DNA from: an uncultured Muribaculaceae bacterium
GTDB lineage: Bacteria > Bacteroidota > Bacteroidia > Bacteroidales > Muribaculaceae
Assembly (NCBI GenBank): GCA_934661195.1
Contig: CAKUJD010000001.1
Coordinates: forward strand, 310,001-374,000
Direction: 5' to 3'
DNA: 64,000 nucleotides
Below the pieces are notes generated by a model that was not told the origin of the DNA, made no database searches, and was given only the letters and a program-made list of their open reading frames with translations. The first letter of the stretch is position 1, and each line of letters starts with the position of its first letter. A program made the position numbers and the translations under genes. This document shows, one piece after another, positions 1-64,000 of this stretch.

Positions 1-2607
1 CCCGAAAGCACCAGCGCAAGCTATGCCATACGCTTCTCGTCGGCGTCGAGCAACGTGAATGTGGCCTACAACACCGTGCGCGTTGTGGGCAGCGGCTCTT
101 CGTCGGCCGCAGTGATGCTTGGCGATGTGGTGAAGGGCACGTTTGTCAACAACCTGCTCCAGAACGAGGGCACTGGCTATGTGTGGCGCGCCAACAAGGC
201 CGATTACATTGCCGATGCCGAGTTCAAGCACAATGTGATGCACACCGCCGGCACCAGCATAGCCTATGTGGCAGGAGCCATATCGGGCCGTGAAGACTGG
301 GCCGAGACCACTGGCGACACCACCAGCATCGATGCCTCCAAGGCATTTGTGAGCGACATCGAGCTGATGCCCGCGAGCGCCGACAACCTAAACATTGCCG
401 AGCCTCTGAGCTACGTCACCACCGACATCACCGGCGCCACCCGCGCCGCGGTTCCCACCGTGGGCGCATATGAGTTCAGCAGCCAGTTCCCGATTCCGGC
501 CTACGCCGAGGGCTACCCGCAGTTTGCCGGCATAGCCAACACATCGGCCACAATGGTTGTCAAGACCACAGCAAGCGGCATGGCCGCAGTGCTTGTGAAG
601 AAGGCCAGCGAGGCCGCACCCACAAGCGAGGATGTTGAGGGCAGCGACAACATTGTGGAGGTGCGCCGCGACGTTGAGACCGAGATTGCACTCAGCGGCC
701 TTGAGAAGTCTACCGACTACAAGGCCTACTCGGTGCTCTACAACGTCAAGGGTGAGAAGAGCGGCGTGATTGTGAGCGATGTGTTCACCACCGCCACCGA
801 TCCCACTCAGGTGTCCACATTCGAGAATGTGACCACCACCGCCACCGGCTTCACCGATGGCACCGCAGCCTTCAAGGGCTTTGAGGTGGTGACCGTGGCC
901 GACGCCGTGGTTGATGGCAGCAAGGCGGCTCAGGTGGCTGCCGGCGCAACTGGCGAAATCACCATCACCAACTCGGAGAAGGGACTTGTGCTCAACGGAT
1001 TCTTCCTGAAGTCCACATCGACTGTGGCAGCCGCCACGGCCGACACCACATTCACCCTGCCCTCTACCGGCGGCAAGTGGATGTTTATAAACCTGCGCGA
1101 CAAGGGCCTGATTGCAACCCTCAAGCTCACTGCGGGCGACAGCCTGTTCCAGATCGATAACTTCAGCGGCGAGCCGCTCGACCTTATTGTTCTGCTCAGC
1201 GACGTCACAGTGAACCAGGGTGAGCAGTTCACCCTTGCTCCCAGCATCAACGCCTCGCGCGGTGTGGCTCCATACACCTACAAGTGGACCAGCCTCTATG
1301 GCGCAGACCTGGGCAATGCCAGCAGCCTCAGCATGACTGCCAGCAGCCTGGGCATCTACAAGGTGACTGTGACCGACGCTTGGGGCAACACCAGCGACGC
1401 CAGCGCACAGGTTAGTGTGATTGGCAAAGCAGTGCCCGGCACGTTCGAGGAGAAGACTCTCGATAGCGAGACCTACTGGAACGGCGAGAACGCTGGCAAC
1501 AGCGTTAGCGGCACTCTCAGCTACTGGTACACCGGTTCTTATCTGCTGGCAGTCCAGAATCACACCGCCACATGGTGGGGCGGCTTCGGCCTGTCGAATG
1601 AGACCAGCACCGAGTTCACTTCGCTCACCCACCAGTTCCGTTCGTCAACCGGTGGCGGCCACAACTCGAGCAACTATGGCGTGTACTACCCGCTGAGCAG
1701 CGCCGACCTGCGCGTCACCAACAGCGCCGACGGCGACAGCATCAACGGCTTCTACATCACCAACAATGCTTATGCGCTCTCTTCGATGCTCAATGGCGAC
1801 GGCATGGCCAAGCCGTTCAAGAAGGGCGACTACTTTAAGGTGACCATCAAGGGCTACAACGGCACCACTCAGGCCACCGGCTCGGTCGACTTCTATCTGG
1901 GCGACTACCGCGCTGCCAACAGCGCCGACCACTACCTGCTTGACACATGGCAGTGGGTTGACCTGCGCCCGCTGGGCAAGGTGAAGACCCTCACATTCAG
2001 CTTCGATGGCACCAAGGAGAACGATATGGGCCTGACCACGCCCACCTACTTCTGTATCGACGACCTGAACGGCGAGCGCGACATCACCGTGGCCGATCAG
2101 GTGACGGTGCCCGTGGGCAGCAAGAATGTGCATCTGGCCGGCCTGTTCACCCTTGAGGGCAACGGCGCCACAGTGACCTACGCATTCCCCGACGGCATCG
2201 ACTCAACCGACATTGAGGCAGCTATCGACGACAACGGCATGCTCACGCTCACCGGCAAGACCGAGGGCGCTGAAACAAGCGTGCTGCTGAGCGCCACTGA
2301 AGCCGGCAAGACGCAGTTTGTGCGCCTGCCAGTCAAGGTGGAGCGTGGCACTGGCATCGACCAGACAGAAGTTGCCACCGACGTGGCCATCTATCCTGTG
2401 CCCGTCACCACCATGCTCAACATAGCCACTTCGCTCACCGACTACACCGTGAGCGTGTTCAACACAGCCGGTGCGGCAGTCTACTCTAAGGCAGGTCTCA
2501 GCGGCAACGTGACCATTGAGCGCGGCAACTGGGCCGCAGGTGTGTATGTGGTTAAGATCGCAGCAGCCGACGGCACCAATGTGGTTCGCCGCATCACAGT
2601 GAAATAA
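1..2607 (+). CDS. T9SS-exported multidomain surface protein, C-terminal part
   Basis: The frame is open from base 1, so the start lies upstream of the window. The visible part begins with the end of a beta-helix (short repeats rich in N, V and G, about 1-260). A fibronectin-like segment follows at about 480-810, then a PKD-like stretch near 1190-1430 (KVTVTDAWGN), then a DUF4465-type domain at about 1440-2080 with aromatic-rich strands (YWYTGSYLL, WWGGFGLS). The last about 75 residues (from VAIYPVPVTTMLNIA) are a typical type A T9SS sorting domain ending in RRITVK. Known of the family: such tails direct secretion through the type IX system. The domain mix suggests a carbohydrate-binding or adhesive surface protein; this is inference. 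A strong terminator follows. Confidence 0.8.
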   Translation, partial: PESTSASYAIRFSSASSNVNVAYNTVRVVGSGSSSAAVMLGDVVKGTFVNNLLQNEGTGYVWRANKADYIADAEFKHNVMHTAGTSIAYVAGAISGREDWAETTGDTTSIDASKAFVSDIELMPASADNLNIAEPLSYVTTDITGATRAAVPTVGAYEFSSQFPIPAYAEGYPQFAGIANTSATMVVKTTASGMAAVLVKKASEAAPTSEDVEGSDNIVEVRRDVETEIALSGLEKSTDYKAYSVLYNVKGEKSGVIVSDVFTTATDPTQVSTFENVTTTATGFTDGTAAFKGFEVVTVADAVVDGSKAAQVAAGATGEITITNSEKGLVLNGFFLKSTSTVAAATADTTFTLPSTGGKWMFINLRDKGLIATLKLTAGDSLFQIDNFSGEPLDLIVLLSDVTVNQGEQFTLAPSINASRGVAPYTYKWTSLYGADLGNASSLSMTASSLGIYKVTVTDAWGNTSDASAQVSVIGKAVPGTFEEKTLDSETYWNGENAGNSVSGTLSYWYTGSYLLAVQNHTATWWGGFGLSNETSTEFTSLTHQFRSSTGGGHNSSNYGVYYPLSSADLRVTNSADGDSINGFYITNNAYALSSMLNGDGMAKPFKKGDYFKVTIKGYNGTTQATGSVDFYLGDYRAANSADHYLLDTWQWVDLRPLGKVKTLTFSFDGTKENDMGLTTPTYFCIDDLNGERDITVADQVTVPVGSKNVHLAGLFTLEGNGATVTYAFPDGIDSTDIEAAIDDNGMLTLTGKTEGAETSVLLSATEAGKTQFVRLPVKVERGTGIDQTEVATDVAIYPVPVTTMLNIATSLTDYTVSVFNTAGAAVYSKAGLSGNVTIERGNWAAGVYVVKIAAADGTNVVRRITVK

Positions 2608-2650
2608 TCCCAAAAATGGCCGCATAGCCATTTAACCAGTAAAAACGACG

Positions 2651-2690
2651 CAGGGCCGGACTTCCGCAAGGAAATCCGGCCCTGTTTCGT
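2651..2690 (+). terminator. Intrinsic terminator after the T9SS protein
   Basis: The arms CAGGGCCGGA and TCCGGCCCTG (2651-2660 and 2675-2684) enclose a 14-nt loop and are followed by TTTCGTTT. Almost the same stem is used at 37026-37062. Confidence 0.8.
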
Positions 2691-2744
2691 TTCACCCAAC
2701 CCGCGTAGTGTATTATCGCATAAGTAATCGATTCAATGTGCGTT

Positions 2745-3712
2745 ATATGTAGGGACGTGGCATGTTATATCTACTGCAATTCATTGCAAATCAATTGATT
2801 GCGCATAAATAATTGCAGTTCATGGAGGCGTATTGATGTGATTTTGCTTTCGTGCTGAGTGGGGCTACGCCCGTTGGACGCGGCATGCCGAGAGCACTGA
2901 AAAGGTAGCAATTCGAGCGAGTTGGAGGGCGCGCTCTACAGCAACAAATGCTGTATGGACGTGGCATGCCACGTCCATACACAAATTGCTGCAAATTAAT
3001 TGATTATGTATGAATAATTACAGCCAATGGAGGCGTATTGATGTAATTTTGCTTTCGTGCTGAGTGGGGCTACGCCCGTTGGACGCGGCATGCCGAGAGC
3101 ACTGAAAAAGTAGCAATCCAACGAGTTGTGGGCGCACCATACAGCTACGAATGCTGTAGGGACGTGGCATGCCACGTCCAACGCAAATCACTGCAAATCA
3201 ATTGATTATGTATAAATAATTACAGCCAATGGAGGCGTATTGATGTAATTTTGCTTTCGTGCTGGGGGCTACGCCCGTCGGACGCGGCATGCCGAGAGCA
3301 CTGAAAAAGTAGCAATCCAACGAGTTGTGGGCGCACCATACAGCTACGAATGCTGTAGGGACGTGGCATGCCACGTCCAACGCAAATCACTGCAAATCAA
3401 TTGATTATGTATAAATAATTACAGCCAATGGAGGCGTATTGATGTAATTTTGCTTTCGTGCTGGGGGCTACGCCCGTCGGACGCGGCATGCCGAGAGCAC
3501 TGAAAAAGTAGCAATCCAACGAGTTGTGGGCGCACCATACAGCTACGAATGCTGTAGGGACGTGGCATGCCACGTCCAACGCAAATCACTGCAAATCAAT
3601 TGATTGTGCAAAAAAACAATCACAGCCAATGGAGGTGTATTTGATGTGATTTTGCTTTCGTGCTGGGGGCTACGCCCGTCGGACGCGGCATGCCGCGTCC
3701 CTACAGCAAGCG
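2745..3712. repeat. Tandem array of about 200-bp palindromic repeat units
   Basis: Four full units start near 2789, 2998, 3199 and 3398, with a partial unit from about 3597 to 3708. Units 3 and 4 are both 199 bp and look identical; units 1 and 2 are slightly longer and diverged. Each unit carries the perfect 20-bp palindrome GGACGTGGCATGCCACGTCC (for example 2957-2976 and 3160-3179) and a second GGACGCGGCATGCC core that is broken in the internal units and restored to full symmetry in the last one. Short minus-strand reading frames recur in each unit but are a by-product of the repetition. Solo relatives in the opposite orientation lie at 54.57 and 61.02 kb. Confidence 0.9.
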
Positions 3713-3813
3713 TCTGTAAACCAGATTTTTAGCGGTTGTTTTTAAACTTCAACCCTCAACTTTAAGCCTTATTTCGCTTAGAGTGAAATTTTTCAGTGCT
3801 CTCTGTGTGTTTT

Positions 3814-5448
3814 TTAGAATGGGGCAGGGGTGCTGACGGTGACGCGGCGGCCGGTGACGGGATGGGTGAAGGTGATGCTTTGGGCGTGCAGCATAAGGCG
3901 CGGGGCCGCTTGGCCACCATACAGTGTGTCGCCCACAATGGGTGCGTTCAGCCCCGACGGGTGGGCGCAGTGCACGCGCAGCTGGTGGGTGCGGCCCGTG
4001 AGGGGGTGCAGTTCGAGTCTAACAGTGCCGTTGGCGTTGCGGTGGGTAACGCGCCAGGCGGTGACTGCCGGTTTGCCGTGCTCACTGTCCACCACCTGAC
4101 GCGGACGGTCGTCGGGATCGGGGCGCAGCGGCAGCCTCACATATCCGCTGTCGGCCTCCACCGTGCCGCTCACCACAGCCACGTAGGTCTTGGCCACGCG
4201 CCGTGTGGCAAACTGCTCTTGCAACGCTTTGTGCACCTCCTTGCTTTTGGCTGCAAGCAGCAGGCCGCTGGTGGCCATGTCGAGCCTGTGCACCACCAGC
4301 GGACCGCTGGCCTCGGGCAGCACGGCCCGCAGTGCACTTTGCACCGAGTGGCCGTGCAGCTTGCCTGGCACACTCAGCACCCCGGCAGGCTTGTTGACCA
4401 CCACTATCCACTCGTCGTCATACACCACTTGCAGTCGCTTTTGGTCTTCATTTGGCTCAGCGGCCAGCGGATTGGGCTCAACGTCGAGCCCCTGCAGCAT
4501 AAAGCCCAAGATGGGCTTGCACTTGCTGTGGCAGGCAGGGTAGAAGTGGCCGTGCCTCCTTATGGTGGAAGAGGGCGACTTGCCCCACCAGAATTCGGCC
4601 ATGCACTGCGGCTGCATGCCGTGGGTGTATGCGTAGTTGAGCAGCTTTGGCGCGGCGCATTCGCCCGCTCCCGCAGGCGGAACACCTCCCGTTGAGGCTG
4701 CGAAGATGGCGTTGAGGTCGCTTGTGCGCCCCATGGCGTTGCGCACCACAAACAGACTGAATATGCGCCGTTGCAGGGCTTCGCTCATGGCTTTGCGTCT
4801 CGACTTGAGTTCGCTGATGCGCCCGGTGAAGTCTTGCAGTGCGGCCTCGGCCTTGGCGCATTGTGCCTCGCCTTGGCGCCTGATGCGCTTCAGCTCGGCC
4901 TTTTGCCACTGGCTCTCGGCCACCAGCCGCTGCGCTGTGGCCTCGTCAAGGCCGCCTGCGCTGCGCAGGGCGTTGCGCCGCTGGCGCGCCGAGGCCATCA
5001 TGGCCTTGAATTTGCCGCTGCGGCTTTCGGCCTCGTCCATTGCTGCTTTGACTGAGGTCCGCAACTGTGCCAGTGTGCTACTTTGCTCCATTTGGCCGAT
5101 TTGGCGGTTGATGGCCGAGATGGCCTCTTCGCCTTGGCGGAATTCGCCATCGGGCTGCAGCAGGTCGTAGACGGGCGGCACAAAGTAGCTGTGCACGTTG
5201 CTGCCCGCAAGGTTGCCCGAGAAAGCGGCCAGAAACCCCATCGTGTCCTCGCCGTCGCGCACTACCAGCACTCCAAACATCTTGCCTTCGGCCAGTTCGG
5301 CGGCCCAGTCGGCGCGTGAGGCAATGTAGCGCTTCACCTGCGCCGCAGCCTTGAGGCACAGTGGGTGAGGGGTGTAGTGAAACGGGTAGGTGAACTGCCG
5401 TGGAGGCTCGGCGCACGGCTCTATCGGATGCAGCTTGGGGTCGGTCAT
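3814..5448 (-). CDS. RluA-family RNA pseudouridine synthase with long N-terminal extension
   Basis: The product isomerises uridine to pseudouridine in rRNA or tRNA. The C-terminal half is the catalytic domain: VVNKPAGVLSVPG is followed by the signature HRLD at residues 387-390, with D390 the expected catalytic aspartate, then TKTYVAVV-like and GRTHQLRVH motifs. At 544 residues it is about twice the usual RluA length. The first about 340 residues contain a charged helical, probably coiled-coil section at about 105-230 and a Cys/His-containing stretch before the catalytic domain. Long proteins of this architecture are known in Bacteroidales; the substrate cannot be told from sequence. The start lies 6 nt after the stop of the HD gene, so it is the last gene of a four-gene operon. 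Confidence 0.85.
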   Translation of the reverse strand: MTDPKLHPIEPCAEPPRQFTYPFHYTPHPLCLKAAAQVKRYIASRADWAAELAEGKMFGVLVVRDGEDTMGFLAAFSGNLAGSNVHSYFVPPVYDLLQPDGEFRQGEEAISAINRQIGQMEQSSTLAQLRTSVKAAMDEAESRSGKFKAMMASARQRRNALRSAGGLDEATAQRLVAESQWQKAELKRIRRQGEAQCAKAEAALQDFTGRISELKSRRKAMSEALQRRIFSLFVVRNAMGRTSDLNAIFAASTGGVPPAGAGECAAPKLLNYAYTHGMQPQCMAEFWWGKSPSSTIRRHGHFYPACHSKCKPILGFMLQGLDVEPNPLAAEPNEDQKRLQVVYDDEWIVVVNKPAGVLSVPGKLHGHSVQSALRAVLPEASGPLVVHRLDMATSGLLLAAKSKEVHKALQEQFATRRVAKTYVAVVSGTVEADSGYVRLPLRPDPDDRPRQVVDSEHGKPAVTAWRVTHRNANGTVRLELHPLTGRTHQLRVHCAHPSGLNAPIVGDTLYGGQAAPRLMLHAQSITFTHPVTGRRVTVSTPAPF

Positions 5449-5454
5449 CGAAGT

Positions 5455-6120
5455 TTAGTTCTGTTGTGGGGTTGACGTTACAGCGGCGTAGGCTGCGTCA
5501 AAGGCCTGGCGCAGCGCTTGCTCGTTGTCGATGAGCTGGCGCAGCTGCTCAAGGCGTGCGGCGTTGGAGCTCTCGGGAATCCACAGCTGCAGATATCCGC
5601 TGCGGCCATACTTCTCTGTCATGTGGCTGCGCATGCGCTCGTATTGCTGCTGGCGTGTCAGCTCGGGGTAGTGGTCAAGGCCGTAGAGCACTGTGCGGCG
5701 CACCACGGTGTCGGCATCGATCAGGCGGTCGGCCTCGGCCACCAGCCGGCCATACAGGGTGCGCGGCTCGTGGCCGAGTGAGGCCCTGTGGTCTTCGGCC
5801 GCGTCGGCTATCAGTTCGATCTCGTCGGGCGAGAACCAGCGGCGCAGCCGGCTGTCGGTGCGCACGATGTGAGCGCTTTCGGTGTGGTGCGTCTTGCGCC
5901 CGGCGCGCAGCCCTGTGTCGTGATAGGCTGCGGCTGTCAGTGCCACAGCCTTGTCGGCCTCTGGATAGAAGCTGGCCAACTCCATGCACTGGCTCATCAC
6001 GCTGTGCGCGTGGTCGCGGCGGTGGCCGGCATCGAAGTGGTCGTATAGTGGCACTATCTCGTTTTCAAGAAAGCGCTCAATCTCGTGAAATTCGCTCTCG
6101 CTATGCTTTGTTGTATTCAT
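5455..6120 (-). CDS. HD-domain phosphohydrolase
   Basis: This 221-residue protein has the HD-superfamily metal ligands: histidines in the GHRRDHAHSV segment (residues 32-41), the HD doublet in YHDTG (H67, D68), and a later EDHRAS segment. Family members hydrolyse phosphomono- or phosphodiesters, often of nucleotides, in the cytoplasm; the substrate here is unknown. The gene starts inside the last 20 nt of lpxB, so the two are probably translationally coupled, and it is followed 6 nt later by the pseudouridine synthase. No signal peptide or membrane helix is visible. Confidence 0.8.
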   Translation of the reverse strand: MNTTKHSESEFHEIERFLENEIVPLYDHFDAGHRRDHAHSVMSQCMELASFYPEADKAVALTAAAYHDTGLRAGRKTHHTESAHIVRTDSRLRRWFSPDEIELIADAAEDHRASLGHEPRTLYGRLVAEADRLIDADTVVRRTVLYGLDHYPELTRQQQYERMRSHMTEKYGRSGYLQLWIPESSNAARLEQLRQLIDNEQALRQAFDAAYAAVTSTPQQN

Positions 6121-7246
6121 TCAAGTAGTTTGTTATGCCTGTGGCGGTGTTGTCGGTGCAGTCGGCTGTGCCCAGGCGCTTGGCCATGCGGGCATATCCG
6201 TCGAGCATCTGCCGGCGCTGCGGGCTGTCGGCCAGCAGCGGTGCCAGGTGGCTGTCGATGGTGTCGGCGTTGCACAGGTGCAGCAGCAGTTCGGGAATCA
6301 CCGGCTCGTCGGCAATCAGGTTGGGCAGGGTCACATATTTGCCGTGAATCAGGTGTGAGTAGAAGCGGTACACCAGCTTGCTGCCGTTCATGCGGTAGCA
6401 GGCCACCTGCGGCGTGCCCAGAATGGCCGTCTCGAGTGTGGCGGTGCCCGATGTGACCAGTGCCGCGCGGGCGTGCGCCACCAGTTCAAACGACTGGCCG
6501 TGCACCACAGGCACGCCGCCGGGGCCCATCACGCTGGCATACAGCTCAGCGTCGAGGCCCGGTGCTCCGGCTATCACGGCTTGATATTCGGGGTGGCGGG
6601 CGCAGGCGTCGAGCATCGACGGCAGGTTGTCGCGCACCTCCTTCACTCTCGACCCCGGCACAATTGCTATGATGGGCTTGTGTGGATCAAGACCGTTGCG
6701 CGCGGCAAACTCGCCAGCGGAGACAAACGTGCCGCGAGCCTGGGCAATCTCCTTCACCGTGGGGTTGCCCACATACTGCACCTCATAGCCGTGGCGCGCG
6801 AAAAACTCGGTTTCAAACGGCAGAATCGAGTACACACGGTCCACACACTCCTTAATCTGCTTCACACGCCACTCTTTCCATGCCCACACTTTGGGTGAAA
6901 TGAAGTAGAACACGGGCAGACCGCGCAGGTGGGCGAAACGCGCCATCTTAAGGTTGAACGACGGGTAGTCGATGAGTATCAGCGCATCGGGCTTGAACGC
7001 CTCGATGCCCTCTTGAGCCCGCCTCATGAAGCCCATGATGCTGTGCAGGTGCTTAATCACCTCGATGAAGCCCATGAAGGCCATGTCGCGGTAGTGAATC
7101 ATTGGCTGGGATCCAGCCGCCCGGGCCATCATGTCGCCTCCAAGGAACTGAAATTCAGCCTCGGCGTCATGCTTCCTTAGTGAACTTATCAGTTGCGAGC
7201 CGTGAATGTCGCCCGACGCCTCGCCGGCTATCATAAAATATTTCAT
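6101..7246 (-). CDS. lpxB: Lipid-A-disaccharide synthase
   Basis: This GT19-family enzyme condenses UDP-2,3-diacylglucosamine with lipid X to give the tetra-acyl disaccharide of lipid A at the inner membrane. The 381-residue length is normal. Recognisable stretches are the N-terminal IAGEASGDIHGSQL, IDYPSFNLKMA, YFISPKVWAWKEWR, the nucleotide-binding-side ALVTSGTATLETAI and the C-terminal LTLPNLIADEPVIPE-like segment. The gene begins 19 nt after the AlkZ-related gene and overlaps the HD gene by 20 nt, so it is central in a four-gene minus-strand operon. Confidence 0.95.
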   Translation of the reverse strand: MKYFMIAGEASGDIHGSQLISSLRKHDAEAEFQFLGGDMMARAAGSQPMIHYRDMAFMGFIEVIKHLHSIMGFMRRAQEGIEAFKPDALILIDYPSFNLKMARFAHLRGLPVFYFISPKVWAWKEWRVKQIKECVDRVYSILPFETEFFARHGYEVQYVGNPTVKEIAQARGTFVSAGEFAARNGLDPHKPIIAIVPGSRVKEVRDNLPSMLDACARHPEYQAVIAGAPGLDAELYASVMGPGGVPVVHGQSFELVAHARAALVTSGTATLETAILGTPQVACYRMNGSKLVYRFYSHLIHGKYVTLPNLIADEPVIPELLLHLCNADTIDSHLAPLLADSPQRRQMLDGYARMAKRLGTADCTDNTATGITNYLNEYNKA

Positions 7247-7265
7247 ACAGGTTGCAGAGTGTGTG

Positions 7266-7934
7266 TTATTTTAATATTGAGTTATACGTCTTGTCGCTCA
7301 GCCCAGGCAAAATGTGGTGCAGCAGTCCCAGCAGCCGTTGCCGCGACTCCTCGGGAGTGCGCTGCGGCCGGCACATGTCGTGCCCCAGCAGGCTCTCGGG
7401 CGTGGTGAGCAGCGACCACCCCCAGCCATATTCCCTGCCGTGGCGGTCGCGCGGATACACAAAGTCCTCAGTCACCACGCGGCAGCCCATTTCAAGGCGC
7501 GTCACATAGGCGTCGAAGCGGCTGCGCATCTTCGGCCCCGTGAAGCCGCACGCGCGGCGCAGGTCGCGCGTGATGAGGTTGCCGCGCTCGCGCAGGGTGA
7601 GCAATATCATCTCCTCCACCGAGCCCTCTTCAAGCGGCATGGCGTGGCGGCGGTGGTTGCACAAGTCGGGCCACCACTCGCGGCTCACAAAGGCGGCCTT
7701 GCCTCCCACCAGCTTGCCGTAGGCACAGCCCGAGTCCTGAATAATGGCGCCCTTCCACTCCCACAGCGGCCATTCCCAGCCGCCGTCGGGCAGCTGTGTG
7801 TAGTGGCAGTCGTCGTCGGTGGCGCTGTCGGCCGACCATTCAGGCAGCCCGGCCGTGGGCAGCAGCGGCAGTATGCCAATTCGGTTGATGTAGTCGATGA
7901 GTTCGGCGCAAGAGCGTATCTTTTGCATAGCCAT
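7266..7934 (-). CDS. AlkZ-related winged-helix protein
   Basis: This 222-residue protein begins MAMQKIRSCAELIDYINR and contains PLWEWKG, SGCAYGKLVGGKAAFVSREWWPD and YGWGWSLLTTPE-type motifs. These resemble the AlkZ/YcaQ-related proteins common in Bacteroidetes (winged-helix DNA-glycosylase superfamily); DNA-repair activity of this branch is not established. An upstream ATG would add 35 Arg/Trp-rich residues reading through the promoter-like stretch near 7950, so I chose 7934. A near-consensus -7 box (TATATTTA, minus strand) sits just upstream. It is the first gene of the operon leading to lpxB. Confidence 0.7.
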   Translation of the reverse strand: MAMQKIRSCAELIDYINRIGILPLLPTAGLPEWSADSATDDDCHYTQLPDGGWEWPLWEWKGAIIQDSGCAYGKLVGGKAAFVSREWWPDLCNHRRHAMPLEEGSVEEMILLTLRERGNLITRDLRRACGFTGPKMRSRFDAYVTRLEMGCRVVTEDFVYPRDRHGREYGWGWSLLTTPESLLGHDMCRPQRTPEESRQRLLGLLHHILPGLSDKTYNSILK

Positions 7935-8061
7935 ATCCGTTTTTTTTTGTAAATATAGTGCAAATCGCGCAATCCAACCCCACCCATCCCCGAAAAAATC
8001 GCCCTGGCCAACCGCCATCCCGCCCTTTTGCGATAACAATCATTTAGCCGCCCATTTGTGG

Positions 8062-8102
8062 ATGCGACAAAAAAATGCTATTTTTGTCGCATAATTTGCG
8101 AC
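8062..8102. promoter_or_regulatory. Nested palindromes upstream of fic (operator candidate)
   Basis: A perfect 12-bp inverted repeat, ATGCGACAAAAA (8062-8073) and TTTTTGTCGCAT (8081-8092), shares its right arm with a second palindrome GTCGCA-TAATT-TGCGAC (8086-8102). The half-site TGCGAC therefore occurs three times in 41 bp. A TAATTTG element resembling a -7 box lies in the centre of the second palindrome, 40 bp before the fic start, where a bound repressor would block transcription. The regulator is not identified. Confidence 0.5.
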
Positions 8103-8142
8103 GATATTAGCGGCAAACGCCGCATGAATTGGTTGATACGTT

Positions 8143-9432
8143 ATGTATATACACGAAAGAAGCAATTGGACGGCATTCAAATGGGATGCGTCAGCACTTA
8201 CGGCAATCATTGAAAATGTTGGCCGCAAGCAAGGTTTATTGTATGGCAGGCTTGCCTCGCTTGGCTTTGACAGCAAACTGAAAGCAATGGCCGAAAATCT
8301 GACGTATGACGTGGTGTATTCTTCAGAAATAGAGGGCGTTAGCCTGAATGTGGACGAGGTGCGCTCGTCTATAGCCCGAAAACTTGGCATTGAAAATGTA
8401 AGGCTTTCGGCTCCGTCGCATTATGTGGACTCTGTTGTTGCAGTAATGCTCGACGCTGTGGGCAACTACGACAAACCGCTGACCAAAGAAAAGCTATGCG
8501 CTTGGCAGGCAGCATTCTTCCCCACGGGGTTCAGTGAGGGCGCCCAGATCGAAGTCGGGAAATACCGCACCAATGAGGAGCAAATAATCTCCGGTATGTT
8601 TGGCCGGGAAAAAGTGCACTACATAGCTCCTGCTCCAGAACGGGTGGAAGAAGAGATGGCAAGATTTATCGACTGGTTCAACAAGGATGAGGGCACAAAC
8701 TCTGTTATCCGTTCAGCCATAGCCCACTTGTGGTTTGTGAGTATCCACCCGTTTGAGGACGGCAACGGGCGGCTGGCGCGCATCCTTTCGGATATGCTGC
8801 TGGCCCGTGGCGACCGGAGTGAGTTGCGCTTCTACAACATCTCTTCGCAGATCAATAAGGATAAGAGCCATTACTACGACATTCTGGAAATGACGCAGCA
8901 TGGCAGCGGCGACATCACGGAATGGATATTGTGGTATGCCAAGACGTTGTCAACAGCTCTTGACGACGCTTGGAATGTGGTGAGCACCATATTGAATAAG
9001 AGCCTGTTTTGGCAGAATGCTTCGTCTGTGTCGTTAAGCCAGCGGCAAACCGACATCCTCAACCTGTTTCTTGACGGTTACGAGGCAAAAATCACATCTA
9101 AGACGTGGGCCTCGCTTGGCAAGTGCTCAAAGGATACAGCCATCCGCGACATTCAAGACCTTGTGGCGAAAGGCATTCTTCGTGAGGACATACCTGGAGC
9201 CAAGCGCCCAAGCTATTCAATCAGGTACAACCCTGAAGACATCACTGAATTCTTTTCAGACGTCAATGTGGAGCAGGACAATGGCACTTGCTATCTGACG
9301 GCGATATACAAGGGCAAAACACCAGTGCGCGAGCGAATGCTTGCATTGGATGCCGAATGCTTCAAGAAAGGCGATTTGTCGGCAGGCAATCTGCTTGCCA
9401 AGTATTGTTCCTACATCAAAGCCAATTCGTAA
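8143..9432 (+). CDS. Fic-family AMP-transferase with N-terminal inhibitory motif
   Basis: The catalytic Fic loop HPFEDGNGR is intact at residues 202-210, with H202 the expected catalytic residue. The N-terminal part (DUF4172/Fic_N-like) carries the inhibitory pattern S/T-x-x-x-E-G/N at S60-G65 (SSEIEG), making this a class II Fic whose own alpha-helix blocks ATP until released. A C-terminal winged-helix-like domain (residues about 295-370, with SQRQTDILNLFLDGYEAKIT) suggests DNA or partner binding. Fic enzymes usually transfer AMP to a target Ser, Thr or Tyr; the target is unknown. The length of 429 residues is complete. The 3' half of this gene is repeated at 12921-13325 and 18983-19669. Confidence 0.9.
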   Translation: MYIHERSNWTAFKWDASALTAIIENVGRKQGLLYGRLASLGFDSKLKAMAENLTYDVVYSSEIEGVSLNVDEVRSSIARKLGIENVRLSAPSHYVDSVVAVMLDAVGNYDKPLTKEKLCAWQAAFFPTGFSEGAQIEVGKYRTNEEQIISGMFGREKVHYIAPAPERVEEEMARFIDWFNKDEGTNSVIRSAIAHLWFVSIHPFEDGNGRLARILSDMLLARGDRSELRFYNISSQINKDKSHYYDILEMTQHGSGDITEWILWYAKTLSTALDDAWNVVSTILNKSLFWQNASSVSLSQRQTDILNLFLDGYEAKITSKTWASLGKCSKDTAIRDIQDLVAKGILREDIPGAKRPSYSIRYNPEDITEFFSDVNVEQDNGTCYLTAIYKGKTPVRERMLALDAECFKKGDLSAGNLLAKYCSYIKANS

Positions 9433-9524
9433 TCTCCCAATGCTGCTATGAACGCAAAGCAGAAGGCCTTGCGCCCTTCAGGGTGCAAGGCCTTCTGTGA
9501 ACATTAGCCAGTGTCAGCCAATCT
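9028..9524 (+). repeat. Direct repeat, copy 1 of the fic 3'-end cassette
   Basis: By eye, these 497 bases are identical to 12921-13417 at a constant offset of 3893 bases. They cover the last about 135 codons of fic, its stop, and a strong hairpin (CAGAAGGCCTTGC at 9460-9472, GCAAGGCCTTCTG at 9485-9497). Homology continues, diverging, to about 9750. Confidence 0.9.
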
Positions 9525-9690
9525 TTTCGCAATTGAAAAATGCCTGGTTCATGTGGATTGGCTCTACCCCAATGCCATATTTGCTCATAAACAACTGTGG
9601 CTAGTACGGGCTGCTCGTGAGGCATACTGATAGGTGGTATTGCCGACGGGGTGCTTAAGTGTTATAGACTATTGTTAGCACAGTAAAGGC
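9514..9690 (-). pseudogene. Broken copy of the DUF6140-type gene
   Basis: This is the decayed counterpart of the intact gene at 13407-13640. The last 24 codons survive (MSKYGIGVEPIHMNQ ... NCEKIG, then TGA at 9516-9514), but a TAG interrupts the frame just upstream. About 100 bases corresponding to the 5' half are deleted, so that GTGCTT is joined to the upstream AAGTGTTATA. The promoter has also decayed: the TACCTTTG box of the intact copy is not preserved near 9680. Confidence 0.75.
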
Positions 9691-9771
9691 CAGTCTGGGG
9701 TGTGCCAATTATGGACATAACTTTCAAAAAACGGACGAATTGAAAATCGCTCATTAATTCATTGCAATTGT

Positions 9772-10350
9772 CTACAAGTCGTCCATTATCTGCTGACGTA
9801 GCTTTTCTTGGTTTGCATTGTCGAAATAGCTCAGCATTACATAGCATGACGAAACACCATTGTGGGATATTTCAAGTTGAACATCTCCCTGCTCGCATGA
9901 GAAAATGGAATAATACTTGTATTTGTCGAATTGCACTCCATACATTTTAGAAGAAGCGTCTCGGTCATAACTGCTATTGAAATACTCCTCGCATAGTACG
10001 GGATCCCCATATTTCTCAGTCAGCATAGACTTGTAATTTGAATAGCAATTATCCAAATCTCCCCACTTATCCATACTTGGGAAGACAACGGTCACTTTGC
10101 AAATCATGCCACTTTTATCGGCAACAGCTGCAATAGTGCAGTTTTTATAGCCTGCAAATTCACCCTTTAGCATGGCAACACCATCCTGAGTGCCTATTGG
10201 AGTAAAGCCTTTAGCCCTTAACTTGACTGTAAATGTCTGGAGAGAGCCTTCCATGGGAATGCCCTTGAATTTCATATGCTCGGTCTGCGCTGAGCAGACG
10301 CCAATGCCGACAAATAGCGTTAGCAGTAATGTTAATAACAGATGCTTCAT
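9772..10350 (-). CDS. Small secreted protein of unknown function
   Basis: The start chosen gives MKHLLLTLLLTLFVGIGVCSAQ, a clear signal peptide cleaved after about residue 21. The earlier ATG would add 13 residues ahead of it. The mature part (about 170 residues) starts HMKFKGIPMEGSL and contains MLTEKYGDP near the middle. I recall similar exported proteins in Prevotella and Bacteroides, but no function. It has several aromatic residues and two cysteines in the C-terminal half that could form a disulphide. Coding is well supported by the signal peptide and length; no operon partner is evident. Confidence 0.6.
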   Translation of the reverse strand: MKHLLLTLLLTLFVGIGVCSAQTEHMKFKGIPMEGSLQTFTVKLRAKGFTPIGTQDGVAMLKGEFAGYKNCTIAAVADKSGMICKVTVVFPSMDKWGDLDNCYSNYKSMLTEKYGDPVLCEEYFNSSYDRDASSKMYGVQFDKYKYYSIFSCEQGDVQLEISHNGVSSCYVMLSYFDNANQEKLRQQIMDDL

Positions 10351-10559
10351 AAATGTTGATTTTAGATGTACAAAACAGGGTATAGTCAATATAGCCCTAA
10401 ATGTTTCTCAACCAAATGAAAATGGATGTGAACAACTCTTTCTCTTTCTATGGCAAATATAACGCTTTTCGCTCAAGCAATCGGCAAATTGCCGAAATAA
10501 AAAATCAGAAAAAGCAATCCGCGGGCGCGAGTTTCATCGGATGGTGGGGGGAAGACTTT

Positions 10560-11399
10560 TCAGCGTTTGCCTTCCTTATGCATCTTTAGCTTCAGTTCAG
10601 AAGGAGAACAGCCCGTCTGGTTCTTTACAAAACGTGTGAAGTGAGCCGGATTGTAGAAGTTCATCTGGTTGGATATCTCTGCAATGGAGAGGTCGGGACT
10701 TTTCAACAAAGAGAGGATTTCCTGCATGGCGTAGCCGTTTATCCAATATGAAGCAGGATGGCCGCTACTCTTCTTCACCACCTCAGAGAGGTATTTGGCA
10801 GAGACGCACAGTTTGTCGGCATAGAAATTCACCTCGCGCTCTGTCTTGGAGTGGGCGGGGAGCATGTTCATGAAGCGTGTGAATAGCAAGGCGGTGCTGT
10901 TGTCGACCTGATGGATGTTGTCGATGGCCTGATGGTATATCTCCCAAAGGTCGAGCAAGAAAACCTGAAGCTGCTTGCCGATAATTTCCCTTTGAAACAA
11001 GTGGGGCTCCGCTGCTCTGCGCTTGAATTGGATGAAATTGTATTCAATCATGGCCTTGCTCCTTTCATCAAGTCGAAACACAGGATTCTTCTTGATGAAC
11101 ACAAACGCCTTCGAGGCCCACGCCTTCTCAGGGTTGTATTCAAGGAGGAAATCCTTGTCCACCAAGAGGAAGTCGGCATCGAAATCCGATGAAAACACAG
11201 CATCGCTTATCTGCGACGACATCTGCCAAATGACCCAGTCTCCGGCCTCTATTGCATAAGTGCTGCCCATAAACGAGAATTGCGCCTTGCCGTAGCGGCA
11301 CAGGATATGGATGTGATACCGTCCGAGATAGTCGGACGGCAGTTTGTGGCTCTCCTTTGTGTTATATAATAGTATGTCGCGGTTTACTGGTGCTTCCAT
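10560..11399 (-). CDS. AraC-family transcriptional regulator
   Basis: The C-terminal third holds two helix-turn-helix units with the family pattern (LCVSAKYLSEVVKKSSGHPASYWI, then SIAEISNQMNFYNPAHFTRFVKNQTGCSPSE in pieces). The N-terminal part is a cupin-like sensing domain (GRYHIHILCRYGKAQFSF). The ATG at 11399 is preferred over 11426 because the minus-strand -7 box TATCTTTG occupies 11431-11424. The gene is divergent from the hydrolase at 11612, so it may control it; the ligand is unknown. Confidence 0.85.
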   Translation of the reverse strand: MEAPVNRDILLYNTKESHKLPSDYLGRYHIHILCRYGKAQFSFMGSTYAIEAGDWVIWQMSSQISDAVFSSDFDADFLLVDKDFLLEYNPEKAWASKAFVFIKKNPVFRLDERSKAMIEYNFIQFKRRAAEPHLFQREIIGKQLQVFLLDLWEIYHQAIDNIHQVDNSTALLFTRFMNMLPAHSKTEREVNFYADKLCVSAKYLSEVVKKSSGHPASYWINGYAMQEILSLLKSPDLSIAEISNQMNFYNPAHFTRFVKNQTGCSPSELKLKMHKEGKR

Positions 11400-11423
11400 T
11401 TTTTCTCTGTTTTTACGATTATA

Positions 11424-11431
11424 CAAAGATA
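11424..11431 (-). promoter_or_regulatory. Promoter -7 box for the AraC regulator
   Basis: TATCTTTG on the minus strand matches the Bacteroidales TAnnTTTG element, 24 nt before the chosen ATG. Confidence 0.6.
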
Positions 11432-11571
11432 GTGCATATTGAATCTATTTGTGGCATTGCTCTGTGATTTTCTTTCTGCATCAGTTGTTTACCCACATAT
11501 AAATATGCAAGTACCGAAATCTGTGAAAGCCATGCCGTGAGTTGTGTAATCTATAAAAGCGTGAGATGCCG

Positions 11572-11579
11572 TAATTTTG
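11572..11579 (+). promoter_or_regulatory. Promoter -7 box for the secreted hydrolase
   Basis: TAATTTTG lies 32 nt before the hydrolase ATG and faces away from the AraC promoter. The about 140-bp space between the two boxes is the likely regulator-binding region. Confidence 0.6.
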
Positions 11580-11611
11580 CAGGGTAAAAACAATCCTATT
11601 AGGCATATAAA

Positions 11612-12685
11612 ATGAGAGTAACATTAATTTCGCTATTGCTTCTGTGCGTGCCATGCGGCATAGAGGCACAAAACATTGCAGACATTCATCCGGCATCCAC
11701 TCCTTTGGTCTTGAAGTCGCAAGGCAGCTTTTATGTGGGAGGCGAGAGTGAGCGACAAACGAGGGAGGAGCTGGGCGGCATCTGTCCTGAGGGCCACGTC
11801 ACGGTGGGGCAGATGTATGTGCGGTATATGGTGCCGCAGACCACAAAAGGCAATGCATCGTTTGTGCTTATTCACGGCATGCACTTGTCGGGCAAGTGTT
11901 GGGAGACCACTCCCGACGGACGAATGGGATGGGACGAATACTTAGTGCGCAAGGGCTGTCAGGTGTATGTGGTCGACCAAGTGGGCATAGGTCGTTCGGG
12001 GTTTAACCAAAAGACTCACAACGCCGCCAAGTTTGGCAAGGTTTCGGCAACGGAGCAGAGTGTGTTCAGTCGCAAGACAGACGAGAACTCATGGACCAAC
12101 TTCCGATTTGGCACTAATGACGGCAAGCCAGTTGCTGAAGCAAAGTTTCCCATAGGCTATCTTGCAGAGTTTGCCAAGCAAAACGTTCCGCACATCACTT
12201 CGCTGCCCAAGCCAGACGCCAACTACAGTTGCCTTTCGGAATTGGCGCAGAAGGTTGGAAACGCCATTTTGGTGAGCCACTCGCAGTCGGGCGCATTCCC
12301 GATAGAGACGGCACTTCGCAACCCTGAAGGCATCAGGGCGATTGTAATGCTTGAGCCTGGAGGCACGGGCGACTATTATACTGCCGAGCAGATAGCCAAG
12401 CTCAAAAGCATCCCCATCCTTGTCGTCTTTGGCGACAACCTGAAGAACGATACCGGAATGCGTGGTCATGTGTGGCAAAACTGCTACGATGGCTGGAGCC
12501 GCTTTGTGAAACGTGTGAACGGGGCAGGCGGCAACGCCACAATGGCTCACCTGCCCGACATGGGCATACGCGGCAACTCGCACATGCTGATGGAGGACAC
12601 CAACAGCCACCAGATTGCCGACATAGTGATTGACTGGTGCAGGGATAAAGGTGTCCTCACGCCCTCCCGGCAAATAGGCCAATAG
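11612..12685 (+). CDS. Secreted alpha/beta-fold hydrolase
   Basis: The protein has a signal peptide (MRVTLISLLLLCVPCGIEAQ) and an alpha/beta-hydrolase core: an oxyanion-side FVLIHGMHLSG, YVVDQVGIGRSG, and a nucleophile elbow SHSQSG with S224 the likely nucleophile. The elbow has Ser where the usual G-x-S-x-G has its first and last Gly. Candidate acid and His residues lie in PILVVFGDN and in the C-terminal GNSHMLMEDTN. At 357 residues it resembles bacterial secreted esterases. Location is periplasmic or extracellular; the substrate is unknown. It is transcribed divergently from an AraC regulator, suggesting substrate-induced expression. Confidence 0.8.
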   Translation: MRVTLISLLLLCVPCGIEAQNIADIHPASTPLVLKSQGSFYVGGESERQTREELGGICPEGHVTVGQMYVRYMVPQTTKGNASFVLIHGMHLSGKCWETTPDGRMGWDEYLVRKGCQVYVVDQVGIGRSGFNQKTHNAAKFGKVSATEQSVFSRKTDENSWTNFRFGTNDGKPVAEAKFPIGYLAEFAKQNVPHITSLPKPDANYSCLSELAQKVGNAILVSHSQSGAFPIETALRNPEGIRAIVMLEPGGTGDYYTAEQIAKLKSIPILVVFGDNLKNDTGMRGHVWQNCYDGWSRFVKRVNGAGGNATMAHLPDMGIRGNSHMLMEDTNSHQIADIVIDWCRDKGVLTPSRQIGQ

Positions 12686-12757
12686 GCGACTTATGATTTC
12701 ATCGCTTGATGCGATACTCAATAAAGGCACTACCCAAATCACCTTGTGGCAGCGGTA

Positions 12758-12915
12758 TTATTCCATGGTCCCAAGGTTTTCTTCCACGAATAGTATGATG
12801 ACTTTCTGCCATTCGTCCTCATTGCCATCTCTTATGCCCGAAGCCATCCAATAGGCATACTTGCCATGCGTTAATTGCGTGAGCTGATGCTTGTCACTTC
12901 CATAACGGAACTCTT
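12758..12915 (-). pseudogene. C-terminal remnant of a minus-strand gene cut by the fic repeat
   Basis: The minus-strand frame reads RYGSDKHQLTQLTHGKYAYW, then SGIRDGNEDEWQKV and ends VEENLGTME before a stop at 12758. It looks like genuine protein sequence. Upstream, at about 12920, the frame runs into the fic-derived duplicate, where the reading is only the antisense of fic. The parent family is not recognised. Confidence 0.5.
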
Positions 12916-12920
12916 CGTTG

Positions 12921-13325
12921 GTGTCGTTAAGCCAGCGGCAAACCGACATCCTCAACCTGTTTCTTGACGGTTACGAGGCAAAAATCACATCTAAGACGTG
13001 GGCCTCGCTTGGCAAGTGCTCAAAGGATACAGCCATCCGCGACATTCAAGACCTTGTGGCGAAAGGCATTCTTCGTGAGGACATACCTGGAGCCAAGCGC
13101 CCAAGCTATTCAATCAGGTACAACCCTGAAGACATCACTGAATTCTTTTCAGACGTCAATGTGGAGCAGGACAATGGCACTTGCTATCTGACGGCGATAT
13201 ACAAGGGCAAAACACCAGTGCGCGAGCGAATGCTTGCATTGGATGCCGAATGCTTCAAGAAAGGCGATTTGTCGGCAGGCAATCTGCTTGCCAAGTATTG
13301 TTCCTACATCAAAGCCAATTCGTAA
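12921..13325 (+). pseudogene. fic 3'-end fragment (copy 2)
   Basis: Identical to the end of the intact fic gene from the VSLSQRQTDIL segment to the stop. It lacks the whole Fic catalytic domain and inhibitory helix, retaining only the C-terminal winged-helix-like region. It is followed by the same hairpin (13353-13390). Whether the 135-residue frame is translated as a free DNA-binding domain is unknown; no promoter is visible in front of it. Confidence 0.85.
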
Positions 13326-13406
13326 TCTCCCAATGCTGCTATGAACGCAAAGCAGAAGGCCTTGCGCCCTTCAGGGTGCAAGGCCTTCTGTGAACATTAG
13401 CCAGTG

Positions 13407-13640
13407 TCAGCCAATCTTTTCGCATTTGAAGAATGCCTGGTTCATGTGGATTGGCTCTACCCCAATGCCATATTTGCTCATAAACAACTGGGCCAGCATT
13501 GGCTGCTCTCGGGGCAAGTTTATGGGCGGTGCTGACGACGCGGTGCTTGTTTCCACAAACATGCCTTTTTCAAGACGTTGCCTCTTGTCAATGCAAGCGG
13601 CACTGCTGCTGTACTTCACTGAAATTCTCCAAAGTGCCAT
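13407..13640 (-). CDS. DUF6140-type small protein
   Basis: This 77-residue protein starts MALWRISVKY and ends HMNQAFFKCEKIG, which I recognise as the DUF6140 pattern found near mobile elements in Bacteroidales; the function is unknown. Coding is supported by a promoter box TACCTTTG on the minus strand at 13689-13682, 42 nt before the ATG, and by comparison with the broken copy at 9.5 kb. It faces the fic fragment tail to tail, the two stops being about 80 bp apart around the shared hairpin. Confidence 0.65.
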   Translation of the reverse strand: MALWRISVKYSSSAACIDKRQRLEKGMFVETSTASSAPPINLPREQPMLAQLFMSKYGIGVEPIHMNQAFFKCEKIG

Positions 13641-13841
13641 AATCTCTTGAAATTAAGTGTTATAAAATAATGTTGACGCGGCAAAGGTAGGCACGCGGTG
13701 TGCCAATTATGGGCATATCTCTCAAAAAACGAACGGATTGCAGGCAATTTTCAGGATTATGATAATGTTTGCTTTCATACAACATAGCGAGGTGTTCATA
13801 CAATAATGCCTCCATCTCTCGTTTATATATAAATTGAGCGA

Positions 13842-13849
13842 TAACTTTG
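13842..13849 (+). promoter_or_regulatory. Promoter -7 box for the FGSN/DUF1810 gene
   Basis: TAACTTTG, 26 nt before the ATG at 13876, matches TAnnTTTG. Confidence 0.6.
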
Positions 13850-13875
13850 CAATGTAATAACCAAAGACAAGTATT

Positions 13876-14949
13876 ATGACCAGCGAAAAGATTAAAGTTG
13901 AGGCAATCAAGTTTGAAGTAGTCAACGGGAAGAAGACTGGCAAGTCAGTCTCCTTCAGTTTGGATCCTAAGGAGATGGCAAAAGAATGCAAGACCATGGC
14001 TGCCGTACGCAAGAAAATTGCGGAGCGCGTGTTAAAGATGGGCGTGTTTAAGCGTTCGGAACTTAGCGGCCTAAAGTATGACATGAATGAATTTCTTGCA
14101 GAATGGAAGAAGATGCTTCCGGTGGTTGATGCAGAAGCGCTTGCCGAGCTGACAAAGTCTAACAACAACACTGCGTCGCGTGTGACTCCCGGCAAGATCA
14201 CCCGTTTGGCTCCCAATGAGGTCTTTGTGTTTGGCAGCAATGCGCTCGGCCATCATGCAGGCGGCGCCGCCAAAGTGGCTCTTGAAAAGTTTGGGGCCGT
14301 ATGGGGGCAAGGCCACGGGCTGCAAGGCAAGGCTTATGCCATCGACTCGATGAGCGGCGATGATGCGATGATGAGAGACGTGGCGGCGTTTGTGGCTTTT
14401 GCAAAGCAGCACCCCGAGAAGATCTTCCTGGTGACTCCCATTGGGTGTGGAATTGCCGGAAAGCGTCCGTCGGAGGTGGCTCCAATGTTTAAGGATTGTG
14501 CCGAGATGGAAAATGTGTGTCTGCCCGCTTCATTCTGGAAAGTCATTGGCAAGCCGCAATCCCTGCAGAATAGCTACGACTTGCAGCGTTTTGTTGATGC
14601 GCAAGACTCGGCTTACGCACAAGCCCTTTGCGAGCTGAAGGCTGGACGCAAAACGAGCCATTGGATATGGTACATCTTTCCGCAGCAGAAGGGCCTCGGC
14701 CACAGTGCCAACTCTAAATTCTATGGCCTTGACGGGGAAGGCGAGGCCCAAGCCTACATTGCCCACCCCCTGCTTGGAGAGCGCTTGCGCGAATGCTGCC
14801 GGGCTCTCCTGCAGCATAAGGGCAAAGACATCGCCGACATAATGGGAAGCCAGATTGATGTGCAGAAGCTGCAAACGTGCATGAACCTCTTCAATCGTGT
14901 CTCGCCCAACGATGTCTTCGCGGAGGTCCTAAACGAATTCTTCCAATAA
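13876..14949 (+). CDS. Fusion of FGSN-type (phage-associated, macro-like) domain with DUF1810
   Basis: The 357 residues fall into three parts: a basic N-terminal section (1-95), a domain opening with NEVFVFGSNALGHHAGGAA and containing FLVTPIGCGIAG (about 113-225), and a C-terminal DUF1810 domain (about 235-357: LQRFVDAQDSAYAQAL, HWIWYIFPQQKGLGHS). The FGSN...G..GGAA pattern with a later TPIGCGIAG segment resembles macro-domain-like proteins carried by phages. I believe both families have been linked to NAD/ADP-ribose chemistry, but no activity is shown here. It has its own promoter and a terminator at 14965. Its position beside Fic copies in an accessory region fits a toxin, immunity or defence role; this is inference. 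Confidence 0.7.
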   Translation: MTSEKIKVEAIKFEVVNGKKTGKSVSFSLDPKEMAKECKTMAAVRKKIAERVLKMGVFKRSELSGLKYDMNEFLAEWKKMLPVVDAEALAELTKSNNNTASRVTPGKITRLAPNEVFVFGSNALGHHAGGAAKVALEKFGAVWGQGHGLQGKAYAIDSMSGDDAMMRDVAAFVAFAKQHPEKIFLVTPIGCGIAGKRPSEVAPMFKDCAEMENVCLPASFWKVIGKPQSLQNSYDLQRFVDAQDSAYAQALCELKAGRKTSHWIWYIFPQQKGLGHSANSKFYGLDGEGEAQAYIAHPLLGERLRECCRALLQHKGKDIADIMGSQIDVQKLQTCMNLFNRVSPNDVFAEVLNEFFQ

Positions 14950-14964
14950 AATGAATAGGAGGTT

Positions 14965-15017
14965 GTGCACTGCAAAAAAATCGTACATACTGCTCTTTTT
15001 GCAGCGCTGCACTTTTT
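14965..15017 (+). terminator. Intrinsic terminator after the FGSN/DUF1810 gene
   Basis: GTGCACTGCAAAAA pairs with TTTTTGCAG-CGC-TGCAC (3-nt bulge), followed by TTTTT. It separates this gene from the radical SAM operon. Confidence 0.7.
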
Positions 15018-15073
15018 AGGAATGCATTTTTGTCTTGATAATTAATGGAATAAGTGTTCATTGAAAAAACGAT

Positions 15074-15784
15074 ATGAAACTGTTGGAAATACTAAAAAAA
15101 ATGTTGTCTTGTAGTGCGACGGAAGTTTCGGAATCGGTAGAGCCTTTTGTAGATAGTAATAGGCATCTCGAGGATTATGCAGGCTGTGACGACTTATGGT
15201 TGGTTGCTGGCGATAATACGTTGACTTTGGTTTTTAATGTCTTATTGGGCGGTCTGCATAACGTGCTTTCCTATGATCCATGTTCTCGCGATATTCAAAA
15301 TTGCTGCTCGGAAATAAATGCCATTATAGGAAAGAATCTTGAAGAAGTCTATGAAAGTATTGTTGTCAAGATGGGGGAGAATCAATACCTACTAAATATT
15401 GGAATAAACCTACTGCAGGGCCCTGGCATACCTTTATCTCAGGAACTATGTGAAGATTTAATAGACGCTTTTTATCCAGTCATAAAACGATTCGTTGATG
15501 AACACATTGTGGACAACAAGGTTGGTATTTATTCTGTTTTCGCTGATGGTGGTCATGGAACTTCGGTTGGTTTGCTTGGCTTGGTCAATCATTTGGAAAA
15601 AGATGGTTACGCATGTTGTGGGGTTGGAACGTCTGATCACAGTTCCTCATATTCATTAAAACTGGCAAAAGAATGGCAAGGTTTTAAATATATTGACTGC
15701 GGATATCTGCTTGGGGATGATATGTTTTCTTTGCTGCATGACGAGTTGGTGGCTAAAATGGGAAATGGCACTATCCGTCAGTGA
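15074..15784 (+). CDS. Unknown protein, first gene of a radical SAM operon
   Basis: I do not recognise this 236-residue protein. It starts MKLLEILKKMLSCSATEVSES, has no signal peptide or membrane helix, and contains nine cysteines including the doublets NCCSE and ACCGVG. A segment VFADGGHGTSVGLLGLVNHL lies near residues 154-173. The region is AT-rich compared with the core genes. The frame ends in TGA at 15782, but the same frame stays open for another 33 sense codons to a TGA at 15884 (next entry). No TAnnTTTG promoter box was found between the preceding terminator and the ATG. It probably works with the two radical SAM enzymes that follow. Confidence 0.7.
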   Translation: MKLLEILKKMLSCSATEVSESVEPFVDSNRHLEDYAGCDDLWLVAGDNTLTLVFNVLLGGLHNVLSYDPCSRDIQNCCSEINAIIGKNLEEVYESIVVKMGENQYLLNIGINLLQGPGIPLSQELCEDLIDAFYPVIKRFVDEHIVDNKVGIYSVFADGGHGTSVGLLGLVNHLEKDGYACCGVGTSDHSSSYSLKLAKEWQGFKYIDCGYLLGDDMFSLLHDELVAKMGNGTIRQ

Positions 15785-15886
15785 TCTGATTTGCCTGATT
15801 TATTTGTATCTAAAGATGATATGTCTTTACCAGTTCATTGCTATTACAGCAAGTATTGTTCTGGTGGCGGAAAAAAAGATGTTTGA
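15785..15886 (+). other. In-frame extension beyond the TGA of the unknown gene
   Basis: Directly after the TGA at 15782-15784 the same frame runs 33 codons, reading SDLPDLFVSKDD and then MSLPVHCYYSKYCSGGGKKD, to a TGA at 15884-15886. The extension contains two cysteines, a histidine and a GGG motif. It ends 15 nt before the next gene, whereas the first TGA leaves a 117-nt gap. It could be the true C-terminus behind a nonsense or sequencing change, a recoded stop, or a separate 21-residue peptide starting at ATG 15821. Confidence 0.4.
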
Positions 15887-15901
15887 GAAAGATGTTCGCG
15901 T

Positions 15902-16780
15902 ATGAAAATTTTCCACAAAAGCATATTGATAAAAAAGACAAGCTGCAATATGACGGGGACACCCGGTCATCCTATATCCCCATCAGTAAACCTTTTTGTG
16001 AAAGTCACAAAGGCTTGCAATGCTCATTGCCCTTTTTGCAGTAATGCAGGATGTCAAAGCCCCACATCTCCATTTGATGTTGATAAACTGATTTGTATCA
16101 TACATGAGTTAAAAAATAAAGGTATAATTGTTAATCGTGTCAATATTACAGGCGGAGAGCCGTCTTTGGTCTCGCCTTTGGTGGTGCGTATCCTTGCCGC
16201 CATAGAAAAAGAACGATTTGATGATGTACATCTACATCTAAATACAAATGGAGCTACAGTGCAAGCGCAAGACTTAATGCAGCATCCGCGTTGGGATAGC
16301 ATTTCGATGTCATTGCATCATTATGATGTTGGTTGTTTGTCAGAACTATATGGGTGTGAGCTGTCGACAAAATTATTTCAGTTCAAAGGAGTGAATAAGC
16401 AGATAGTAAATTTTAGCTGCAATCTTATAAAGGGGTATATTGATAATAAAGAAGAAGTTCAGAGAATGCTTAATCTGACTTTGGATTTGGGTGTTCATCG
16501 TATTGGTTTCGTGGCTCTTATGCCTGTCAACGACTTTTGCAGAGAACATTTTGTGGACATTAATTACATACCTTTTGCAGAAATACCGCATGCCTATTTC
16601 ACAGGGGCTAAGGATAGAGGAACAGATTGTAAATGTAGTAATTATCTTTACAACCGAGATTTGAGGATATTAGAGATTTACATGCGCAATTATGCTAATC
16701 CGCAATATTGTGAGTCTTCCCTTGTTTTTGATGGAGAATACCTTCGTCAAGGTTTTTATAGTGATAACATCATTTATTAA
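15902..16780 (+). CDS. Radical SAM protein (MoaA/NifB/PqqE-like)
   Basis: The CxxxCxxC cluster is C39, C43, C46 (KACNAHCPFC) and should bind the SAM-cleaving 4Fe-4S cluster. The SAM-binding GGEP motif follows in VNITGGEPSL. The C-terminal third has three more cysteines (TDCKCSNYLYN and QYCESS), which could hold an auxiliary cluster in place of a full SPASM domain. The length is 292 residues from this ATG; an alternative ATG 16 codons in (MTGTPGHP) is possible. The gene lies 15 nt after the extended upstream frame and 12 nt before the HemN-like gene. The substrate is unknown. Confidence 0.85.
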   Translation: MKIFHKSILIKKTSCNMTGTPGHPISPSVNLFVKVTKACNAHCPFCSNAGCQSPTSPFDVDKLICIIHELKNKGIIVNRVNITGGEPSLVSPLVVRILAAIEKERFDDVHLHLNTNGATVQAQDLMQHPRWDSISMSLHHYDVGCLSELYGCELSTKLFQFKGVNKQIVNFSCNLIKGYIDNKEEVQRMLNLTLDLGVHRIGFVALMPVNDFCREHFVDINYIPFAEIPHAYFTGAKDRGTDCKCSNYLYNRDLRILEIYMRNYANPQYCESSLVFDGEYLRQGFYSDNIIY

Positions 16781-16792
16781 TTTATTGATAGG

Positions 16793-18055
16793 ATGGAAGT
16801 TCTTAGTGACATTTTCGAAAAGAGGAAGAATGATTCTCGTTGGAATACCTCTTATCCTCTCTCTCCTGATGATTGGAAAGTATATCGCGTATCAGGAGAG
16901 TTGTCTTTTTCTGGAGAAAAAGAAATGTCTTTCTATATTCACATTCCTTTTTGTAAAGGCTTATGTTCTTTTTGTGAATACACAAGGATGCTTTGTCCAA
17001 GTGAGGAGATACAGGAACATTATATAGCTACACTAAAACATGACGTTTGGAAATTCATAAAAAAGTATCCGTCAGTCAAACTTTGTGGTTTTGATGTTGG
17101 AGGTGGAACGCCAACAGCCATGAACGCCAAGCCTTTTGAATTGCTAATGAACTTATGCAGCGAGATTATGGCTGTTTTGAATATCTCAGAAAGTTTTACG
17201 CCGAGCATAGAGGCTACATTTGAAACATTGTCGGCTTCCAAAATTGAAATGTTGAGATCCGCAGGTTTCGGAAGAGTGTCACTTGGAGTTCAGTCCACTA
17301 TGGAAAACGTCTTGTTATGCAATCATCGTAAGCCTATAGAAGTAGATAAAATGATAAACACAATATCTATGCTACATGGCAAAGGTGTTGTTGTAAACTT
17401 AGACGTGATGTATGGATTAAAAGGGCAAACGGTTGAAAGTCTTCGACAAGATGTGTTAATATTGAAAGTTTTGCAACCTGAGCAAGTAACCCTTTATGAA
17501 CTACGTACAAATATGATTAGAGAAAAAGACCATATGACTAAGGATGAATTATATAATTCTTATTCATTTCTATATAATGCTTTACGTGATTTGGGGTATA
17601 ATGCTCGTTTTGGACAAAACACATTCTCGAAAAGTGCAAATGATATAGGTGTGAGTTCATATTTGAGAGAAAGAATGATGAATGCTGGTGCTTATAAGGG
17701 ATTTGGTATCTCTGCTCAGAGTATGAGCCGAAATGGCATTTCCTATAATGTAGGCAAACTTAAAAGGGCATTCAATGATTTGTTGGCAATGAAATCTTAT
17801 GATGAAGAATATGTTTATCAGCTTCCGCCCAAAGAACTTGCGTCAAAATATATAGCCATTGGTGCTTATAATGGTTCATTCTCATTGAAGAAACTTAGTG
17901 AATTATTGGAATGTGATGCTAAAAAATATTATTCCAGCCAATTGGGGTTTTGCCTTTCACATGAGTATGCCGAAATTTCAAATGATAGAGTTTTTGTTAC
18001 CCCATTAGGTTTTAAGTATTATGGAGCATTGTTTTCTTTGTTTTATGCTTTATAG
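16793..18055 (+). CDS. HemN/HemW-like radical SAM protein
   Basis: This 420-residue protein carries the HemN-type signature FYIHIPFCKGLCSFCEY with C54, C58 and C61 as cluster ligands, then GFDVGGGTPTAM, an IEATFETLS segment and GRVSLGVQS, all characteristic of the coproporphyrinogen III dehydrogenase family. The C-terminal winged-helix-like part ends VTPLGFKYYGALFSLFY. Family members include heme enzymes, the heme chaperone HemW and class C radical SAM methyltransferases of natural-product pathways. The pairing with another radical SAM protein and an unknown partner, away from heme genes, favours a modification role; this is inference. Confidence 0.8.
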   Translation: MEVLSDIFEKRKNDSRWNTSYPLSPDDWKVYRVSGELSFSGEKEMSFYIHIPFCKGLCSFCEYTRMLCPSEEIQEHYIATLKHDVWKFIKKYPSVKLCGFDVGGGTPTAMNAKPFELLMNLCSEIMAVLNISESFTPSIEATFETLSASKIEMLRSAGFGRVSLGVQSTMENVLLCNHRKPIEVDKMINTISMLHGKGVVVNLDVMYGLKGQTVESLRQDVLILKVLQPEQVTLYELRTNMIREKDHMTKDELYNSYSFLYNALRDLGYNARFGQNTFSKSANDIGVSSYLRERMMNAGAYKGFGISAQSMSRNGISYNVGKLKRAFNDLLAMKSYDEEYVYQLPPKELASKYIAIGAYNGSFSLKKLSELLECDAKKYYSSQLGFCLSHEYAEISNDRVFVTPLGFKYYGALFSLFYAL

Positions 18056-18087
18056 TGATATTGAAAGGCCACCGCGAACGTCCGGCA

Positions 18088-18334
18088 GCAATACAAACGA
18101 AAAAGGGAGACCGAAGCCTCCTCCAAGATTAACCCAAATCGGTCATTAAAAGTGACTTAGTCTGTATTTTTGGTCTGTAATGCGTTGAGAGCCAATTGTT
18201 TATGAAATCATTTTTCAAATGGCGGTCATTAGGGATCTTTGTTCACAAAAGACTTACAATCAAGTCATTAAAAAAACCAACCACAAAAATAGTGGTTCTA
18301 ATGACCGATTTGGGATTAATTTCTTTTGTATTGC
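18088..18334. repeat. About 247-bp element with inverted ends (MITE-like)
   Basis: The outer ends GCAATACAAA and TTTGTATTGC (18325-18334) and the inner segments TTAACCCAAATCGGTCATTA (18129-18148) and its near-complement TAATGACCGATTTGGGATTAA in two parts (18299-18319) are inverted repeats about 150 bp apart. No reading frame fits inside. It resembles a non-autonomous insertion remnant. The wider stretch 18056-18982 contains no convincing gene. Confidence 0.5.
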
Positions 18335-18393
18335 AATGTATAGGCAACTAATCCAATGAAAAGATATGAAATAAACTGACATTTAAAATGAAA

Positions 18394-18445
18394 AGTCCTG
18401 TAAATCTTTCGATTTACAGGACTCTGTAGCGGAGAGAGAGGGATT
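18394..18445 (-). repeat. 52-bp direct repeat of the tRNA-Ser 3' end (att-like, distal copy)
   Basis: Base-for-base identical to 22739-22790. It comprises the tRNA-Ser terminator hairpin and the last 16 nt of the tRNA (18430-18445), after which the sequence departs from tRNA. This is the expected footprint of site-specific integration into a tRNA gene. Confidence 0.85.
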
Positions 18446-18896
18446 TTATACCTCTCTACCACCTCTCGTAACTCGTTGATATTCAAGTACCGTTTTTCTT
18501 CATTTTGCCTCAAAACGAGACTTTATCGTCCGAAATTCGTCCGTGGACGAAGCATCTAAAACAACTGATACTCAGTGCAGTTATATATTTATATTTACTT
18601 TTGTTAACTATTTATCTCGTTGTTCAGGATAGATGAAACGCTTAATCTTTTATGGGGCAATAGCTTATATTTAACAACCGCTTATTAAGCCGTGTTCATT
18701 CTCGCTGAATCCCCACTTCACAAGTCTTCATTACAAATATAAACCTACATTGTTTTCCATATACCTATAAGTCAAATATGGCTCAGAATATTGTATCTTC
18801 GTGTAGCATCATTGATTTTCAAGATGTTGCATGGTATATATAAGCACAGAAATATGTAGCCTACTTGTAGCACGATGTAGCGTTATATCCTATTAT

Positions 18897-18967
18897 TGGT
18901 ACAAAGTTAGCATAAAACCATTAGAATAAAGATAGTTTCCTCCATGTTTAACGCTAACTTTGTACCA
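18897..18967. promoter_or_regulatory. 15-bp inverted repeat with two outward-facing promoter boxes
   Basis: TGGTACAAAGTTAGC (18897-18911) and GCTAACTTTGTACCA (18953-18967) are perfect inverted repeats 41 bp apart. Each arm contains TAACTTTG, the TAnnTTTG promoter box, directed away from the centre: rightwards at 18955-18962, leftwards at 18909-18902. The fic fragment begins 16 bp to the right. Confidence 0.5.
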
Positions 18968-18982
18968 TAAGAACATTTTGCA

Positions 18983-19669
18983 CACCCGTTCGAGGACGGC
19001 AACGGACGGTTGGCACGCATCCTTTCGGATATGTTGTTGGCTCGTGCCGACAAGAGTGAGTTCCGTTTTTATAATATATCCTCGCAGATAAACAAAGACA
19101 AAAATCATTACTATGACATTTTGGAAAAGACACAGAATGGCAACGGAGATATAACAGAGTGGATTTCATGGTATGCCAGCACTCTGGCAATTGCTCTTGA
19201 CGAAGCGGAAAATATGGTCAGCACAATACTCAACAAGAGTATTTTCTGGCAGAAAGTTTCGGCAGTGTCACTAAGTCAGCGTCAAACAGACACACTTAAT
19301 CTTTTCCTTGATGGTTATGAGGCAAAGATTACGTCAAAGACATGGGCTTCGCTTGGCAAATGCTCCAAGGATACAGCCATTCGCGATATACAGGACCTTG
19401 TGGCGAAAGACATACTGCGTGAGGACATTCCTGGAGCCAAGCGTCCAAGTTATTCCATCATATACAATCCAGAAGACATGACCGAATTCTTTTCCAACAT
19501 TAATATTAAGGAGGATAACGGAGTTAACTACTTGACAGCAATGTACAAAGGCAAGACGCCTATGCGTGAGAGAGTGCTACCATTGGATGCGGAACGCTTC
19601 AGAAAAGGTGATTTGCCAGTAGAGAATTTGCTTGCAAAGTATTGCTCATATATAAGAACAAACCAATAA
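18983..19669 (+). pseudogene. fic fragment lacking the N-terminus (copy 3)
   Basis: The frame begins exactly at the catalytic loop HPFEDGNGR and runs to the normal C-terminus (CSYIRTNQ). A TAA lies five codons upstream, so the inhibitory motif and the first about 200 residues are missing. The protein is clearly similar to copy 1 but the DNA is diverged, so this is an older or independently acquired copy. A TTG at 19010 could start a 219-residue product only after the His of the catalytic loop. I regard it as a truncated pseudogene. Confidence 0.8.
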
Positions 19670-19671
19670 TG

Positions 19672-20328
19672 TTAGTATTTTGCATAAAGCATAACAGGTC
19701 TTTGCTTCGAAGTTCCACGATAGATCTCCATCACTTTCGCAACACAATTCCCCGACACCGTGAAGCAACCACGGCTCTCTGAACCTATCGGTAAATACTC
19801 CCTCTCGCCTGAAAATCTCGTTACCCTTCGTGCCGAATGAATTAAGATTCCACGTGTCTCGGCAAGATAGTTGGTCTTGTCGAGTCCACGAAGGCGAATG
19901 CTGTTCTTAAACTTACTGCCCTTTCCTACCATCACATACCGTCCAAGACTGGAGCAGCCACTACCGAACTCATTGCTGAACTTCGGCGTAGCATCTGTAT
20001 TGCCCTTTCCGCTGCCGTGCATGCAATAGCTGCTCAACACACGTTTGCCTCGCTGCAAGTCGTAGATAAAAAACCGCTTCTTGCCAGAGGGAATGGAGAA
20101 ATCCACCAGGATGTAATAATCCGTGCTGTACCCTCGCCGCTCGCAATAGTCCTTCACCTCAGACAAGTCCTCGCAATCCACCTTGCCATACCATTCCTTG
20201 GCATCGACGTAATTCTTATATAATGGCCTCGTGTATCTATTATAAATGGGAGGTACAAAGGGGATGCTTACAATCAGCAGCACTATGACAACCAGCGATA
20301 TGATATATTTCTTATTCATTGTCTTCAT
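19672..20328 (-). CDS. YkuD_2-type L,D-transpeptidase-like protein
   Basis: This membrane-anchored 218-residue protein has one N-terminal helix (YIISLVVIVLLIVSIPF). The catalytic signature is present: CMHGSGKGN, GSGCSSLGRY, RGILIHSA with H164, and SESRGCFTVSG with C188 as the likely nucleophile. This matches the murein L,D-transpeptidase catalytic family (YkuD_2), which acts on peptidoglycan in the periplasm. A clear paralogue is at 56255-56896. It is the last gene of a run with the two membrane or exported proteins upstream and abuts the fic fragment with a 2-bp gap. Confidence 0.8.
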   Translation of the reverse strand: MKTMNKKYIISLVVIVLLIVSIPFVPPIYNRYTRPLYKNYVDAKEWYGKVDCEDLSEVKDYCERRGYSTDYYILVDFSIPSGKKRFFIYDLQRGKRVLSSYCMHGSGKGNTDATPKFSNEFGSGCSSLGRYVMVGKGSKFKNSIRLRGLDKTNYLAETRGILIHSARRVTRFSGEREYLPIGSESRGCFTVSGNCVAKVMEIYRGTSKQRPVMLYAKY

Positions 20329-20357
20329 TCAGTTTGATTTTTTTGTTAGGTGCCAAT

Positions 20358-21188
20358 TTATCTTACCCAACCATAATCGAGAATTATTGAGTCTCCCTTT
20401 ATTGGAACGAAAACAGAGATGTATGTTCCATCCCAATCAGGAACCTTTTTGCCATTGCCATCATCAACCATTCTCTGATGCATACCCTTCGTTCTGTCGA
20501 AAGGAATTGCTTCTGGATAGATATCATATATATATCCCGTAGAATCCTTACTCCAACAACACGAATCGGTCTTGCATGCTTGGTCTAAACGCTGGAAGAA
20601 TTTTTTATCCAATGGCTTTACAGATACAAATTTCACATTTGTATTATAACCAGCCAATCCACCATCCGAATAAAGAGAATCTACGGGAATTATCTCTGGA
20701 AATTTCACTCCCGTAGCCTTCCGCAAGTCATCAGCATTATGATAGTCTATTTGAGTAGGTACTTGTGTACTGTTCCCCGAAAAAACAATTGCGACAAAAA
20801 GAAGCAGAACTACTAATAGCAATGACAAACCAATAATGCGCAAACTCCATTTCAACGAACTTAACCATCCTTTTATATTCTCAATAGCAACACAATTCTC
20901 TGAGAGTTTCTTGGCATATTCTCTTACCAACCTGTGCTTTACCATCTCCTTTTTCAATGAGTTGCCCTTTACTCTCTCCAATTCGGACGCAGCGGCCTCT
21001 TCCGCCTTCAACTGATTGCGGTGTTCTATCTTATGAAGTTTCACATATAGAATGGCATAACTTACGCCACAGATGCCTGCAGCACCTATTAGCAATCGCA
21101 GATCTATGTCATACTTAAAGCACCCTATAATGACCGCGAAGCAAACACATGGTAAGGCAATTCTAATAAATTTCTGCATATTTTTCAT
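20358..21188 (-). CDS. Membrane protein of unknown function
   Basis: Starting at ATG 21188 (MKNMQKFIRIALP), the 276-residue protein has two N-terminal hydrophobic helices, a cytoplasmic charged helical section (about residues 50-105), a third strong helix (IGLSLLLVVLLLFVAIVF), and a roughly 130-residue C-terminal domain outside. That domain has a CCWSKDSTGY segment and ends DSIILDYGWVR. The family is not recognised. It lies 29 nt upstream of the YkuD_2 gene and probably forms an operon with it. Confidence 0.6.
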   Translation of the reverse strand: MKNMQKFIRIALPCVCFAVIIGCFKYDIDLRLLIGAAGICGVSYAILYVKLHKIEHRNQLKAEEAAASELERVKGNSLKKEMVKHRLVREYAKKLSENCVAIENIKGWLSSLKWSLRIIGLSLLLVVLLLFVAIVFSGNSTQVPTQIDYHNADDLRKATGVKFPEIIPVDSLYSDGGLAGYNTNVKFVSVKPLDKKFFQRLDQACKTDSCCWSKDSTGYIYDIYPEAIPFDRTKGMHQRMVDDGNGKKVPDWDGTYISVFVPIKGDSIILDYGWVR

Positions 21189-21272
21189 TGTAATGTCTCT
21201 GAACAAAAAAAGGAATACTAAAGCCCGCATGACAATGTTCAAATGGCCATCTTCATGCAGGCTCTGTTCTGA

Positions 21273-21614
21273 TTACTGCTTGGTTACTGTAGCCTTGCGT
21301 GTGTTTACGCTGAACGTGCCGAGCGATGTCTTCACCTTATACACGCCATTCTTGGCAGAAACGAGTTTGGCTGTCATACCCATAAAGGAAAAGCTTCCGT
21401 CCTCGTTTCGGTTGATGTTGTAACGGCCGAGCGGCGTGTTCACTACGATGTGGTTCTTGGTTACATCCACCACGCCATAGGTCGTGCCCGAAGGAGCGTC
21501 CTTCACTTTCTGTGCCACTTCCTTGGCTGCTGTCTGTACATGATCGTCACCACCCTTTGCAAAACTTGCTGTGTTGGTTGCTATAACCATCATCAGCGCA
21601 ATCATTAACTTCAT
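21273..21614 (-). CDS. Small exported protein
   Basis: This 113-residue protein has a signal peptide (MKLMIALMMVIATNTASFA). The mature part is made of short beta-prone stretches (YGVVDVTKNHIVVNTPLGRYNI in pieces, SLGTFSVNTRKATVTKQ). Its promoter is good: TACCTTTG on the minus strand at 21665-21658, 44 nt before the ATG. The family is not recognised; it is probably co-transcribed with the following membrane protein and YkuD_2 gene. Confidence 0.55.
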   Translation of the reverse strand: MKLMIALMMVIATNTASFAKGGDDHVQTAAKEVAQKVKDAPSGTTYGVVDVTKNHIVVNTPLGRYNINRNEDGSFSFMGMTAKLVSAKNGVYKVKTSLGTFSVNTRKATVTKQ

Positions 21615-21740
21615 AATTGTCTTCTATAAATTTAATCGTTTTGTCTTATTGACAATGCAAAGGTAATGTGGCTTTTATGAACCGAGAAACTTTCCGAGGC
21701 GGCTTGTACAAGATGTAGGGTTTATTGTATATCTTGGTGC

Positions 21741-22511
21741 TTATCGCGTTCTGAGCACCAGCCAAGGGGCTACACCGTGGTGCTTGTCTGTACGATACTT
21801 GGCTGCCTTCTCCGTGAAATAGGCGGTGCCGTCGGGAGCACGGTAGAAACCGCTCTCGTTGCCGCCGGTAAGGTATATGGCATCTACGTAGCCATATTCG
21901 CGCAAGGCATCGGCAAAGTCCCAAAGGGTCTCGGGGTGACGGGTTGCAATGATGCAAAGGCGGTCGTCGGCAGTGCGTGCAAAGGCTTTGCGCTCCACCT
22001 TGCCATGCAGTGAGAAACGGTGTGGCAGTTCGCCGTTGGAAACGAGCACGAACTGGCGGAAGTAAGAGCCATCACGCTCTATCATGTGTTCCTGCATATC
22101 GTCAAAGCGCGAAACTCCGATTACCATATTGCCCTTCTCTATGGCGCAATAACCGAGGCGCGATGCGTCGCTCTGCTTCTCTTCGCCGTCAACGACCAAC
22201 GAACCGATATACTTGCCTGCAGAGGTATAGTCGGCAGTACGGGTATACATCAGCACTCCATGGTCAGCAGTATCGGGTTCTACGAGCGACAACTCTGCTC
22301 GCACGTTGTGCAGTTCGTAGATGTCGAGTGCCACTCCGAGCACCGAGTCGGTTTTGAGCACTACTTCCGAGGAACCTTTCTGCACATGCATACTGTCCAA
22401 CTTCTTGATGTTGTCCTTCGGCGATACCGAAATGCTTACTCCTATATTATAATAGTAGTTGTATAAAAGTATGGTACCATAGCAGCCGAACACAAGTGCA
22501 ACGGTTGCCAC
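21741..22511 (-). CDS. NAGPA-like (phosphodiester glycosidase-type) anchored protein
   Basis: The extracytoplasmic domain contains YFRQFVLVSNGELPHRF, LHGKVERKAF and FADALREYGYVDAIYLTGGN, which resembles the phosphodiester glycosidase (NAGPA) fold with its usual GA.DA..LDGG region. An N-terminal hydrophobic stretch anchors it. It is clearly homologous to the protein at 54815-55825. The 5' end looks damaged: the only in-frame start is GTG at 22511, inside the membrane helix. The same frame continues upstream as plausible protein (EEPIITIESSEET...KKRSRLQKWGRGIIW) to a TAG at about 22635, without an ATG. It may be a 5'-truncated pseudogene. Confidence 0.6.
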   Translation of the reverse strand: MATVALVFGCYGTILLYNYYYNIGVSISVSPKDNIKKLDSMHVQKGSSEVVLKTDSVLGVALDIYELHNVRAELSLVEPDTADHGVLMYTRTADYTSAGKYIGSLVVDGEEKQSDASRLGYCAIEKGNMVIGVSRFDDMQEHMIERDGSYFRQFVLVSNGELPHRFSLHGKVERKAFARTADDRLCIIATRHPETLWDFADALREYGYVDAIYLTGGNESGFYRAPDGTAYFTEKAAKYRTDKHHGVAPWLVLRTR

Positions 22512-22617
22512 AAACCATATTATGCCCCGTCCCCACTTCTGCAGTCGACTTCGCTTCTTTATGGTTGCAAATGAAGATTGACAGTCAGTCTCCTCACTAC
22601 TCTCAATAGTAATAATG

Positions 22618-22647
22618 GGTTCCTCGAGTATCTACTCGAAAGGAACC
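22618..22647. other. Hairpin at the damaged 5' end of the NAGPA-like gene
   Basis: GGTTCC-TCGAGTA (22618-22630) pairs with TACTCGA-AA-GGAACC (22633-22647). It lies where the frame of the NAGPA-like gene meets a stop, marking a likely rearrangement point. The rest of 22648-22738 shows nothing recognisable. Confidence 0.4.
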
Positions 22648-22738
22648 TTGTGTAAGGCTTGTATGAAATGATGGATAAAATGTATAAGATATTCGCTAAC
22701 CCCGCAATGGGGGGCTACTTAAAAGCAGAAAAAGAAAG

Positions 22739-22790
22739 AGTCCTGTAAATCTTTCGATTTACAGGACTCTGTAGCGGAGAGAGAGGGATT
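22739..22790 (-). repeat. 52-bp direct repeat at the intact tRNA-Ser (att-like, proximal copy)
   Basis: Identical to 18394-18445. It includes the terminator hairpin (AGTCCTGTAAATC at 22739-22751, GATTTACAGGACT at 22756-22768, then a U-rich tail on the minus strand) and the last 16 nt of the tRNA. Confidence 0.85.
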
Positions 22791-22859
22791 CGAACCCCCG
22801 GAGGTGTGACCCTCAACGGTTTTCAAGACCGCCGCATTCGACCACTCTGCCATCTCTCC
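22775..22859 (-). tRNA. tRNA-Ser (anticodon TGA)
   Basis: 85 nt. The acceptor stem is GGAGAGA/TCTCTCC with discriminator G, a long class II variable arm is present, and the anticodon loop is CTTGAAA. The CCA end is not encoded. A promoter box TATCTTTG lies on the minus strand at 22896-22889. It serves as the integration site of the accessory region to its left. Confidence 0.95.
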
Positions 22860-23070
22860 GAAATCAATCCGGTTTCGGTTGACGGGTGCAAAGATAGGGG
22901 TTTATTTTCATATCTGCAATATTTTAGGGGGCAAACTTGGCTGCGTTTGCCGAAAAACTGCATGAAAATTGCGCTCGATTTGCACTATAGTTGGAGAATA
23001 TAGGCTGCATCTCGGCCCTGTTTGCGGAAACGAGCAAGCTAGTTTCGCCCCCAGTGCGCTCGATTTGCAC

Positions 23071-23078
23071 TATATTTG
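23071..23078 (+). promoter_or_regulatory. Promoter -7 box for the homocysteine methyltransferase
   Basis: TATATTTG matches TAnnTTTG. It lies only 4 nt before the ATG at 23083, which argues for the ATG at 23104 as the real start. Confidence 0.55.
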
Positions 23079-23103
23079 CACTATGAATGAGGATTTACAT
23101 GAC

Positions 23104-24222
23104 ATGGGGCCGCTGATGCGGCTCATGCAGGAGCGCATTGTGGTGCTTGACGGCGCCATGGGCACGCTGGTGTGCGCCGGCGGGCTGTCGGCCGCCGATG
23201 CCCACAGGGCTTATATCGGTGCGGGGGCCGACATTATAACGTCAAACAGCATAATGGCCAACCGCCTGCTAAGTGGCGATGCTGTGACGCAGCTTGCCCG
23301 TGATGCCATTGGCGCGGCTGTGGCGGCGGCCCGCGGCTGCCGGCACATGGTGTGGGTGGCTGGCGGCATGGGCCCGGCCGATGTGCGGCGCCACAGTGCC
23401 GGTGAGGTGGCCGACGCCTACCTTGAGCAGGCGGCGCTGCTGGTGCAGGGCGGGGCCGACTTCATCTTGGCCGAGACCATGACGGGCCTCGACTCGGCTA
23501 TGGCGGCCATTGATGCAGTGCAGCAACTCGATGCCGATGTGCGGGTGGCGGTGTCGTTCAGCTTGCGGGCCGACTGCCGCTTGCACGACGGCGCTGCCCT
23601 CGATGCGGCGGTGCGCATGGCTGCCGATCGCGGGGCTATGGCTGTGGGCATCAACTGCTGCGACGCTGGCACTTCGCTGCTGCGCGCCGCCACAATTGCC
23701 GCTGGGGCCACAGGGCTGCCGCTGATGGTGTATCCGTCGCTGAGCCAATGTGACGGCTTGAGACTCGCCGAGGCCATGGAGCCGCTGGCGCGGCAGGGAC
23801 TGCTGAATGTGGCCGGCGGCTGCTGTGGCACCACTCCGGCCGATGTGGCTGGGCTGCGCGCCATGTGTGCCGAGGCGCAGCCGCGCCGAGTGGAGTGCAA
23901 GACTCTGGCGCAGCGGCGCGCCGAAATCGATTGGAACAAATTCTTTGACCTGATGGGGCTTGGCGGCTATGGCTCGATTGCCGCCGTGCAGGGGTGTGAC
24001 TGCCGCCGTGCTGTGTGGCTGGCCCGTCAGACCGAAGCCGGCGGTGGGGCAGAGGCCATGCAGGTCTACAAGGACGCCCAGCGTGCCCTCGACGGCATTG
24101 AGCGGCTCGGTTCGCGTGCCTCTCGTCATGCCATCGATGAGATGGCCCTGCATGCCGCTACGGCCAGTGAGGTGAAAATGCTTGGCAGTCTTGCCGCAGT
24201 GTTGTGGCCAGATTGCCAATAG
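23104..24222 (+). CDS. Homocysteine S-methyltransferase family protein
   Basis: This is a single Hcy-binding/methyltransferase barrel of about 372 residues. LDGAMGTL at the N-terminus and the zinc-ligand cysteines in VGINCCD and GGCCGTTP are the family signature. It resembles the first domain of MetH or stand-alone MmuM/BHMT-type enzymes, which methylate homocysteine to methionine in the cytoplasm. No B12-binding or folate domain follows. About 80 C-terminal residues beyond the barrel (from IDWNKFFDLMGLGGYGS) are not typical. Start 23104 (MGPLMRLMQERIVVL) fits the promoter; 23083 is the alternative. Confidence 0.8.
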   Translation: MGPLMRLMQERIVVLDGAMGTLVCAGGLSAADAHRAYIGAGADIITSNSIMANRLLSGDAVTQLARDAIGAAVAAARGCRHMVWVAGGMGPADVRRHSAGEVADAYLEQAALLVQGGADFILAETMTGLDSAMAAIDAVQQLDADVRVAVSFSLRADCRLHDGAALDAAVRMAADRGAMAVGINCCDAGTSLLRAATIAAGATGLPLMVYPSLSQCDGLRLAEAMEPLARQGLLNVAGGCCGTTPADVAGLRAMCAEAQPRRVECKTLAQRRAEIDWNKFFDLMGLGGYGSIAAVQGCDCRRAVWLARQTEAGGGAEAMQVYKDAQRALDGIERLGSRASRHAIDEMALHAATASEVKMLGSLAAVLWPDCQ

Positions 24223-24342
24223 CGCTTACTCCAATAAACGCCCAAATAGCTGTCAGGGAAAAATCTGTGGAAATCTGTGCAATCTGCGGGAGCGCCCGAT
24301 TGCATGATGCTGCGTCCAATGGTTCTTAAAAAATCTGTGGGG

Positions 24343-26376
24343 TTAGTTTGCAGGGGCTGGGGCGGCTTCTTCGTGGGCGATTTCGGTGTCGATTTTCTCG
24401 AACTCTGAATTGAGGCTCTTGTATTCGGGCACAAACTCCTTCATGGCGTGCACCATGTCGTGCACCCGGCCCTGCTCGGCAAAACGGATGATGCTGTCGA
24501 TGCTGCTGCACACGGCGTCGAAGTCGTCGTAGGTGCGCACCTGGGCTATCATAATCTTGTTGTTGCGCGTGGCACGGGTCTTCTCCTTGTCGTTGAGCAG
24601 CTCCTCATACAGCTTTTCGCCGGGGCGCAGTCCCACCTCCTTTATTTGTATGTCGATGCCGGGACGCAGGCCGGCAAGCGAAATCATGCGCTTGGCCAGG
24701 TCGTAGATGCGCACCGGCTGGCCCATGTCGAAGATGTAGATTTCACCGCCGTGGCCCATGCAGCCCGCCTCGAGCACCAGCGAGCAGGCCTCGGGGATGG
24801 TCATGAAGTAGCGTATGATGTCGCGGTGGGTCACGGTGATGGGGCCTCCCGCCTCAATCTGGCGGCGGAACAGAGGTATCACTGACCCGTTGCTGCCCAG
24901 CACATTGCCAAAGCGCGTGGTGATGAACTGTGTGGAGTGGCCGCGGCCAAGGGTGGCGGTGCACAGCGACTGCACGTAGATTTCGGCCAGACGCTTGGTG
25001 CAACCCATCACGTTCGACGGGTTCACGGCCTTGTCGGTCGACACCATCACAAATTTGCGCACGCCATATTTCAGCGCCAGGTCGGCCATGTTGCGCGTGC
25101 CCATCACGTTCACCAGCACGGCCTCGGTGGGGTTGAGCTCCATCATGGGCACGTGCTTGTAGGCGGCGGCGTGGAACACGTATTTTGGCCTGTATTGCTC
25201 AAAGGCGCGCTCCATGCGGCTGCGGTTGGTGACGTCGCCCATGTATAGCACCACATCGGCCTCGGGAAACTTTTCGCGCAGCTCGAGCGCAATGTCGTGC
25301 ATCGGGGTCTCGGCCTGGTCGACCAGCACAATGCGCGACGCCTTGTAGGCGGCCAGCTGGCGCACTATCTCGCTGCCAATCGAGCCGCATGCGCCGCTCA
25401 CCATCACACACTCGCCGTTGATGTCCTCGCGCACCAGGGTGCTGTTGAGCACTATGGGCTTGCGGCCCAGCAGGTCCTCGATTTGAATTGGCTTGATGCG
25501 GCTGCTGATGCCGGAGTCGCCGCTCGGGCTGTCGCTGTCCACCTCCTCAACGCGGTTCACTGCCAGCATGGCTATGTGGTGCTGCAGCAGGTAGTCGGCC
25601 ACGCCGTCGTGCCCCACCCAGTCGTTGAGCGACGAGTCGAACACCAGGGCATACACGGCGTGCTCCACAAACACGTTGGCCAGCGTGTCGGGCGAATATT
25701 CATACACGGGAAATCCGTTGATGGCATTGTGGCTCTTGGCCGACGGGTCGGTGGCAACGAGCCCCACGGGGTCGTACTTGCCGTTGATTTCGTTTTTGAG
25801 CGCGTTGGCCAGAATTATGGAGTCGAGCGAGGTGCCGAGCACCAGCACGCGCCGGCGGCTCACGCCGCGCTGGGTGATTTGGGCATAGAAGTGCTTGATG
25901 AGCAGGCGAACAATCATCAGCGCCGTAAACGAGGTGGCGCCTATGAACACCACGCTGCGGTAGGGCATCAGCTTCACGCCAGTGTTGGCCGCAACGGCCC
26001 AGTCGACCAGCAGCACGGCCACTGTGCTCACCATCTCCACCATGAGCACGCGGTAGAGGTCCTCGACCACCGACAGGCGTATGATGCAGGCATAGCTCTT
26101 GAAGTAATACGACACGCACACAAACACGGCGCCCACCAGCCCCAGGTTGGCCATCACCATGTGAGCGGGCGGCACGCCGCTGCCGCCGTATATGCTGAGC
26201 AGCGATATGACAAGGGTGCAGGCAAGCACCACCGCCACATCGGACAGCAGTATCAGCCACCGTGGCATGGTGCTGTTGCAGAATGCGCGCACCAGGCGGT
26301 GCCGTTTAATTCGTTCAAACAATTGTTCTACCAAGTCATTCATACCTTTTTTGTCGTTTGAGGCGTCTTGCGGCAT
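24343..26376 (-). CDS. CapD/FlaA1-like nucleotide-sugar dehydratase
   Basis: The 677-residue protein has an N-terminal membrane section (four hydrophobic helices within about residues 40-155), a CoA-binding-like domain, and a C-terminal extended short-chain dehydrogenase with MVSGACGSIGSEIVRQL (NAD-binding glycine motif). The YGVRKFVMVSTDKAVNPSN catalytic region, GRGHSTQFITTRFGNVLGSNGSV and a DIRYFMTIPEA-like segment complete the pattern of membrane-bound UDP-GlcNAc 4,6-dehydratases. The role is to make sugar precursors for capsule or O-antigen. A promoter box TAACTTTG lies on the minus strand at 26460-26453. Confidence 0.9.
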   Translation of the reverse strand: MPQDASNDKKGMNDLVEQLFERIKRHRLVRAFCNSTMPRWLILLSDVAVVLACTLVISLLSIYGGSGVPPAHMVMANLGLVGAVFVCVSYYFKSYACIIRLSVVEDLYRVLMVEMVSTVAVLLVDWAVAANTGVKLMPYRSVVFIGATSFTALMIVRLLIKHFYAQITQRGVSRRRVLVLGTSLDSIILANALKNEINGKYDPVGLVATDPSAKSHNAINGFPVYEYSPDTLANVFVEHAVYALVFDSSLNDWVGHDGVADYLLQHHIAMLAVNRVEEVDSDSPSGDSGISSRIKPIQIEDLLGRKPIVLNSTLVREDINGECVMVSGACGSIGSEIVRQLAAYKASRIVLVDQAETPMHDIALELREKFPEADVVLYMGDVTNRSRMERAFEQYRPKYVFHAAAYKHVPMMELNPTEAVLVNVMGTRNMADLALKYGVRKFVMVSTDKAVNPSNVMGCTKRLAEIYVQSLCTATLGRGHSTQFITTRFGNVLGSNGSVIPLFRRQIEAGGPITVTHRDIIRYFMTIPEACSLVLEAGCMGHGGEIYIFDMGQPVRIYDLAKRMISLAGLRPGIDIQIKEVGLRPGEKLYEELLNDKEKTRATRNNKIMIAQVRTYDDFDAVCSSIDSIIRFAEQGRVHDMVHAMKEFVPEYKSLNSEFEKIDTEIAHEEAAPAPAN

Positions 26377-26563
26377 GGCGTTTTTAAGTTCGAAGCCGTA
26401 AAAAGGAAGAGCATGCTGCGCCTCATGCCCACCAAATGGGTGGCAATAGTTGCAAAGTTAGCGAAAACCTCTTTTTGTGTCAATAGCCAAGGCATAGAAT
26501 GACAAAAAATTCGACAAAACTCTTGATTTGAGTGTGCATACGCAAGCCTTTTGCCAATAAAAA

Positions 26564-26612
26564 GGCAGGATCCCGGTCCGCCTAAGCGGCCCGGAACCCT
26601 GCCGAATGCAGT
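26564..26612 (-). terminator. Intrinsic terminator of the 26629-28161 gene
   Basis: GGCAGG..CCCGG..CCGC and GCGGCCCGGAACCCTGCC pair with small mismatches. On the minus strand the stem ends in TTTTTATTGG. Confidence 0.7.
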
Positions 26613-26628
26613 GGTGGCTGTGTGGCCC

Positions 26629-28161
26629 TTATCTAAGCTCTTTGGCCACCTTGCGGCTGCCGTCGCTGTAGGTGCGCAACACAATGTTTATTCCATTGAA
26701 TGGGGTGCTGCTCACTTGGCCTTGCAGGTTGGAGTAGCGCACGCTCACTGCTTCGGCCGAGCTTTCGCTTGCCACATCCTCCACACCAGTAATCACGTCG
26801 TTGCTGAACTTCACCGAGAAGTGGTAGCCAACAGGGGCGTCGAAGCGTCCGTTGGTGGCATCGGTGCTTTTGCCCGGTTTGTAGCTCAAGTCGCTGTCGG
26901 ATGTCGCTATAAAGCGGTGTGCTTTGTCGGGAATGGCAAAATAATACCACGTGTTGCCTATCTTAATGAAGCTGCTGTTGATGTTGTTGATGTTGTTGTC
27001 CAGATATTTGTAGGTGGTTAAGCCAGAGCCTGAGAAATTGCGTTGATTTGTAACTTGTGCGTAGTAGTAAACCACATAGTCAATGGTGAAATTGTCGCCG
27101 TCGGCCACGCGGTGAGGGAACACGTCTTTGAAGTGCACGCCCGTTGTGGCTGTAATAGTCGTATTTCCACTTGTGAAGCGTATGGTGTTGTATGGTGACT
27201 GGTGTGTTCCAGTCACAAGGCCGCTTTCAATCCAGTTCGAGTAAATGTCCTCGTTCTCGGTGAAATAGCCATATGGGTCATTCCTAACAATCAGTATGTT
27301 GTGCTCATCAGAGAAACTGCTCATTTTTTGCGTGAAGTCGTTGGTGGTGATGATAGAGGCTTCAACACCCACGCCATACCAAGGCTCGTTGCTGCTCCAA
27401 GATGTCAGGTTGTTCTTGTAGGGCTCAATGGCCTGTTGGTTTTCGTTTAAGCCATAGAACACCTTCGACTTTGAGGCTTGTGGGTTGAGCACAAATGCGG
27501 CGTTGTTGTAATAGGTTATAGCGCTTTCGGGGTATTCACTTGCATCGAAAGTTTTCTGGTAAATCACGCCGTCTTTGGTGTCGTCTTGATAGTTGTCATC
27601 CATCGCGATGTCACACTCCACGAGGTCGTCGTCTTCGCTCTCGTCGTTAAGCACAATTTTAACATTTTTCCAAGTATAATCACCGATATATGCTTCGCCG
27701 TCAAGTTTGTAAACGCAGCCTAAATATTGACCGTCAGGGATGTCGAAAGTGATAGTGTTGCCGTCTGTTGCCAATGTTGCTGTTAATTGGGTTGCAGTTG
27801 CGCTGCCATTGCTGCGTACAAGGCATAAGTCACAAGAGATTGTTCCATAGGATATTTGCCCGAATTGTGATGTCCATTTTGCAAAGGTGAACTTCCTTGT
27901 TGTTTTGTTGAAGGTGCCCTTCAGTGCAATGTTGCCAAAGGTGTACGTGTCGCCGTTCGAAACTCCTGAGTCGGAGTTGAACAAGTTCATTATGCTCACG
28001 TTGCACACGTTGCTGTCGTTGTATTCGCCAAAGGTGATGCTGATTTTATCGCTTGAGCCGTTGTCGTAAGTCAGTGTGCCAATGCGTGTGTTGGCATTTG
28101 CCGCCAAGGAGAATAGCAGGCATGCGGCCACGATGCTCAGCAGATTGTAGAGATGTTTCAT
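26629..28161 (-). CDS. Secreted protein with T9SS-like tail
   Basis: This 510-residue protein has a signal peptide (MKHLYNLLSIVAACLLFSLAANA). The N-terminal about 160 residues form a lipocalin/calycin-like beta domain (TRIGTLTYDNGSSDKISITF), followed by Tyr- and Asn-rich beta segments. The C-terminal tail, from VSVRYSNLQGQVSSTPFNGI to RKVAKELR, resembles the short sorting-type tails of Bacteroidales. It is probably surface-exposed or secreted; no enzymatic motif was seen. It shares architecture, not sequence, with the next gene. Base composition is lower in GC over 27.2-28.1 kb than in the flanks. Confidence 0.65.
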   Translation of the reverse strand: MKHLYNLLSIVAACLLFSLAANANTRIGTLTYDNGSSDKISITFGEYNDSNVCNVSIMNLFNSDSGVSNGDTYTFGNIALKGTFNKTTRKFTFAKWTSQFGQISYGTISCDLCLVRSNGSATATQLTATLATDGNTITFDIPDGQYLGCVYKLDGEAYIGDYTWKNVKIVLNDESEDDDLVECDIAMDDNYQDDTKDGVIYQKTFDASEYPESAITYYNNAAFVLNPQASKSKVFYGLNENQQAIEPYKNNLTSWSSNEPWYGVGVEASIITTNDFTQKMSSFSDEHNILIVRNDPYGYFTENEDIYSNWIESGLVTGTHQSPYNTIRFTSGNTTITATTGVHFKDVFPHRVADGDNFTIDYVVYYYAQVTNQRNFSGSGLTTYKYLDNNINNINSSFIKIGNTWYYFAIPDKAHRFIATSDSDLSYKPGKSTDATNGRFDAPVGYHFSVKFSNDVITGVEDVASESSAEAVSVRYSNLQGQVSSTPFNGINIVLRTYSDGSRKVAKELR

Positions 28162-28192
28162 AAAAATGCTGTTAAAAAATTGATGAAAAAAA

Positions 28193-28240
28193 GCGGCAGC
28201 CTTGACTTTGAGTGTGTGCCATGGCTGCCGCGTGTTAGGT
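28193..28240 (-). terminator. Terminator of the 28259-29848 gene
   Basis: GCGGCAGCC (28193-28201) pairs with GGCTGCCGC (28223-28231). On the minus strand the stem is followed by TTTTTTTC. Confidence 0.7.
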
Positions 28241-28258
28241 TGCGTATTGTGCTGATGC

Positions 28259-29848
28259 TTACTTGATCAGCTTAGAGGTGGCTGTTGTGCCGTCGGTGTA
28301 GGTCACCACCTTGATGTTGAGGCCGGTGGCGGGCTCGCTGAGGGCCACTCCGGCTGCGTTGTAGTAGACCACGCTCTTCACCTCCTTGGCTGCTTCAACG
28401 CTGTTCACGCCGGTGTGGACGCCCACGTTGAACTGCACGGGGTAGAGGTTGTGCAGAGTGGCGGTGAGGCCTGTGGCGGCATCGTAGTTGGCCTTGATGA
28501 AGAGAGTGTAGTCGACTGTGGATGCTGCCTCCACCACAGGGGCTTCAACCGAGCCTTGTGCCTCATAGCCGGTGGCCGACTTGGCCACGCCAGCTGCCAG
28601 AGTCACTGCCTTGTCGAGGGGCACGTCGGCTGCTGCGGTGTATTTGCCGGGCACCATCATCAGGTCGTAGCTGGCCACATACCACTCGTTTTTGGCAGCC
28701 TTCCATGCCGCGTCCACGTTGAGGCTGGCGTTGTCGGCCGATGTGGCTGCGTCAACGCTGGTGAAAGCCACGTCGAGCGTCACATCGTGGTCGGGCACTG
28801 TGACGCGGGTGTCGGTCACAAAGGGTTGGCCCGAGTTGCTGTTGAGGCTCACGTTGAATGCGCTCCAGGGGCGGAACTCCATGTTCACCGTCTCCAGTGT
28901 GCGGCGGTCGCCGCCGTCGGTCACCCAGGCCGATGCGCCGGTGTGGTGCGCGCCTGTGAAGGTGACGGGGCCGTTGAGTGGCTGGTAGAAGTCGTAGGGG
29001 GTGACGGCAGTGTCAACGCGGCACAGCTTGTAGCTGTACACGGTGCCATAGCCGTTGCCGTTGAGCGCGCTGATGTCGCTCGTTATCTGCTGGTAGTCCA
29101 TCCACACCTCGGCGCTGTCGCGGTTGAAGCCGCCGGTGAGCTTCTGCAGGCGGCTGTATATCATGTTGCCGCTCTGGTAGTTCTCAATGCCATAGCCTTT
29201 GGCACCGAAGTTGATGAATGTGAAAGTGTCGTCGTCGTTAAATGTCACCTTGCCCTTGTAGGCGCGAGCCTTTTGCGCCTTCACGTCATAGTCGGTGACC
29301 GAAGCGTTGGGCTTGAACACCACCACCGAGTAGATGTTTTTCCACTCGCGGCCCACCAGCGTGTAGTTGCCGTCGGTGCCGTTGTAGGCCTCAATCTTCA
29401 CAGGCATGTTGAAGTCAATCTGATACTCGCCGTTTTTCTCGGTGATTGCGTCAGAGGTGTAGCGCAGGCCGTTCTTGTCAGAGTAGGTCTGGTTGACTGC
29501 CGTCTGCGGGGTGATGTGCATGAATGCGTATTTCGACGACTCCACCTCCAGAATGTTGGTCGGGTTGTCGTCGTCTTCGGTGTAGGCCATAGTCAGCTTG
29601 TTGTCTTTCAAGATGAATGGCACATCGCAAAGTCCGTAGTAGTTTTTGAGCACCACGGTGCTGTCGTTCACTTTCTCAAAGTGCACGTATCCGTTCACAT
29701 AGTCGTGCAGCGTGCGTTGCTTGTAGTTGCCATAGAAAATTTCGATGGCGTCGCCTCCATACTGCACTAAGTCGTCCACTGTCACTGCTTGGGCAGCCCC
29801 CGTCGCGAGGACTCCGGCAGCGATTGCTGCGTAAATTTTCTTTTTCAT
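28259..29848 (-). CDS. Secreted protein with T9SS-like tail
   Basis: This 529-residue protein starts with a signal peptide (MKKKIYAAIAAGVLATGAAQA). Most of it is beta-rich repeats without enzymatic signature (for example LHDYVNGYVHFEKVN, WMDYQQITSDISALNG). The last about 45 residues (KEVKSVVYYNAAG, LNIKVVTYTDGTTATSKLIK) form a sorting-type tail of the Bacteroidales kind. A surface or secreted location is likely; the function is unknown. About 530 bases without a gene separate it from the divergent PCMD operon. Confidence 0.65.
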   Translation of the reverse strand: MKKKIYAAIAAGVLATGAAQAVTVDDLVQYGGDAIEIFYGNYKQRTLHDYVNGYVHFEKVNDSTVVLKNYYGLCDVPFILKDNKLTMAYTEDDDNPTNILEVESSKYAFMHITPQTAVNQTYSDKNGLRYTSDAITEKNGEYQIDFNMPVKIEAYNGTDGNYTLVGREWKNIYSVVVFKPNASVTDYDVKAQKARAYKGKVTFNDDDTFTFINFGAKGYGIENYQSGNMIYSRLQKLTGGFNRDSAEVWMDYQQITSDISALNGNGYGTVYSYKLCRVDTAVTPYDFYQPLNGPVTFTGAHHTGASAWVTDGGDRRTLETVNMEFRPWSAFNVSLNSNSGQPFVTDTRVTVPDHDVTLDVAFTSVDAATSADNASLNVDAAWKAAKNEWYVASYDLMMVPGKYTAAADVPLDKAVTLAAGVAKSATGYEAQGSVEAPVVEAASTVDYTLFIKANYDAATGLTATLHNLYPVQFNVGVHTGVNSVEAAKEVKSVVYYNAAGVALSEPATGLNIKVVTYTDGTTATSKLIK

Positions 29849-30122
29849 TGCGGTTAATGATTAAATTAATAGTTAAATGCTCGTTTTATGCCGTTGTTGC
29901 GGAAGGATAGGGAATTCCAGCCGCAAGCGGTTGAATGCTGTAATAATATTCAACAATGCGAATTTAGCCAATTAGTGGCTTTTGTGCAAATCGGTGATGA
30001 GGAAAATTCAAAAATGAACGCTTTTTTCACCATATTTGCCAGGTGCCCAATATACAATTATCATTGCAATATGTGCATAATTGTTTGTTTTGGCCTGACT
30101 CGAGCAAAAAGGTGCGGCAATA

Positions 30123-30155
30123 TTTGGCAGATTGAAATATTTTTTGATAATTTTG
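30123..30155 (+). promoter_or_regulatory. Promoter of the PCMD/beta-barrel operon
   Basis: TTTG at 30123-30126 and TAATTTTG at 30148-30155 are 21 nt apart, a full match to the Bacteroidales -33/-7 pattern. The leader to the first ATG is about 220 nt with no convincing gene. Nothing else was recognised in 29849-30380. Confidence 0.65.
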
Positions 30156-30380
30156 CACGAAATTGTACCTATGCACCAATGTCCGGCGAGGCTGGCTGCC
30201 GAATGCACATAGTTGGTTGTGCTTCAAAGCGAAAGCGCACTGCGAGCCAAGCGAAAGCGGCGCGCGGCGAAGCCTCGGCAACAGCCTCGGCACTTTGCGC
30301 GGCCGAGGGTAGGCATTGCGCCACTTTTTTCACCGCCAAGCTGCTTGGCACAACACTAACTCACAGAATTGAGCCCGAAG

Positions 30381-31538
30381 ATGAGAAAGACAATAAGAAT
30401 TACAGCAGTTGCGCTGTGTGCCATAGGCACCACGGCGCTCACCTCGTGCTTCAAAGACGAGCCGCTCAACGCCGAGTGCGACATCGAGACGGTGGCGGTC
30501 CATGTGCCGCAGCCCGCACAGGCGTTCTTCAACCTGAGCGACACACTGCAAAACGTGCAGAGCGCCGACAGCGTGATCTCCTTTAGCGTGCGCAGCAGTG
30601 CCGACCTGAGCGCGGCCCACCTCGACATCACCACCACCTCGGGAGCCAAACTCGAGCAGACCGGCGGCGGAGAGCTGAAGGTGGGCGGTGAGGTGCGCTA
30701 TCGCGTGACTTCGGAAGACGGCCACTGGCAGCGCACCTACGCCATCAGGTTCACCCCCGTGACCCACACGGTGAACGACACCATAAAGTTCGACTTCGAG
30801 CACTACGAGCTTGAGCCCAAGGCCGGAGCATACTACATTTGGCGCGATGTGACGCCCGACGGCCCGCTGGGCAACGACTGGGCCACGGGCAACCCTGGCT
30901 TCCAGATGAGCCGCGGCTCGGCCAAGCCCGATGAGTATCCCACCGTGCCGCTGGCCGAGGGCTGCGACGGCGCCGGCATAAAGCTCACCACGCGCGACAC
31001 CGGCCCGTTTGGCGTGATGGTGAACATGCGCCTTGCCGCAGGCAACTTCTTCCTGGGCACGTTCGACGTGGGCAGCGCGCTCAAAGACGCCATGAAGGCC
31101 ACCCGCTTTGGCGTCGGCTTCGACAAGAAGCCCGTGAAGTTCACCGGCTACTACAAGTATGCCCCCGGTGAGAAATTTCAAGACCGCGCAGGCAAGAAGG
31201 TGGACGGCGTGATTGACGAAGGTTCGATATATGCCGTGCTTTACCGCAACCACGACTCGCAGGGCAACGCCGTGGTGCTCGACGGCAACGACGTGCTCAC
31301 CAGCCCGCAGATAGTGGCCATAGCCAAGGTGCCCAAGGTGGAGGCCACCACAGGGTGGACGGCCTTTGAGGTGGCGTTTGACTACAGCGAGGGCATCAAC
31401 AGCGAACTGCTGGCCTCGCGCGGCTACAATCTGGCCGTGGTGTTCTCGTCGAGCGCCAAGGGCGACCAGTTCCAGGGAGCCATAGGCAGCGAACTGTGTG
31501 TGGACAAGGTGAGGGTGATTTGCGCCACCGAGGAGTAG
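30381..31538 (+). CDS. PCMD-domain lipoprotein
   Basis: From ATG 30381 the protein begins MRKTIRITAVALCAIGTTAL with a lipobox LTSC, so C23 is the lipidation site. It has an Ig-like section and then a putative carbohydrate metabolism domain (PCMD): YYIWRDVTPDGPLGNDWATG, GAGIKLTTRDTG, LAAGNFFLGTFD, KPVKFTGYYKYAPGE and a final ELCVDKVRV. PCMD proteins are outer-membrane lipoproteins of gut Bacteroidales, thought to bind or process glycans. It is the first of three genes (with the beta-barrel and calycin/PCMD proteins). Confidence 0.8.
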   Translation: MRKTIRITAVALCAIGTTALTSCFKDEPLNAECDIETVAVHVPQPAQAFFNLSDTLQNVQSADSVISFSVRSSADLSAAHLDITTTSGAKLEQTGGGELKVGGEVRYRVTSEDGHWQRTYAIRFTPVTHTVNDTIKFDFEHYELEPKAGAYYIWRDVTPDGPLGNDWATGNPGFQMSRGSAKPDEYPTVPLAEGCDGAGIKLTTRDTGPFGVMVNMRLAAGNFFLGTFDVGSALKDAMKATRFGVGFDKKPVKFTGYYKYAPGEKFQDRAGKKVDGVIDEGSIYAVLYRNHDSQGNAVVLDGNDVLTSPQIVAIAKVPKVEATTGWTAFEVAFDYSEGINSELLASRGYNLAVVFSSSAKGDQFQGAIGSELCVDKVRVICATEE

Positions 31539-31612
31539 GGTGTGGGGCGGCAGCCACACCGGCACACAGAAAATGGATTAAAAAAACAAGACTTAATACA
31601 CACTCATAACCA

Positions 31613-32392
31613 ATGAGCATGACAAAAATAAAGACAGCAGTGGCACTGGCGCTGATGATGCTGGCAAGCACGGCCGCAGTGGCGCAAAAAAGCATAGGCT
31701 TCGGCCTCGATGACGTGAAGTTCAGCGGACGGCTGGGCTACGCGCTGGGCGGCACCATGCCACACGGAATGCCGTCGAGCATACGCAGCCTGCACAGCTA
31801 CAAACTGAAGATGAACCTCTCGGCCGGCTTCGACGCCTACAAGCCCGTGCAGGGCCGATGGGGACTGATAACCGGCGTGCGCCTTGAAAACAAAGGCATG
31901 GAGATTGACGCAAGCGTCAAAAACTACCATATGGAGATTACGCGCGGCGGCGAGACGCTGAGCGGCATGTTCACAGGCCGCGTGGTGACCAAGGTGCGCG
32001 AGTGGATGTTCACCGTGCCCGTGCTGGCCGCCTGCGACGTGAGCCGCCGCGTGCGACTCAAGGCAGGCCCCTACCTATCGTTCCTGTCGTCGAAGGAGTT
32101 CAGCGGCTATGCCTACGACGGCTATCTGCGCGTGGGCGACCCCACCGGCCCTAAAGTGGAGCTGGGCAGCGAGGAAGGCCAGCGCGGCACCTATGACTTC
32201 AGCGACGACATGCGCAAACTGCAATATGGCATACTGGTGGGCGCCGACGTGCGCCTCACGCCGCGGTTCGGACTCTATGCCGACCTTGAGTGGGGCCTGT
32301 CGGGCGTGCACAAGAGCGGCTTCAAGACCATCGAGCAGCGCCTCTACCCGATATTCGGCGTGGTGGGCATCACCTACAACATCAACAAGTAG
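31613..32392 (+). CDS. Outer-membrane beta-barrel protein
   Basis: This 259-residue protein has a signal peptide (MTKIKTAVALALMMLASTAAVAQ) and alternating amphipathic strands typical of the small PorT/OMP_b-brl barrels of Bacteroidetes: LGYALGGT, LSAGFDAYKPVQG, WGLITGVRLENKG and GVVGITYNIN at the C-terminus. It lies 74 nt after the PCMD lipoprotein and 59 nt before the calycin/PCMD gene. ATG 31619 is an alternative start two codons in. Confidence 0.75.
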   Translation: MSMTKIKTAVALALMMLASTAAVAQKSIGFGLDDVKFSGRLGYALGGTMPHGMPSSIRSLHSYKLKMNLSAGFDAYKPVQGRWGLITGVRLENKGMEIDASVKNYHMEITRGGETLSGMFTGRVVTKVREWMFTVPVLAACDVSRRVRLKAGPYLSFLSSKEFSGYAYDGYLRVGDPTGPKVELGSEEGQRGTYDFSDDMRKLQYGILVGADVRLTPRFGLYADLEWGLSGVHKSGFKTIEQRLYPIFGVVGITYNINK

Positions 32393-32451
32393 ATACAGAC
32401 CAACAATTATAGACAATTCATAAAATCCACTTCAAAACGAAAGGTAAAAAG

Positions 32452-33996
32452 ATGAACAAATTTACTACTCTCTTGGCTGTGGCAGCCATGGCCCTTGCCG
32501 GCAAGGCATCGGCCACCGTCTACAACGGCCAGCTCCAGGTGAACGTGAACGGCGCAGTGTCGGAGCAGGCACAGCCCATCACCATTGTCACCGACGGTGA
32601 CGAGTGCACGCTCAGCATCAACAACTTCTGCCTCTCGGCAGGCGGCGAGAAGATGGGCGTGGGCAACATCGTGCTCAAAGGCAAGGCCTCGAGCAAGGCG
32701 GGCGACGTGATTGAGCTCGCTGTGAAAGACAACGTGGACATCACCGAAGGCACCGACCCCTCCGTAAGCATGTGGATGGGTCCCTTGCTGGGCAAGGTGC
32801 CTATCGACATGAAGGCCACCTTCTCGTCGAAGGTGCTCAACACCACCATCAACATCGACATGATGAGCACCCTGCAGCAAATCATCAAGGTGAGCTTCAT
32901 CAGCGACGGCCTGCAGTTCCGCAACCCCGGCTTTGAGAACTTCCACAACTCAAGCGAGTCGGGCGCGAGTGGCACTGAGCCCAATGGCTGGCACTCGTTC
33001 ACAAGCGCCACAGGCGCTCTGGCCAAGACTGCCGGAGTGAAGGTGGCCAAGAGCGATGAGGTGCGTCCCGGCACCGACGGCCAGGCGAGCGCAGTGCTCC
33101 ACTCATCGAGCATTTTCGGCATTGTTGCCAACGGCACCATGACCACCGGACGCCTAAACGCCGGCAGCATGACCGCTTCCGACCCCGCCAACCACTCGTT
33201 TCTCGACATGTCTAAAACCGACAAGGACGGCAACGGCGACCCCTTCTACACCGAAATTACCAACCGCCCCGACTCGCTCAGCGTGTGGGTTAAGTTCAAG
33301 CAAGAGAAGGCCAATGCCAAATACCCATACGCCACAGTGAGCGCCGCCATCACCAACGGCACCAACTATCAGGACCCCGAGGGCAGCACAACCTATACCA
33401 ACGTGATGGCCAAGGCTTCTAACACCACTATTGCCACCAACGGCAACAAGTGGCAGCAGCTGTCGGTGCCCTTCAACTACGTCGACAGCAAGGTTGACCC
33501 CAAAGCCATTCTGGTTACATTCTCGACCAACGCCACTCCGGGCAAGGGCGGTGGCACCGACTCGCTCTATGTCGACGACATAAAGCTGGTGTATAACAGC
33601 GAACTCGACTCAATCAAGTTCCGCGGCGCCAAGCTCGACGGCTGGAACAAGAGCGTGGACACCTACAACCTCACTGCACAGGGCGAGGTGGCAGCAAGCG
33701 ACTTCGCTACATTCGGCCGCGGTCAAATAGCCAATGTCGATGTGCAGGAAGTGAACGCCGGCGACCGCAAGAGCTATGTGGCCACCATCACAAGCTATGC
33801 AGCCGACCTGAGCAGCAAAAAGGTGTACACCGTCAACATCACCGGCGTTACCGGAGTGAACGTGGTTGATGCCAACGCACGCGAAATCAAGGAGATCTAC
33901 AACCTGCAGGGCATCAAGCTCAGCAGCATGGAGCGCGCAGGCGTGTATGTGGTGCGCTACACCGACGGCACCGCAGCCAAGGTGATAAAGCACTAA
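32452..33996 (+). CDS. Calycin-like plus PCMD secreted protein
   Basis: The 514 residues start with a signal peptide (MNKFTTLLAVAAMALAGKASA). Residues about 22-145 form a calycin-like domain (YNGQLQVNVNG, VGNIVLKGKASSKAGD). From LQFRNPGFENFHNS to SLYVDDIKLVYN lies a PCMD-type glycan-related domain, and the C-terminus ends with IYNLQGIKLSSMERAGVYVV, a sorting-like tail. It is the last gene of the three-gene operon, ended by the terminator at 34057. Confidence 0.75.
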   Translation: MNKFTTLLAVAAMALAGKASATVYNGQLQVNVNGAVSEQAQPITIVTDGDECTLSINNFCLSAGGEKMGVGNIVLKGKASSKAGDVIELAVKDNVDITEGTDPSVSMWMGPLLGKVPIDMKATFSSKVLNTTINIDMMSTLQQIIKVSFISDGLQFRNPGFENFHNSSESGASGTEPNGWHSFTSATGALAKTAGVKVAKSDEVRPGTDGQASAVLHSSSIFGIVANGTMTTGRLNAGSMTASDPANHSFLDMSKTDKDGNGDPFYTEITNRPDSLSVWVKFKQEKANAKYPYATVSAAITNGTNYQDPEGSTTYTNVMAKASNTTIATNGNKWQQLSVPFNYVDSKVDPKAILVTFSTNATPGKGGGTDSLYVDDIKLVYNSELDSIKFRGAKLDGWNKSVDTYNLTAQGEVAASDFATFGRGQIANVDVQEVNAGDRKSYVATITSYAADLSSKKVYTVNITGVTGVNVVDANAREIKEIYNLQGIKLSSMERAGVYVVRYTDGTAAKVIKH

Positions 33997-34056
33997 CCGC
34001 AAATGTCACATATGGCACGCCTCACGCTGAAATGAGGCGGAGCTAAAACCCCATAA

Positions 34057-34092
34057 AAGGCGGCAGCGTGGTCACGCTGCCGCCTTTTTTCG
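34057..34092 (+). terminator. Intrinsic terminator of the PCMD operon
   Basis: AAGGCGGCAGCGTG pairs perfectly with CACGCTGCCGCCTT, loop GT, followed by TTTT. Confidence 0.85.
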
Positions 34093-34125
34093 CCGTAAAG
34101 GTGTGCGCATTAGCCGTTTTTGCTC

Positions 34126-34133
34126 TACCTTTG
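34126..34133 (+). promoter_or_regulatory. Promoter -7 box for the SGNH hydrolase/S9 peptidase pair
   Basis: TACCTTTG, 23 nt before ATG 34157. It rules out the upstream frame extension that starts at 34103. Confidence 0.6.
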
Positions 34134-34156
34134 CAGTAACGATAAACTACAGTAAT

Positions 34157-34900
34157 ATGCTACACAACACCAAAATATGGCTTGTGGCCTGCGCCTCAGC
34201 AGCCATGATGCTTGGCTCATCGCTCACCTGCTCGGCACAGCAGGCCGCCAAGCCGGCCAAAGCCCCCAAGGATTGGGCTAAAATCGAGAAATACGCCGCT
34301 GCCAACGACAGCGTGCGCCGCGCCGGCAACAACGGGCGGCGGGTGGTGTTCATCGGCAACTCAATCACCGAACTGTGGAAACGCAACTATCCGCGCTTCT
34401 GGAACGAGCACCCCGACTATGTGTGCCGCGGCATCTGCGGCCAGACGTCCTACCAGTTTCTTGTGCGCTTCAGGCAAGATGTGATCGACCTCAATCCTGC
34501 CGTGGTGGTAATCAACGCCGGAACCAACGATGTGGCAGAGAACACCAACCGCTACAGCGAAGACCGCACTGTGGCCAACATCGCCACCATGGCCGAGCTG
34601 GCCAGGCTCCACGGCATCAAGGTGATACTCACCTCGGTGCTGCCAGCGTCGCACTTCTCGTGGCGTCCGGCAATCACCGATGCCGCCCCGAAAATTGCCA
34701 GCCTCAACAAGCGCATCAAAGCCCTTGCCAAGAGCATGAATTGCGGCTATGTGGACTACTACAGCCACCTGGTGAGTGGCAGCGAACGCAGCCTCAACCC
34801 CGCCATGACCACCGACGGGGTGCATCCCACCGAGGCGGGCTACGACGTGATGGCCCCCCTCATAGTGCAGGCCATCACCCAAGCCCTCAATGGAAAGTGA
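34157..34900 (+). CDS. Secreted SGNH/GDSL-family hydrolase
   Basis: The 247-residue protein has a signal peptide (MLHNTKIWLVACASAAMMLG). The SGNH blocks are present: VVFIGNSITELW (nucleophile Ser, with N in place of the D of GDSL), RGICGQTSYQFL, VVVINAGTNDV and DGVHPTEAGYDVMAPLI with the catalytic Asp and His. Such enzymes deacylate carbohydrates or lipids in the periplasm. It lies 28 nt upstream of the S9 peptidase, with which it is probably co-transcribed. Confidence 0.85.
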   Translation: MLHNTKIWLVACASAAMMLGSSLTCSAQQAAKPAKAPKDWAKIEKYAAANDSVRRAGNNGRRVVFIGNSITELWKRNYPRFWNEHPDYVCRGICGQTSYQFLVRFRQDVIDLNPAVVVINAGTNDVAENTNRYSEDRTVANIATMAELARLHGIKVILTSVLPASHFSWRPAITDAAPKIASLNKRIKALAKSMNCGYVDYYSHLVSGSERSLNPAMTTDGVHPTEAGYDVMAPLIVQAITQALNGK

Positions 34901-34928
34901 CAAAGACAACAATAAATAAGTAAGGAAT

Positions 34929-36992
34929 ATGAACAGAAACTTTATTGTGGCAGCAGCCGCGGCATGTGCGCTGGCTCTGCCGGCAGGTGCCCAGCAGAAG
35001 AGGGCATTCACCATCCCCGACCTTTACAGGGTGAAGAGCGTGAGCAATGTGCAGCTGTCGCCCGACGCCAAAACATTGGCCTACACCACAGGCAGCAGCA
35101 ACCTCAAGGAGCACAAAAGCTACAGCAACGTGTGCCTGATGGGCACCGACGGCAAGGGGGCAAAAAGCCTCACCACCGACGGCAAGAGCAGCCTCACGGG
35201 CTGGAGCGCCGACGGCAAGGTGGTGTATTTCACCAGCGAAACCGACGGCCACCAGCAGCTGTGGGCCTACACTGTGGCCAGCGGCAAGAGCCGCCAGGTC
35301 ACCAACTACGGCCTTGGCGTTGACGGCCCCGTGGTGTCGCCCGACGGACGCTATGTGGCCTTTGCCGCCGATGTGTATCCTGAACTTGGCGCCGACGCGG
35401 CCGCCAACAAGGACTGGCGCAAGAAGAAGGACGACGGCCCTGTGCAGGCCCATATGGCCGACGCGCTGCTCTACCGCCACTGGACCAGCTACAACGATGG
35501 CCGATATGCCCACCTCATAGTGCTCGACACGCAGTCGGGCACCTACACCGATGTCACCCCTGGCAAATATGAGCTCACCTTCAGTCTGGGCGGCGATGTG
35601 CGATACGCCTTTTCGCCCGACAGCCGCGAACTGTGCTTTGTGTCGAACCACAGCAAGCACCCCGAGGCCAACACAAATGCCGACCTGTGGCTGGTGCCAG
35701 TCACGGGCGGTGAGGCCAAGTGCATCACCGAGGCCAACAAGGCTTGGGACGGCTCGCCGGCATATTCGCCCGACGGCCGCTACATTGCCTACCGCACACA
35801 GCTGGTGGAGGGCTACGAGAGCGACCGCTTCCGCCTCGCCATCTACGACCGCAAGAGCGGTGAGCGGCGCATAGTCACCGACAGCTTCGACAATTGGGTG
35901 ACCGACTTCAAGTGGGCCGCCGACTCGCACTCAATCTATTTCATTGGCACAGTGCAGGGCGCCCAGCCGCTCTACCGCCTCGACTTGGCCAAGGGTGCCA
36001 TCACTCCCGCCGTCACCGGCAAGGCCATCACCAGCTATGCCTTCGATGCCAAGGGCAACTTCTATTACACCTACAGCACCACAGGCTGCCCAGTGGCTCT
36101 ATACAAGCAGGCAAAGGGCCGTGAGCAGCAGCTCACATTCCTCAATGCCGAACTCGAGAGTGAGGTCGACATCCGCCCGTCGGAGTCGATTTGGGTCGAT
36201 GGTGCTGGCGGCGACAAGGTGCAGGTGTTCATCGTGAAGCCGCACAACTTCGATCCGTCGAAGAAGTATCCGCTTGTGCTCAACATCCACGGCGGCCCGC
36301 AGCAAATGTGGATGAACTCGTTCCGCGGCGACTGGCAGGTGTATCCAGGTGCGGGCTACATCGTGGCATATCCCAACATCCACGGCTCCAATGGCTACGG
36401 GCAGGCATTCTGCCGCGCCATATCGGGCGACTGGGGCGGCAAGGCGTTTGAGGATGTGATGCTCGTGACCGACGCCCTCGCCAAGCTCGACTATGTGGAT
36501 TCCACCCGCATGGGTGCCATGGGATGGTCGTATGGCGGCTACATGATGAACTGGCTGCAGGGCCACACGCACCGCTTCAAGTGCCTGGCTTCGATGATGG
36601 GCGTGTATGACCTCCGCTCGATGTGGGGCACCACCGAAGAGCTGTGGTTCCCCGAGTTTGAACTGCAAGGCCGCCCGTGGACCAGCGACATGTATCAAAA
36701 GTGGTCGCCGTCGAGCTACATCGACCGCTTTGCCACCCCCACACTTATCATCACCGGCGAGCGTGACTACCGTGTGTCGTACACCCAAAGCCTGCAATAC
36801 TTCACCGCACTGCAGTCGCGCGACATACCGTCGCGCCTCATCGTGTTTAAGAACGACGGCCACTGGCCCAACACTCTCAAGTCGATGCCTGTGTACTACA
36901 ATGCCCATCTCGACTGGTTCCACCGCTACCTGGGCGGCGACCCTGCCCCCTGGGACGTGACTAAGCAAATCAACAACCAGATTGAATACTGA
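34929..36992 (+). CDS. S9-family (prolyl oligopeptidase-type) serine peptidase
   Basis: The 687-residue exported enzyme has a signal peptide (MNRNFIVAAAAACALALPAGAQ), an N-terminal beta-propeller of PD40-type repeats (VQLSPDAKTLAY, WSADGKVVYFTS, AYSPDGRYIAY) and a C-terminal peptidase domain. The nucleophile is S534 in GWSYGGYM; the Asp lies in TGERDYRV and the His in NDGHWP. It is close to periplasmic acylaminoacyl- or dipeptidyl-peptidases of Bacteroidales that trim peptides for uptake. It is followed by a terminator shared with the convergent GH89 gene. Confidence 0.9.
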   Translation: MNRNFIVAAAAACALALPAGAQQKRAFTIPDLYRVKSVSNVQLSPDAKTLAYTTGSSNLKEHKSYSNVCLMGTDGKGAKSLTTDGKSSLTGWSADGKVVYFTSETDGHQQLWAYTVASGKSRQVTNYGLGVDGPVVSPDGRYVAFAADVYPELGADAAANKDWRKKKDDGPVQAHMADALLYRHWTSYNDGRYAHLIVLDTQSGTYTDVTPGKYELTFSLGGDVRYAFSPDSRELCFVSNHSKHPEANTNADLWLVPVTGGEAKCITEANKAWDGSPAYSPDGRYIAYRTQLVEGYESDRFRLAIYDRKSGERRIVTDSFDNWVTDFKWAADSHSIYFIGTVQGAQPLYRLDLAKGAITPAVTGKAITSYAFDAKGNFYYTYSTTGCPVALYKQAKGREQQLTFLNAELESEVDIRPSESIWVDGAGGDKVQVFIVKPHNFDPSKKYPLVLNIHGGPQQMWMNSFRGDWQVYPGAGYIVAYPNIHGSNGYGQAFCRAISGDWGGKAFEDVMLVTDALAKLDYVDSTRMGAMGWSYGGYMMNWLQGHTHRFKCLASMMGVYDLRSMWGTTEELWFPEFELQGRPWTSDMYQKWSPSSYIDRFATPTLIITGERDYRVSYTQSLQYFTALQSRDIPSRLIVFKNDGHWPNTLKSMPVYYNAHLDWFHRYLGGDPAPWDVTKQINNQIEY

Positions 36993-37025
36993 CCCGCCGC
37001 CATAGGCAAAAAGCAACAATAACAA

Positions 37026-37066
37026 CGCAGGGCCGGATTCCACCAAGGAATCCGGCCCTGCGTCGT
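37026..37066. terminator. Bidirectional terminator between the S9 peptidase and GH89 genes
   Basis: CGCAGGGCCGGATTCC (37026-37041) pairs with GGAATCCGGCCCTGCG (37047-37062). It sits between convergent genes and shares its stem sequence with 2651-2684. Confidence 0.8.
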
Positions 37067-37080
37067 TTCGGTTATTGTGG

Positions 37081-39288
37081 TTATCGGCGCAGGCGCGACT
37101 GCCACTTGGAGGCCAGCAGACGCGAGAATTCAAGCACGCTGCCCCGCGGCTTGGCCACGGTGGCGCTGACGGCTATCTTGCCGGCCGACCAGTCGCGCTG
37201 GTAGGCGTAGGTGGCCTCGCGGCGGGCCTTGTCGTCGTAGGCCCGGTGCTCGCGCACCGAGTTCAGGCCCTCGTCGATGTACAGCTGCCAGCGGTGGGCG
37301 TAATACTCGCCCACAAGTCCGCTCCACGAGCGGTTGGCGTAGTCGTTGAGGGTGCCGCCCCATGTGGTGATGAGGCGGCGGGCATTCATCTCATAGTAGT
37401 CCTTTAGTTCGGGCGTTGAGCCGTAGTTTCGCGCCTGGGCAATCCACTGTGCCAGTGTGCACTGCGGGTGGTAGGCGTTGAGGGCGTCCACATCGCGCAG
37501 CAGTTCGGACATCGCCGTGGCCTCGCTGGTCATGGCAGCGAGGTCGGCGCGCTTCATGGCTGCGTCAAACCGCTGCTTGGCATCGCGGAACATCACTGCC
37601 AGCACATCGCGCCCAACGGTTATCAGGTCGATGGTGGCGGCGTCGCGCGTCACACTGTCTTGCTGCAGCAGCTGCAGCCATGCGCGTGTGAGCGGTGCGG
37701 CGTGCTTCTTGACCACGGCGCTCAGTTTGCGGTCTTCGCGTCCCACCTCGGGGAAGTAGTTAAGCACCACATTGCTCCAAGTGCTGGCCGGGTCCACATA
37801 CACGCTGTCTATCAGCAGCCGCCATGCCTGGCGCGCCGGCGCGCTGGCATAGCCCGCATGGCTGTCGGCCACTTGGGTGGCCACATCGCCCTCGGGTGTG
37901 TTCCATGCTTTGCCAAACACGTATTCAAACGGCATTTGCTGCACATCGAGGCCTTCAAGCGTCGAGCCGATGCCGGCCAGATTGCTGCCGCCGCTGTCAA
38001 TCACGGCCTCGATGCGGCGTCCGGCCTCGCGCACGTTGCCCTGCACCGAAGTGTTGCCGCCAAAGTTGCCCAGATAGCACCAAATGTATGGCTGCCCGTA
38101 GAAACTTTTGTGGTCGCGCCACAGCTCCTTTCGCTCGGCAAAGTAGTCGAGCATTATCATGCGCCCCTTTGGCGCGCCGGTCACAAGAGCCTCGGCGCGC
38201 TCTGGCGTCCACGTCTTGCGCGCGTAGTAGAAGAGCCATGCCATTTGCAGCCACTGGGCCTTGGGGTCGACGCTGGCTATCGACTGGTAGATGTGGCTCG
38301 ACACCTGCTTCAGGTATTCGGGCTCGAGGCGCGGTGGGGTCATCTCGTTGAAGGGGTCGGTGCCATAGATGTGGTCGGTGCCGTAGAGGCGCGTCTGCTC
38401 CTCGAGATACATGCGCTGGATGCGGCCAAACAGCGGGTCTTCGCTATACAGGAAGCTCGTCTGACACTCGTTGCCGAATCCCTGCCACAGGCTCAGCGGC
38501 TTGATGTCGGCCTCGGGGTAGAGCTGCGCCAGGCGCGCCGGCACGTGGCCGGCAAAGGCGGGCAGCACGGGGCGCATGTTCAGTTCGCGCTCGCGCGCCA
38601 CAATCTGTTTTTGCAGCTGGGCCTGCGAGTCGAGCCACTCGTCGGGCAGCGGGCCGCACCAGGCGTCGATGTTGGCCATGCGGTGCCAGGGCAGATACAC
38701 CGGGCCGGTGAAGTAGCTCTTCACCTCGCTGTCGGTCATGCCCAGCTTGCGCCACACGTTGCGCCACACAGCCTCCTGGCCGGTGATGGCCAGCGGCATG
38801 TTCACGCCGTTCAGCGCCATCCAGTCGATCATGCGCTCCCAGTCGCGCCACTGCCAGAATGGCATAGTGTAGCCCAGTGTGCAATAGTTGAGGAAAAAAC
38901 GCTGCGGCACTCGTGCTGTGGCACGCTCGGTTTCTACTTGGGTGGGTAGTGTCTTGGGCAACTCCACAGTCACATCGGCATACCACGACACCGTAGTGAG
39001 GCAATACTTCTTGAGGTAGCGGTTGAGTCCCACGGCCATCGAAAGGGCGTTGTTGCCGCCTATCACCACTTTGCCGTTGCGGCTTTCAAGTGAATACACA
39101 TCGGCTCCCTTGGGCCCGGATTTGATTAGCTTAAACTGCACCGCCTGACTGAGTCGCCGGTCAAGGCGGTCGGCCAGCTGGGCGGCGCGCTCCACATCGG
39201 TGCTTCGAGCCGCCATGGCTGCCATTGGAATCACTGCGGCAATGGCAGCCAGTGCCGCAGCGATGATGATTCGTTGTAATTTGTTCAT
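37081..39288 (-). CDS. Alpha-N-acetylglucosaminidase, GH89
   Basis: Exported 735-residue enzyme. The family landmarks are clear: YTMPFWQWRDWERMIDWMAL, PLAITGQEAVWRNVW, FGNECQTSFL, GTDPFNEMTPPR and GSTLEGLDVQQMPFEY. E315 (DPFNEM) and E445 (STLEGLD) match the acid/base and nucleophile pair, 130 residues apart as in human NAGLU. The enzyme removes terminal alpha-linked GlcNAc, for example from mucin glycans, in the periplasm. It lies 33 nt after the glycerate kinase gene. Confidence 0.95.
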   Translation of the reverse strand: MNKLQRIIIAAALAAIAAVIPMAAMAARSTDVERAAQLADRLDRRLSQAVQFKLIKSGPKGADVYSLESRNGKVVIGGNNALSMAVGLNRYLKKYCLTTVSWYADVTVELPKTLPTQVETERATARVPQRFFLNYCTLGYTMPFWQWRDWERMIDWMALNGVNMPLAITGQEAVWRNVWRKLGMTDSEVKSYFTGPVYLPWHRMANIDAWCGPLPDEWLDSQAQLQKQIVARERELNMRPVLPAFAGHVPARLAQLYPEADIKPLSLWQGFGNECQTSFLYSEDPLFGRIQRMYLEEQTRLYGTDHIYGTDPFNEMTPPRLEPEYLKQVSSHIYQSIASVDPKAQWLQMAWLFYYARKTWTPERAEALVTGAPKGRMIMLDYFAERKELWRDHKSFYGQPYIWCYLGNFGGNTSVQGNVREAGRRIEAVIDSGGSNLAGIGSTLEGLDVQQMPFEYVFGKAWNTPEGDVATQVADSHAGYASAPARQAWRLLIDSVYVDPASTWSNVVLNYFPEVGREDRKLSAVVKKHAAPLTRAWLQLLQQDSVTRDAATIDLITVGRDVLAVMFRDAKQRFDAAMKRADLAAMTSEATAMSELLRDVDALNAYHPQCTLAQWIAQARNYGSTPELKDYYEMNARRLITTWGGTLNDYANRSWSGLVGEYYAHRWQLYIDEGLNSVREHRAYDDKARREATYAYQRDWSAGKIAVSATVAKPRGSVLEFSRLLASKWQSRLRR

Positions 39289-39321
39289 TGTAAGTCTATG
39301 TCGTTAATAAAAATCATTTGG

Positions 39322-40446
39322 TTATGGCTGCAGCATGGCAAGGCTCACTATCTGTGCTGCTGTGCGGCGCGCGCCGGCAAGGGTTGTCTCGGACTGCATG
39401 GCCTCGGCAAGGCTCATGGGACGTGGCACTATGGGCAGCACCGCATCGAAGCCTAAATTGTTGGCGTCGGCGGCAAGCGAGCCGCAAATGGCCGCCACGG
39501 GCACTCCGCTCGCATGGGCGTGGCGCAGCACTGCGGCAGGCACTTTGCCCGAGGCCGTTTGCGAGTCGATGCGGCCCTCGCCGGTTATCACAAGCGATGC
39601 TCCCATAAGCAGCGTGTCGAATCCGGCCAGGCTGAGCACGGCATCGGCCCCTGGCTCCACATCAGCGTCGAGCCATGCCATAAGGCCTGCTCCCACACCG
39701 CCGGCGGCTCCAGCCCCCGTCTTGCAGGCCACCTGGCGCGGCATTATGGTGGCCAGGTGGCGCAGACCGCTGTCGAGTGCGGCCACTTGGGTGGCGTCGG
39801 CCCCCTTTTGAGGGGCAAACACGGCCGCCGAGCCGTCGGGGCCGCACAGCGGGTTGGTCACATCGGTCCACAGCGTGAACTTGGTGCTGCGCACGGCGCT
39901 GGGCACGCGCGAACAGTCGACTGCGGCAATGCGGTGCAGGTTGGCGCCGCACGGACGCAGTTCTTGGCCCTTTGGGTCAAGAAATCTGAAGCCGAGCGCG
40001 CTCAGCAGCCCCGAGCCGCCATCGGTCGATGCGCTTCCGCCCAGCCCCACCATCACACGGCGGCACCCACCGGCAATGGCGTGGGCTATTTGCTGCCCCG
40101 CACCCACCGACGAGGCTTGCATGGCGTCGCGCAGCCGTGGCGGAAGCAATGCCAGTCCGCCAGCCGCCGCAATCTCCACCACGGCGCAGTCGCCAATCAC
40201 CGCATATCCGGCCATAAGCGGAGCCATGCCGGGCACAGGAGCCTCCACGCGGCACTCCACGCGCCTCGCATGGCCGCCTTGCGCGGCCAGCACCGCATCC
40301 ACTGTGCCGTCGCCGCCGTCGGCCACGGCCACCGTCACCACTTGCGCCGCGGGGCAGGCATCGAGCACGCCCTGCCTCACAGCCCCGGCAATCTGTGCCG
40401 AGGTGGCCGACCCCTTGAATTTGTCGCAAGCCACTATCACCTTCAT
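39322..40446 (-). CDS. Glycerate kinase (GarK/GlxK family)
   Basis: The 374-residue length is normal. MKVIVACDKFKGSATSAQIA at the start, VAVADGGDGTVDA, GLGGSASTDGGSGLLSALG and ITGEGRIDSQTASGKVPAAV are the family signatures. The enzyme phosphorylates D-glycerate to 2-phosphoglycerate in the cytoplasm. It is upstream of the GH89 gene on the same strand; a joint role is not obvious. Confidence 0.93.
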   Translation of the reverse strand: MKVIVACDKFKGSATSAQIAGAVRQGVLDACPAAQVVTVAVADGGDGTVDAVLAAQGGHARRVECRVEAPVPGMAPLMAGYAVIGDCAVVEIAAAGGLALLPPRLRDAMQASSVGAGQQIAHAIAGGCRRVMVGLGGSASTDGGSGLLSALGFRFLDPKGQELRPCGANLHRIAAVDCSRVPSAVRSTKFTLWTDVTNPLCGPDGSAAVFAPQKGADATQVAALDSGLRHLATIMPRQVACKTGAGAAGGVGAGLMAWLDADVEPGADAVLSLAGFDTLLMGASLVITGEGRIDSQTASGKVPAAVLRHAHASGVPVAAICGSLAADANNLGFDAVLPIVPRPMSLAEAMQSETTLAGARRTAAQIVSLAMLQP

Positions 40447-40587
40447 ATTCCGCTGCGTTTTTAGTCTGTGTCATAAAAAGCGGCAAGGCCCACTGCCGCG
40501 GGCGGCAATGCCGTGCCCGCCGTGCAATGAGCCTTGCCCGTTAATGCTGTGCTGCATGTCGTTTGGCTTTGGCTGGCGCGGGAGTGC

Positions 40588-41469
40588 TTATCCCACCTTC
40601 ACAACCAAGTAGTTCGACAGCTCCCAGAATCGGGTCGGGTTCAAAATCTTCAGCACCTTCTGGCCGCCCTCATCGGCAATGGTGTAGCTGCCGGCGGGGT
40701 GCTTCGAGAGCACTTGAGCCTTGCTGTTGTGCAGCGGAATCACGCTAAGGGTGCGCTTGTCGGCCTTGGTGAAATAGTTGGTGGCAAAGTCGCCCTCCAT
40801 CACCTTGGTGTGGCGCAGGAATCCCGTCTCGATAATCTTGTGCTGCTTAAGCTCTTTTTTCGAGCCCACCACATAGTAGCACTCGTTGAGCTGGTTGGCC
40901 AGGCGCACCGACTCCTCCTGTGCCTTTGTCTTCTCTTGGTTGACGGCGGTGTTGACGGTGTTCAGCGAGTCTACGCGCGTGTTGAGGTTGTTGATCACAA
41001 TGTGGGCTGCTGCCAGCTGCTGGGTGAGGTCGGTGATCATGGCCTGCTGGTCGGCTATTTGCTGCTTGAGGCTCTTGATGGTCTTCTTCATCTCATCGTT
41101 GTAGTTGGCGCTCTTGCTAAGGCGGGCCTCAAGCTGGTCGAGGCGCTTCGAGCGCTCTTGCAGCGATTGCTGTATGGCCACCACGTCGGCGCGCAGCTGG
41201 CGCTTTTTGTCGGCCGTCTCGCCGCTCAGGTTGCCTTGCGACACGATGTTTTCAACCCGCTTGATCTGCGACATGCCGTCGCTTATGTCGTTCATTAGAG
41301 CCATAAGGGTGTCGCGCTCGGCCATGGCAGTGGCGAGCGAGTCGCTCAACACTGAGTTTATTGAGTCATTTTGCTGCTGTGACTCATCGGTCTTCTGCTG
41401 GCCGCTGTTGCAGGCGGGCAGAACGAACAGTGCCGCCAAGATGGCGAGCAGTAAACTTTTACTCTTCAT
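40588..41469 (-). CDS. Coiled-coil lipoprotein
   Basis: Signal peptide with lipobox ending LPAC (C20), then a Ser/Gln-rich linker and a long coiled coil (about residues 60-190, heptad-like LEARLSKSANYNDEMKKTIK and onward). A C-terminal beta-rich domain of about 90 residues follows (ECYYVVGSKKELKQHKIIE to ELSNYLVVKV). Coiled-coil lipoproteins of this layout in Bacteroidales are sometimes annotated as Cbp1-type adhesins; I cannot confirm this. The ATG overlaps the rsmI stop by 4 nt (ATGA), so the two are co-translated. Confidence 0.7.
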   Translation of the reverse strand: MKSKSLLLAILAALFVLPACNSGQQKTDESQQQNDSINSVLSDSLATAMAERDTLMALMNDISDGMSQIKRVENIVSQGNLSGETADKKRQLRADVVAIQQSLQERSKRLDQLEARLSKSANYNDEMKKTIKSLKQQIADQQAMITDLTQQLAAAHIVINNLNTRVDSLNTVNTAVNQEKTKAQEESVRLANQLNECYYVVGSKKELKQHKIIETGFLRHTKVMEGDFATNYFTKADKRTLSVIPLHNSKAQVLSKHPAGSYTIADEGGQKVLKILNPTRFWELSNYLVVKVG

Positions 41470-42224
41470 AGTTCTGTGGTTTTTAATTCGTTGCTTAATT
41501 TGTTCTTATTTTTAAACCGGGCATACTTGTCAACCTTCGCGGCCGATTGCTGCGGCGCTCCCGCCACAACAATCACTATCTCGCCGCGCGGCGCGGTGGC
41601 TGTGAACTGCTCCACAAGCTCGCCGAGTGTGCCACGGTGGGTGGTGTTGTGCAATTTTGAGATTTCACGGCACACGGCCGCTTCGCGGTCGGCGCCGAAG
41701 GTGTCGGCCATCTGCTTGAGCGTCTTGAGCAGCCTAAGTGGCGACTCATAGAACACCATGGTGCGAGGCTCGCCCTCAAGCGAGGCAAGGCGCGTGGCGC
41801 GCCCCTTCTTCTGCGGCAGAAAGCCCTCGAAGGTGAACCGCTCGCAGGGCAGGCCCGAGTTGACCAGGGCCGGCACAAAGGCTGTGGCCCCTGGCAGGGT
41901 CTCGACCTCGATGTCCCGGCGGCGGCACTCGCGCGACAGCAGAAAGCCGGGGTCGCTGATGCCTGGCGTGCCGGCGTCGCTCACAAGCGCCATCACCGCT
42001 CCGGCCTGCAGCTCGCCGGCCACTGCGGCCAGCGTCTCGTGCTCGTTAAACTTGTGATGGCTGCGCATGGGTGTGGCAATGCCGAAGTGCTTCATCAGCA
42101 CCGCGCTGGTGCGTGTGTCCTCGGCCAGCACCACGTCGGCCTCGCGCAGCACCTGCACGGCGCGCGGCGTCATGTCGTCGAGGTTGCCCACCGGGGTGGG
42201 CACTATGTATAGCTTGCCTGCCAT
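41466..42224 (-). CDS. rsmI: 16S rRNA (cytidine-1402-2'-O)-methyltransferase
   Basis: The 252 residues begin KLYIVPTPVGNLDDMTPRA, with EADVVLAEDTRTSAVLMKHFG, VSDAGTPGISDPGF and LPGATAFVPALVNSGLPC: the complete SAM-binding tetrapyrrole-methylase-like pattern of RsmI. It methylates C1402 of 16S rRNA in the small-subunit P site. It lies 24 nt after the acidic hypothetical gene and overlaps the lipoprotein gene. Confidence 0.95.
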   Translation of the reverse strand: MAGKLYIVPTPVGNLDDMTPRAVQVLREADVVLAEDTRTSAVLMKHFGIATPMRSHHKFNEHETLAAVAGELQAGAVMALVSDAGTPGISDPGFLLSRECRRRDIEVETLPGATAFVPALVNSGLPCERFTFEGFLPQKKGRATRLASLEGEPRTMVFYESPLRLLKTLKQMADTFGADREAAVCREISKLHNTTHRGTLGELVEQFTATAPRGEIVIVVAGAPQQSAAKVDKYARFKNKNKLSNELKTTEL

Positions 42225-42248
42225 AGCGCAATCGGGTTTGTTATAGTG

Positions 42249-42929
42249 TTATGCAAAATGCCGTTTTATTATGTCCATGAATTCCTCCACCTCGGGCACC
42301 GACTTGTCCCAGCCAAGGTCGTTGTAGAAGTAGTCTTCGGCCTCGTCGAATGTGCGCATGCTCTCCACCATGTTGATGGCGTCGTTCATATCGAGGTCGC
42401 TGTTGCTGAACAGCTCGCGGCGGAATCGGAAGCGGTCGTTGATCGAGAACGCCTGGCGCAGGTTCTTCGACAGCGTGCGCTGCAGCTTCTCGTCCACCCT
42501 CACGTCTTCGTCGTCATGCTCGGACTCTTCATCATCTTCTTCGGGGGGCTCCTCTTCGGTGGCTTCATCGTCGTCGTCAGGCTCTTCGGCCGGCTGCGGG
42601 GCGGCCTTGTGCTCGGGCTCAACGTATTCCTCGCCGATGCCAAACACCTCGCCTGGCTCCTCGCCGTTGTCGTGCTGCCACGTCTCTTCGGCGTCGTAGT
42701 CGTCGCTTGGCAGCGGCTCGGATTGTGGCTCGCCTGGCTCGGGTGCCTCGGTGGCCGCATCTTCAGGTTTCAGCTCAACGAGCTGCGCGAGTTCGCCCAC
42801 TTTGCGCGCTTTTTCGCGCAACGCTTCCACCACCTGCGGCGGCGTGTCGGCCCCGTGCTTGTCGATTACAAGCAGCAAGCCCTCGAGTTCATAGACGGTT
42901 GTCAGTAGTTTTGCTGTCTGAAAATCCAT
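42249..42929 (-). CDS. Conserved acidic protein of unknown function
   Basis: This 226-residue protein has an N-terminal helical section (MDFQTAKLLTTVYELEGLL), a very acidic low-complexity middle (runs of D and E around residues 115-140), and a conserved C-terminal domain (LRQAFSINDRFRFRRELF, TFDEAEDYFYNDLGWD, VEEFMDIIKRHF). I recall the same C-terminal domain in hypothetical proteins across Bacteroidales. No signal peptide. It may be the first gene of the rsmI operon. Confidence 0.7.
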   Translation of the reverse strand: MDFQTAKLLTTVYELEGLLLVIDKHGADTPPQVVEALREKARKVGELAQLVELKPEDAATEAPEPGEPQSEPLPSDDYDAEETWQHDNGEEPGEVFGIGEEYVEPEHKAAPQPAEEPDDDDEATEEEPPEEDDEESEHDDEDVRVDEKLQRTLSKNLRQAFSINDRFRFRRELFSNSDLDMNDAINMVESMRTFDEAEDYFYNDLGWDKSVPEVEEFMDIIKRHFA

Positions 42930-43046
42930 ATAGCCTTAGTTTTTTGCGCGGCCCGCGCCAGTGTGCTGCGCGCTTGCGGGTCGCAATAATTTGATGCCAA
43001 AAATAAGTAATTCTTTTCTTCCAACAAGCGTTTTGTGGCAAGAAAA

Positions 43047-44477
43047 TTACTTTTCGCCGCCAAAAAGGTCGAGCAGCAGCTGGTCGATGCGGTTTTTCAC
43101 CGTCTTGCGGCTGCCGTTCCAGTTGTTGACGAGCACGGCAAACGAATAGCGCGGGGCGTCGGCTGGATAATATCCCACGTAGCACTGCACGTCGGTCATG
43201 CTGCCCGACTTCACGGCCACCTTGCCGCTGAGCGCGCTGCCAGGCAGCAGTGTGCCTATGCGGGCGTTCACGCCCACGCGCGGCATGAGGTCGCACAGCC
43301 GCCAGCCGTTGAACTTGCGGTCGGCCATGTAGTTGAGCGCCTGGGTGAAGAATCGGGCAGAGGCCTTGTTGGCGCGTGCCAGGCCGCTGCCGTCGTACTG
43401 GAACAGGGCGCGGGTGTTGAGGCCCGCAGCGCGCCACAGGCTGTCGGCCACCTGTGTGCCGTCGGCAAATGTCGGGGCTTTGCGGCCGCAGTCCACGGCC
43501 ACGGCGCGCAGCACGCCCTCGGTGAACATGTTGTCGCTGCGCTCGAGCAGCGACGATATGATGCGGCTCAGGCGCGGCGACTCGTGGTCGACGAGCAGCG
43601 TGAGCGTGTCGGCCTGGCCGTCGTCGAAGCGCACGGCGTGGTCGCGGTGGCGCACCTTGATTTCGGCCGTGGCCATGGCGCGCTCAAGGCTGTCGACGAG
43701 CAGCGCGCCCGGCGTGGGGTTGGCCACGCGCAGCTTGTAGCTCTCCATGGGGTCGCCGGTGCCGGTCACCACCAGAGCCGGGCGCGACGGCTCAAGTTCC
43801 ACGCTCACGTTGTCGGCCCGGCCGGGCGACAGGCGGTCGACCACCTCAAGGCCTGGCACGTCGGGCACCAGGCGCACGTTGGTCAGGTGCGAGCCGCTCA
43901 CGTTGAAGTTCAGCATCACGCGGTTGTCGCTGTAGTTTAGCCCGTGCAGGCCCATGCCGTAGTCCCACGCCAGGTCGTCCACCTGCCACCAGCCGTTGTG
44001 GGCGGGGTAGGGGTAGATGGAGTCGTTCACCACCAGCTTGCCGTTAATCTTCTTTATGCCGCGGGCGGTGAGCGAGTCCACCACCTCGGCCACAATGTCG
44101 GGCGCGTCCTTAAAGTAGGCCGAGCCCAGTGTGGGGTCGCCTCCGCCCACTATCACCACGTCGCCCTTAAGGCTGTTGCCGTCAACGGTGCCGTGCAGCA
44201 TCACGCGGGTGTGAAACTTGAAGTCGGGCCCCAGCGTGCGCAGCGCGGCGGCCGATGTGAGCGACTTCATGGTGGAGGCCGTAATCTGGCTCTGGTCGGG
44301 TGCAAAGCCCGCCACCAGGGTGTCGGCCCCCACATCGCTCACGGCCACTCCAATCGAGGCGTGGCGAAACATGCTGTCGGCGGCAAACTTGTCGACGGCC
44401 TGCTGCGGCGTGATGGCCGCAGCCGAAACAAACAAAGCCGCACCGGCAAGCAATGCGGCAATCCTATTGAAATTCAT
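43047..44477 (-). CDS. dacB: PBP4-type D-alanyl-D-alanine carboxypeptidase/endopeptidase
   Basis: S13-family enzyme of 476 residues with a signal peptide (MNFNRIAALLAGAALFVSAA). The three active-site motifs are S-x-x-K in TASTMKSLTSA, S-x-N in ERSDNMFTE, and K-S-G in VAVKSGSMTDVQ. It trims peptide stems and cleaves cross-links of peptidoglycan in the periplasm. A single gene upstream of the acidic hypothetical, with about 117 bp between. Confidence 0.92.
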   Translation of the reverse strand: MNFNRIAALLAGAALFVSAAAITPQQAVDKFAADSMFRHASIGVAVSDVGADTLVAGFAPDQSQITASTMKSLTSAAALRTLGPDFKFHTRVMLHGTVDGNSLKGDVVIVGGGDPTLGSAYFKDAPDIVAEVVDSLTARGIKKINGKLVVNDSIYPYPAHNGWWQVDDLAWDYGMGLHGLNYSDNRVMLNFNVSGSHLTNVRLVPDVPGLEVVDRLSPGRADNVSVELEPSRPALVVTGTGDPMESYKLRVANPTPGALLVDSLERAMATAEIKVRHRDHAVRFDDGQADTLTLLVDHESPRLSRIISSLLERSDNMFTEGVLRAVAVDCGRKAPTFADGTQVADSLWRAAGLNTRALFQYDGSGLARANKASARFFTQALNYMADRKFNGWRLCDLMPRVGVNARIGTLLPGSALSGKVAVKSGSMTDVQCYVGYYPADAPRYSFAVLVNNWNGSRKTVKNRIDQLLLDLFGGEK

Positions 44478-44533
44478 ATTATATCGTTAGTGTGTGTATT
44501 CTCTCGTGCGCCATTGCCAACACGGCGGCGCCG

Positions 44534-45181
44534 TTAAAACTCGCTTTCCTTGCTGGTGCCAAACTCAAGCAGGTTGGCGCCGAAGCCGTCGGCCAGCTGC
44601 ACAAGGGCGCACAGCGGAGTCTTGTCGCGCGCGGCGTTGATGTTGCTCTTGGCCTCGGGGCTTTGGAAGGGCAGGTCCCAGGCCGTCATGTGCCAGCGTA
44701 TGGCCAGCAGCTCGTCTTGCGTCACATCGAAGCCGCTCCACAGCAGCATCACGGCGCTCTTCTCGCCGTGGCCCATGGGAAAGTCGCTGAAGTCCACGTC
44801 ATAGCTCTGCACCTCGCGCCAGATGCCGTTGGAGTCCTTGCGCTTCTTCAGGGCCGGCTTGTAGATGTTGGCCTTGCAGATGTCGTGCAGCAGGCTGGCC
44901 ACTATCACGCTGTCGCGCGGCAGCAGCGGCTCAAGCTCGGGGCGCATCTCAATGGCGGCCTCGCGCAGCTTCAGCGCGGCGTGGCACACGTTCAGCGAGT
45001 GCTCCACCAGGCCGCCGTCGTGGTCAAGGTGAAACCGCGTGCTGGCCGGCGCGTTGAAAAAATGGTTTTTGCCCTCGTCGAGATACTCAATCAAGTCGTC
45101 CACCCCCTCGCGTCCCGTGGACTTCAGCAGGCTTATGAACTCCTGCTTGTTGCTTTCTATGTCTGCTTTGTCAAGTGCCAT
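44534..45181 (-). CDS. HD-domain hydrolase
   Basis: From ATG 45181 the protein has 215 residues (MALDKADIESNKQEFISLLK). Metal ligands are in GLVEHSLNVCHAAL and VASLLHDICKANIY (HD doublet), with a later GHGEKSAVML. It is a cytoplasmic phosphohydrolase-like protein of unknown substrate. The promoter box TACCTTTG (minus strand, 45257-45250) lies inside the longer frame that starts at 45274, so the shorter start is right. Confidence 0.8.
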   Translation of the reverse strand: MALDKADIESNKQEFISLLKSTGREGVDDLIEYLDEGKNHFFNAPASTRFHLDHDGGLVEHSLNVCHAALKLREAAIEMRPELEPLLPRDSVIVASLLHDICKANIYKPALKKRKDSNGIWREVQSYDVDFSDFPMGHGEKSAVMLLWSGFDVTQDELLAIRWHMTAWDLPFQSPEAKSNINAARDKTPLCALVQLADGFGANLLEFGTSKESEF

Positions 45182-45362
45182 ATGTGTGTGAATTGTGTTA
45201 TAGTTCCAGTAAAGTGGGGCGTGCAGGCGCGTGCCTGATTTTCCCACTGCAAAGGTAGTGCAAACCGCTTGCAATACGAATGCCGGCAGGCGTTTTTTGC
45301 CCCTTTGGCAATTTTATTTCAATATTTTTGCCAAATGTCTTGGCCGCTTCACTTTTTTGTCA

Positions 45363-45370
45363 TATCTTTG
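45363..45370 (+). promoter_or_regulatory. Promoter -7 box of tRNA-Ser(GCT)
   Basis: TATCTTTG, 33 nt before the tRNA 5' end. Confidence 0.6.
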
Positions 45371-45403
45371 CACTCGCTAAACGGAAAATTCAGCATTCTT
45401 CAC

Positions 45404-45490
45404 GGAGAGGTGGGTGAGTGGCTGAAACCAGCAGTTTGCTAAACTGCCGTAGGGGTAACCCTACCACGAGTTCGAATCTCGTCCTCTCCG
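45404..45490 (+). tRNA. tRNA-Ser (anticodon GCT)
   Basis: 87 nt. Acceptor GGAGAGG/CCTCTCC with discriminator G, anticodon arm GCAGT-TTGCTAA-ACTGC fully paired, long variable arm, T arm CGAGTTCGAATCTCG. No encoded CCA. It marks the left edge of the type I RM island. Confidence 0.95.
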
Positions 45491-45494
45491 CACA

Positions 45495-45524
45495 AGCCTG
45501 GGCCATCAGCCCAGGCTTTTTTTA
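45495..45524 (+). terminator. Terminator of tRNA-Ser(GCT)
   Basis: AGCCTGGGC pairs with GCCCAGGCT, followed by seven T. Confidence 0.85.
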
Positions 45525-45597
45525 TTGCCCATGCCGCACCGCCATTCCGGCTGCGAAATGGATACATAACCGGTTGGCTGTAAACCGTATAACAGTA

Positions 45598-45619
45598 GGG
45601 GCGCGGCATGCCGCGCCCC
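45598..45619. repeat. Solo palindrome core of the dispersed repeat
   Basis: A perfect 22-bp palindrome built on GCGCGGCATGCCGCGC with G/C extensions, the same core as in the 2.7-kb array and at 54.57 and 61.02 kb. Confidence 0.7.
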
Positions 45620-45757
45620 CATATAACTTATTAAAAAAAGCAACGCGCCTTTGTGCCGAAACGGCGGCGGCCAGTGGACGCGGGCTTTATTCGCCGGAGT
45701 CGGGCTGGTAGGTGTGCCGCCGCTCGGCGGCAGTGGCGGCTGGCACACCGCCGGCCG

Positions 45758-48700
45758 TCAGATAGCGCACGCCCCGCCGCCGTGGCACGCGCCGTCAATG
45801 CCATCTGAGCAGCATGCGGTGACGTAGATATACATCGACACTACCACCCTTATTGCACCGTCGACCTCGGCTTCGGTAGTCGACGGCGCATTATGCGCCT
45901 CATTGTTTCTCCAGTTCCTAAGCTGCTGCAAGTAGCTCGAGAATTTCTGTCCATCGGCATCGGCCGAATACCTTAAATTCCACAGGCATGTGAATGCGTG
46001 AATCGAATCGGCCAGAGTCGGGTCTTTGCCGTCGCGTCCGGCCAGCTCCTCGCCGTTGAGCAGGTAATACAGCTTTTTCAGAAACGCCTCATATTTCTGC
46101 ACCAGCGAGTTGAAGAACGAATACTTCACAATGGGGGTGATGTGCGGATTGGTGTATATGTTGTTGAGCGACTCCTTCAAAAGCGTGTCGATGCCGTCGA
46201 GCTTGGGAATGCTTGAGGTGTTGAGCACAGCAAAGAGGCGTCCCACCACCTCAGGCAGGCTCCTCGCGCCGCTGCACACGCCCGCAAACTCGCCCTGCAT
46301 GGCGGCAGCCAGTTTCTGCTTCAGTGCCGCCTCGTCGTAGACAAGGCTCGAGGTGGCCGCCGCCTGCTTGGCCACGGCCTCCACAAATTTGCTTATCAGC
46401 GTCAGCGCAAACCCCTTTTCCCTGTCGAGCACCTCGCGGAAGTTCAAGTATTTGTCGATTTGCTCAACAATGGTGTCGTCGAACTTCTGCTTGCAAATGT
46501 TCATCATCACATCATACGAGTTGCCGGCGCGCGCCGCATCCATTACTTCTGGATCTTTCAGCAGCTCTTCCCATATCTGTTTGATGATTTTGTCATTCTC
46601 ATTCAAGATATTTGCGAAAGGACTGTTCACCATGTCAAGCAATTCTGCCACGGTTTTCTTATCGTCCTCTTTCTTCTGACCGACTTCACCAATGCGGGTT
46701 GCCTTCAGTTCCACAGGCTCGTCTTCAAGTTCGATAGAACCGTCAAATGACAACTGAATGCGCAATTTGTCCAAGTCAATCATACCCAACAGCTCCATTG
46801 GCAGTGTCTCCTTAGTATATGGCAAATACTTATAGAAGACTTTGCAAAACACATAAAACTTCTCCAATTCCGGGTCGGTGAAGTCCATAATCTGTGCCAA
46901 AAAGCCGTATTGACGAACAAAGCGGTTCACCTGTTTGCGGTATTTGTCCTTGTCTTCATCCGACAATGGGACTACTCTTTCTTTCACAATTTTCAAAAGG
47001 ATTGACGGTACTCCGCTCACTCTTGCCTTGTCTACCATCCGACTGCAAACATCGTTTGTCTCATCCTCATTAAAAATGTTCCATCGTTCAACGTCTTCTT
47101 TCAATGTATACACGCGTTGTTCATCCACATCACCCGTAAGTGTTGTCACCGTGTAGTATTTGTTAAAAGCCTTTTTTACGGAATCTGCGTCATTGCGGAA
47201 ATCCACCACAAGCGTGTCTTCCTTGTATGGCCAATAGGTGCGGTTAAGGCGCGAAAGCGTCTGGATGCACTGTATCCCGCCCAAACTGCGGTCAACAAAC
47301 ATGGTGTGAAGCAGCTTTTGATCGAAGCCAGTCTGGAATTTCTCGGCAACTATCAATATTTTGTAGTCATCTTCCTTGAATTTCTCAGCAATGTCGTTGT
47401 CTGTAACCCCATCGTCATTCATGTTTGCCTCGGTGCACTTGCGCCCGTTGCTGTCAGTCACCTCGCCCGAGAAGGCCACAAGAGTCTTTATGGCGCCGTG
47501 GAACCCCTTGGCTATTATGCGGTCAATCAGCTGCTTGTAGTCGGCCGCCGCCTGGCGCGAGTCGCACACCACCATGGCTTTGGCCTGATGGTTGATTTTG
47601 CCGATGGTGTGCTTCATAAACTGGTCGACGATCATGCTGGCCTTGCGCAGCTTTACATACTTTTCCCTGCCCAGCCACTCGCCAATCACCTTCAGCCCCT
47701 TTTTCTCCTCAAACAGTTTTTTTTGGTCGTCGTCGGGGTCTTTCTCTATCAGCTCAAACATCGTCTTGTAGCTCACGTAGTTGCGCGTCACATCAAGTAT
47801 GAACTTCTCGTCGATGGCCTGTTTCATTGAATACAAGTCGTGGGGTTCCTTGCCGTCTTTGCCATACAGCACATAGGTCTTGTCCTTGGGCGTGGCGGTG
47901 AAGGCAAAGTAAGAGATGTGCTTCATCATCTTTCTGGAGTTCTGCATCTGAGCCATCAGTGCATCAAGAGGGCTGTCGTATTCCTCAGGGTCGTAATCAC
48001 CAATCTTCTCCAAGTCTTCCTTGGTAGAAAGGGCATTAACCAAGTCCTTTGCAGCCTCATTGCCAACGGCTGTGTGTGCCTCGTCAACAATTATTGCATA
48101 CTTCTTAGACTTCTCATGTTTGAGGTAATCAAGTGCATAAGCAAATTTCTGAACGGTAGATATAATGATTCTGTTTTCTCCATTCAAGGCGTCAGCTAAT
48201 TTCCTTGAGCCTTTGCGTACGTCTTTCACAGTCCCTGCCGTTGTCTCGAAGTTCACCACATCTTCTGCCATGTTGCGGTTGAGCACAATGCGGTCGGTCA
48301 CCATGATTATGCTGTCGAAAATGGCAGTGCCGTCGGCATTGGTCATGTTGGCCAGCTGGTGCGCGAGCCACGCCATGGTCTTGGTCTTGCCGCTGCCGGC
48401 CGAGTGCTGTATCAGGTAGTTGTGGCCAGGGCCTTCCTCACCGACCAATCGGCGCAGTTTGCGCACGGCGCGAAGCTGGTGAAAACGCGGGAAGATGACC
48501 ACGGTGCGCTTTCTCTGCTCCTTTGTGCCGTTGATTTCTTCCTCGTATGTCTCTTCATACCGTTTTATGAAGTTGTCGAGTATGTCGAGTATGGAGTCAG
48601 CTTGCAGTATGTTCTGCCACATATAGGCAACGGGATATTCGCCTTCGATTGAAGGATTCACGGCCTCACGGTTGAAAGGCAGAAACGATGTTGCTTCGCC

Positions 48701-49315
48701 ACTCAACTTTGTGGTCATAAACACATACTGGTTGTCCATCACAAAATGCACCAGGCAGTTGCGCAGCATGCGGTTCTGCGGGTCACGGTTTTCCTTGTAT
48801 TGCCTAATGCCGTGAGTGTAGTTCTGGTCAGTGCCTTCGTTTTTCAGTTCAAAAGTGAACAGAGGTATGCCGTTCAGCAAAATGCACATGTCCAGTTCGT
48901 TGCCGCTGTCCTTGCCTAAGGAATAGCGCATTTGGCGCACAATGCTGAAACGGTTGGCGCGATATAGTCGATAATTGTCCGTCTCTTCTCCTTCAAGAAC
49001 AGGTTTGAACTGGCAAAATTTCACTTTTGCACCACTAATCGTAAAGCCTTTGCGCATGATTGTAAGGATGCTCTCCCCACGGTCAAGACGTTTATTATAC
49101 TCACGGATTACAGTTGCTGTTTCCTGCCCGGGAAAGTGCTTTGACAGTTTTGCCCACACCAGCGGCTGCTGGCGCAGGAACTGCTCAAGCATCTCCACGT
49201 CGCACAACTTTTCTATATCAAACTGTGCGCTGCTTCTTTGGTTGTAGAGGTCGCTACTGGCAAGATAGTTTGCAATATGCTCCTCAAAAGTTGTTTCGTT
49301 CAAGAGATTGTCCAT
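45758..49315 (-). CDS. hsdR: Type I restriction enzyme R subunit
   Basis: 1185 residues. The N-terminal nuclease region has FTFELKNEGTDQNY, part of the PD-(D/E)xK site. Helicase motifs follow: HSAGSGKTKTMAWL (Walker A), VDEAHTAVG (DEAH box), FTATPKDKT and VAEKFQTGFDQ, then a C-terminal helical domain that binds HsdM. It is the ATP-driven DNA-translocating and cleaving subunit. Composition alternates: 45.8-46.5, 47.4-47.9 and 48.25-48.5 kb are GC-rich like the host, while 46.5-47.4 and 47.9-48.25 kb are AT-richer, as if assembled by recombination. The frame is intact. Confidence 0.93.
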   Translation of the reverse strand: MDNLLNETTFEEHIANYLASSDLYNQRSSAQFDIEKLCDVEMLEQFLRQQPLVWAKLSKHFPGQETATVIREYNKRLDRGESILTIMRKGFTISGAKVKFCQFKPVLEGEETDNYRLYRANRFSIVRQMRYSLGKDSGNELDMCILLNGIPLFTFELKNEGTDQNYTHGIRQYKENRDPQNRMLRNCLVHFVMDNQYVFMTTKLSGEATSFLPFNREAVNPSIEGEYPVAYMWQNILQADSILDILDNFIKRYEETYEEEINGTKEQRKRTVVIFPRFHQLRAVRKLRRLVGEEGPGHNYLIQHSAGSGKTKTMAWLAHQLANMTNADGTAIFDSIIMVTDRIVLNRNMAEDVVNFETTAGTVKDVRKGSRKLADALNGENRIIISTVQKFAYALDYLKHEKSKKYAIIVDEAHTAVGNEAAKDLVNALSTKEDLEKIGDYDPEEYDSPLDALMAQMQNSRKMMKHISYFAFTATPKDKTYVLYGKDGKEPHDLYSMKQAIDEKFILDVTRNYVSYKTMFELIEKDPDDDQKKLFEEKKGLKVIGEWLGREKYVKLRKASMIVDQFMKHTIGKINHQAKAMVVCDSRQAAADYKQLIDRIIAKGFHGAIKTLVAFSGEVTDSNGRKCTEANMNDDGVTDNDIAEKFKEDDYKILIVAEKFQTGFDQKLLHTMFVDRSLGGIQCIQTLSRLNRTYWPYKEDTLVVDFRNDADSVKKAFNKYYTVTTLTGDVDEQRVYTLKEDVERWNIFNEDETNDVCSRMVDKARVSGVPSILLKIVKERVVPLSDEDKDKYRKQVNRFVRQYGFLAQIMDFTDPELEKFYVFCKVFYKYLPYTKETLPMELLGMIDLDKLRIQLSFDGSIELEDEPVELKATRIGEVGQKKEDDKKTVAELLDMVNSPFANILNENDKIIKQIWEELLKDPEVMDAARAGNSYDVMMNICKQKFDDTIVEQIDKYLNFREVLDREKGFALTLISKFVEAVAKQAAATSSLVYDEAALKQKLAAAMQGEFAGVCSGARSLPEVVGRLFAVLNTSSIPKLDGIDTLLKESLNNIYTNPHITPIVKYSFFNSLVQKYEAFLKKLYYLLNGEELAGRDGKDPTLADSIHAFTCLWNLRYSADADGQKFSSYLQQLRNWRNNEAHNAPSTTEAEVDGAIRVVVSMYIYVTACCSDGIDGACHGGGACAI

Positions 49316-49320
49316 TGTCG

Positions 49321-49806
49321 TTAGTTTTTTACAGCCATTTTTTTCACTTCGTTGATCTCGTTAATCAACTGTTCTGTTGTCGGCAGATAGAGTTGGTACT
49401 TGCTGGCAAGGATGGTCTTGTTGTCTTCAGGCAAGGCAAGTTTTACTGCCGTATCATTCTGTATAAGCATTCTGTATTGCGACCAATTCAATTGTGAACG
49501 CAGTGCGTTCACAATTGGATAAGTTTTATAAAATTGGCGACAAAAGTTAAGTTGTCGCTCTCCAAATCCACTTCCATATTCTGGCTCAATTTCCTTAGCA
49601 AGACTCTTTAATAGAAACTTACCGTATTCGGCACGTTCTTTCCCTTGTTGCTCTTTTTCCACAATACGCTGCCCTATAGCCCAGTACATTTGTACTCGGC
49701 AAAAGTCAACACTGCGCACGGCATTGGCACGAGCCGTGTTGATAATGGATTTTATTTCGTTGACAAAACCTTGCAGGGTGATGTCTTGTTTATTTTTATC
49801 TGCCAT
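49321..49806 (-). CDS. Internally deleted DUF1016 (YhcG-type) protein
   Basis: The first about 125 residues are the DUF1016 N-terminal domain (QMYWAIGQRIVEKEQQG, GERQLNFCRQFYKTYPI, LNWSQYRMLI). The frame then jumps directly to the usual C-terminal end of YhcG proteins (NDTAVKLALPEDNKTILASK, YQLYLPTTEQLINEI). The PDDEXK nuclease core that normally lies between (full proteins are about 330-380 residues) is missing, without loss of frame, so no nuclease activity is expected. It sits between hsdS and hsdR, 5 nt before hsdR, and may simply keep the operon in translation. Confidence 0.75.
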   Translation of the reverse strand: MADKNKQDITLQGFVNEIKSIINTARANAVRSVDFCRVQMYWAIGQRIVEKEQQGKERAEYGKFLLKSLAKEIEPEYGSGFGERQLNFCRQFYKTYPIVNALRSQLNWSQYRMLIQNDTAVKLALPEDNKTILASKYQLYLPTTEQLINEINEVKKMAVKN

Positions 49807-49843
49807 GTTTATTTTATATCAATATCCTTTGCTTCTTGCAATT

Positions 49844-49861
49844 CGTCGGTCATGACCGACG
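49844..49861. promoter_or_regulatory. Perfect 18-bp palindrome before the DUF1016 gene
   Basis: CGTCGGTCATGACCGACG, 38 bp upstream of the minus-strand ATG and about 40 bp from the REP-like arm of the RAYT element. It could be an operator, or a residual repeat core. The rest of 49807-49900 is AT-rich and empty. Confidence 0.4.
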
Positions 49862-49900
49862 ATTTTATGTTTTACTCAAATTTCGGATTTGGTCCCCAAT

Positions 49901-50563
49901 GGGCTGAAAGCCCAATGAGCGCATAGTCCAGGGCAAGCGAAGCGACACCCTGGGTGTTATCGTATTATCATTGATACGCCCTGAAAGGGCAAAAGCATTA
50001 ATCTTTAAACACATATTCCTTGTTGTATTCTACTACATACGATTCTAAAAACTTTTGGTACTCATCTTGAAACGACATTTTCTTGTGATGTATGCCTTGA
50101 TTCTTTACATATTCCAATGTTTTCTCAACGACAGACTGGCTGACGGAGAAAACACCATATCCATTCTGCCATGCGAATGTGCTATAATATGGTTCTATTG
50201 TTTTCATCCATCTACTGCTGTTGCGTTTTACCTCCTCCACCACATGTGATATAGCGACATCCTTTGACAATAGAAATAAAATATGTATATGGTCGCATAT
50301 TCCACCTACCTGTATGACTTTGCAGCCTGTGGCATTAACCAATTGTCCTATGTAGGAATGAATGCGTTCGAGGTCGCTTTCACGAATAGGAACACTCGTG
50401 GTTTTGATGTGAAATATCAAATGTATGTAGATTTTGCTCAACGACTGTGCCATATTTATTACGCTTTTGCCCTTTCAGGGCGTTGATGGGTATATTGTTT
50501 GTATTCATACCCAGGGTGTCGCTTCGCTTGCCCTGGGCTATGCGCTTGTTGGGCTTTCAGCCC
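49901..50563. mobile_element. RAYT transposase element with inverted REP-like arms
   Basis: The left arm (49901-49995) and right arm (50463-50563) are inverted copies of each other. Each contains a GGGCTGAAAGCCC-type hairpin, AGGGCAAGCGAAGCGACACC and CGCCCTGAAAGGGCAAAAGC, reading inwards. They enclose a single transposase gene. This is the arrangement of a REP-associated tyrosine transposase with its own palindromic repeats. It is inserted between hsdS and the DUF1016 gene. Confidence 0.8.
49998..50453 (-). CDS. IS200/RAYT-type HUH transposase (TnpA-like)
   Basis: The 151-residue single-domain enzyme has YIHLIFHIKTT at the start, the HUH metal site in GGICDHIHILF, and the C-terminal helix TLEYVKNQGIHHKKM with the likely catalytic tyrosine. 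Y1 transposases of this family cut single-stranded DNA at hairpins next to REP sequences. The length is full and no lesion is seen, so it may be active. Confidence 0.9.
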   Translation of the reverse strand: MAQSLSKIYIHLIFHIKTTSVPIRESDLERIHSYIGQLVNATGCKVIQVGGICDHIHILFLLSKDVAISHVVEEVKRNSSRWMKTIEPYYSTFAWQNGYGVFSVSQSVVEKTLEYVKNQGIHHKKMSFQDEYQKFLESYVVEYNKEYVFKD

Positions 50564-50598
50564 GCCTCTGCCTAAATCAGAAGTTCCAATAATTTATT

Positions 50599-51876
50599 TT
50601 AGCAAACCTTGCGCTTGCCTGTCACAACCTCGGTGATGAGACTCTGCTTGTATTCTTGCAAGAGTTCTACTTGGTGCTGGGCTTTGGAGATAGATGAATC
50701 TATAGAGGCACATCTCTTGTCAAGATAATCAATAATTTTGTATTGCTCTTTTACTGGCGGAAATACAATATGACAATTTTTTAGCAATTCCATACTGACA
50801 GCAGGAAACGTTGAAGTTTTTGTTGTTGCCTTACAATAGTCATCAACCATGTATAGGTAATAGAAGAAATAATCTCCTAACAGCTTTTGCGACAACGATT
50901 TACGAATTTTTAAATTCGTAAATCGTTGATTCGCAAGCGAATCAACAATTAGCACTGCGTGCTCGCCAATAGTAGCTGTGGTAGCCAAAATAAAGCTACC
51001 GGCTTCAAATAATCCTCCACCTTTGACTGCATCTTCTGTAATATATTGCTTGGCCTCTTTAAGTTTCCTTCCACACTCTCTAATGTCTTCCATTCTATAC
51101 CATGGAATGGTTCCATCCTCCCAAAATTCAGGATTAGCCTTTGATGGCGTGTAGCCATTTCTTAACTCGCAAACAAAACGCAAACGAAGATTGTTCCAAT
51201 TACTTGGTATATCACCAATCCACTCCATCCCAGAATCTTTCATTTCCACATTCGGGTTAAGTCCTTTCGTAACGGCATGGGTGATGACACTCTGCTTCAA
51301 TTCTTGGAGCAAAGCGATGCGCTTCTGTTGAGCAGATATAACATTGTCTATCTCGGAACATTTCTTGTCGAGATAATTGGCAATACCTTCTTGTTCTATA
51401 ATAGTAGGTACTGGTAAAAACGTGTTATATATATCATATACAGACAAATGTTTTACAGTTGTTGCATATGTTACATTGTTTATCACTGTTAATGGAAGAG
51501 ACAGCATATAAAATGCATAGCGAGTATTCATTTTTGAACATTCGTTTATCTTACAAACTCGCTGATTTAATAATGCGTTAGGACCATTCCATCTTGAAAC
51601 ATTGAAATCTCCGTCCATTCCTATCAATACTTCACCTTTCTTAATAACAGATTCTTTTGGATAATCACCACTATAATATACTTCTGTTGAAGAATTATTT
51701 ATATCTCGTATTCTAATTAGTGGCATATAACGATCATCATACTCGAATTTTTTAGAATCAAAGGGAAAGCCTGACAGTATACTAAGCACATACTTTCCAC
51801 GAAGTATCTCCCAATGGCTCGGCACTTCGCCAATCCATTCCACGCCACTATCTTTATATGAATCATATTGCTTCAT
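50599..51876 (-). CDS. hsdS: Type I restriction-modification specificity subunit
   Basis: 425 residues with the usual two target-recognition domains. The first half starts YKDSGVEWIGEVPSHWEIL and ends with the helix ISAQQKRIALLQELKQSVIT. The second starts MKDSGMEWIGDIPSNWNNL and ends HQVELLQEYKQSLITEVVTG. The repeated frame around each domain is visible at protein level. It determines the recognised DNA site and bridges two HsdM. It starts 5 nt after hsdM. The second domain contains unusual palindromes (50893-50946). Confidence 0.92.
   Translation of the reverse strand: MKQYDSYKDSGVEWIGEVPSHWEILRGKYVLSILSGFPFDSKKFEYDDRYMPLIRIRDINNSSTEVYYSGDYPKESVIKKGEVLIGMDGDFNVSRWNGPNALLNQRVCKINECSKMNTRYAFYMLSLPLTVINNVTYATTVKHLSVYDIYNTFLPVPTIIEQEGIANYLDKKCSEIDNVISAQQKRIALLQELKQSVITHAVTKGLNPNVEMKDSGMEWIGDIPSNWNNLRLRFVCELRNGYTPSKANPEFWEDGTIPWYRMEDIRECGRKLKEAKQYITEDAVKGGGLFEAGSFILATTATIGEHAVLIVDSLANQRFTNLKIRKSLSQKLLGDYFFYYLYMVDDYCKATTKTSTFPAVSMELLKNCHIVFPPVKEQYKIIDYLDKRCASIDSSISKAQHQVELLQEYKQSLITEVVTGKRKVC
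50893..50946. repeat. Overlapping perfect palindromes inside hsdS
   Basis: CAACGATTTACGAATTT (50893-50909) and its complement (50912-50928) form a 17-bp stem with a 2-nt loop. Directly adjacent, GTTGATTCGC (50925-50934) and GCGAATCAAC (50937-50946) form a second stem. They lie in codons for DSLANQRFTNLKIRKSL of the second recognition domain. Confidence 0.8.
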
Positions 51877-51881
51877 ACACC

Positions 51882-53930
51882 CTAATCTTCTTTAAGATGA
51901 GACAATTCTTCGTTCAAAGTATTATCGAGCGAAGCCAACTCAGCAAGAATCTCCTCACTGCTACGCAACGGACGATACTTGTAGAACAAGCGAGTAAATG
52001 GAAATTCACAACCTACCTTGTCCTTGCTTCTGTCCATCCAAGCATCAGGAGCAAACGGCACGACATCACGCTCAAAGTATTCCTCGATGTCTTGCTTCAT
52101 CGGAATCTTTTCCGTGTCATTGAGGTTGGTGTCAATCACCCACTCACCGCTGTTCTTGAAAGGATCAACATAGGCAATAGGAGCATCCTCACAGATTACA
52201 CCAAACGCATCACGGACGAGTTTCTGCTGCGCCTTGGTAGTCTTGACCTTGTTAGCCTTTAGCCATACAAAGAAGTCGTGGTCGTCGCGCTTCTCGCTGG
52301 CACCTTCCAACTGGGCGATGTCACGCAAGATGACGTTCTTCTTGTCGTCAGCCTTAAAGTCCTCACTCTCACATAACGCCTCATACTTGGCAGTGATATT
52401 TTCGAACCACAGGCGAAGAGGGCGACGAACAGCCACATTAGTATAGAGGAAGTCATCATAATCGAGCAGCTTGGCTATTTCCAAATGTTCCATCTCGCCT
52501 GTCTTCTCATACTCTATGTCACGACTGTATGATTGATATTCCTTGTAGATGTCGAAGATTTCCCTGGCACCCTCATCGCTTATCTCATAACGCTTCTTAC
52601 CCAAGTTCTTCTGGAGCAGATTGGTAAACTCTTTGGTATGGGCTGCATCAATGAAGAGAGCCTTGTGGTATTTCTCCGCAGGACGCTTGTTGTCGAGAAT
52701 CCACAGGTAGGTGGTGATGTCCGTACCATAAAACAAGTTCTTAGGCAAGGCTACGATGGCATCGAGCAAGTTGCGGTCGAGCAGCATCTTTCTGATGTTG
52801 CTCCATCCATTGCCAGCATCGCCATTGAACAAAGGTGAGCCATTCAACACAATGCCAATGCGAGAGCCCGCTTGGTCGTCCATCTTGGCTATCATGTGCT
52901 GCAAGAAGAGCAAGGAGCCATCGGATGTAGAAGGGAGACCTGCCTCGAAGCGTCCACCAGGGCAGTTGTCTTTCAAGACAGCCTTCTTCACATTCGCATC
53001 CTTTCCCCAATCTACACCAAAAGGAGGGTTGGCAAGCATGAAGTTGAACTTCTTGCCATACAACTTATCGTCTGCCAAGGTGTCGCCTTGAAAGAGCTGT
53101 TGGTCGAGGTTCTGGTCATCGCCCTTCATCAAGAGGTCTGCCTTACAGATGGCGTATGTCTTCTCGCTCAGTTCCTGACCATAAAGATATACCTTTAGGT
53201 TCTTGTTCTGAGCCATTTCCTGCAAGTGCTCACGTCCCACGGTCAGCATACCGCCAGTACCGCAGCATGGGTCGTAGATAGTGAAAGCCTTGCCAGGGAT
53301 AAACAGCTCTTGCTCCTTGCCACACATGGTAAGGCTCACCAAGAGTTTTACAACCTCTCTTGGCGTGTAGTACTGACCAGCCTTGGTGTTGGTGGACTCC
53401 TTGGAACGACGGATGACAATCTCGAAGATGGTTCCCATCATGGCATTGCTCACCTTGCTTGGGTGGAGGTCAGCCTTCTCCACAAACTGCTGAATGACGG
53501 CATAGAGCTTGTTGCCTCTGTCCAAACGAGCATATATCTTGGAAAGGTCAACTACGTCGCTATCGCCGTCCTCATGCACGAAGTTGGCAAGAATATCCTT
53601 CACGTTGTCAGTAAATCCCTCGATGTATGTCTTGAAGGAATCGCCGATGTGGTCGGGAGCGTTCAGGAGCTTCTTCAAAGACAAGCCAGACATATTGAAG
53701 AACGTGATGCCGTTCTGCTTCATCAACGATTGAAGCTTGTACTTGCGTACCTTCTCGTCGTATGTATTTAACTCATCGAGAATTGCATCATATTTGTCTT
53801 CAAGGACACAATCCAAACGACGAAGCAAGGTGAAAGGCAAAATCACGTCCTCCACCTCGGAATCATCATAAGAATTACGAATAACCTCTTTGATGTCCCA
53901 TATCACATTGGCTAATTCCTGCTCGGTCAT
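51882..53930 (-). CDS. hsdM: Type I restriction-modification DNA methyltransferase subunit
   Basis: 682 residues. A helical N-terminal domain is followed by the N6-adenine methyltransferase fold with IYDPCCGTGGMLT (SAM binding, D-P-x-x-G-T-G-like) and FMLANPPFGVDWG (catalytic NPPF). The C-terminal about 150 residues are longer than in the shortest HsdM proteins. It methylates adenine at the site chosen by HsdS. The promoter box TAACTTTG lies on the minus strand at 54003-53996. First gene of the RM operon. Confidence 0.95.
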   Translation of the reverse strand: MTEQELANVIWDIKEVIRNSYDDSEVEDVILPFTLLRRLDCVLEDKYDAILDELNTYDEKVRKYKLQSLMKQNGITFFNMSGLSLKKLLNAPDHIGDSFKTYIEGFTDNVKDILANFVHEDGDSDVVDLSKIYARLDRGNKLYAVIQQFVEKADLHPSKVSNAMMGTIFEIVIRRSKESTNTKAGQYYTPREVVKLLVSLTMCGKEQELFIPGKAFTIYDPCCGTGGMLTVGREHLQEMAQNKNLKVYLYGQELSEKTYAICKADLLMKGDDQNLDQQLFQGDTLADDKLYGKKFNFMLANPPFGVDWGKDANVKKAVLKDNCPGGRFEAGLPSTSDGSLLFLQHMIAKMDDQAGSRIGIVLNGSPLFNGDAGNGWSNIRKMLLDRNLLDAIVALPKNLFYGTDITTYLWILDNKRPAEKYHKALFIDAAHTKEFTNLLQKNLGKKRYEISDEGAREIFDIYKEYQSYSRDIEYEKTGEMEHLEIAKLLDYDDFLYTNVAVRRPLRLWFENITAKYEALCESEDFKADDKKNVILRDIAQLEGASEKRDDHDFFVWLKANKVKTTKAQQKLVRDAFGVICEDAPIAYVDPFKNSGEWVIDTNLNDTEKIPMKQDIEEYFERDVVPFAPDAWMDRSKDKVGCEFPFTRLFYKYRPLRSSEEILAELASLDNTLNEELSHLKED

Positions 53931-53995
53931 AATGTATATAAGTAATTGTTCGTTTTTTTAGTGTGTGAGTAAGTGCCATGCCACTGGCGTGAGTG

Positions 53996-54003
53996 CAAAG
54001 TTA
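53996..54003 (-). promoter_or_regulatory. Promoter -7 box of the RM operon
   Basis: TAACTTTG on the minus strand, 66 nt before the hsdM ATG. Confidence 0.6.
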
Positions 54004-54158
54004 CCGCGCCACTGCGCAGCCATTGTGCGCAGCCGCGTTTTTTTCGCGCCTGCCAGTCTTATTTTTTGGCTTGCCCAAAGATAGCCAAAAGAGCCCGACT
54101 GTGCAAGCGCCTACAGCCCGAAAGCCCCCACAGATTTTTGTGCAGATGTTTTTTGAAT

Positions 54159-54193
54159 GTTTGCATTATTGCGGGGAAGTGAATAACTTTGGC
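54159..54193 (+). promoter_or_regulatory. Promoter of the 57-residue protein gene
   Basis: TTTG at 54160-54163 and TAACTTTG at 54186-54193 with a 22-nt spacer, directed rightwards; the ATG follows at 54240. Confidence 0.6.
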
Positions 54194-54239
54194 GGTGGAA
54201 AAATGTTTTTTCTGGATTAACTAAAAATGTAATACGGAT

Positions 54240-54413
54240 ATGAGCAATACTAAAATTCCCGGTCTCAGTTTCTCGTGGCGGCGTGCCTTGGGCATCACCA
54301 AAATCAAGCGCGAGTTCACCAAAGCCACCGGCGTGCCCACCACGCGTGGCGGCATCGAGCGCAAAATAGGCGGCGCCATAGTCAACGCCATTTTCAAGAA
54401 GCGGCAGCGATAG
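54240..54413 (+). CDS. Conserved small basic protein (57 residues)
   Basis: The ATG at 54240 opens MSNTKIPGLSFSWRRALGIT, with KATGVPTTRGGIERKIG in the middle and KKRQR at the end. I recall the pattern K-I-x-G-x-S-F-S-W-x-R-A-L-G-I plus G-I-P-T-T-x-G-x-x-R-K-I-G in small proteins of many Bacteroidetes, with no known function. The high content of Lys and Arg suggests nucleic-acid or ribosome association; this is inference. It has its own promoter. Confidence 0.7.
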   Translation: MSNTKIPGLSFSWRRALGITKIKREFTKATGVPTTRGGIERKIGGAIVNAIFKKRQR

Positions 54414-54570
54414 CTCCTGAAAAAGGCGGCGATCCCAGGCAACTCGGCCGGTGGCGAATGCGAAAGCAGTAGTGTCGCGGCGTGCCGAAAGCAATGAAGA
54501 ATTTTATTCCTAAGCGGGATAAGGTTTAAAGGAATAGCCGCTAAAAAAATGGTTTGCAGTTGTTTGCTGT

Positions 54571-54785
54571 AGGGACGCGGCATGCCGCGTCCGACGGGCG
54601 TAGCCCCCCAGCACGAAAATAGGAAAATCACACCAAATACACCTCCATTGGCTGTAATTGTTTACGTATAATATGTTGATTTGCAGTGAATTGAGGCGGA
54701 TGTGGCATGCCACGTCCCTACAGCATTTGTCGCTGCGTGGTGCACCCGCCACCACGCAGCGATTGCCTCTTTTTTAGCGCTCTTG
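54571..54785 (+). repeat. Dispersed palindromic repeat, solo copy
   Basis: GGGACGCGGCATGCCGCGTCC followed by GACGGGCGTAGCCCC, a roughly 110-bp spacer with CACCTCCATTGGCTGTAATT, then the second palindrome GTGGCATGCCAC and a GCTGCGTGGTGCACCCGCC tail. It is the same unit as in the 2.7-kb array, in the opposite orientation. It fills the 54414-54814 gap; no gene is seen there. Confidence 0.8.
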
Positions 54786-54814
54786 GATGGCATAATCAGC
54801 TGACAGGCAATGCA

Positions 54815-55825
54815 CTATTTGGCCGTCTGGCGGCGCTTGAACACCAGCCAGGGCACTATGCCGCGGCCTTTGTGCCGGGTGTCGGTGTCGCCGCCTTGGA
54901 GGCCTATGTCGTGGACACGGCCGTCGGCGGTGCGGTAGAAGCAGTAGTCGCTGCCGCCGGTGATGTAGATGGCGTCGGTGAAGCCATATTCGCGCAAAGC
55001 GTCGGCAAACTCATACATGCCCTGCTTGCCGCGGCTTTCGATGTAATACAGCTTGCCGCCCATGCTGCCCAGTGCGCGGCGCTCCACTTTGCCGTGCAGG
55101 TAGAAGCGCGGCGGCAGCACGCCGTCGGACACCAGTATGAACTGGCGGAAGAAGCTGCCACCGCGCTCGGCGCAGTAGTCGCGCACCTTCTCGTCGCGCG
55201 CCACGCCTATCAGCACGTGGCCGTCGGCCATGGCGCAGTAGCCCCGGCGGCTGGTGTTGCTCTGCAGCACGTTGCCGTTCACCACCAGGCTGCCCAGATA
55301 CTGGTTGGCCTTGGGGTCGTAGCTGGTGAAGTCGCTGCTGCGGCTGTAGAGGTACACATCAGAGTCGGCCGGCGTGGGCTCGGTGAACGAGATTTCGGCC
55401 TGCAGGCCGCGCAGCTCATACATGTTAAGCCCCACGCCCAAAATCGAGTCGCTCTTCATCACCACCGCGGGTGCCTCGCTGGGCAGCGGCTGCTGTAGCT
55501 TGGCTATGTTGGTCTTGGAGTCGGCCGACACTGGCACGCCCACTGCTATGTGGTAGCGGTAATACAGATATCCGCCTGCGGCCAGCGTGCACACCAGCGC
55601 CGTGGCAATTGCCGCCGTGACCGCCAGCAGCCACCGGCTGCGGCGGGAGGGCGCGGGCGTAAGGGGTGTGGAGTCGGCTATGCTGTCGGCGTAGCTGTCG
55701 TCGCTTTCTATGGTCAATACCGGAGTTTCGCCCTGGCCCTGGCCCGGCACCTCGCTGGCGTTTTCGTCAATAACGATTGTGGGCTTGCCCTCAATTATGC
55801 TGTTGTTGCCTTTGCTGTTGTTCAT
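54815..55825 (-). CDS. NAGPA-like anchored protein (second module)
   Basis: 336 residues: a cytoplasmic N-terminal section of about 70 residues, one membrane helix (WLLAVTAAIATALVCTLAAGGYLY), and an outer domain with FFRQFILVSDGVLPPRF, LHGKVERRAL and FADALREYGFTDAIYITGG, resembling the phosphodiester glycosidase (NAGPA) family. It is the intact paralogue of the gene at 21741-22511 and shows what that copy has lost at its 5' end. It overlaps the LytTR gene by 4 nt (ATGA). A periplasmic role on glycans or wall is inferred from the YkuD_2 partner. Confidence 0.7.
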   Translation of the reverse strand: MNNSKGNNSIIEGKPTIVIDENASEVPGQGQGETPVLTIESDDSYADSIADSTPLTPAPSRRSRWLLAVTAAIATALVCTLAAGGYLYYRYHIAVGVPVSADSKTNIAKLQQPLPSEAPAVVMKSDSILGVGLNMYELRGLQAEISFTEPTPADSDVYLYSRSSDFTSYDPKANQYLGSLVVNGNVLQSNTSRRGYCAMADGHVLIGVARDEKVRDYCAERGGSFFRQFILVSDGVLPPRFYLHGKVERRALGSMGGKLYYIESRGKQGMYEFADALREYGFTDAIYITGGSDYCFYRTADGRVHDIGLQGGDTDTRHKGRGIVPWLVFKRRQTAK

Positions 55826-56196
55826 TTCTGTCCCTCCTGCGTTTTAGCGTTTTCGTGTTCCATAAGTGTCTTCAGCTCCTTCAGGGCTTCGCGCGAGGCC
55901 CTTAGCTTGAAGTCGACCGAGAGCCTGCTGCCCGACAGCAGCAGGTCTTGCGTCATCAGGTTGATCACATATATGTATTTCTTGTTCACAATCAGGCTCT
56001 TGCCCACGCGCACAAAGGTGTTGTTGCTCAGCTGGCTAAAAGCCTCGTCGAAGAATTTGAGTTTAAACGTCATTTTGTGCGGCTTGCCGTTGAACAGGTA
56101 CAAGTCGGAATAGTTGCCGTCGGCTTGCACAAACACGATGTCGTCGGTCTGCACACGCACCAGCTCGGACGCTGTAGATATTTTAAGCCACTCCAT
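55822..56196 (-). CDS. LytTR-domain DNA-binding protein
   Basis: A 124-residue stand-alone LytTR domain: DIVFVQADGNYSDLYLFNG, KMTFKLKFFDEAFSQLSNN, TFVRVGKSLIVNKKYIYVI. No receiver domain precedes it, so it is a minimal regulator or is controlled by a separate partner. LytTR proteins often control envelope and wall genes. Co-translated with the NAGPA-like gene and 58 nt after the YkuD_2 gene. Confidence 0.85.
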   Translation of the reverse strand: MEWLKISTASELVRVQTDDIVFVQADGNYSDLYLFNGKPHKMTFKLKFFDEAFSQLSNNTFVRVGKSLIVNKKYIYVINLMTQDLLLSGSRLSVDFKLRASREALKELKTLMEHENAKTQEGQK

Positions 56197-56254
56197 GTAT
56201 GTGTGTATGTTATATTTAGTTCGTTTTTTGCGTTGTCATCGTTTTTCGGCCTCG

Positions 56255-56896
56255 TTAGCAGAACGTCCACAGCAGCATAGGCTTGCTTTCGCTGTGGGCC
56301 AGACTGTCGATGTAGTCGAAGCCGCGCGTGCTCACCGTGACGCAGCCCTGGCTGCTGCGGCGGTTAAGCGGAATGTATTTGCGCCAGCAGTTGACGTTGA
56401 CCCACAGCGATCCGTGCACCATCAGGCCGCGGCCGTAGGCGTTGCTGTTGGTGGTGTCGAGGCCTTTGAGCCTGAGGCTCTTCTTCATCCTGATGCCGCG
56501 CTCAAGCGTCACCTCAAACCGGCCCAGCGACGAGCATTCGCTGCCGGGCTTGTTGCTGAACACGGGCTTGCGCGCCGTGCTGCCGCCTCCGGCGCCGTGC
56601 ATGGCATAGGTGCGGGCCACCGTTTTGCGGCTTTTAAACGACCACACATACAGCCTTGGCTTGCCGCTGGGCACGCTGTAGTCCACCAGCAGGCAGTAGT
56701 TGGTGCTGAGGCCGTGTCGCTTGGCCGCCTTCAGGGCCGCATCGGCCCGCTGCTCAAGGCTGGCATAGTGGGTGTCGTCGGGCATCATGTCGCATGACCG
56801 TATCACCGCACAACCCGCCACTATTGCCGCCATTGCCACACACGCTGCGGCCAAGGCCGCCATCACTGTCTTCACTGTTTTGCCCGTCATTGCCAT
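56255..56896 (-). CDS. YkuD_2-type L,D-transpeptidase-like protein (second module)
   Basis: 213 residues with an N-terminal hydrophobic segment (VMAALAAACVAMAAIVAGC, possibly a lipobox VAGC at C29). Active-site segments are YAMHGAGGGS, GSECSSLGRF, RGLMVHGSL with H161 and SSQGCVTVST with C185. It belongs to the murein L,D-transpeptidase catalytic family and is paralogous to 19672-20328. Two -7 boxes precede it on the minus strand: TACCTTTG at 56935-56928 and TAACTTTG at 57038-57031. It heads a YkuD_2-LytTR-NAGPA-like operon. Confidence 0.82.
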   Translation of the reverse strand: MAMTGKTVKTVMAALAAACVAMAAIVAGCAVIRSCDMMPDDTHYASLEQRADAALKAAKRHGLSTNYCLLVDYSVPSGKPRLYVWSFKSRKTVARTYAMHGAGGGSTARKPVFSNKPGSECSSLGRFEVTLERGIRMKKSLRLKGLDTTNSNAYGRGLMVHGSLWVNVNCWRKYIPLNRRSSQGCVTVSTRGFDYIDSLAHSESKPMLLWTFC

Positions 56897-57074
56897 TGTC
56901 TATCGCTTTTTTTTGATTTTGCGGAGGCAAAGGTATTGAGCGCGTAAGGCGCAGAAAAGCAAGTTGATGGCAGTTGTGCAAAAGGCCCCGTTTCTTGTAT
57001 GAACTGGGTGGCGCGCTGCCGGCTGCGGCCCAAAGTTAGCCAAATCCGGCCACGTGTGCAAGCCACAAAGCAAG

Positions 57075-57120
57075 GCAGCCGCCCCGCACGCCATCATGTG
57101 GGCAGGTGCGGGGCGGCTGC
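57075..57120 (-). terminator. Hairpin after the tyrosine autokinase gene
   Basis: GCAGCCGCCCCGCA (57075-57088) pairs with TGCGGGGCGGCTGC (57107-57120), a 14-bp perfect stem 27 bp after the kinase stop. The T-run is weak. Confidence 0.55.
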
Positions 57121-57147
57121 AATGCGTGTGGGTGCCGTGGCGGGCGG

Positions 57148-59574
57148 TTAGCGTCGGCGCAGGCGCAGCAGGCGCTTGCGGTGGCGGCGGTGCGAGTCGC
57201 CACCATCGTCGCCATAACCATACCCGTAACCGTAGCCGTAGCCATATCCGTAGCCGTAGCCATATCCGTAGCCGCCGTAGCCATATCCGTAGCGCTTCGA
57301 GCCCACCTTGATGTCGTTGAGCAGCAGGGTGAGGTTGTTCACCTTGTGGTCTTTGCTCATCTTCTCGAGCTCGGCCAGATAGCGGCGGTCGATGCGTCCG
57401 TCGCGCACCACATATATGGTGAGGTCGGCGAAGCGGTTGATGAGCGCAGCGTCGGCGATGATGCCAAATGGCACGGTGTCGAGCAGCACGTAGTCGTATT
57501 CCTTTCTAAGCGTCTCCACCATCTGCTTGAAGCGGTCGCTCATCAGCAGGTTGGTGGGGTTGGGCGGAATTGCGCCGATGCTAATGAAGTCGAGGTTGGG
57601 GTGCAGCACGCCTTTGGTTATCACCTGGTGGATGTCGTCGACGTTGCCCGAGAGGTAGGCGCTGAGGCCCACGCCCGTGTTTTCAACGCCCACATATTCC
57701 GAGAAGCGGCCCTTGCGCAGATCCACGTCGACGGCTATCACCTTCTTGCCGATGTGGGCGCAGATAAGGGCCAGGTTGATGGCCACAAAGCTCTTGCCCT
57801 CGCCGGCCATGGTGGAGGTGAGCTGCATCACCACGCCATGGCCGCTCTTGGTGTCGGTCATGTAGTCGAGGTTGCTGCGCACTATGCGCAGGGCCTCCGA
57901 CACGCGGTCGCGGCCGTCTTCGGTCACCACTATCTCCTTCTTTTCCTGCTCCTTGGTCTTGGCGGGCAGCTCGCCTATGATGGGAATGTCGCAGCTGTTT
58001 TCAATGTCGCGCCGCGAGTGCACTGTGGTGTCGAGCGAGTAGATCCAGAAGATGAAGAATATCACCACTGCCGGCAGCGCCAGGCCTATCACCAGGCCTG
58101 TGAGCATTATCATCATCTCGCGCGGCGCAATGGGCGCGGCCGGACCCGAGGCGTTTTCCACCACCTTGGCGTTAGGCTCGGTGATGGCCAGCTGCAGGGC
58201 GTTCTCCTCGCGCTTGTTGAGCAGGTAGAGGTAGAGCTGCTCCTTGATTTTCTGCTGGCGGGTGACCTCGGTGATGGCCTTCTCCTGCGACGGCATCGAC
58301 TGCATGCCGCCAATGGCGCGGTTGCTCTCGGCCACGGCGGTCGACTGCTTCATGCTCAGGGTGCGTATGTAGCTGTTGATGGTGCGCATTATGTTGCTCT
58401 TCATTGCGCTCAGCGAGTTGCTCAGCTCCACCATCACGGGGTTTTCCTTGCTCGAGGTTGCGGCAATCTTCTGGTAGCGCAGCATGGCCTCGTTGTATTG
58501 GTTAATCTGGCTCTCGATGCCGCTGTTCTCAATGCCGGTGTTGCTGGGAATCAGGTCGGTGCCGTGCATCGAGGCCAGGTGGTCGCGAATGTAGGTGGCC
58601 AGGCGCAGCTGCATGTCGGCGTCCGACACGTTTTCCACATATTTCACGCCAGTCGACGGGTCGGCAAACATGGTTGCGCCCGCGCCTGCCACTTTAAGCT
58701 CGGCAATGCGGCTGTCCACGCCGCTCAGGTCTTTCGACAGCGCCTCTATGCGGTCGGCAATGAAGTTCTCGGTGCTGCGCGCCACGCGGTTTTTGTCGCT
58801 TATGGCCTCCTGGTTGTAGGCCACGATGAGGGCGTTGAGCACGTCAAGGCCCAGGTCGTGGTTGTCGCATGTGAGCGACAGGTGCACCACGTTGGCCATC
58901 TTGTCGGCCTTCTCGGCGCTTAGGTTGGCCACCAGCGCCTTGGCAATGTCGTGGGTGGTGTAGATGCGCACCTTGGTCAGCGCCAGGTCGGCCGGGTTAA
59001 ACGACTGCGTCTTGGTGATGGCCACGGGGCCGTAGACGGTGCTCACCTTGTTGCCAAAGTGGGCCTTCTTCCACGCGCCTCCGTCCACGTTAAACTCAAA
59101 TTCGGTGGCGCTCTTGGGCACCACGGTGATGGTGAAGTTGTCCTTGATGTCGTTGAGCGGAGTCACCTGCACCGGCGCCGACTTGTAGATGTTCACGTCG
59201 CGCAGATACACGTGGCCGTAATACTGCACGTTCAGGCCCAAGTGGCTCACCACGGTCTCCATCAGCTTGGTGGAGCGCAGCTTGAATATTTCATCGGGTA
59301 TGCCGCTCACGCCCGTGTTCACGCCCAGGTCGGAGAACACCTGCGACTGGCTGGTGTTGCTCTTGTTGTCCTCGGTGTTGACCAGAATGTAGGCGTCCGA
59401 ACTGTAGATGGGCGTTTGTGTCTTGCCATAGAGGTAGGCTATGCAGCCGCACGCCACCACCGATATCACAAACCAATACCAGTTGCGCGCGCACGCCATG
59501 AGGAAAGCCCGCATGGGTATGCCCGATGACTCTTCACGCCTTCCTTGCTTTGTTTCTTCGCTTGCTTCTTGCAT
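57148..59574 (-). CDS. Wzc-like polysaccharide co-polymerase/tyrosine autokinase
   Basis: 808 residues. An N-terminal Wzz domain with a membrane helix (WYWFVISVVACGCIAYLYG), a periplasmic coiled-coil section (about 60-480) and a second helix (MIMLTGLVIGLALPAVVIFF) are followed by the BY-kinase: TSTMAGEGKSFVAINLA (Walker A), KVIAVDVDLRKGRF (Walker A') and YDYVLLDTVPFG (Walker B). The tail holds 13 tyrosines in almost strict Y-G alternation, the site of autophosphorylation in this family, then a basic end HRRHRKRLLRLRRR. It controls exopolysaccharide chain length and export. A promoter box TAAATTTG lies on the minus strand at 59720-59713. Confidence 0.92.
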   Translation of the reverse strand: MQEASEETKQGRREESSGIPMRAFLMACARNWYWFVISVVACGCIAYLYGKTQTPIYSSDAYILVNTEDNKSNTSQSQVFSDLGVNTGVSGIPDEIFKLRSTKLMETVVSHLGLNVQYYGHVYLRDVNIYKSAPVQVTPLNDIKDNFTITVVPKSATEFEFNVDGGAWKKAHFGNKVSTVYGPVAITKTQSFNPADLALTKVRIYTTHDIAKALVANLSAEKADKMANVVHLSLTCDNHDLGLDVLNALIVAYNQEAISDKNRVARSTENFIADRIEALSKDLSGVDSRIAELKVAGAGATMFADPSTGVKYVENVSDADMQLRLATYIRDHLASMHGTDLIPSNTGIENSGIESQINQYNEAMLRYQKIAATSSKENPVMVELSNSLSAMKSNIMRTINSYIRTLSMKQSTAVAESNRAIGGMQSMPSQEKAITEVTRQQKIKEQLYLYLLNKREENALQLAITEPNAKVVENASGPAAPIAPREMMIMLTGLVIGLALPAVVIFFIFWIYSLDTTVHSRRDIENSCDIPIIGELPAKTKEQEKKEIVVTEDGRDRVSEALRIVRSNLDYMTDTKSGHGVVMQLTSTMAGEGKSFVAINLALICAHIGKKVIAVDVDLRKGRFSEYVGVENTGVGLSAYLSGNVDDIHQVITKGVLHPNLDFISIGAIPPNPTNLLMSDRFKQMVETLRKEYDYVLLDTVPFGIIADAALINRFADLTIYVVRDGRIDRRYLAELEKMSKDHKVNNLTLLLNDIKVGSKRYGYGYGGYGYGYGYGYGYGYGYGYGYGDDGGDSHRRHRKRLLRLRRR
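57211..57291 (-). repeat. 18-bp tandem repeats encoding the YG tail
   Basis: Read on the minus strand, TACGGATATGGCTACGGC occurs three times, followed by diverged TAC/TAT-GGN pairs. The codons encode 3 + 10 Tyr-Gly pairs with one extra Gly. Confidence 0.85.
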
Positions 59575-59952
59575 CTTGAAAAAAGTGATGTGTTATGTAG
59601 TTTTATATGCTTGCGTATTCACCAACGGATCGTACTATTTTTCTCGTGCCACACAGCCGGCCGCTTCTGCGTTGCCGCGGTGGGGCGTGCGGCGGCCATG
59701 TGTTTTAACGTGCAAATTTAGCCAATTATTTCATTACACACATTATATAGTGCCGAAAATAATTCCACTTGTCCGCCGGGCCGCGTCCCACGGAGCCAGC
59801 CACACAGACTCTCACACAGGTGCTTTTTCAAAAAAATAGTGCAAAACTGGGCGCAGAGCGTCAAAGCTTGCCTGAACGCTTTGCCGCGGAGTAGCCTATT
59901 TTCTGCAAAAAAATCGGGCTGTGAACAATATTGAGCACAACGGAAGATCTAT
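59575..59952. other. Intergenic stretch upstream of the autokinase gene
   Basis: Contains the autokinase leader (about 140 nt) and its -7 box TAAATTTG (minus strand, 59720-59713). No gene or clear hairpin was recognised in 59730-59952. Confidence 0.5.
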
Positions 59953-60201
59953 TTACGCCGCTTTGCCATATTTGTAAATGCTGTCGCTGGCAAGGTCAAT
60001 TTGGTCATTCCAATACACGCAAGTACGGCTTGAATCTAGTTGCGCCTGCTTGAAAAGCCCATACACATCTACTAATGCACGAAATGCAGGAAGCGTTTTT
60101 ATGTCATCTTTTACATCATACATAACCTTATATCCATCATCAAATTCAACGAAAAGGATATAATTGTCGAGAACCGATAACTGTTTAATTCTAGGTATCA
60201 T
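59953..60201 (-). CDS. DUF2442-type protein
   Basis: 82 residues from ATG 60201 (MIPRIKQLSVLDNYILFVEF), with DDGYKVMYDVKDDIKTLPAF and the end CVYWNDQIDLASDSIYKYG, which fits the DUF2442 pattern. Its ATG overlaps the stop of the DUF4160 gene (ATGA), so the pair is co-translated. The pair is widespread and looks like a toxin-antitoxin or small regulatory module; the activity is unproven. Confidence 0.8.
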   Translation of the reverse strand: MIPRIKQLSVLDNYILFVEFDDGYKVMYDVKDDIKTLPAFRALVDVYGLFKQAQLDSSRTCVYWNDQIDLASDSIYKYGKAA

Positions 60202-60455
60202 AGCGGTGGTAGTTTGGTTATTATTTGTTTGTCCCACATTTCCTGAAGTTCATCGGAATGAAGCGAGAGCCATTCCGTTACTAACTCCTGAGCCTTTTGT
60301 GGAAGGTCTCCTTCAAACATTTCAAAGGTTTTAATATTAAATAGGCCCACATACTCATTGTAAATGGCATGTATGTGAGAAGGCTCGTGTTCTTTGGGTT
60401 TAAAGAACATCTTTATGATAATCCCATAAAATCTAACAATCTCTGGCATACGCAT
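60198..60455 (-). CDS. DUF4160-type protein
   Basis: 85 residues (MRMPEIVRFYGIIIKMFFKP) with EHEPSHIHAIYNEYVGLFNI, the typical H-x-H segment of DUF4160. The promoter box TATATTTG lies on the minus strand at 60475-60468, only 12 nt before the ATG, so the leader is very short. First gene of the DUF4160-DUF2442 pair. Confidence 0.82.
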   Translation of the reverse strand: MRMPEIVRFYGIIIKMFFKPKEHEPSHIHAIYNEYVGLFNIKTFEMFEGDLPQKAQELVTEWLSLHSDELQEMWDKQIITKLPPL

Positions 60456-60549
60456 TTATTTTTGATGCAAATATACTCTGGGCGTTTGTGTTCACCAAAC
60501 TTTTTTCAAAAAAAATTGGGCTGCGCAGATAGGCTGCATCACGGCGTTG

Positions 60550-60557
60550 TAACTTTG
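60550..60557 (+). promoter_or_regulatory. Promoter -7 box of the tRNA cluster
   Basis: TAACTTTG, 17 nt before the first tRNA. Confidence 0.65.
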
Positions 60558-60574
60558 CACCGTCAAATCACAAA

Positions 60575-60665
60575 GGAAGCATGGGTGAGTGGTTTAAACC
60601 AGCGCATTGCTAACGCGCCGAGCCCGCAAATCAAGGCTCCGAAAGTTCGAATCTTTCTGCTTCCG
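60575..60665 (+). tRNA. tRNA-Ser (anticodon GCT), second gene
   Basis: 91 nt. Acceptor GGAAGCA/TGCTTCC with discriminator G, variable arm GAGCC...GGCTC, T arm GAAAG-TTCGAAT-CTTTC. The anticodon arm GCGCA-TTGCTAA-CGCGC has an A-C mismatch at its last pair. It has the same anticodon as the tRNA at 45404 but a quite different body. Confidence 0.85.
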
Positions 60666-60673
60666 CAACGACG

Positions 60674-60748
60674 GGTGAGGTAGCTCAATTGGATTAGAGC
60701 AGGTGCCTACGAAGCATCAGGTTGCGGGTTCGAATCCCGCCCCCACCA
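60674..60748 (+). tRNA. tRNA-Arg (anticodon ACG)
   Basis: 75 nt. Acceptor GGTGAGG/CCCCACC (one A-C mismatch), D arm GCTC...GAGC, anticodon loop CTACGAA, T arm GCGGG-TTCGAAT-CCCGC. Eight nt after tRNA-Ser. Confidence 0.9.
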
Positions 60749-60752
60749 CTTT

Positions 60753-60825
60753 GGACACTTGGCAGACTTGGTGTATGCGCAGGACTGAAAATCCTGAGAA
60801 TGTGGTTCGATTCCACAAGTGTCCA
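60753..60825 (+). tRNA. tRNA-Phe (anticodon GAA)
   Basis: 73 nt. Acceptor GGACACT/AGTGTCC, anticodon arm CAGGA-CTGAAAA-TCCTG, T arm TGTGG-TTCGATT-CCACA. Four nt after tRNA-Arg. Confidence 0.92.
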
Positions 60826-60837
60826 CTCAACACACAG

Positions 60838-60910
60838 GGGAGTATAGTTCAGCTGGCAGAACGTCGGTCTCCAAAACCGAAGGTCGGAGGTTCGAGTCCT
60901 TCTGCTCCTG
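60838..60910 (+). tRNA. tRNA-Trp (anticodon CCA)
   Basis: 73 nt. Acceptor GGGAGTA/TGCTCCT with two G-U pairs, anticodon arm CGGT-CTCCAAA-ACCG, T arm GGAGG-TTCGAGT-CCTTC, discriminator G. Confidence 0.9.
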
Positions 60911-61017
60911 CTCATAAACAGCAAGCGAAGCGCCACATAGCCCCGCAAGAAGAGAATGTGCCAAACAATAATGTTTAAAGTTGTGCCAGTTAAAAATCTG
61001 GTTTATAGCTATTTACT

Positions 61018-61235
61018 GTAGGGACGCGGCATGCCGCGTCCGACGGGCGTAGCCCCCCCAACATGAAAGCAAAATCACATCAAGCACACTTCCATTGACC
61101 GTAATTTGTACATAATAGGCTGATTTGCAATAAATTGCGGCGGACGTGGCATGCCACGTCCCTACAACAATCGTCGCTGCGTGGTGCACCCGCCAACTCG
61201 CTGGATTGTTACTTTTTCAGAGCCCTCAGTGTGCC
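61018..61235 (+). repeat. Dispersed palindromic repeat, solo copy
   Basis: GGGACGCGGCATGCCGCGTCC, GACGGGCGTAGCCCC, a spacer with CTTCCATTGACCGTAATT, then GGACGTGGCATGCCACGTCC, CGTCGCTGCGTGGTGCACCC and a tail matching the array units (GCTGGATTGTTACTTTTTCA). Closely similar to the copy at 54571. The stretch 60911-61351 holds no gene. Confidence 0.8.
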
Positions 61236-61296
61236 ACGCCTGGCGAAAATCTGTGCGAACCAGCTAATTAAGCGGAATTTCATTTTATGCAACACA

Positions 61297-61351
61297 CAAG
61301 CCGAAGGCCCGGACAAAACTGCAATCTTGTCAGGGCCTTCGGCTTGCTTTT
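61297..61351. terminator. Strong hairpin after the truncated regulator
   Basis: CAAGCCGAAGGCCC (61297-61310) pairs with GGGCCTTCGGCTTG (61333-61346). The T-run (CTTTTTC) is on the plus-strand side. Confidence 0.65.
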
Positions 61352-61759
61352 TCACAGTAGCAGCATCAGCTTTTTCCGCACCTTTGCAAGCAGCGCATCG
61401 AGGTCCGAAGGGATGCCCCGCACGTCGCACTGCCTCAGTTTGTCGACAGCCTCTGTCACCAGCTTATACGTGTCCTCGTCGATAGGCGAGTTGGAAATGG
61501 AGTAGTCGGGGTCGGCATACCGGTAGAATTTGTTGTCATACACTTTAATGGGGGCATTGTAGCCGAGCTTGTCCGAGCGCATCACCTGCAGGTCGGCCTG
61601 CACGGTCCTGACCGACACCCCACTGGTGATGCCCTCCATCTCATAGAGCGCGTCCGAGCAAGCCTCCACAAGGTCGTCGAGGGTCCACTGGCGGTATTTG
61701 TTCCTCAAGCATCTGTCGAGGGTCTTGTATCTTATAAGAGCATTTTTGTTTACTGGCAT
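61352..61759 (-). CDS. Truncated WYL-type transcriptional regulator
   Basis: From ATG 61759 the 135 residues start MPVNKNALIRYKTLDRCLRN, with KYRQWTLDDLVEACSDALYE, SVRTVQADLQVMRSDKLGYN and YADPDYSISNSPI: the DNA-binding half of Bacteroidales WYL-domain regulators, normally about 330 residues. The WYL sensing half is absent; the protein ends soon after, at KVRKKLMLLL, next to a hairpin. It may act as a dominant DNA binder or be a relic. Confidence 0.7.
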   Translation of the reverse strand: MPVNKNALIRYKTLDRCLRNKYRQWTLDDLVEACSDALYEMEGITSGVSVRTVQADLQVMRSDKLGYNAPIKVYDNKFYRYADPDYSISNSPIDEDTYKLVTEAVDKLRQCDVRGIPSDLDALLAKVRKKLMLLL

Positions 61760-61835
61760 GATTGTGATTGAATATTGATTGTGATTAAGAGTGCCGTGCC
61801 GCTCTGCATGGGGCGGGGTAGGGCACAAAAAAAGA

Positions 61836-61870
61836 CGGGTCTGGAAGCGTTGCGTGGACTTCCCGACCCG
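61836..61870 (-). terminator. Intrinsic terminator of the short unit
   Basis: Minus-strand stem CGGGTCGGGAAG / CTTCCAGACCCG with one bulge, followed by TCTTTTTTTG. Confidence 0.75.
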
Positions 61871-61924
61871 AGAGTGTGTGTTCCTCGTTGTTGATTGCCT
61901 GATTTGTCGTTGCTTTTTTGAGGG

Positions 61925-62077
61925 TCAACTCACACACCTGTTGCTTTGGCGCCGGATTAGTCCATCATTACTTCGGAAATAACTGCTAAACGCAAATGCG
62001 TAGCGGCCATCACCGCGGCTTTGATAGCTGCGGCGCCAAGCGGTTGCAGATGATATGTCGGCTGTAAGTTTCAGCAT
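61925..62077 (-). CDS. Possible 50-residue small protein
   Basis: ATG at 62077 opens MLKLTADISSATAWRRSYQS; the middle reads RGDGRYAFAFSSYFRSNDG and the end RQSNRCVS. It is rich in Ser and Arg, with no signal peptide. Support is only its place inside the promoter-terminator unit and coding-like codons. It may be an accident of a structured RNA. Confidence 0.35.
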   Translation of the reverse strand: MLKLTADISSATAWRRSYQSRGDGRYAFAFSSYFRSNDGLIRRQSNRCVS

Positions 62078-62279
62078 TGCATGAGTCTTAATGTTTGTGG
62101 CCCTAGGCGGCCGCAAAGGCACACAATTTCAATGAATTGTGTGGCTCCTGCCAACCCGCCATCAGGCACACTGCCGCAAAGTTACACCCCCACTCCGCAC
62201 CCTATCTGCGCACCCCCAATAAAAAAACGTTTGTGGGGCGAATGTGGGGTGAGGGGTTGCATATCTGTGGGCAAAAGCG

Positions 62280-62287
62280 TAATTTTG
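62280..62287 (+). promoter_or_regulatory. Promoter -7 box of the transporter gene
   Basis: TAATTTTG, 72 nt before ATG 62360. It is divergent from the short unit, about 100 bp away. Confidence 0.6.
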
Positions 62288-62359
62288 CAGCCGCCTATCG
62301 GCCAACGGGGCCGCTGGTGCGGAAACATCAACAACAAACGAATTCGTAAGGATAGATAT

Positions 62360-64000
62360 ATGGACTGGCTGTCGTCAATATTGCTCGAGCACTCGTCGCT
62401 GCAGGCGGTGATAGTAATCTCGCTGCTGTGTGCCATCGGTCTTGCCTTGGGCAAGATAAGGGTGCTGGGCGTGTCGCTTGGGGTGACTTTCGTGTTCTTT
62501 ATGGGCATTCTGGCCGGCCACCTGGGCATCAGCGTCGACCCGCAGGTGCTGCGCTATGCCGAGGACTTCGGCCTGGTGCTGTTTGTCTATGCCCTTGGTC
62601 TGCAGGTGGGTCCGGGCTTCTTCAGCTCGATGCACCACAGCGGCATCAGGCTCAACATGCTGGCGCTGGCTGTGGTGCTGATTGGCACGGTGATGACGGT
62701 GCTGATGCCTGCGGTGTGCGGCGTGAGCCTTGGCGACGCCGTGGGCGTGATGTGCGGCGCCACCACCAACACCCCCGCACTGGGCGCCGCCCAGCAGACT
62801 CTGGCCCAGCTGCACCTGCCCACCAGCAGCGCGGCGCTGGGCTGCGCCGTGACCTATCCGCTGGGTGTGGTGGGCGTGATAATCGCCATAATGCTCATGC
62901 GCAAGGTGCTGGTGCGCCCCGCCGACCTGCAGCCCAAGGGCGACGACACCAACGAGGATCACACCTACATTGCAGCCTTCCGCATCCACAACCCCGGCAT
63001 ATTCGGCAAGCACATTGGCGAAGTGGCGAAAATCAGCCACCAGCAGTTTGTGATTTCGCGCCTGTGGCGCGACGGCAAGGTGACGGTGCCGTCGTCGAAG
63101 ACCGAGCTGCGCGAGGGCGACCGCATACTGGTGGTCACCAACGAGGAGGCCGCCGAGGCTATGACGCTGCTATTCGGCGAAAAGGAGGACACCAACTGGA
63201 ACAAGGAGGACATAGACTGGAACGCCATCGACAGCAAACTCATATCGCAGCGCATACTCATCACCAAGCCCGAAATCAACGGCCGTAAGCTGGGGTCGCT
63301 GCGCCTGCGCAACCACTATGGCGTGAACATCAGCCGCCTCTACCGCAGCGGTGTGCCCCTGCTGGCCACGCCTGACCTGCGCCTGATGCTGGGCGACCGC
63401 ATCACGGTGGTGGGCGACGCCGAGAGCGTGCACAATGTGGAGAAGGTGCTGGGCAACGCGGTGAAGTCGCTCAACGAGCCCAACTTGATTTCGGTGTTCA
63501 TAGGTATGACAATAGGCCTCATTTTAGGCTCTATCCCAATCCTTATTCCGGGCATCAGCGCGCCCGTGAAACTGGGCCTGGCCGGCGGCCCCATAATTGT
63601 GGGCATCCTCATCGGCACCTTTGGCCCGCGCCTGCACATGGTCACCTACACCACGCAGAGCGCCAACCTAATGCTGCGCGCACTGGGGCTGGCCATGTAT
63701 CTGGCCTGCCTGGGCCTTGACTCGGGCCGCGACTTCTTTGCCACCGTGATGCGCCCCGAGGGCCTGATGTGGGTGGCTGCGGGATTTGTGCTCACGGTGC
63801 TGCCCGTGCTCATTGTGGGCGCGCTGTCGCTGCGGCTGCTAAAAATGGACTACGGCACCATATGCGGCATGCTGTGCGGCGCCATGGCCAACCCCATGGC
63901 CCTGAACTATTCAAGCGACCTGCTGCAGAGCGAGCGCCCCTCGGTGGCCTATGCCACGGTGTATCCGCTCAGCATGTTTGTGCGCGTCATTGTGGCGCAG
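62360..64000 (+). CDS. YidE/AspT-type membrane transporter, 3' end outside the window
   Basis: 547 codons are present and the frame is open to the last base; the family is about 550-560 residues, so only a few residues are missing. The architecture is five N-terminal helices (from SLLCAIGLALGKIRVLGVSLG), the motif GATTNTPALGAA, two RCK/TrkA-C regulatory domains (about residues 200-375) and a second helical half (LISVFIGMTIGLILGSIPIL, GLAGGPIIVGILIG, MLCGAMANPMALNY). This matches the aspartate:alanine exchanger-type putative transporters. The substrate is unknown. Confidence 0.9.
   Translation, partial: MDWLSSILLEHSSLQAVIVISLLCAIGLALGKIRVLGVSLGVTFVFFMGILAGHLGISVDPQVLRYAEDFGLVLFVYALGLQVGPGFFSSMHHSGIRLNMLALAVVLIGTVMTVLMPAVCGVSLGDAVGVMCGATTNTPALGAAQQTLAQLHLPTSSAALGCAVTYPLGVVGVIIAIMLMRKVLVRPADLQPKGDDTNEDHTYIAAFRIHNPGIFGKHIGEVAKISHQQFVISRLWRDGKVTVPSSKTELREGDRILVVTNEEAAEAMTLLFGEKEDTNWNKEDIDWNAIDSKLISQRILITKPEINGRKLGSLRLRNHYGVNISRLYRSGVPLLATPDLRLMLGDRITVVGDAESVHNVEKVLGNAVKSLNEPNLISVFIGMTIGLILGSIPILIPGISAPVKLGLAGGPIIVGILIGTFGPRLHMVTYTTQSANLMLRALGLAMYLACLGLDSGRDFFATVMRPEGLMWVAAGFVLTVLPVLIVGALSLRLLKMDYGTICGMLCGAMANPMALNYSSDLLQSERPSVAYATVYPLSMFVRVIVAQ

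Follow-up and report, generated by a model that had tools for sequence, protein, structure and literature searches.

Among the described systems closest to the genes considered here are the radical SAM RiPP systems, such as the His-Xaa-Ser system (HxsB/HxsC), mycofactocin and PqqE, which share with them a radical SAM enzyme with extra conserved cysteines, encoded right behind a candidate substrate, as well as the use of two radical SAM proteins per system. In the Bacteroidales gene set to which our locus belongs, the putative target differs from those of the RiPP systems in being one domain within a larger protein, some 290–790 amino acids long, that is coupled to ADP-ribose domains, and the first radical SAM enzyme, P2, reaches no NCBIfam cut-off among the best 25 of 44 models (HxsC, 43 versus 268 bits). 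The second enzyme, P3, shares its HemN-type radical SAM core with HemW, HemN, STM4012 (whose operon partners are STM4011 and STM4013–4015) and the class C methyltransferases, such as NocN. Class C radical SAM methyltransferases are HemN-like and use two SAM molecules per methyl transfer. P3 differs from these HemN-like proteins in its linkage to P2 and to a previously undescribed domain that we call YGQ, in its below-cut-off scores, and in the presence of HemW elsewhere in the genomes of relatives. ADP-ribose modules, namely macrodomains, ADP-ribosylglycohydrolases and NrtR (NF049995, PF03747, and NUDIX with PF21906), share these loci. Literature searches found neither such modules paired with radical SAM enzymes and a YGQ protein, nor DUF1810 together with radical SAM, and DUF1810 was absent among the matches listed for macro domain and ADP-ribose.

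The explanation we favor, with our confidence evenly divided for and against it, is that P2 and P3 modify a cysteine segment of the protein encoded upstream of them, in a RiPP-like maturation with ties to the biology of ADP-ribose, and that the copy in the 64-kb stretch of DNA analyzed here (the window) is damaged. If true, radical SAM maturation would extend from small peptides to multidomain proteins with a link to ADP-ribose, and modified-peptide cassettes would be among the genes of huge phages.

Two Radical SAM Genes in an AT-Rich Locus

The locus comprises three open reading frames on the forward strand, encoding P1 (236 aa, 15074–15784), the radical SAM protein P2 (292 aa, 15902–16780) and the HemN-like radical SAM protein P3 (420 aa, 16793–18055). 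P2 and P3 are separated by 12 nt, and a frame in phase with P1 remains open past its TGA (15785–15886), ending 15 nt before P2; these coordinates bear out the positions and the spacing of 15 and 12 nt, counting the extended frame, that were given in a preliminary description of the locus. The same description called the genes AT-rich and unlike the core, in agreement with GC contents of 0.40, 0.375 and 0.356 for P1, P2 and P3 (GC3 0.36, 0.33 and 0.30), compared to 0.537 over the full window and roughly 0.60 where the window is GC-rich. Immediately before P1, on the same strand, lies a gene for a 357-aa protein (13876–14949) with an A1S_2505-type macrodomain, which scores 128.4 bits against a curated cut-off of 45 (NF049995), followed by DUF1810. 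Its composition is host-like (GC 0.53, GC3 0.63), and thus it is tied to P1–P3 in this genome by place only, and is perhaps of another origin and perhaps its own transcription unit, while the same two domains are also found in the P2–P3 loci of relatives. Between this gene and P1, a search for a terminator gave a hairpin with z −1.3, equaled by 24 of 200 shuffles, and a pattern scan gave no match.

Both enzymes match the Pfam Radical_SAM model (P2, PF04055, at 7.8e-13; P3 at 9.3e-12), and both CxxxCxxC clusters are intact, as had been noted before: C39/C43/C46 in P2 and C54/C58/C61 in P3, the latter invariant in 19 sequences. Four further cysteines of P2 (C15, C173, C243 and C245) are common to all 46 Bacteroidales and all 17 viral members of its family, with C15 uncovered in the viral locus L079, and C213 is kept in most members, being absent in 4 of the 46 bacterial and 5 of the 17 viral ones. 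Judging from this conservation, the extra cysteines probably include ligands of an auxiliary Fe–S cluster, and a four-cysteine cluster is uncertain because C213 is absent in some members. The bacterial members comprise one plasmid locus (L109) and 45 genome loci, which remain from 52 after exclusion of L046–L049, L051 and L052 (generic radical SAM core only, 25–36 bits) and L050 (no match). Among the NCBIfam matches listed, the best for P2 is archaeal MoaA (TIGR02668), at 55.7 bits against a cut-off of 325; the other MoaA model (TIGR02666) gives 48.5 against 284, and viperin (NF038283) 34.8 against 180. A defense-system label was considered and rejected, as the PADLOC matches are weak (pVip at 34.8 bits for P2, PDC-M51A for P3, and PDC-S07 for an NrtR protein).

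In the case of P3, the STM4012 model (NF006067) is the top match among the models listed, at 137.7 bits with a cut-off of 380, and P3 lies under the cut-off for all 25 of them, including HemW (TIGR00539, 112.4 bits against 205.4). Its relatives in the PDB are HemN (1olt, 4.6e-34) and NocN (9p2u, 3.2e-21), and it has the HemN-type core with CxxxCxxC by which class C methyltransferases are recognized. Identification of P3 as the housekeeping HemW, which would have overturned the initial view of the operon, is contradicted both by this score and by the separate HemW found in all six relative genomes searched, at 276–292 bits, next to 119–134 bits for the P3 homologue there. We also considered an occurrence of P3 in phages: 34 records were found, and in the best 20 of them identity stays below 60% and coverage below 80%. 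We take the records to be general HemN-like matches.

The gene set of P2 and P3 is sporadic among Bacteroidales. When 393 genomes of the order were searched at E ≤ 1e-20, two had the P2 family, and the centre genome itself is one of these two. P3 adjoins P2 in 44 of the 45 genome loci, the exception (L037) stopping 73 nt past P2, and thus the pairing is more than chance. No operon DNA was found on plasmids by megablast; P2 as a protein is present on one plasmid record, the Prevotella plasmid pE2-28, where ADP-ribosylglycohydrolase, NUDIX, DUF6717, two DUF1810, YGQ, P2 and P3 genes stand in one row, the YGQ protein being 291 aa long. The earlier proposal of a horizontally acquired modification pathway therefore stands insofar as it describes a sporadic, foreign-looking gene set of modification type; its choice of P1 as the best substrate candidate does not, as discussed below.

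The YGQ Domain Upstream of P2 in Related Loci

The protein most constantly encoded upstream of P2 in relatives is one that contains the YGQ domain, which is found in 42 of the 45 genome loci and lies directly upstream of P2 (within 400 nt) in 40. The profile of this conserved domain spans about 320 positions. Roughly 200 residues, helical for the most part, come first, and behind them lies a segment whose two cysteines are near-invariant and which in a large subgroup reads DGPCHPEVxxP...GPVY...SCGEGKG. The two cysteine columns are covered by 41 of 44 YGQ segments, with the first cysteine present in 39 and the second in all 41; the 44 include two pieces of the broken L019 gene, two L017 proteins, the L021 protein, which lacks the cysteine region, and a short partial match from L044. 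The YGQ-only protein of L028 matches no Pfam or NCBIfam model, and in a fold search with YGQ as part of a longer query no row covers the YGQ part. We also considered whether the YGQ proteins of Bacteroidales end in cysteine as a rule, and dropped this as a general claim, since a C-terminal cysteine occurs in only 9 of 43 cluster-2 proteins, several of them closely related.

YGQ is the constant part across six architectures (L001, L002, L005, L017, L030 and L028), and its front modules are a macrodomain, DUF1810 with a macrodomain, an ADP-ribosylglycohydrolase with a macrodomain, a P1-type or recognizable FtsZ-like domain, or none. Judging from these domain arrangements, the P1-type domain is one of several interchangeable fronts to YGQ. 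In L002, ADP-ribose-handling domains are in one open reading frame with YGQ, and genes for macrodomains, DUF1810, ADP-ribosylglycohydrolases or NrtR are common in the P2–P3 loci, when counted anywhere in a stretch of up to 8 kb on each side and, for the latter three, on either strand. We note that neither these ADP-ribose neighbors nor the phage relatives of P2 appear in the preliminary description.

That the front varies while YGQ is constant suggests that YGQ is the part recognized and modified, and that the variable front directs its action; the neighboring genes suggest that ADP-ribose or NAD is what the system senses or acts on. P2 and P3 would then be two radical SAM maturases for the protein encoded just upstream, with P2 performing a first radical modification at the Cys/Gly segment, and the HemN-like P3 a second step. 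We infer the substrate role of YGQ, the chemistry of its modification and the functional link to ADP-ribose from this arrangement. YGQ could, however, also be an enzyme or adaptor, with cysteines that are structural or metal-binding, and it may be dispensable, because both the window and L018 keep P2–P3 without it.

P1 and the Missing YGQ Domain of the Window

P1 is probably a diverged domain of the tubulin/FtsZ fold (residues about 36–236), as judged from structure comparison of its predicted fold, which would place it with the tubulin/FtsZ superfamily (FtsZ, TubZ, CetZ, PhuZ). Unlike members of that superfamily, it has no sequence match (none in Pfam or NCBIfam up to E 1, with PF00091 and TIGR00065 unmatched) and it spans the first half of FtsZ only: P1 is aligned to its C-terminal end, where the FtsZ rows stop (residue 171–213). 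The second half of tubulin/FtsZ, which holds the T7 catalytic loop, is missing from P1. In a 10-row alignment of the P1 family a GTS motif is invariant, presumably in the place of the FtsZ glycine-rich loop. The same alignment qualifies the initial description of P1 as Cys-rich, in that its cysteines are mostly unconserved and C70 alone is invariant.

Homologues of P1 occur in three genome loci, all of which carry the P2–P3 gene set, which for these three loci answers the question of context that had been raised at the outset. In L017 the P1-homologous domain runs on into the YGQ domain as a fusion; in L035 and L040 the P1-like gene is free-standing, with YGQ on one side and P2 on the other. 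In L030 a tubulin/FtsZ-like domain (PF00091 at 2.3e-7, just under the cut-off; TIGR00065 at 3.9e-11) occupies the slot of P1; we considered whether it and P1 are sequence relatives, and a profile comparison was without significance. Searches with the patterns of P1 itself confirmed none in the viral contigs or GTDB genome contigs.

It had been proposed that the two enzymes have P1 alone as their partner, carrier or substrate, which we now regard as quite improbable. The stand-alone homologues of 246–262 aa found in metagenomes, and the separate P1-like genes of L035 and L040, are what one would expect of such a protein; against this, any P1- or FtsZ-like domain is present in only 4 of the 45 genome loci, P1 has a single invariant cysteine, and in L017 its homologue forms a fusion with YGQ. 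The better candidate is therefore the YGQ protein, with its far wider occurrence next to P2, which has been lost in the window.

The YGQ domain is absent from the 64-kb window, and no candidate precursor stands directly upstream of P2, where we find only a probable YGQ remnant. When 1440 segments of the window were compared with the YGQ C-terminal profile, the top one was 15785–15883, with a weak score (E 0.01, the next being 0.017), located where relatives carry the YGQ C-terminus. From this score and position, the codons behind the stop of P1 are probably the 3′ remnant of a lost YGQ domain (15785–15905, forward strand), rather than a functional extension of P1; they correspond to the extended frame of the preliminary description. 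Deletion of YGQ between P1 and P2 would make P1 a leftover front module. Selenocysteine or readthrough at the P1 TGA was rejected, since the closest P1 homologue (P0002, 99%, on a single 2.5-kb contig from another sample) stops at the same site, while other P1 homologues end differently, and since the trailing codons fit a YGQ remnant better. An independent short peptide gene between P1 and P2, compatible with the letters, found no support.

Taking the missing domain into account, P2 and P3 of the window would either use a YGQ protein encoded elsewhere in the genome or be in the course of being lost. We think it a real possibility, falling a little short of an even chance, that the locus is a relic in which the YGQ output is gone, P1 is a fragment and P2–P3 remain by chance, an account compatible with our favored explanation for the relatives. 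It would fit the lack of YGQ in 64 kb with a probable 3′ remnant in place, as well as the damage seen in other loci, where the YGQ frame is broken (L019), the cysteine stretch is missing (L021), or YGQ is absent altogether and a scrap of NrtR stands in front of P2 (L018). However, the window encodes P2 and P3 at full length, with their radical SAM and family cysteines retained, and close relatives occur in other samples, namely P0002 for P1 and P0136 for P3 (96%, on 12 contigs of up to 42 kb), and thus the truncated form persists.

Viral Relatives of P2

Among 30 viral loci, L080–L093 were dropped for a short core match; the remaining 16 (L064–L079), with L110–L112 added, gave 19 loci, or 17 distinct ones after merging L065 with L066 and L070 with L110; L061 and L062, which match the query partially, stand outside the 17. 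In 15 of the 17, a small open reading frame ending in cysteine precedes the P2-family gene, and in 12 it has a Gly/Ser/Cys-rich tail. The final cysteine is present without the Gly-rich tail in L068, L073 and L078, and the Cys-ended frame is absent from L076 and from the lineage L070/L110, which includes a 735-kb phage; the two other huge phages, of 635 and 642 kb, fit the pattern. For L073 the frame counted ends 156 nt upstream with two short frames nearer, and another precedes it (L059, same contig), while in L078 the P2-like frame is split and the upstream frame was read in L060, from the same contig. As background, only 3 of 230 other frames of at least 60 aa in nine of these contigs end in cysteine, or 10 of 237 with seven of the upstream frames included. 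We note that the YGQ protein and the viral Cys-ended frames have no demonstrated homology.

These observations allow a broader reading, which we put forward tentatively, as less likely than not: P2 would be the founder of an unnamed family of radical SAM maturases present both in Bacteroidales and in viruses, including huge phages, and acting on Cys-ended tails in phages and on YGQ in multidomain signaling or conflict proteins. The small, Cys-ended and mostly Gly/Ser/Cys-rich phage proteins would be ribosomal peptides modified by the virus, whereas the Bacteroidales proteins would combine YGQ with tubulin-like, macrodomain or other ADP-ribose modules and be armed by radical chemistry.

The viral loci also bear on an unlikely alternative in which the product of P2 and P3 is a small molecule, derived for example from NAD, ADP-ribose or a nucleotide, the macrodomain, ADP-ribosylglycohydrolase, Nudix and DUF1810 proteins handle the nucleotide, and YGQ is an enzyme or sensor of the product rather than a substrate. 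MoaA, the best NCBIfam relative of P2, acts on GTP, HemN-like enzymes also use small molecules as substrates, and ADP-ribose-handling domains are common near the P2–P3 pair, all of which would suit such a pathway. Yet the MoaA scores lie far under their cut-offs, and what the viral relatives of P2 share is the upstream Cys-ended frame, not ADP-ribose neighbors, the NMN-adenylyltransferase/Nudix genes of L053 and L059 lying some kb from the P2 relative.

Finally, an RlmN/Cfr-type radical SAM motif lies in the flank of 10 of the 17 viral loci, the other seven having none within 3–4 kb, although L073 has one farther off, in the longer piece L059. A scan of four of these RlmN/Cfr-type viral proteins gave matches to RlmN/Cfr models at scores below the cut-offs.

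P1, P2, and P3 in the window

The preliminary description of this AT-rich region proposed a horizontally acquired modification pathway, in which P1 (15074–15784) would be the partner, substrate or carrier of two radical SAM enzymes, the MoaA/PqqE-like P2 (15902–16780) and the HemN-like P3 (16793–18055). In the window, the coordinates, spacing, motifs and low GC content of all three genes are as described there, and the kind of system was correctly recognized, but the role assigned to P1 was wrong. P1 shows no match up to E = 1 in Pfam or NCBIfam. The radical SAM proteins P2 and P3 both score under NCBIfam cut-offs: P2 under that of every model among the matches listed (best 25 of 44), and P3 under that of all 25 of the 25 models matched. 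We note that a macrodomain-DUF1810 gene (13876–14949), with domains fitting P2–P3 loci, is likely a companion of P1–P3; because its GC content is host-like, we rate it as such rather than as an established operon member.

P1 has 14 relatives at E up to 0.01, including a homologue named from Alloprevotella (66% identity over 87%), which would probably place the host in the Prevotellaceae. Few genomes carry P1: 1 of 399 in the family of genome G001, and 1 of 37 in the genus of that match, which is the match alone and is the protein of relative locus L017 again. Searches at E up to 1e-10 for P2 and up to 1e-20 for P3 gave 671 and 1176 relatives, respectively (best 120 listed in each case). The P2 family is sporadic: among 393 genomes from the order, two carry it at E up to 1e-20, one being the center genome.

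Gene order in Bacteroidales

Scanning GTDB contigs with the P2 alignment yielded 52 loci, 45 of them with full family members. P3 lies directly downstream of P2 in 42 of the 45 and upstream in two (order P3-YGQ-P2), while at the remaining locus, L037, the sequence stops 73 nt past P2. In 40/45 loci, the YGQ domain, which carries two near-invariant Cys, is encoded no more than 400 nt ahead of P2; these include L044 on a weak C-terminal match (21 bits). L034, one of the other five, begins 37 nt ahead of P2; L043, likewise not counted, offers ∼1 kb ahead of P2, where a macrodomain protein is encoded; at L035 and L040, YGQ and then a P1-like gene precede P2; and no YGQ domain was found at L018 in 5.5 kb of sequence. 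Counting anywhere in the sequence retrieved around each locus, 35/45 loci encode a macrodomain, 14/45 DUF1810, 11/45 an NrtR-type Nudix protein, 8/45 an ADP-ribosylglycohydrolase, and 4/45 a domain resembling P1 or FtsZ. The same gene row occurs in compact form on plasmid pE2-28.

Individual loci show further arrangements. A single 740-aa ORF (L002:2023–4245) comprises ADP-ribosylglycohydrolase, macrodomain and YGQ, so that the candidate substrate domain is fused directly to the ADP-ribose theme of these loci. A trypsin-like peptidase (L030:4799–5560) is encoded upstream of an FtsZ-like YGQ protein in one P2–P3 locus, and, in another, a HAD domain of the kind found in "Swiss Army Knife" RNA-repair proteins (L035:10149–10628) directly downstream of P3.

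Viral loci and a common account

A viral contig scan gave 10 loci, eight of which (L053–L060) have P2-family members, nearly full length and at 29–36% identity. Among 50,697 phage records, only four match P2 at E up to 1e-10, all from huge phages that are uncultured and measure 635, 642, and 735 kb (the last as two records). Outside the SAM-cluster Cys, which are conserved throughout, C15, C173, C243, and C245 of P2 are retained in all 46 members from Bacteroidales and all 17 from viruses (C15 not being covered in L079), and C213 in 42/46 and 12/17, respectively.

Of the 17 distinct viral loci, 15 have a Cys-ended ORF shortly before the P2-like gene, the exceptions being the lineage L070/L110 (including the 735-kb phage) and L076. 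In 12 of the 17 (L064, L065, L067, L069, L071, L072, L074, L075, L077, L079, L111, and L112) this small ORF, just upstream, has a Gly/Ser/Cys-rich tail, for example DDGCGRGGYPRSSC, DPCARGGYTRGGC, and SDCGMGGGYSTSRC, while in L068, L073, and L078 only the final Cys is present. These ORFs span 82–211 aa counted from the first start codon (stop to stop, 135 and 89 aa in L111 and L112). Across nine viral loci, 237 ORFs reach at least 60 aa and 10 of them end in Cys; seven of the 10 are the upstream ORFs, and setting these aside leaves 3/230. An RlmN/Cfr-type radical SAM motif is present within the 3–4 kb flank of 10/17 viral loci, and the four RlmN-type viral proteins scanned match RlmN under its cut-off. 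The viral ORF and P2-like gene look like a precursor with its maturase, often joined by a second radical SAM enzyme, and the whole, with an RlmN-like gene often nearby, resembles RiPP-like phage cassettes. Separately, a few kb from its P2-like gene, L053 carries a NAD salvage set, with a bifunctional NMN adenylyltransferase/Nudix gene (3703–4743) and a nicotinate phosphoribosyltransferase-type gene (9365–10747).

From gene order and conservation, we infer as the simplest common account that P2-family enzymes would modify the product of the gene immediately upstream, at a Cys/Gly segment. In Bacteroidales, the modified part would be the YGQ domain, with P3 carrying out a second step after P2. 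A rival explanation is that the P2–P3 pair produces a nucleotide-derived small molecule.

The missing YGQ domain, its probable remnant and its surroundings

No YGQ domain was found in the whole 64-kb window. When 1440 window segments were compared with a profile built from the final 50 positions of YGQ, segment 15785–15883, in phase past the P1 stop, ranked top (E = 0.01), with DLFVSKDDMSLPV aligned to the profile "elYvPisDySLPV". The margin over the second-best segment, an L,D-transpeptidase ORF (E = 0.017), is small, and it is the place of 15785–15883 that makes it convincing as a remnant: it directly precedes P2, where YGQ ends in relatives. We read it as the apparent remainder of a YGQ domain left by an internal deletion, interrupted by a stop codon in frame and perhaps by further frame loss. 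Damage to or loss of YGQ is also seen at L019, L021, and L018; at L021:7753–7778, the YGQ gene is without the stretch carrying the second invariant Cys, its frame being intact. The window copy is damaged, and serves as a pointer to a system that, within a keyword-level literature search, is apparently undescribed in print. In this genome the genes may be a relic, a reading that may hold alongside modification of the upstream protein in relatives.

The AT-rich genes are flanked by a full Fic/DUF4172 gene (8143–9432) and two similar 3′ fragments (12908–13325 and 18977–19669; 99% and 79% across 300 nt), a layout suggestive of repeated insertion or recombination at the 3′ end of a Fic gene. One near-identical palindromic repeat pair (9460–9497 and 13353–13390) adjoins the Fic copies, and another (18385–18445 and 22730–22790) lies downstream of P3 and at tRNA-Ser (22774–22859). 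A type I restriction-modification system (HsdR, HsdS, HsdM; 45761–53930, minus strand) occupies an AT-richer stretch past a tRNA-Ser at 45404.
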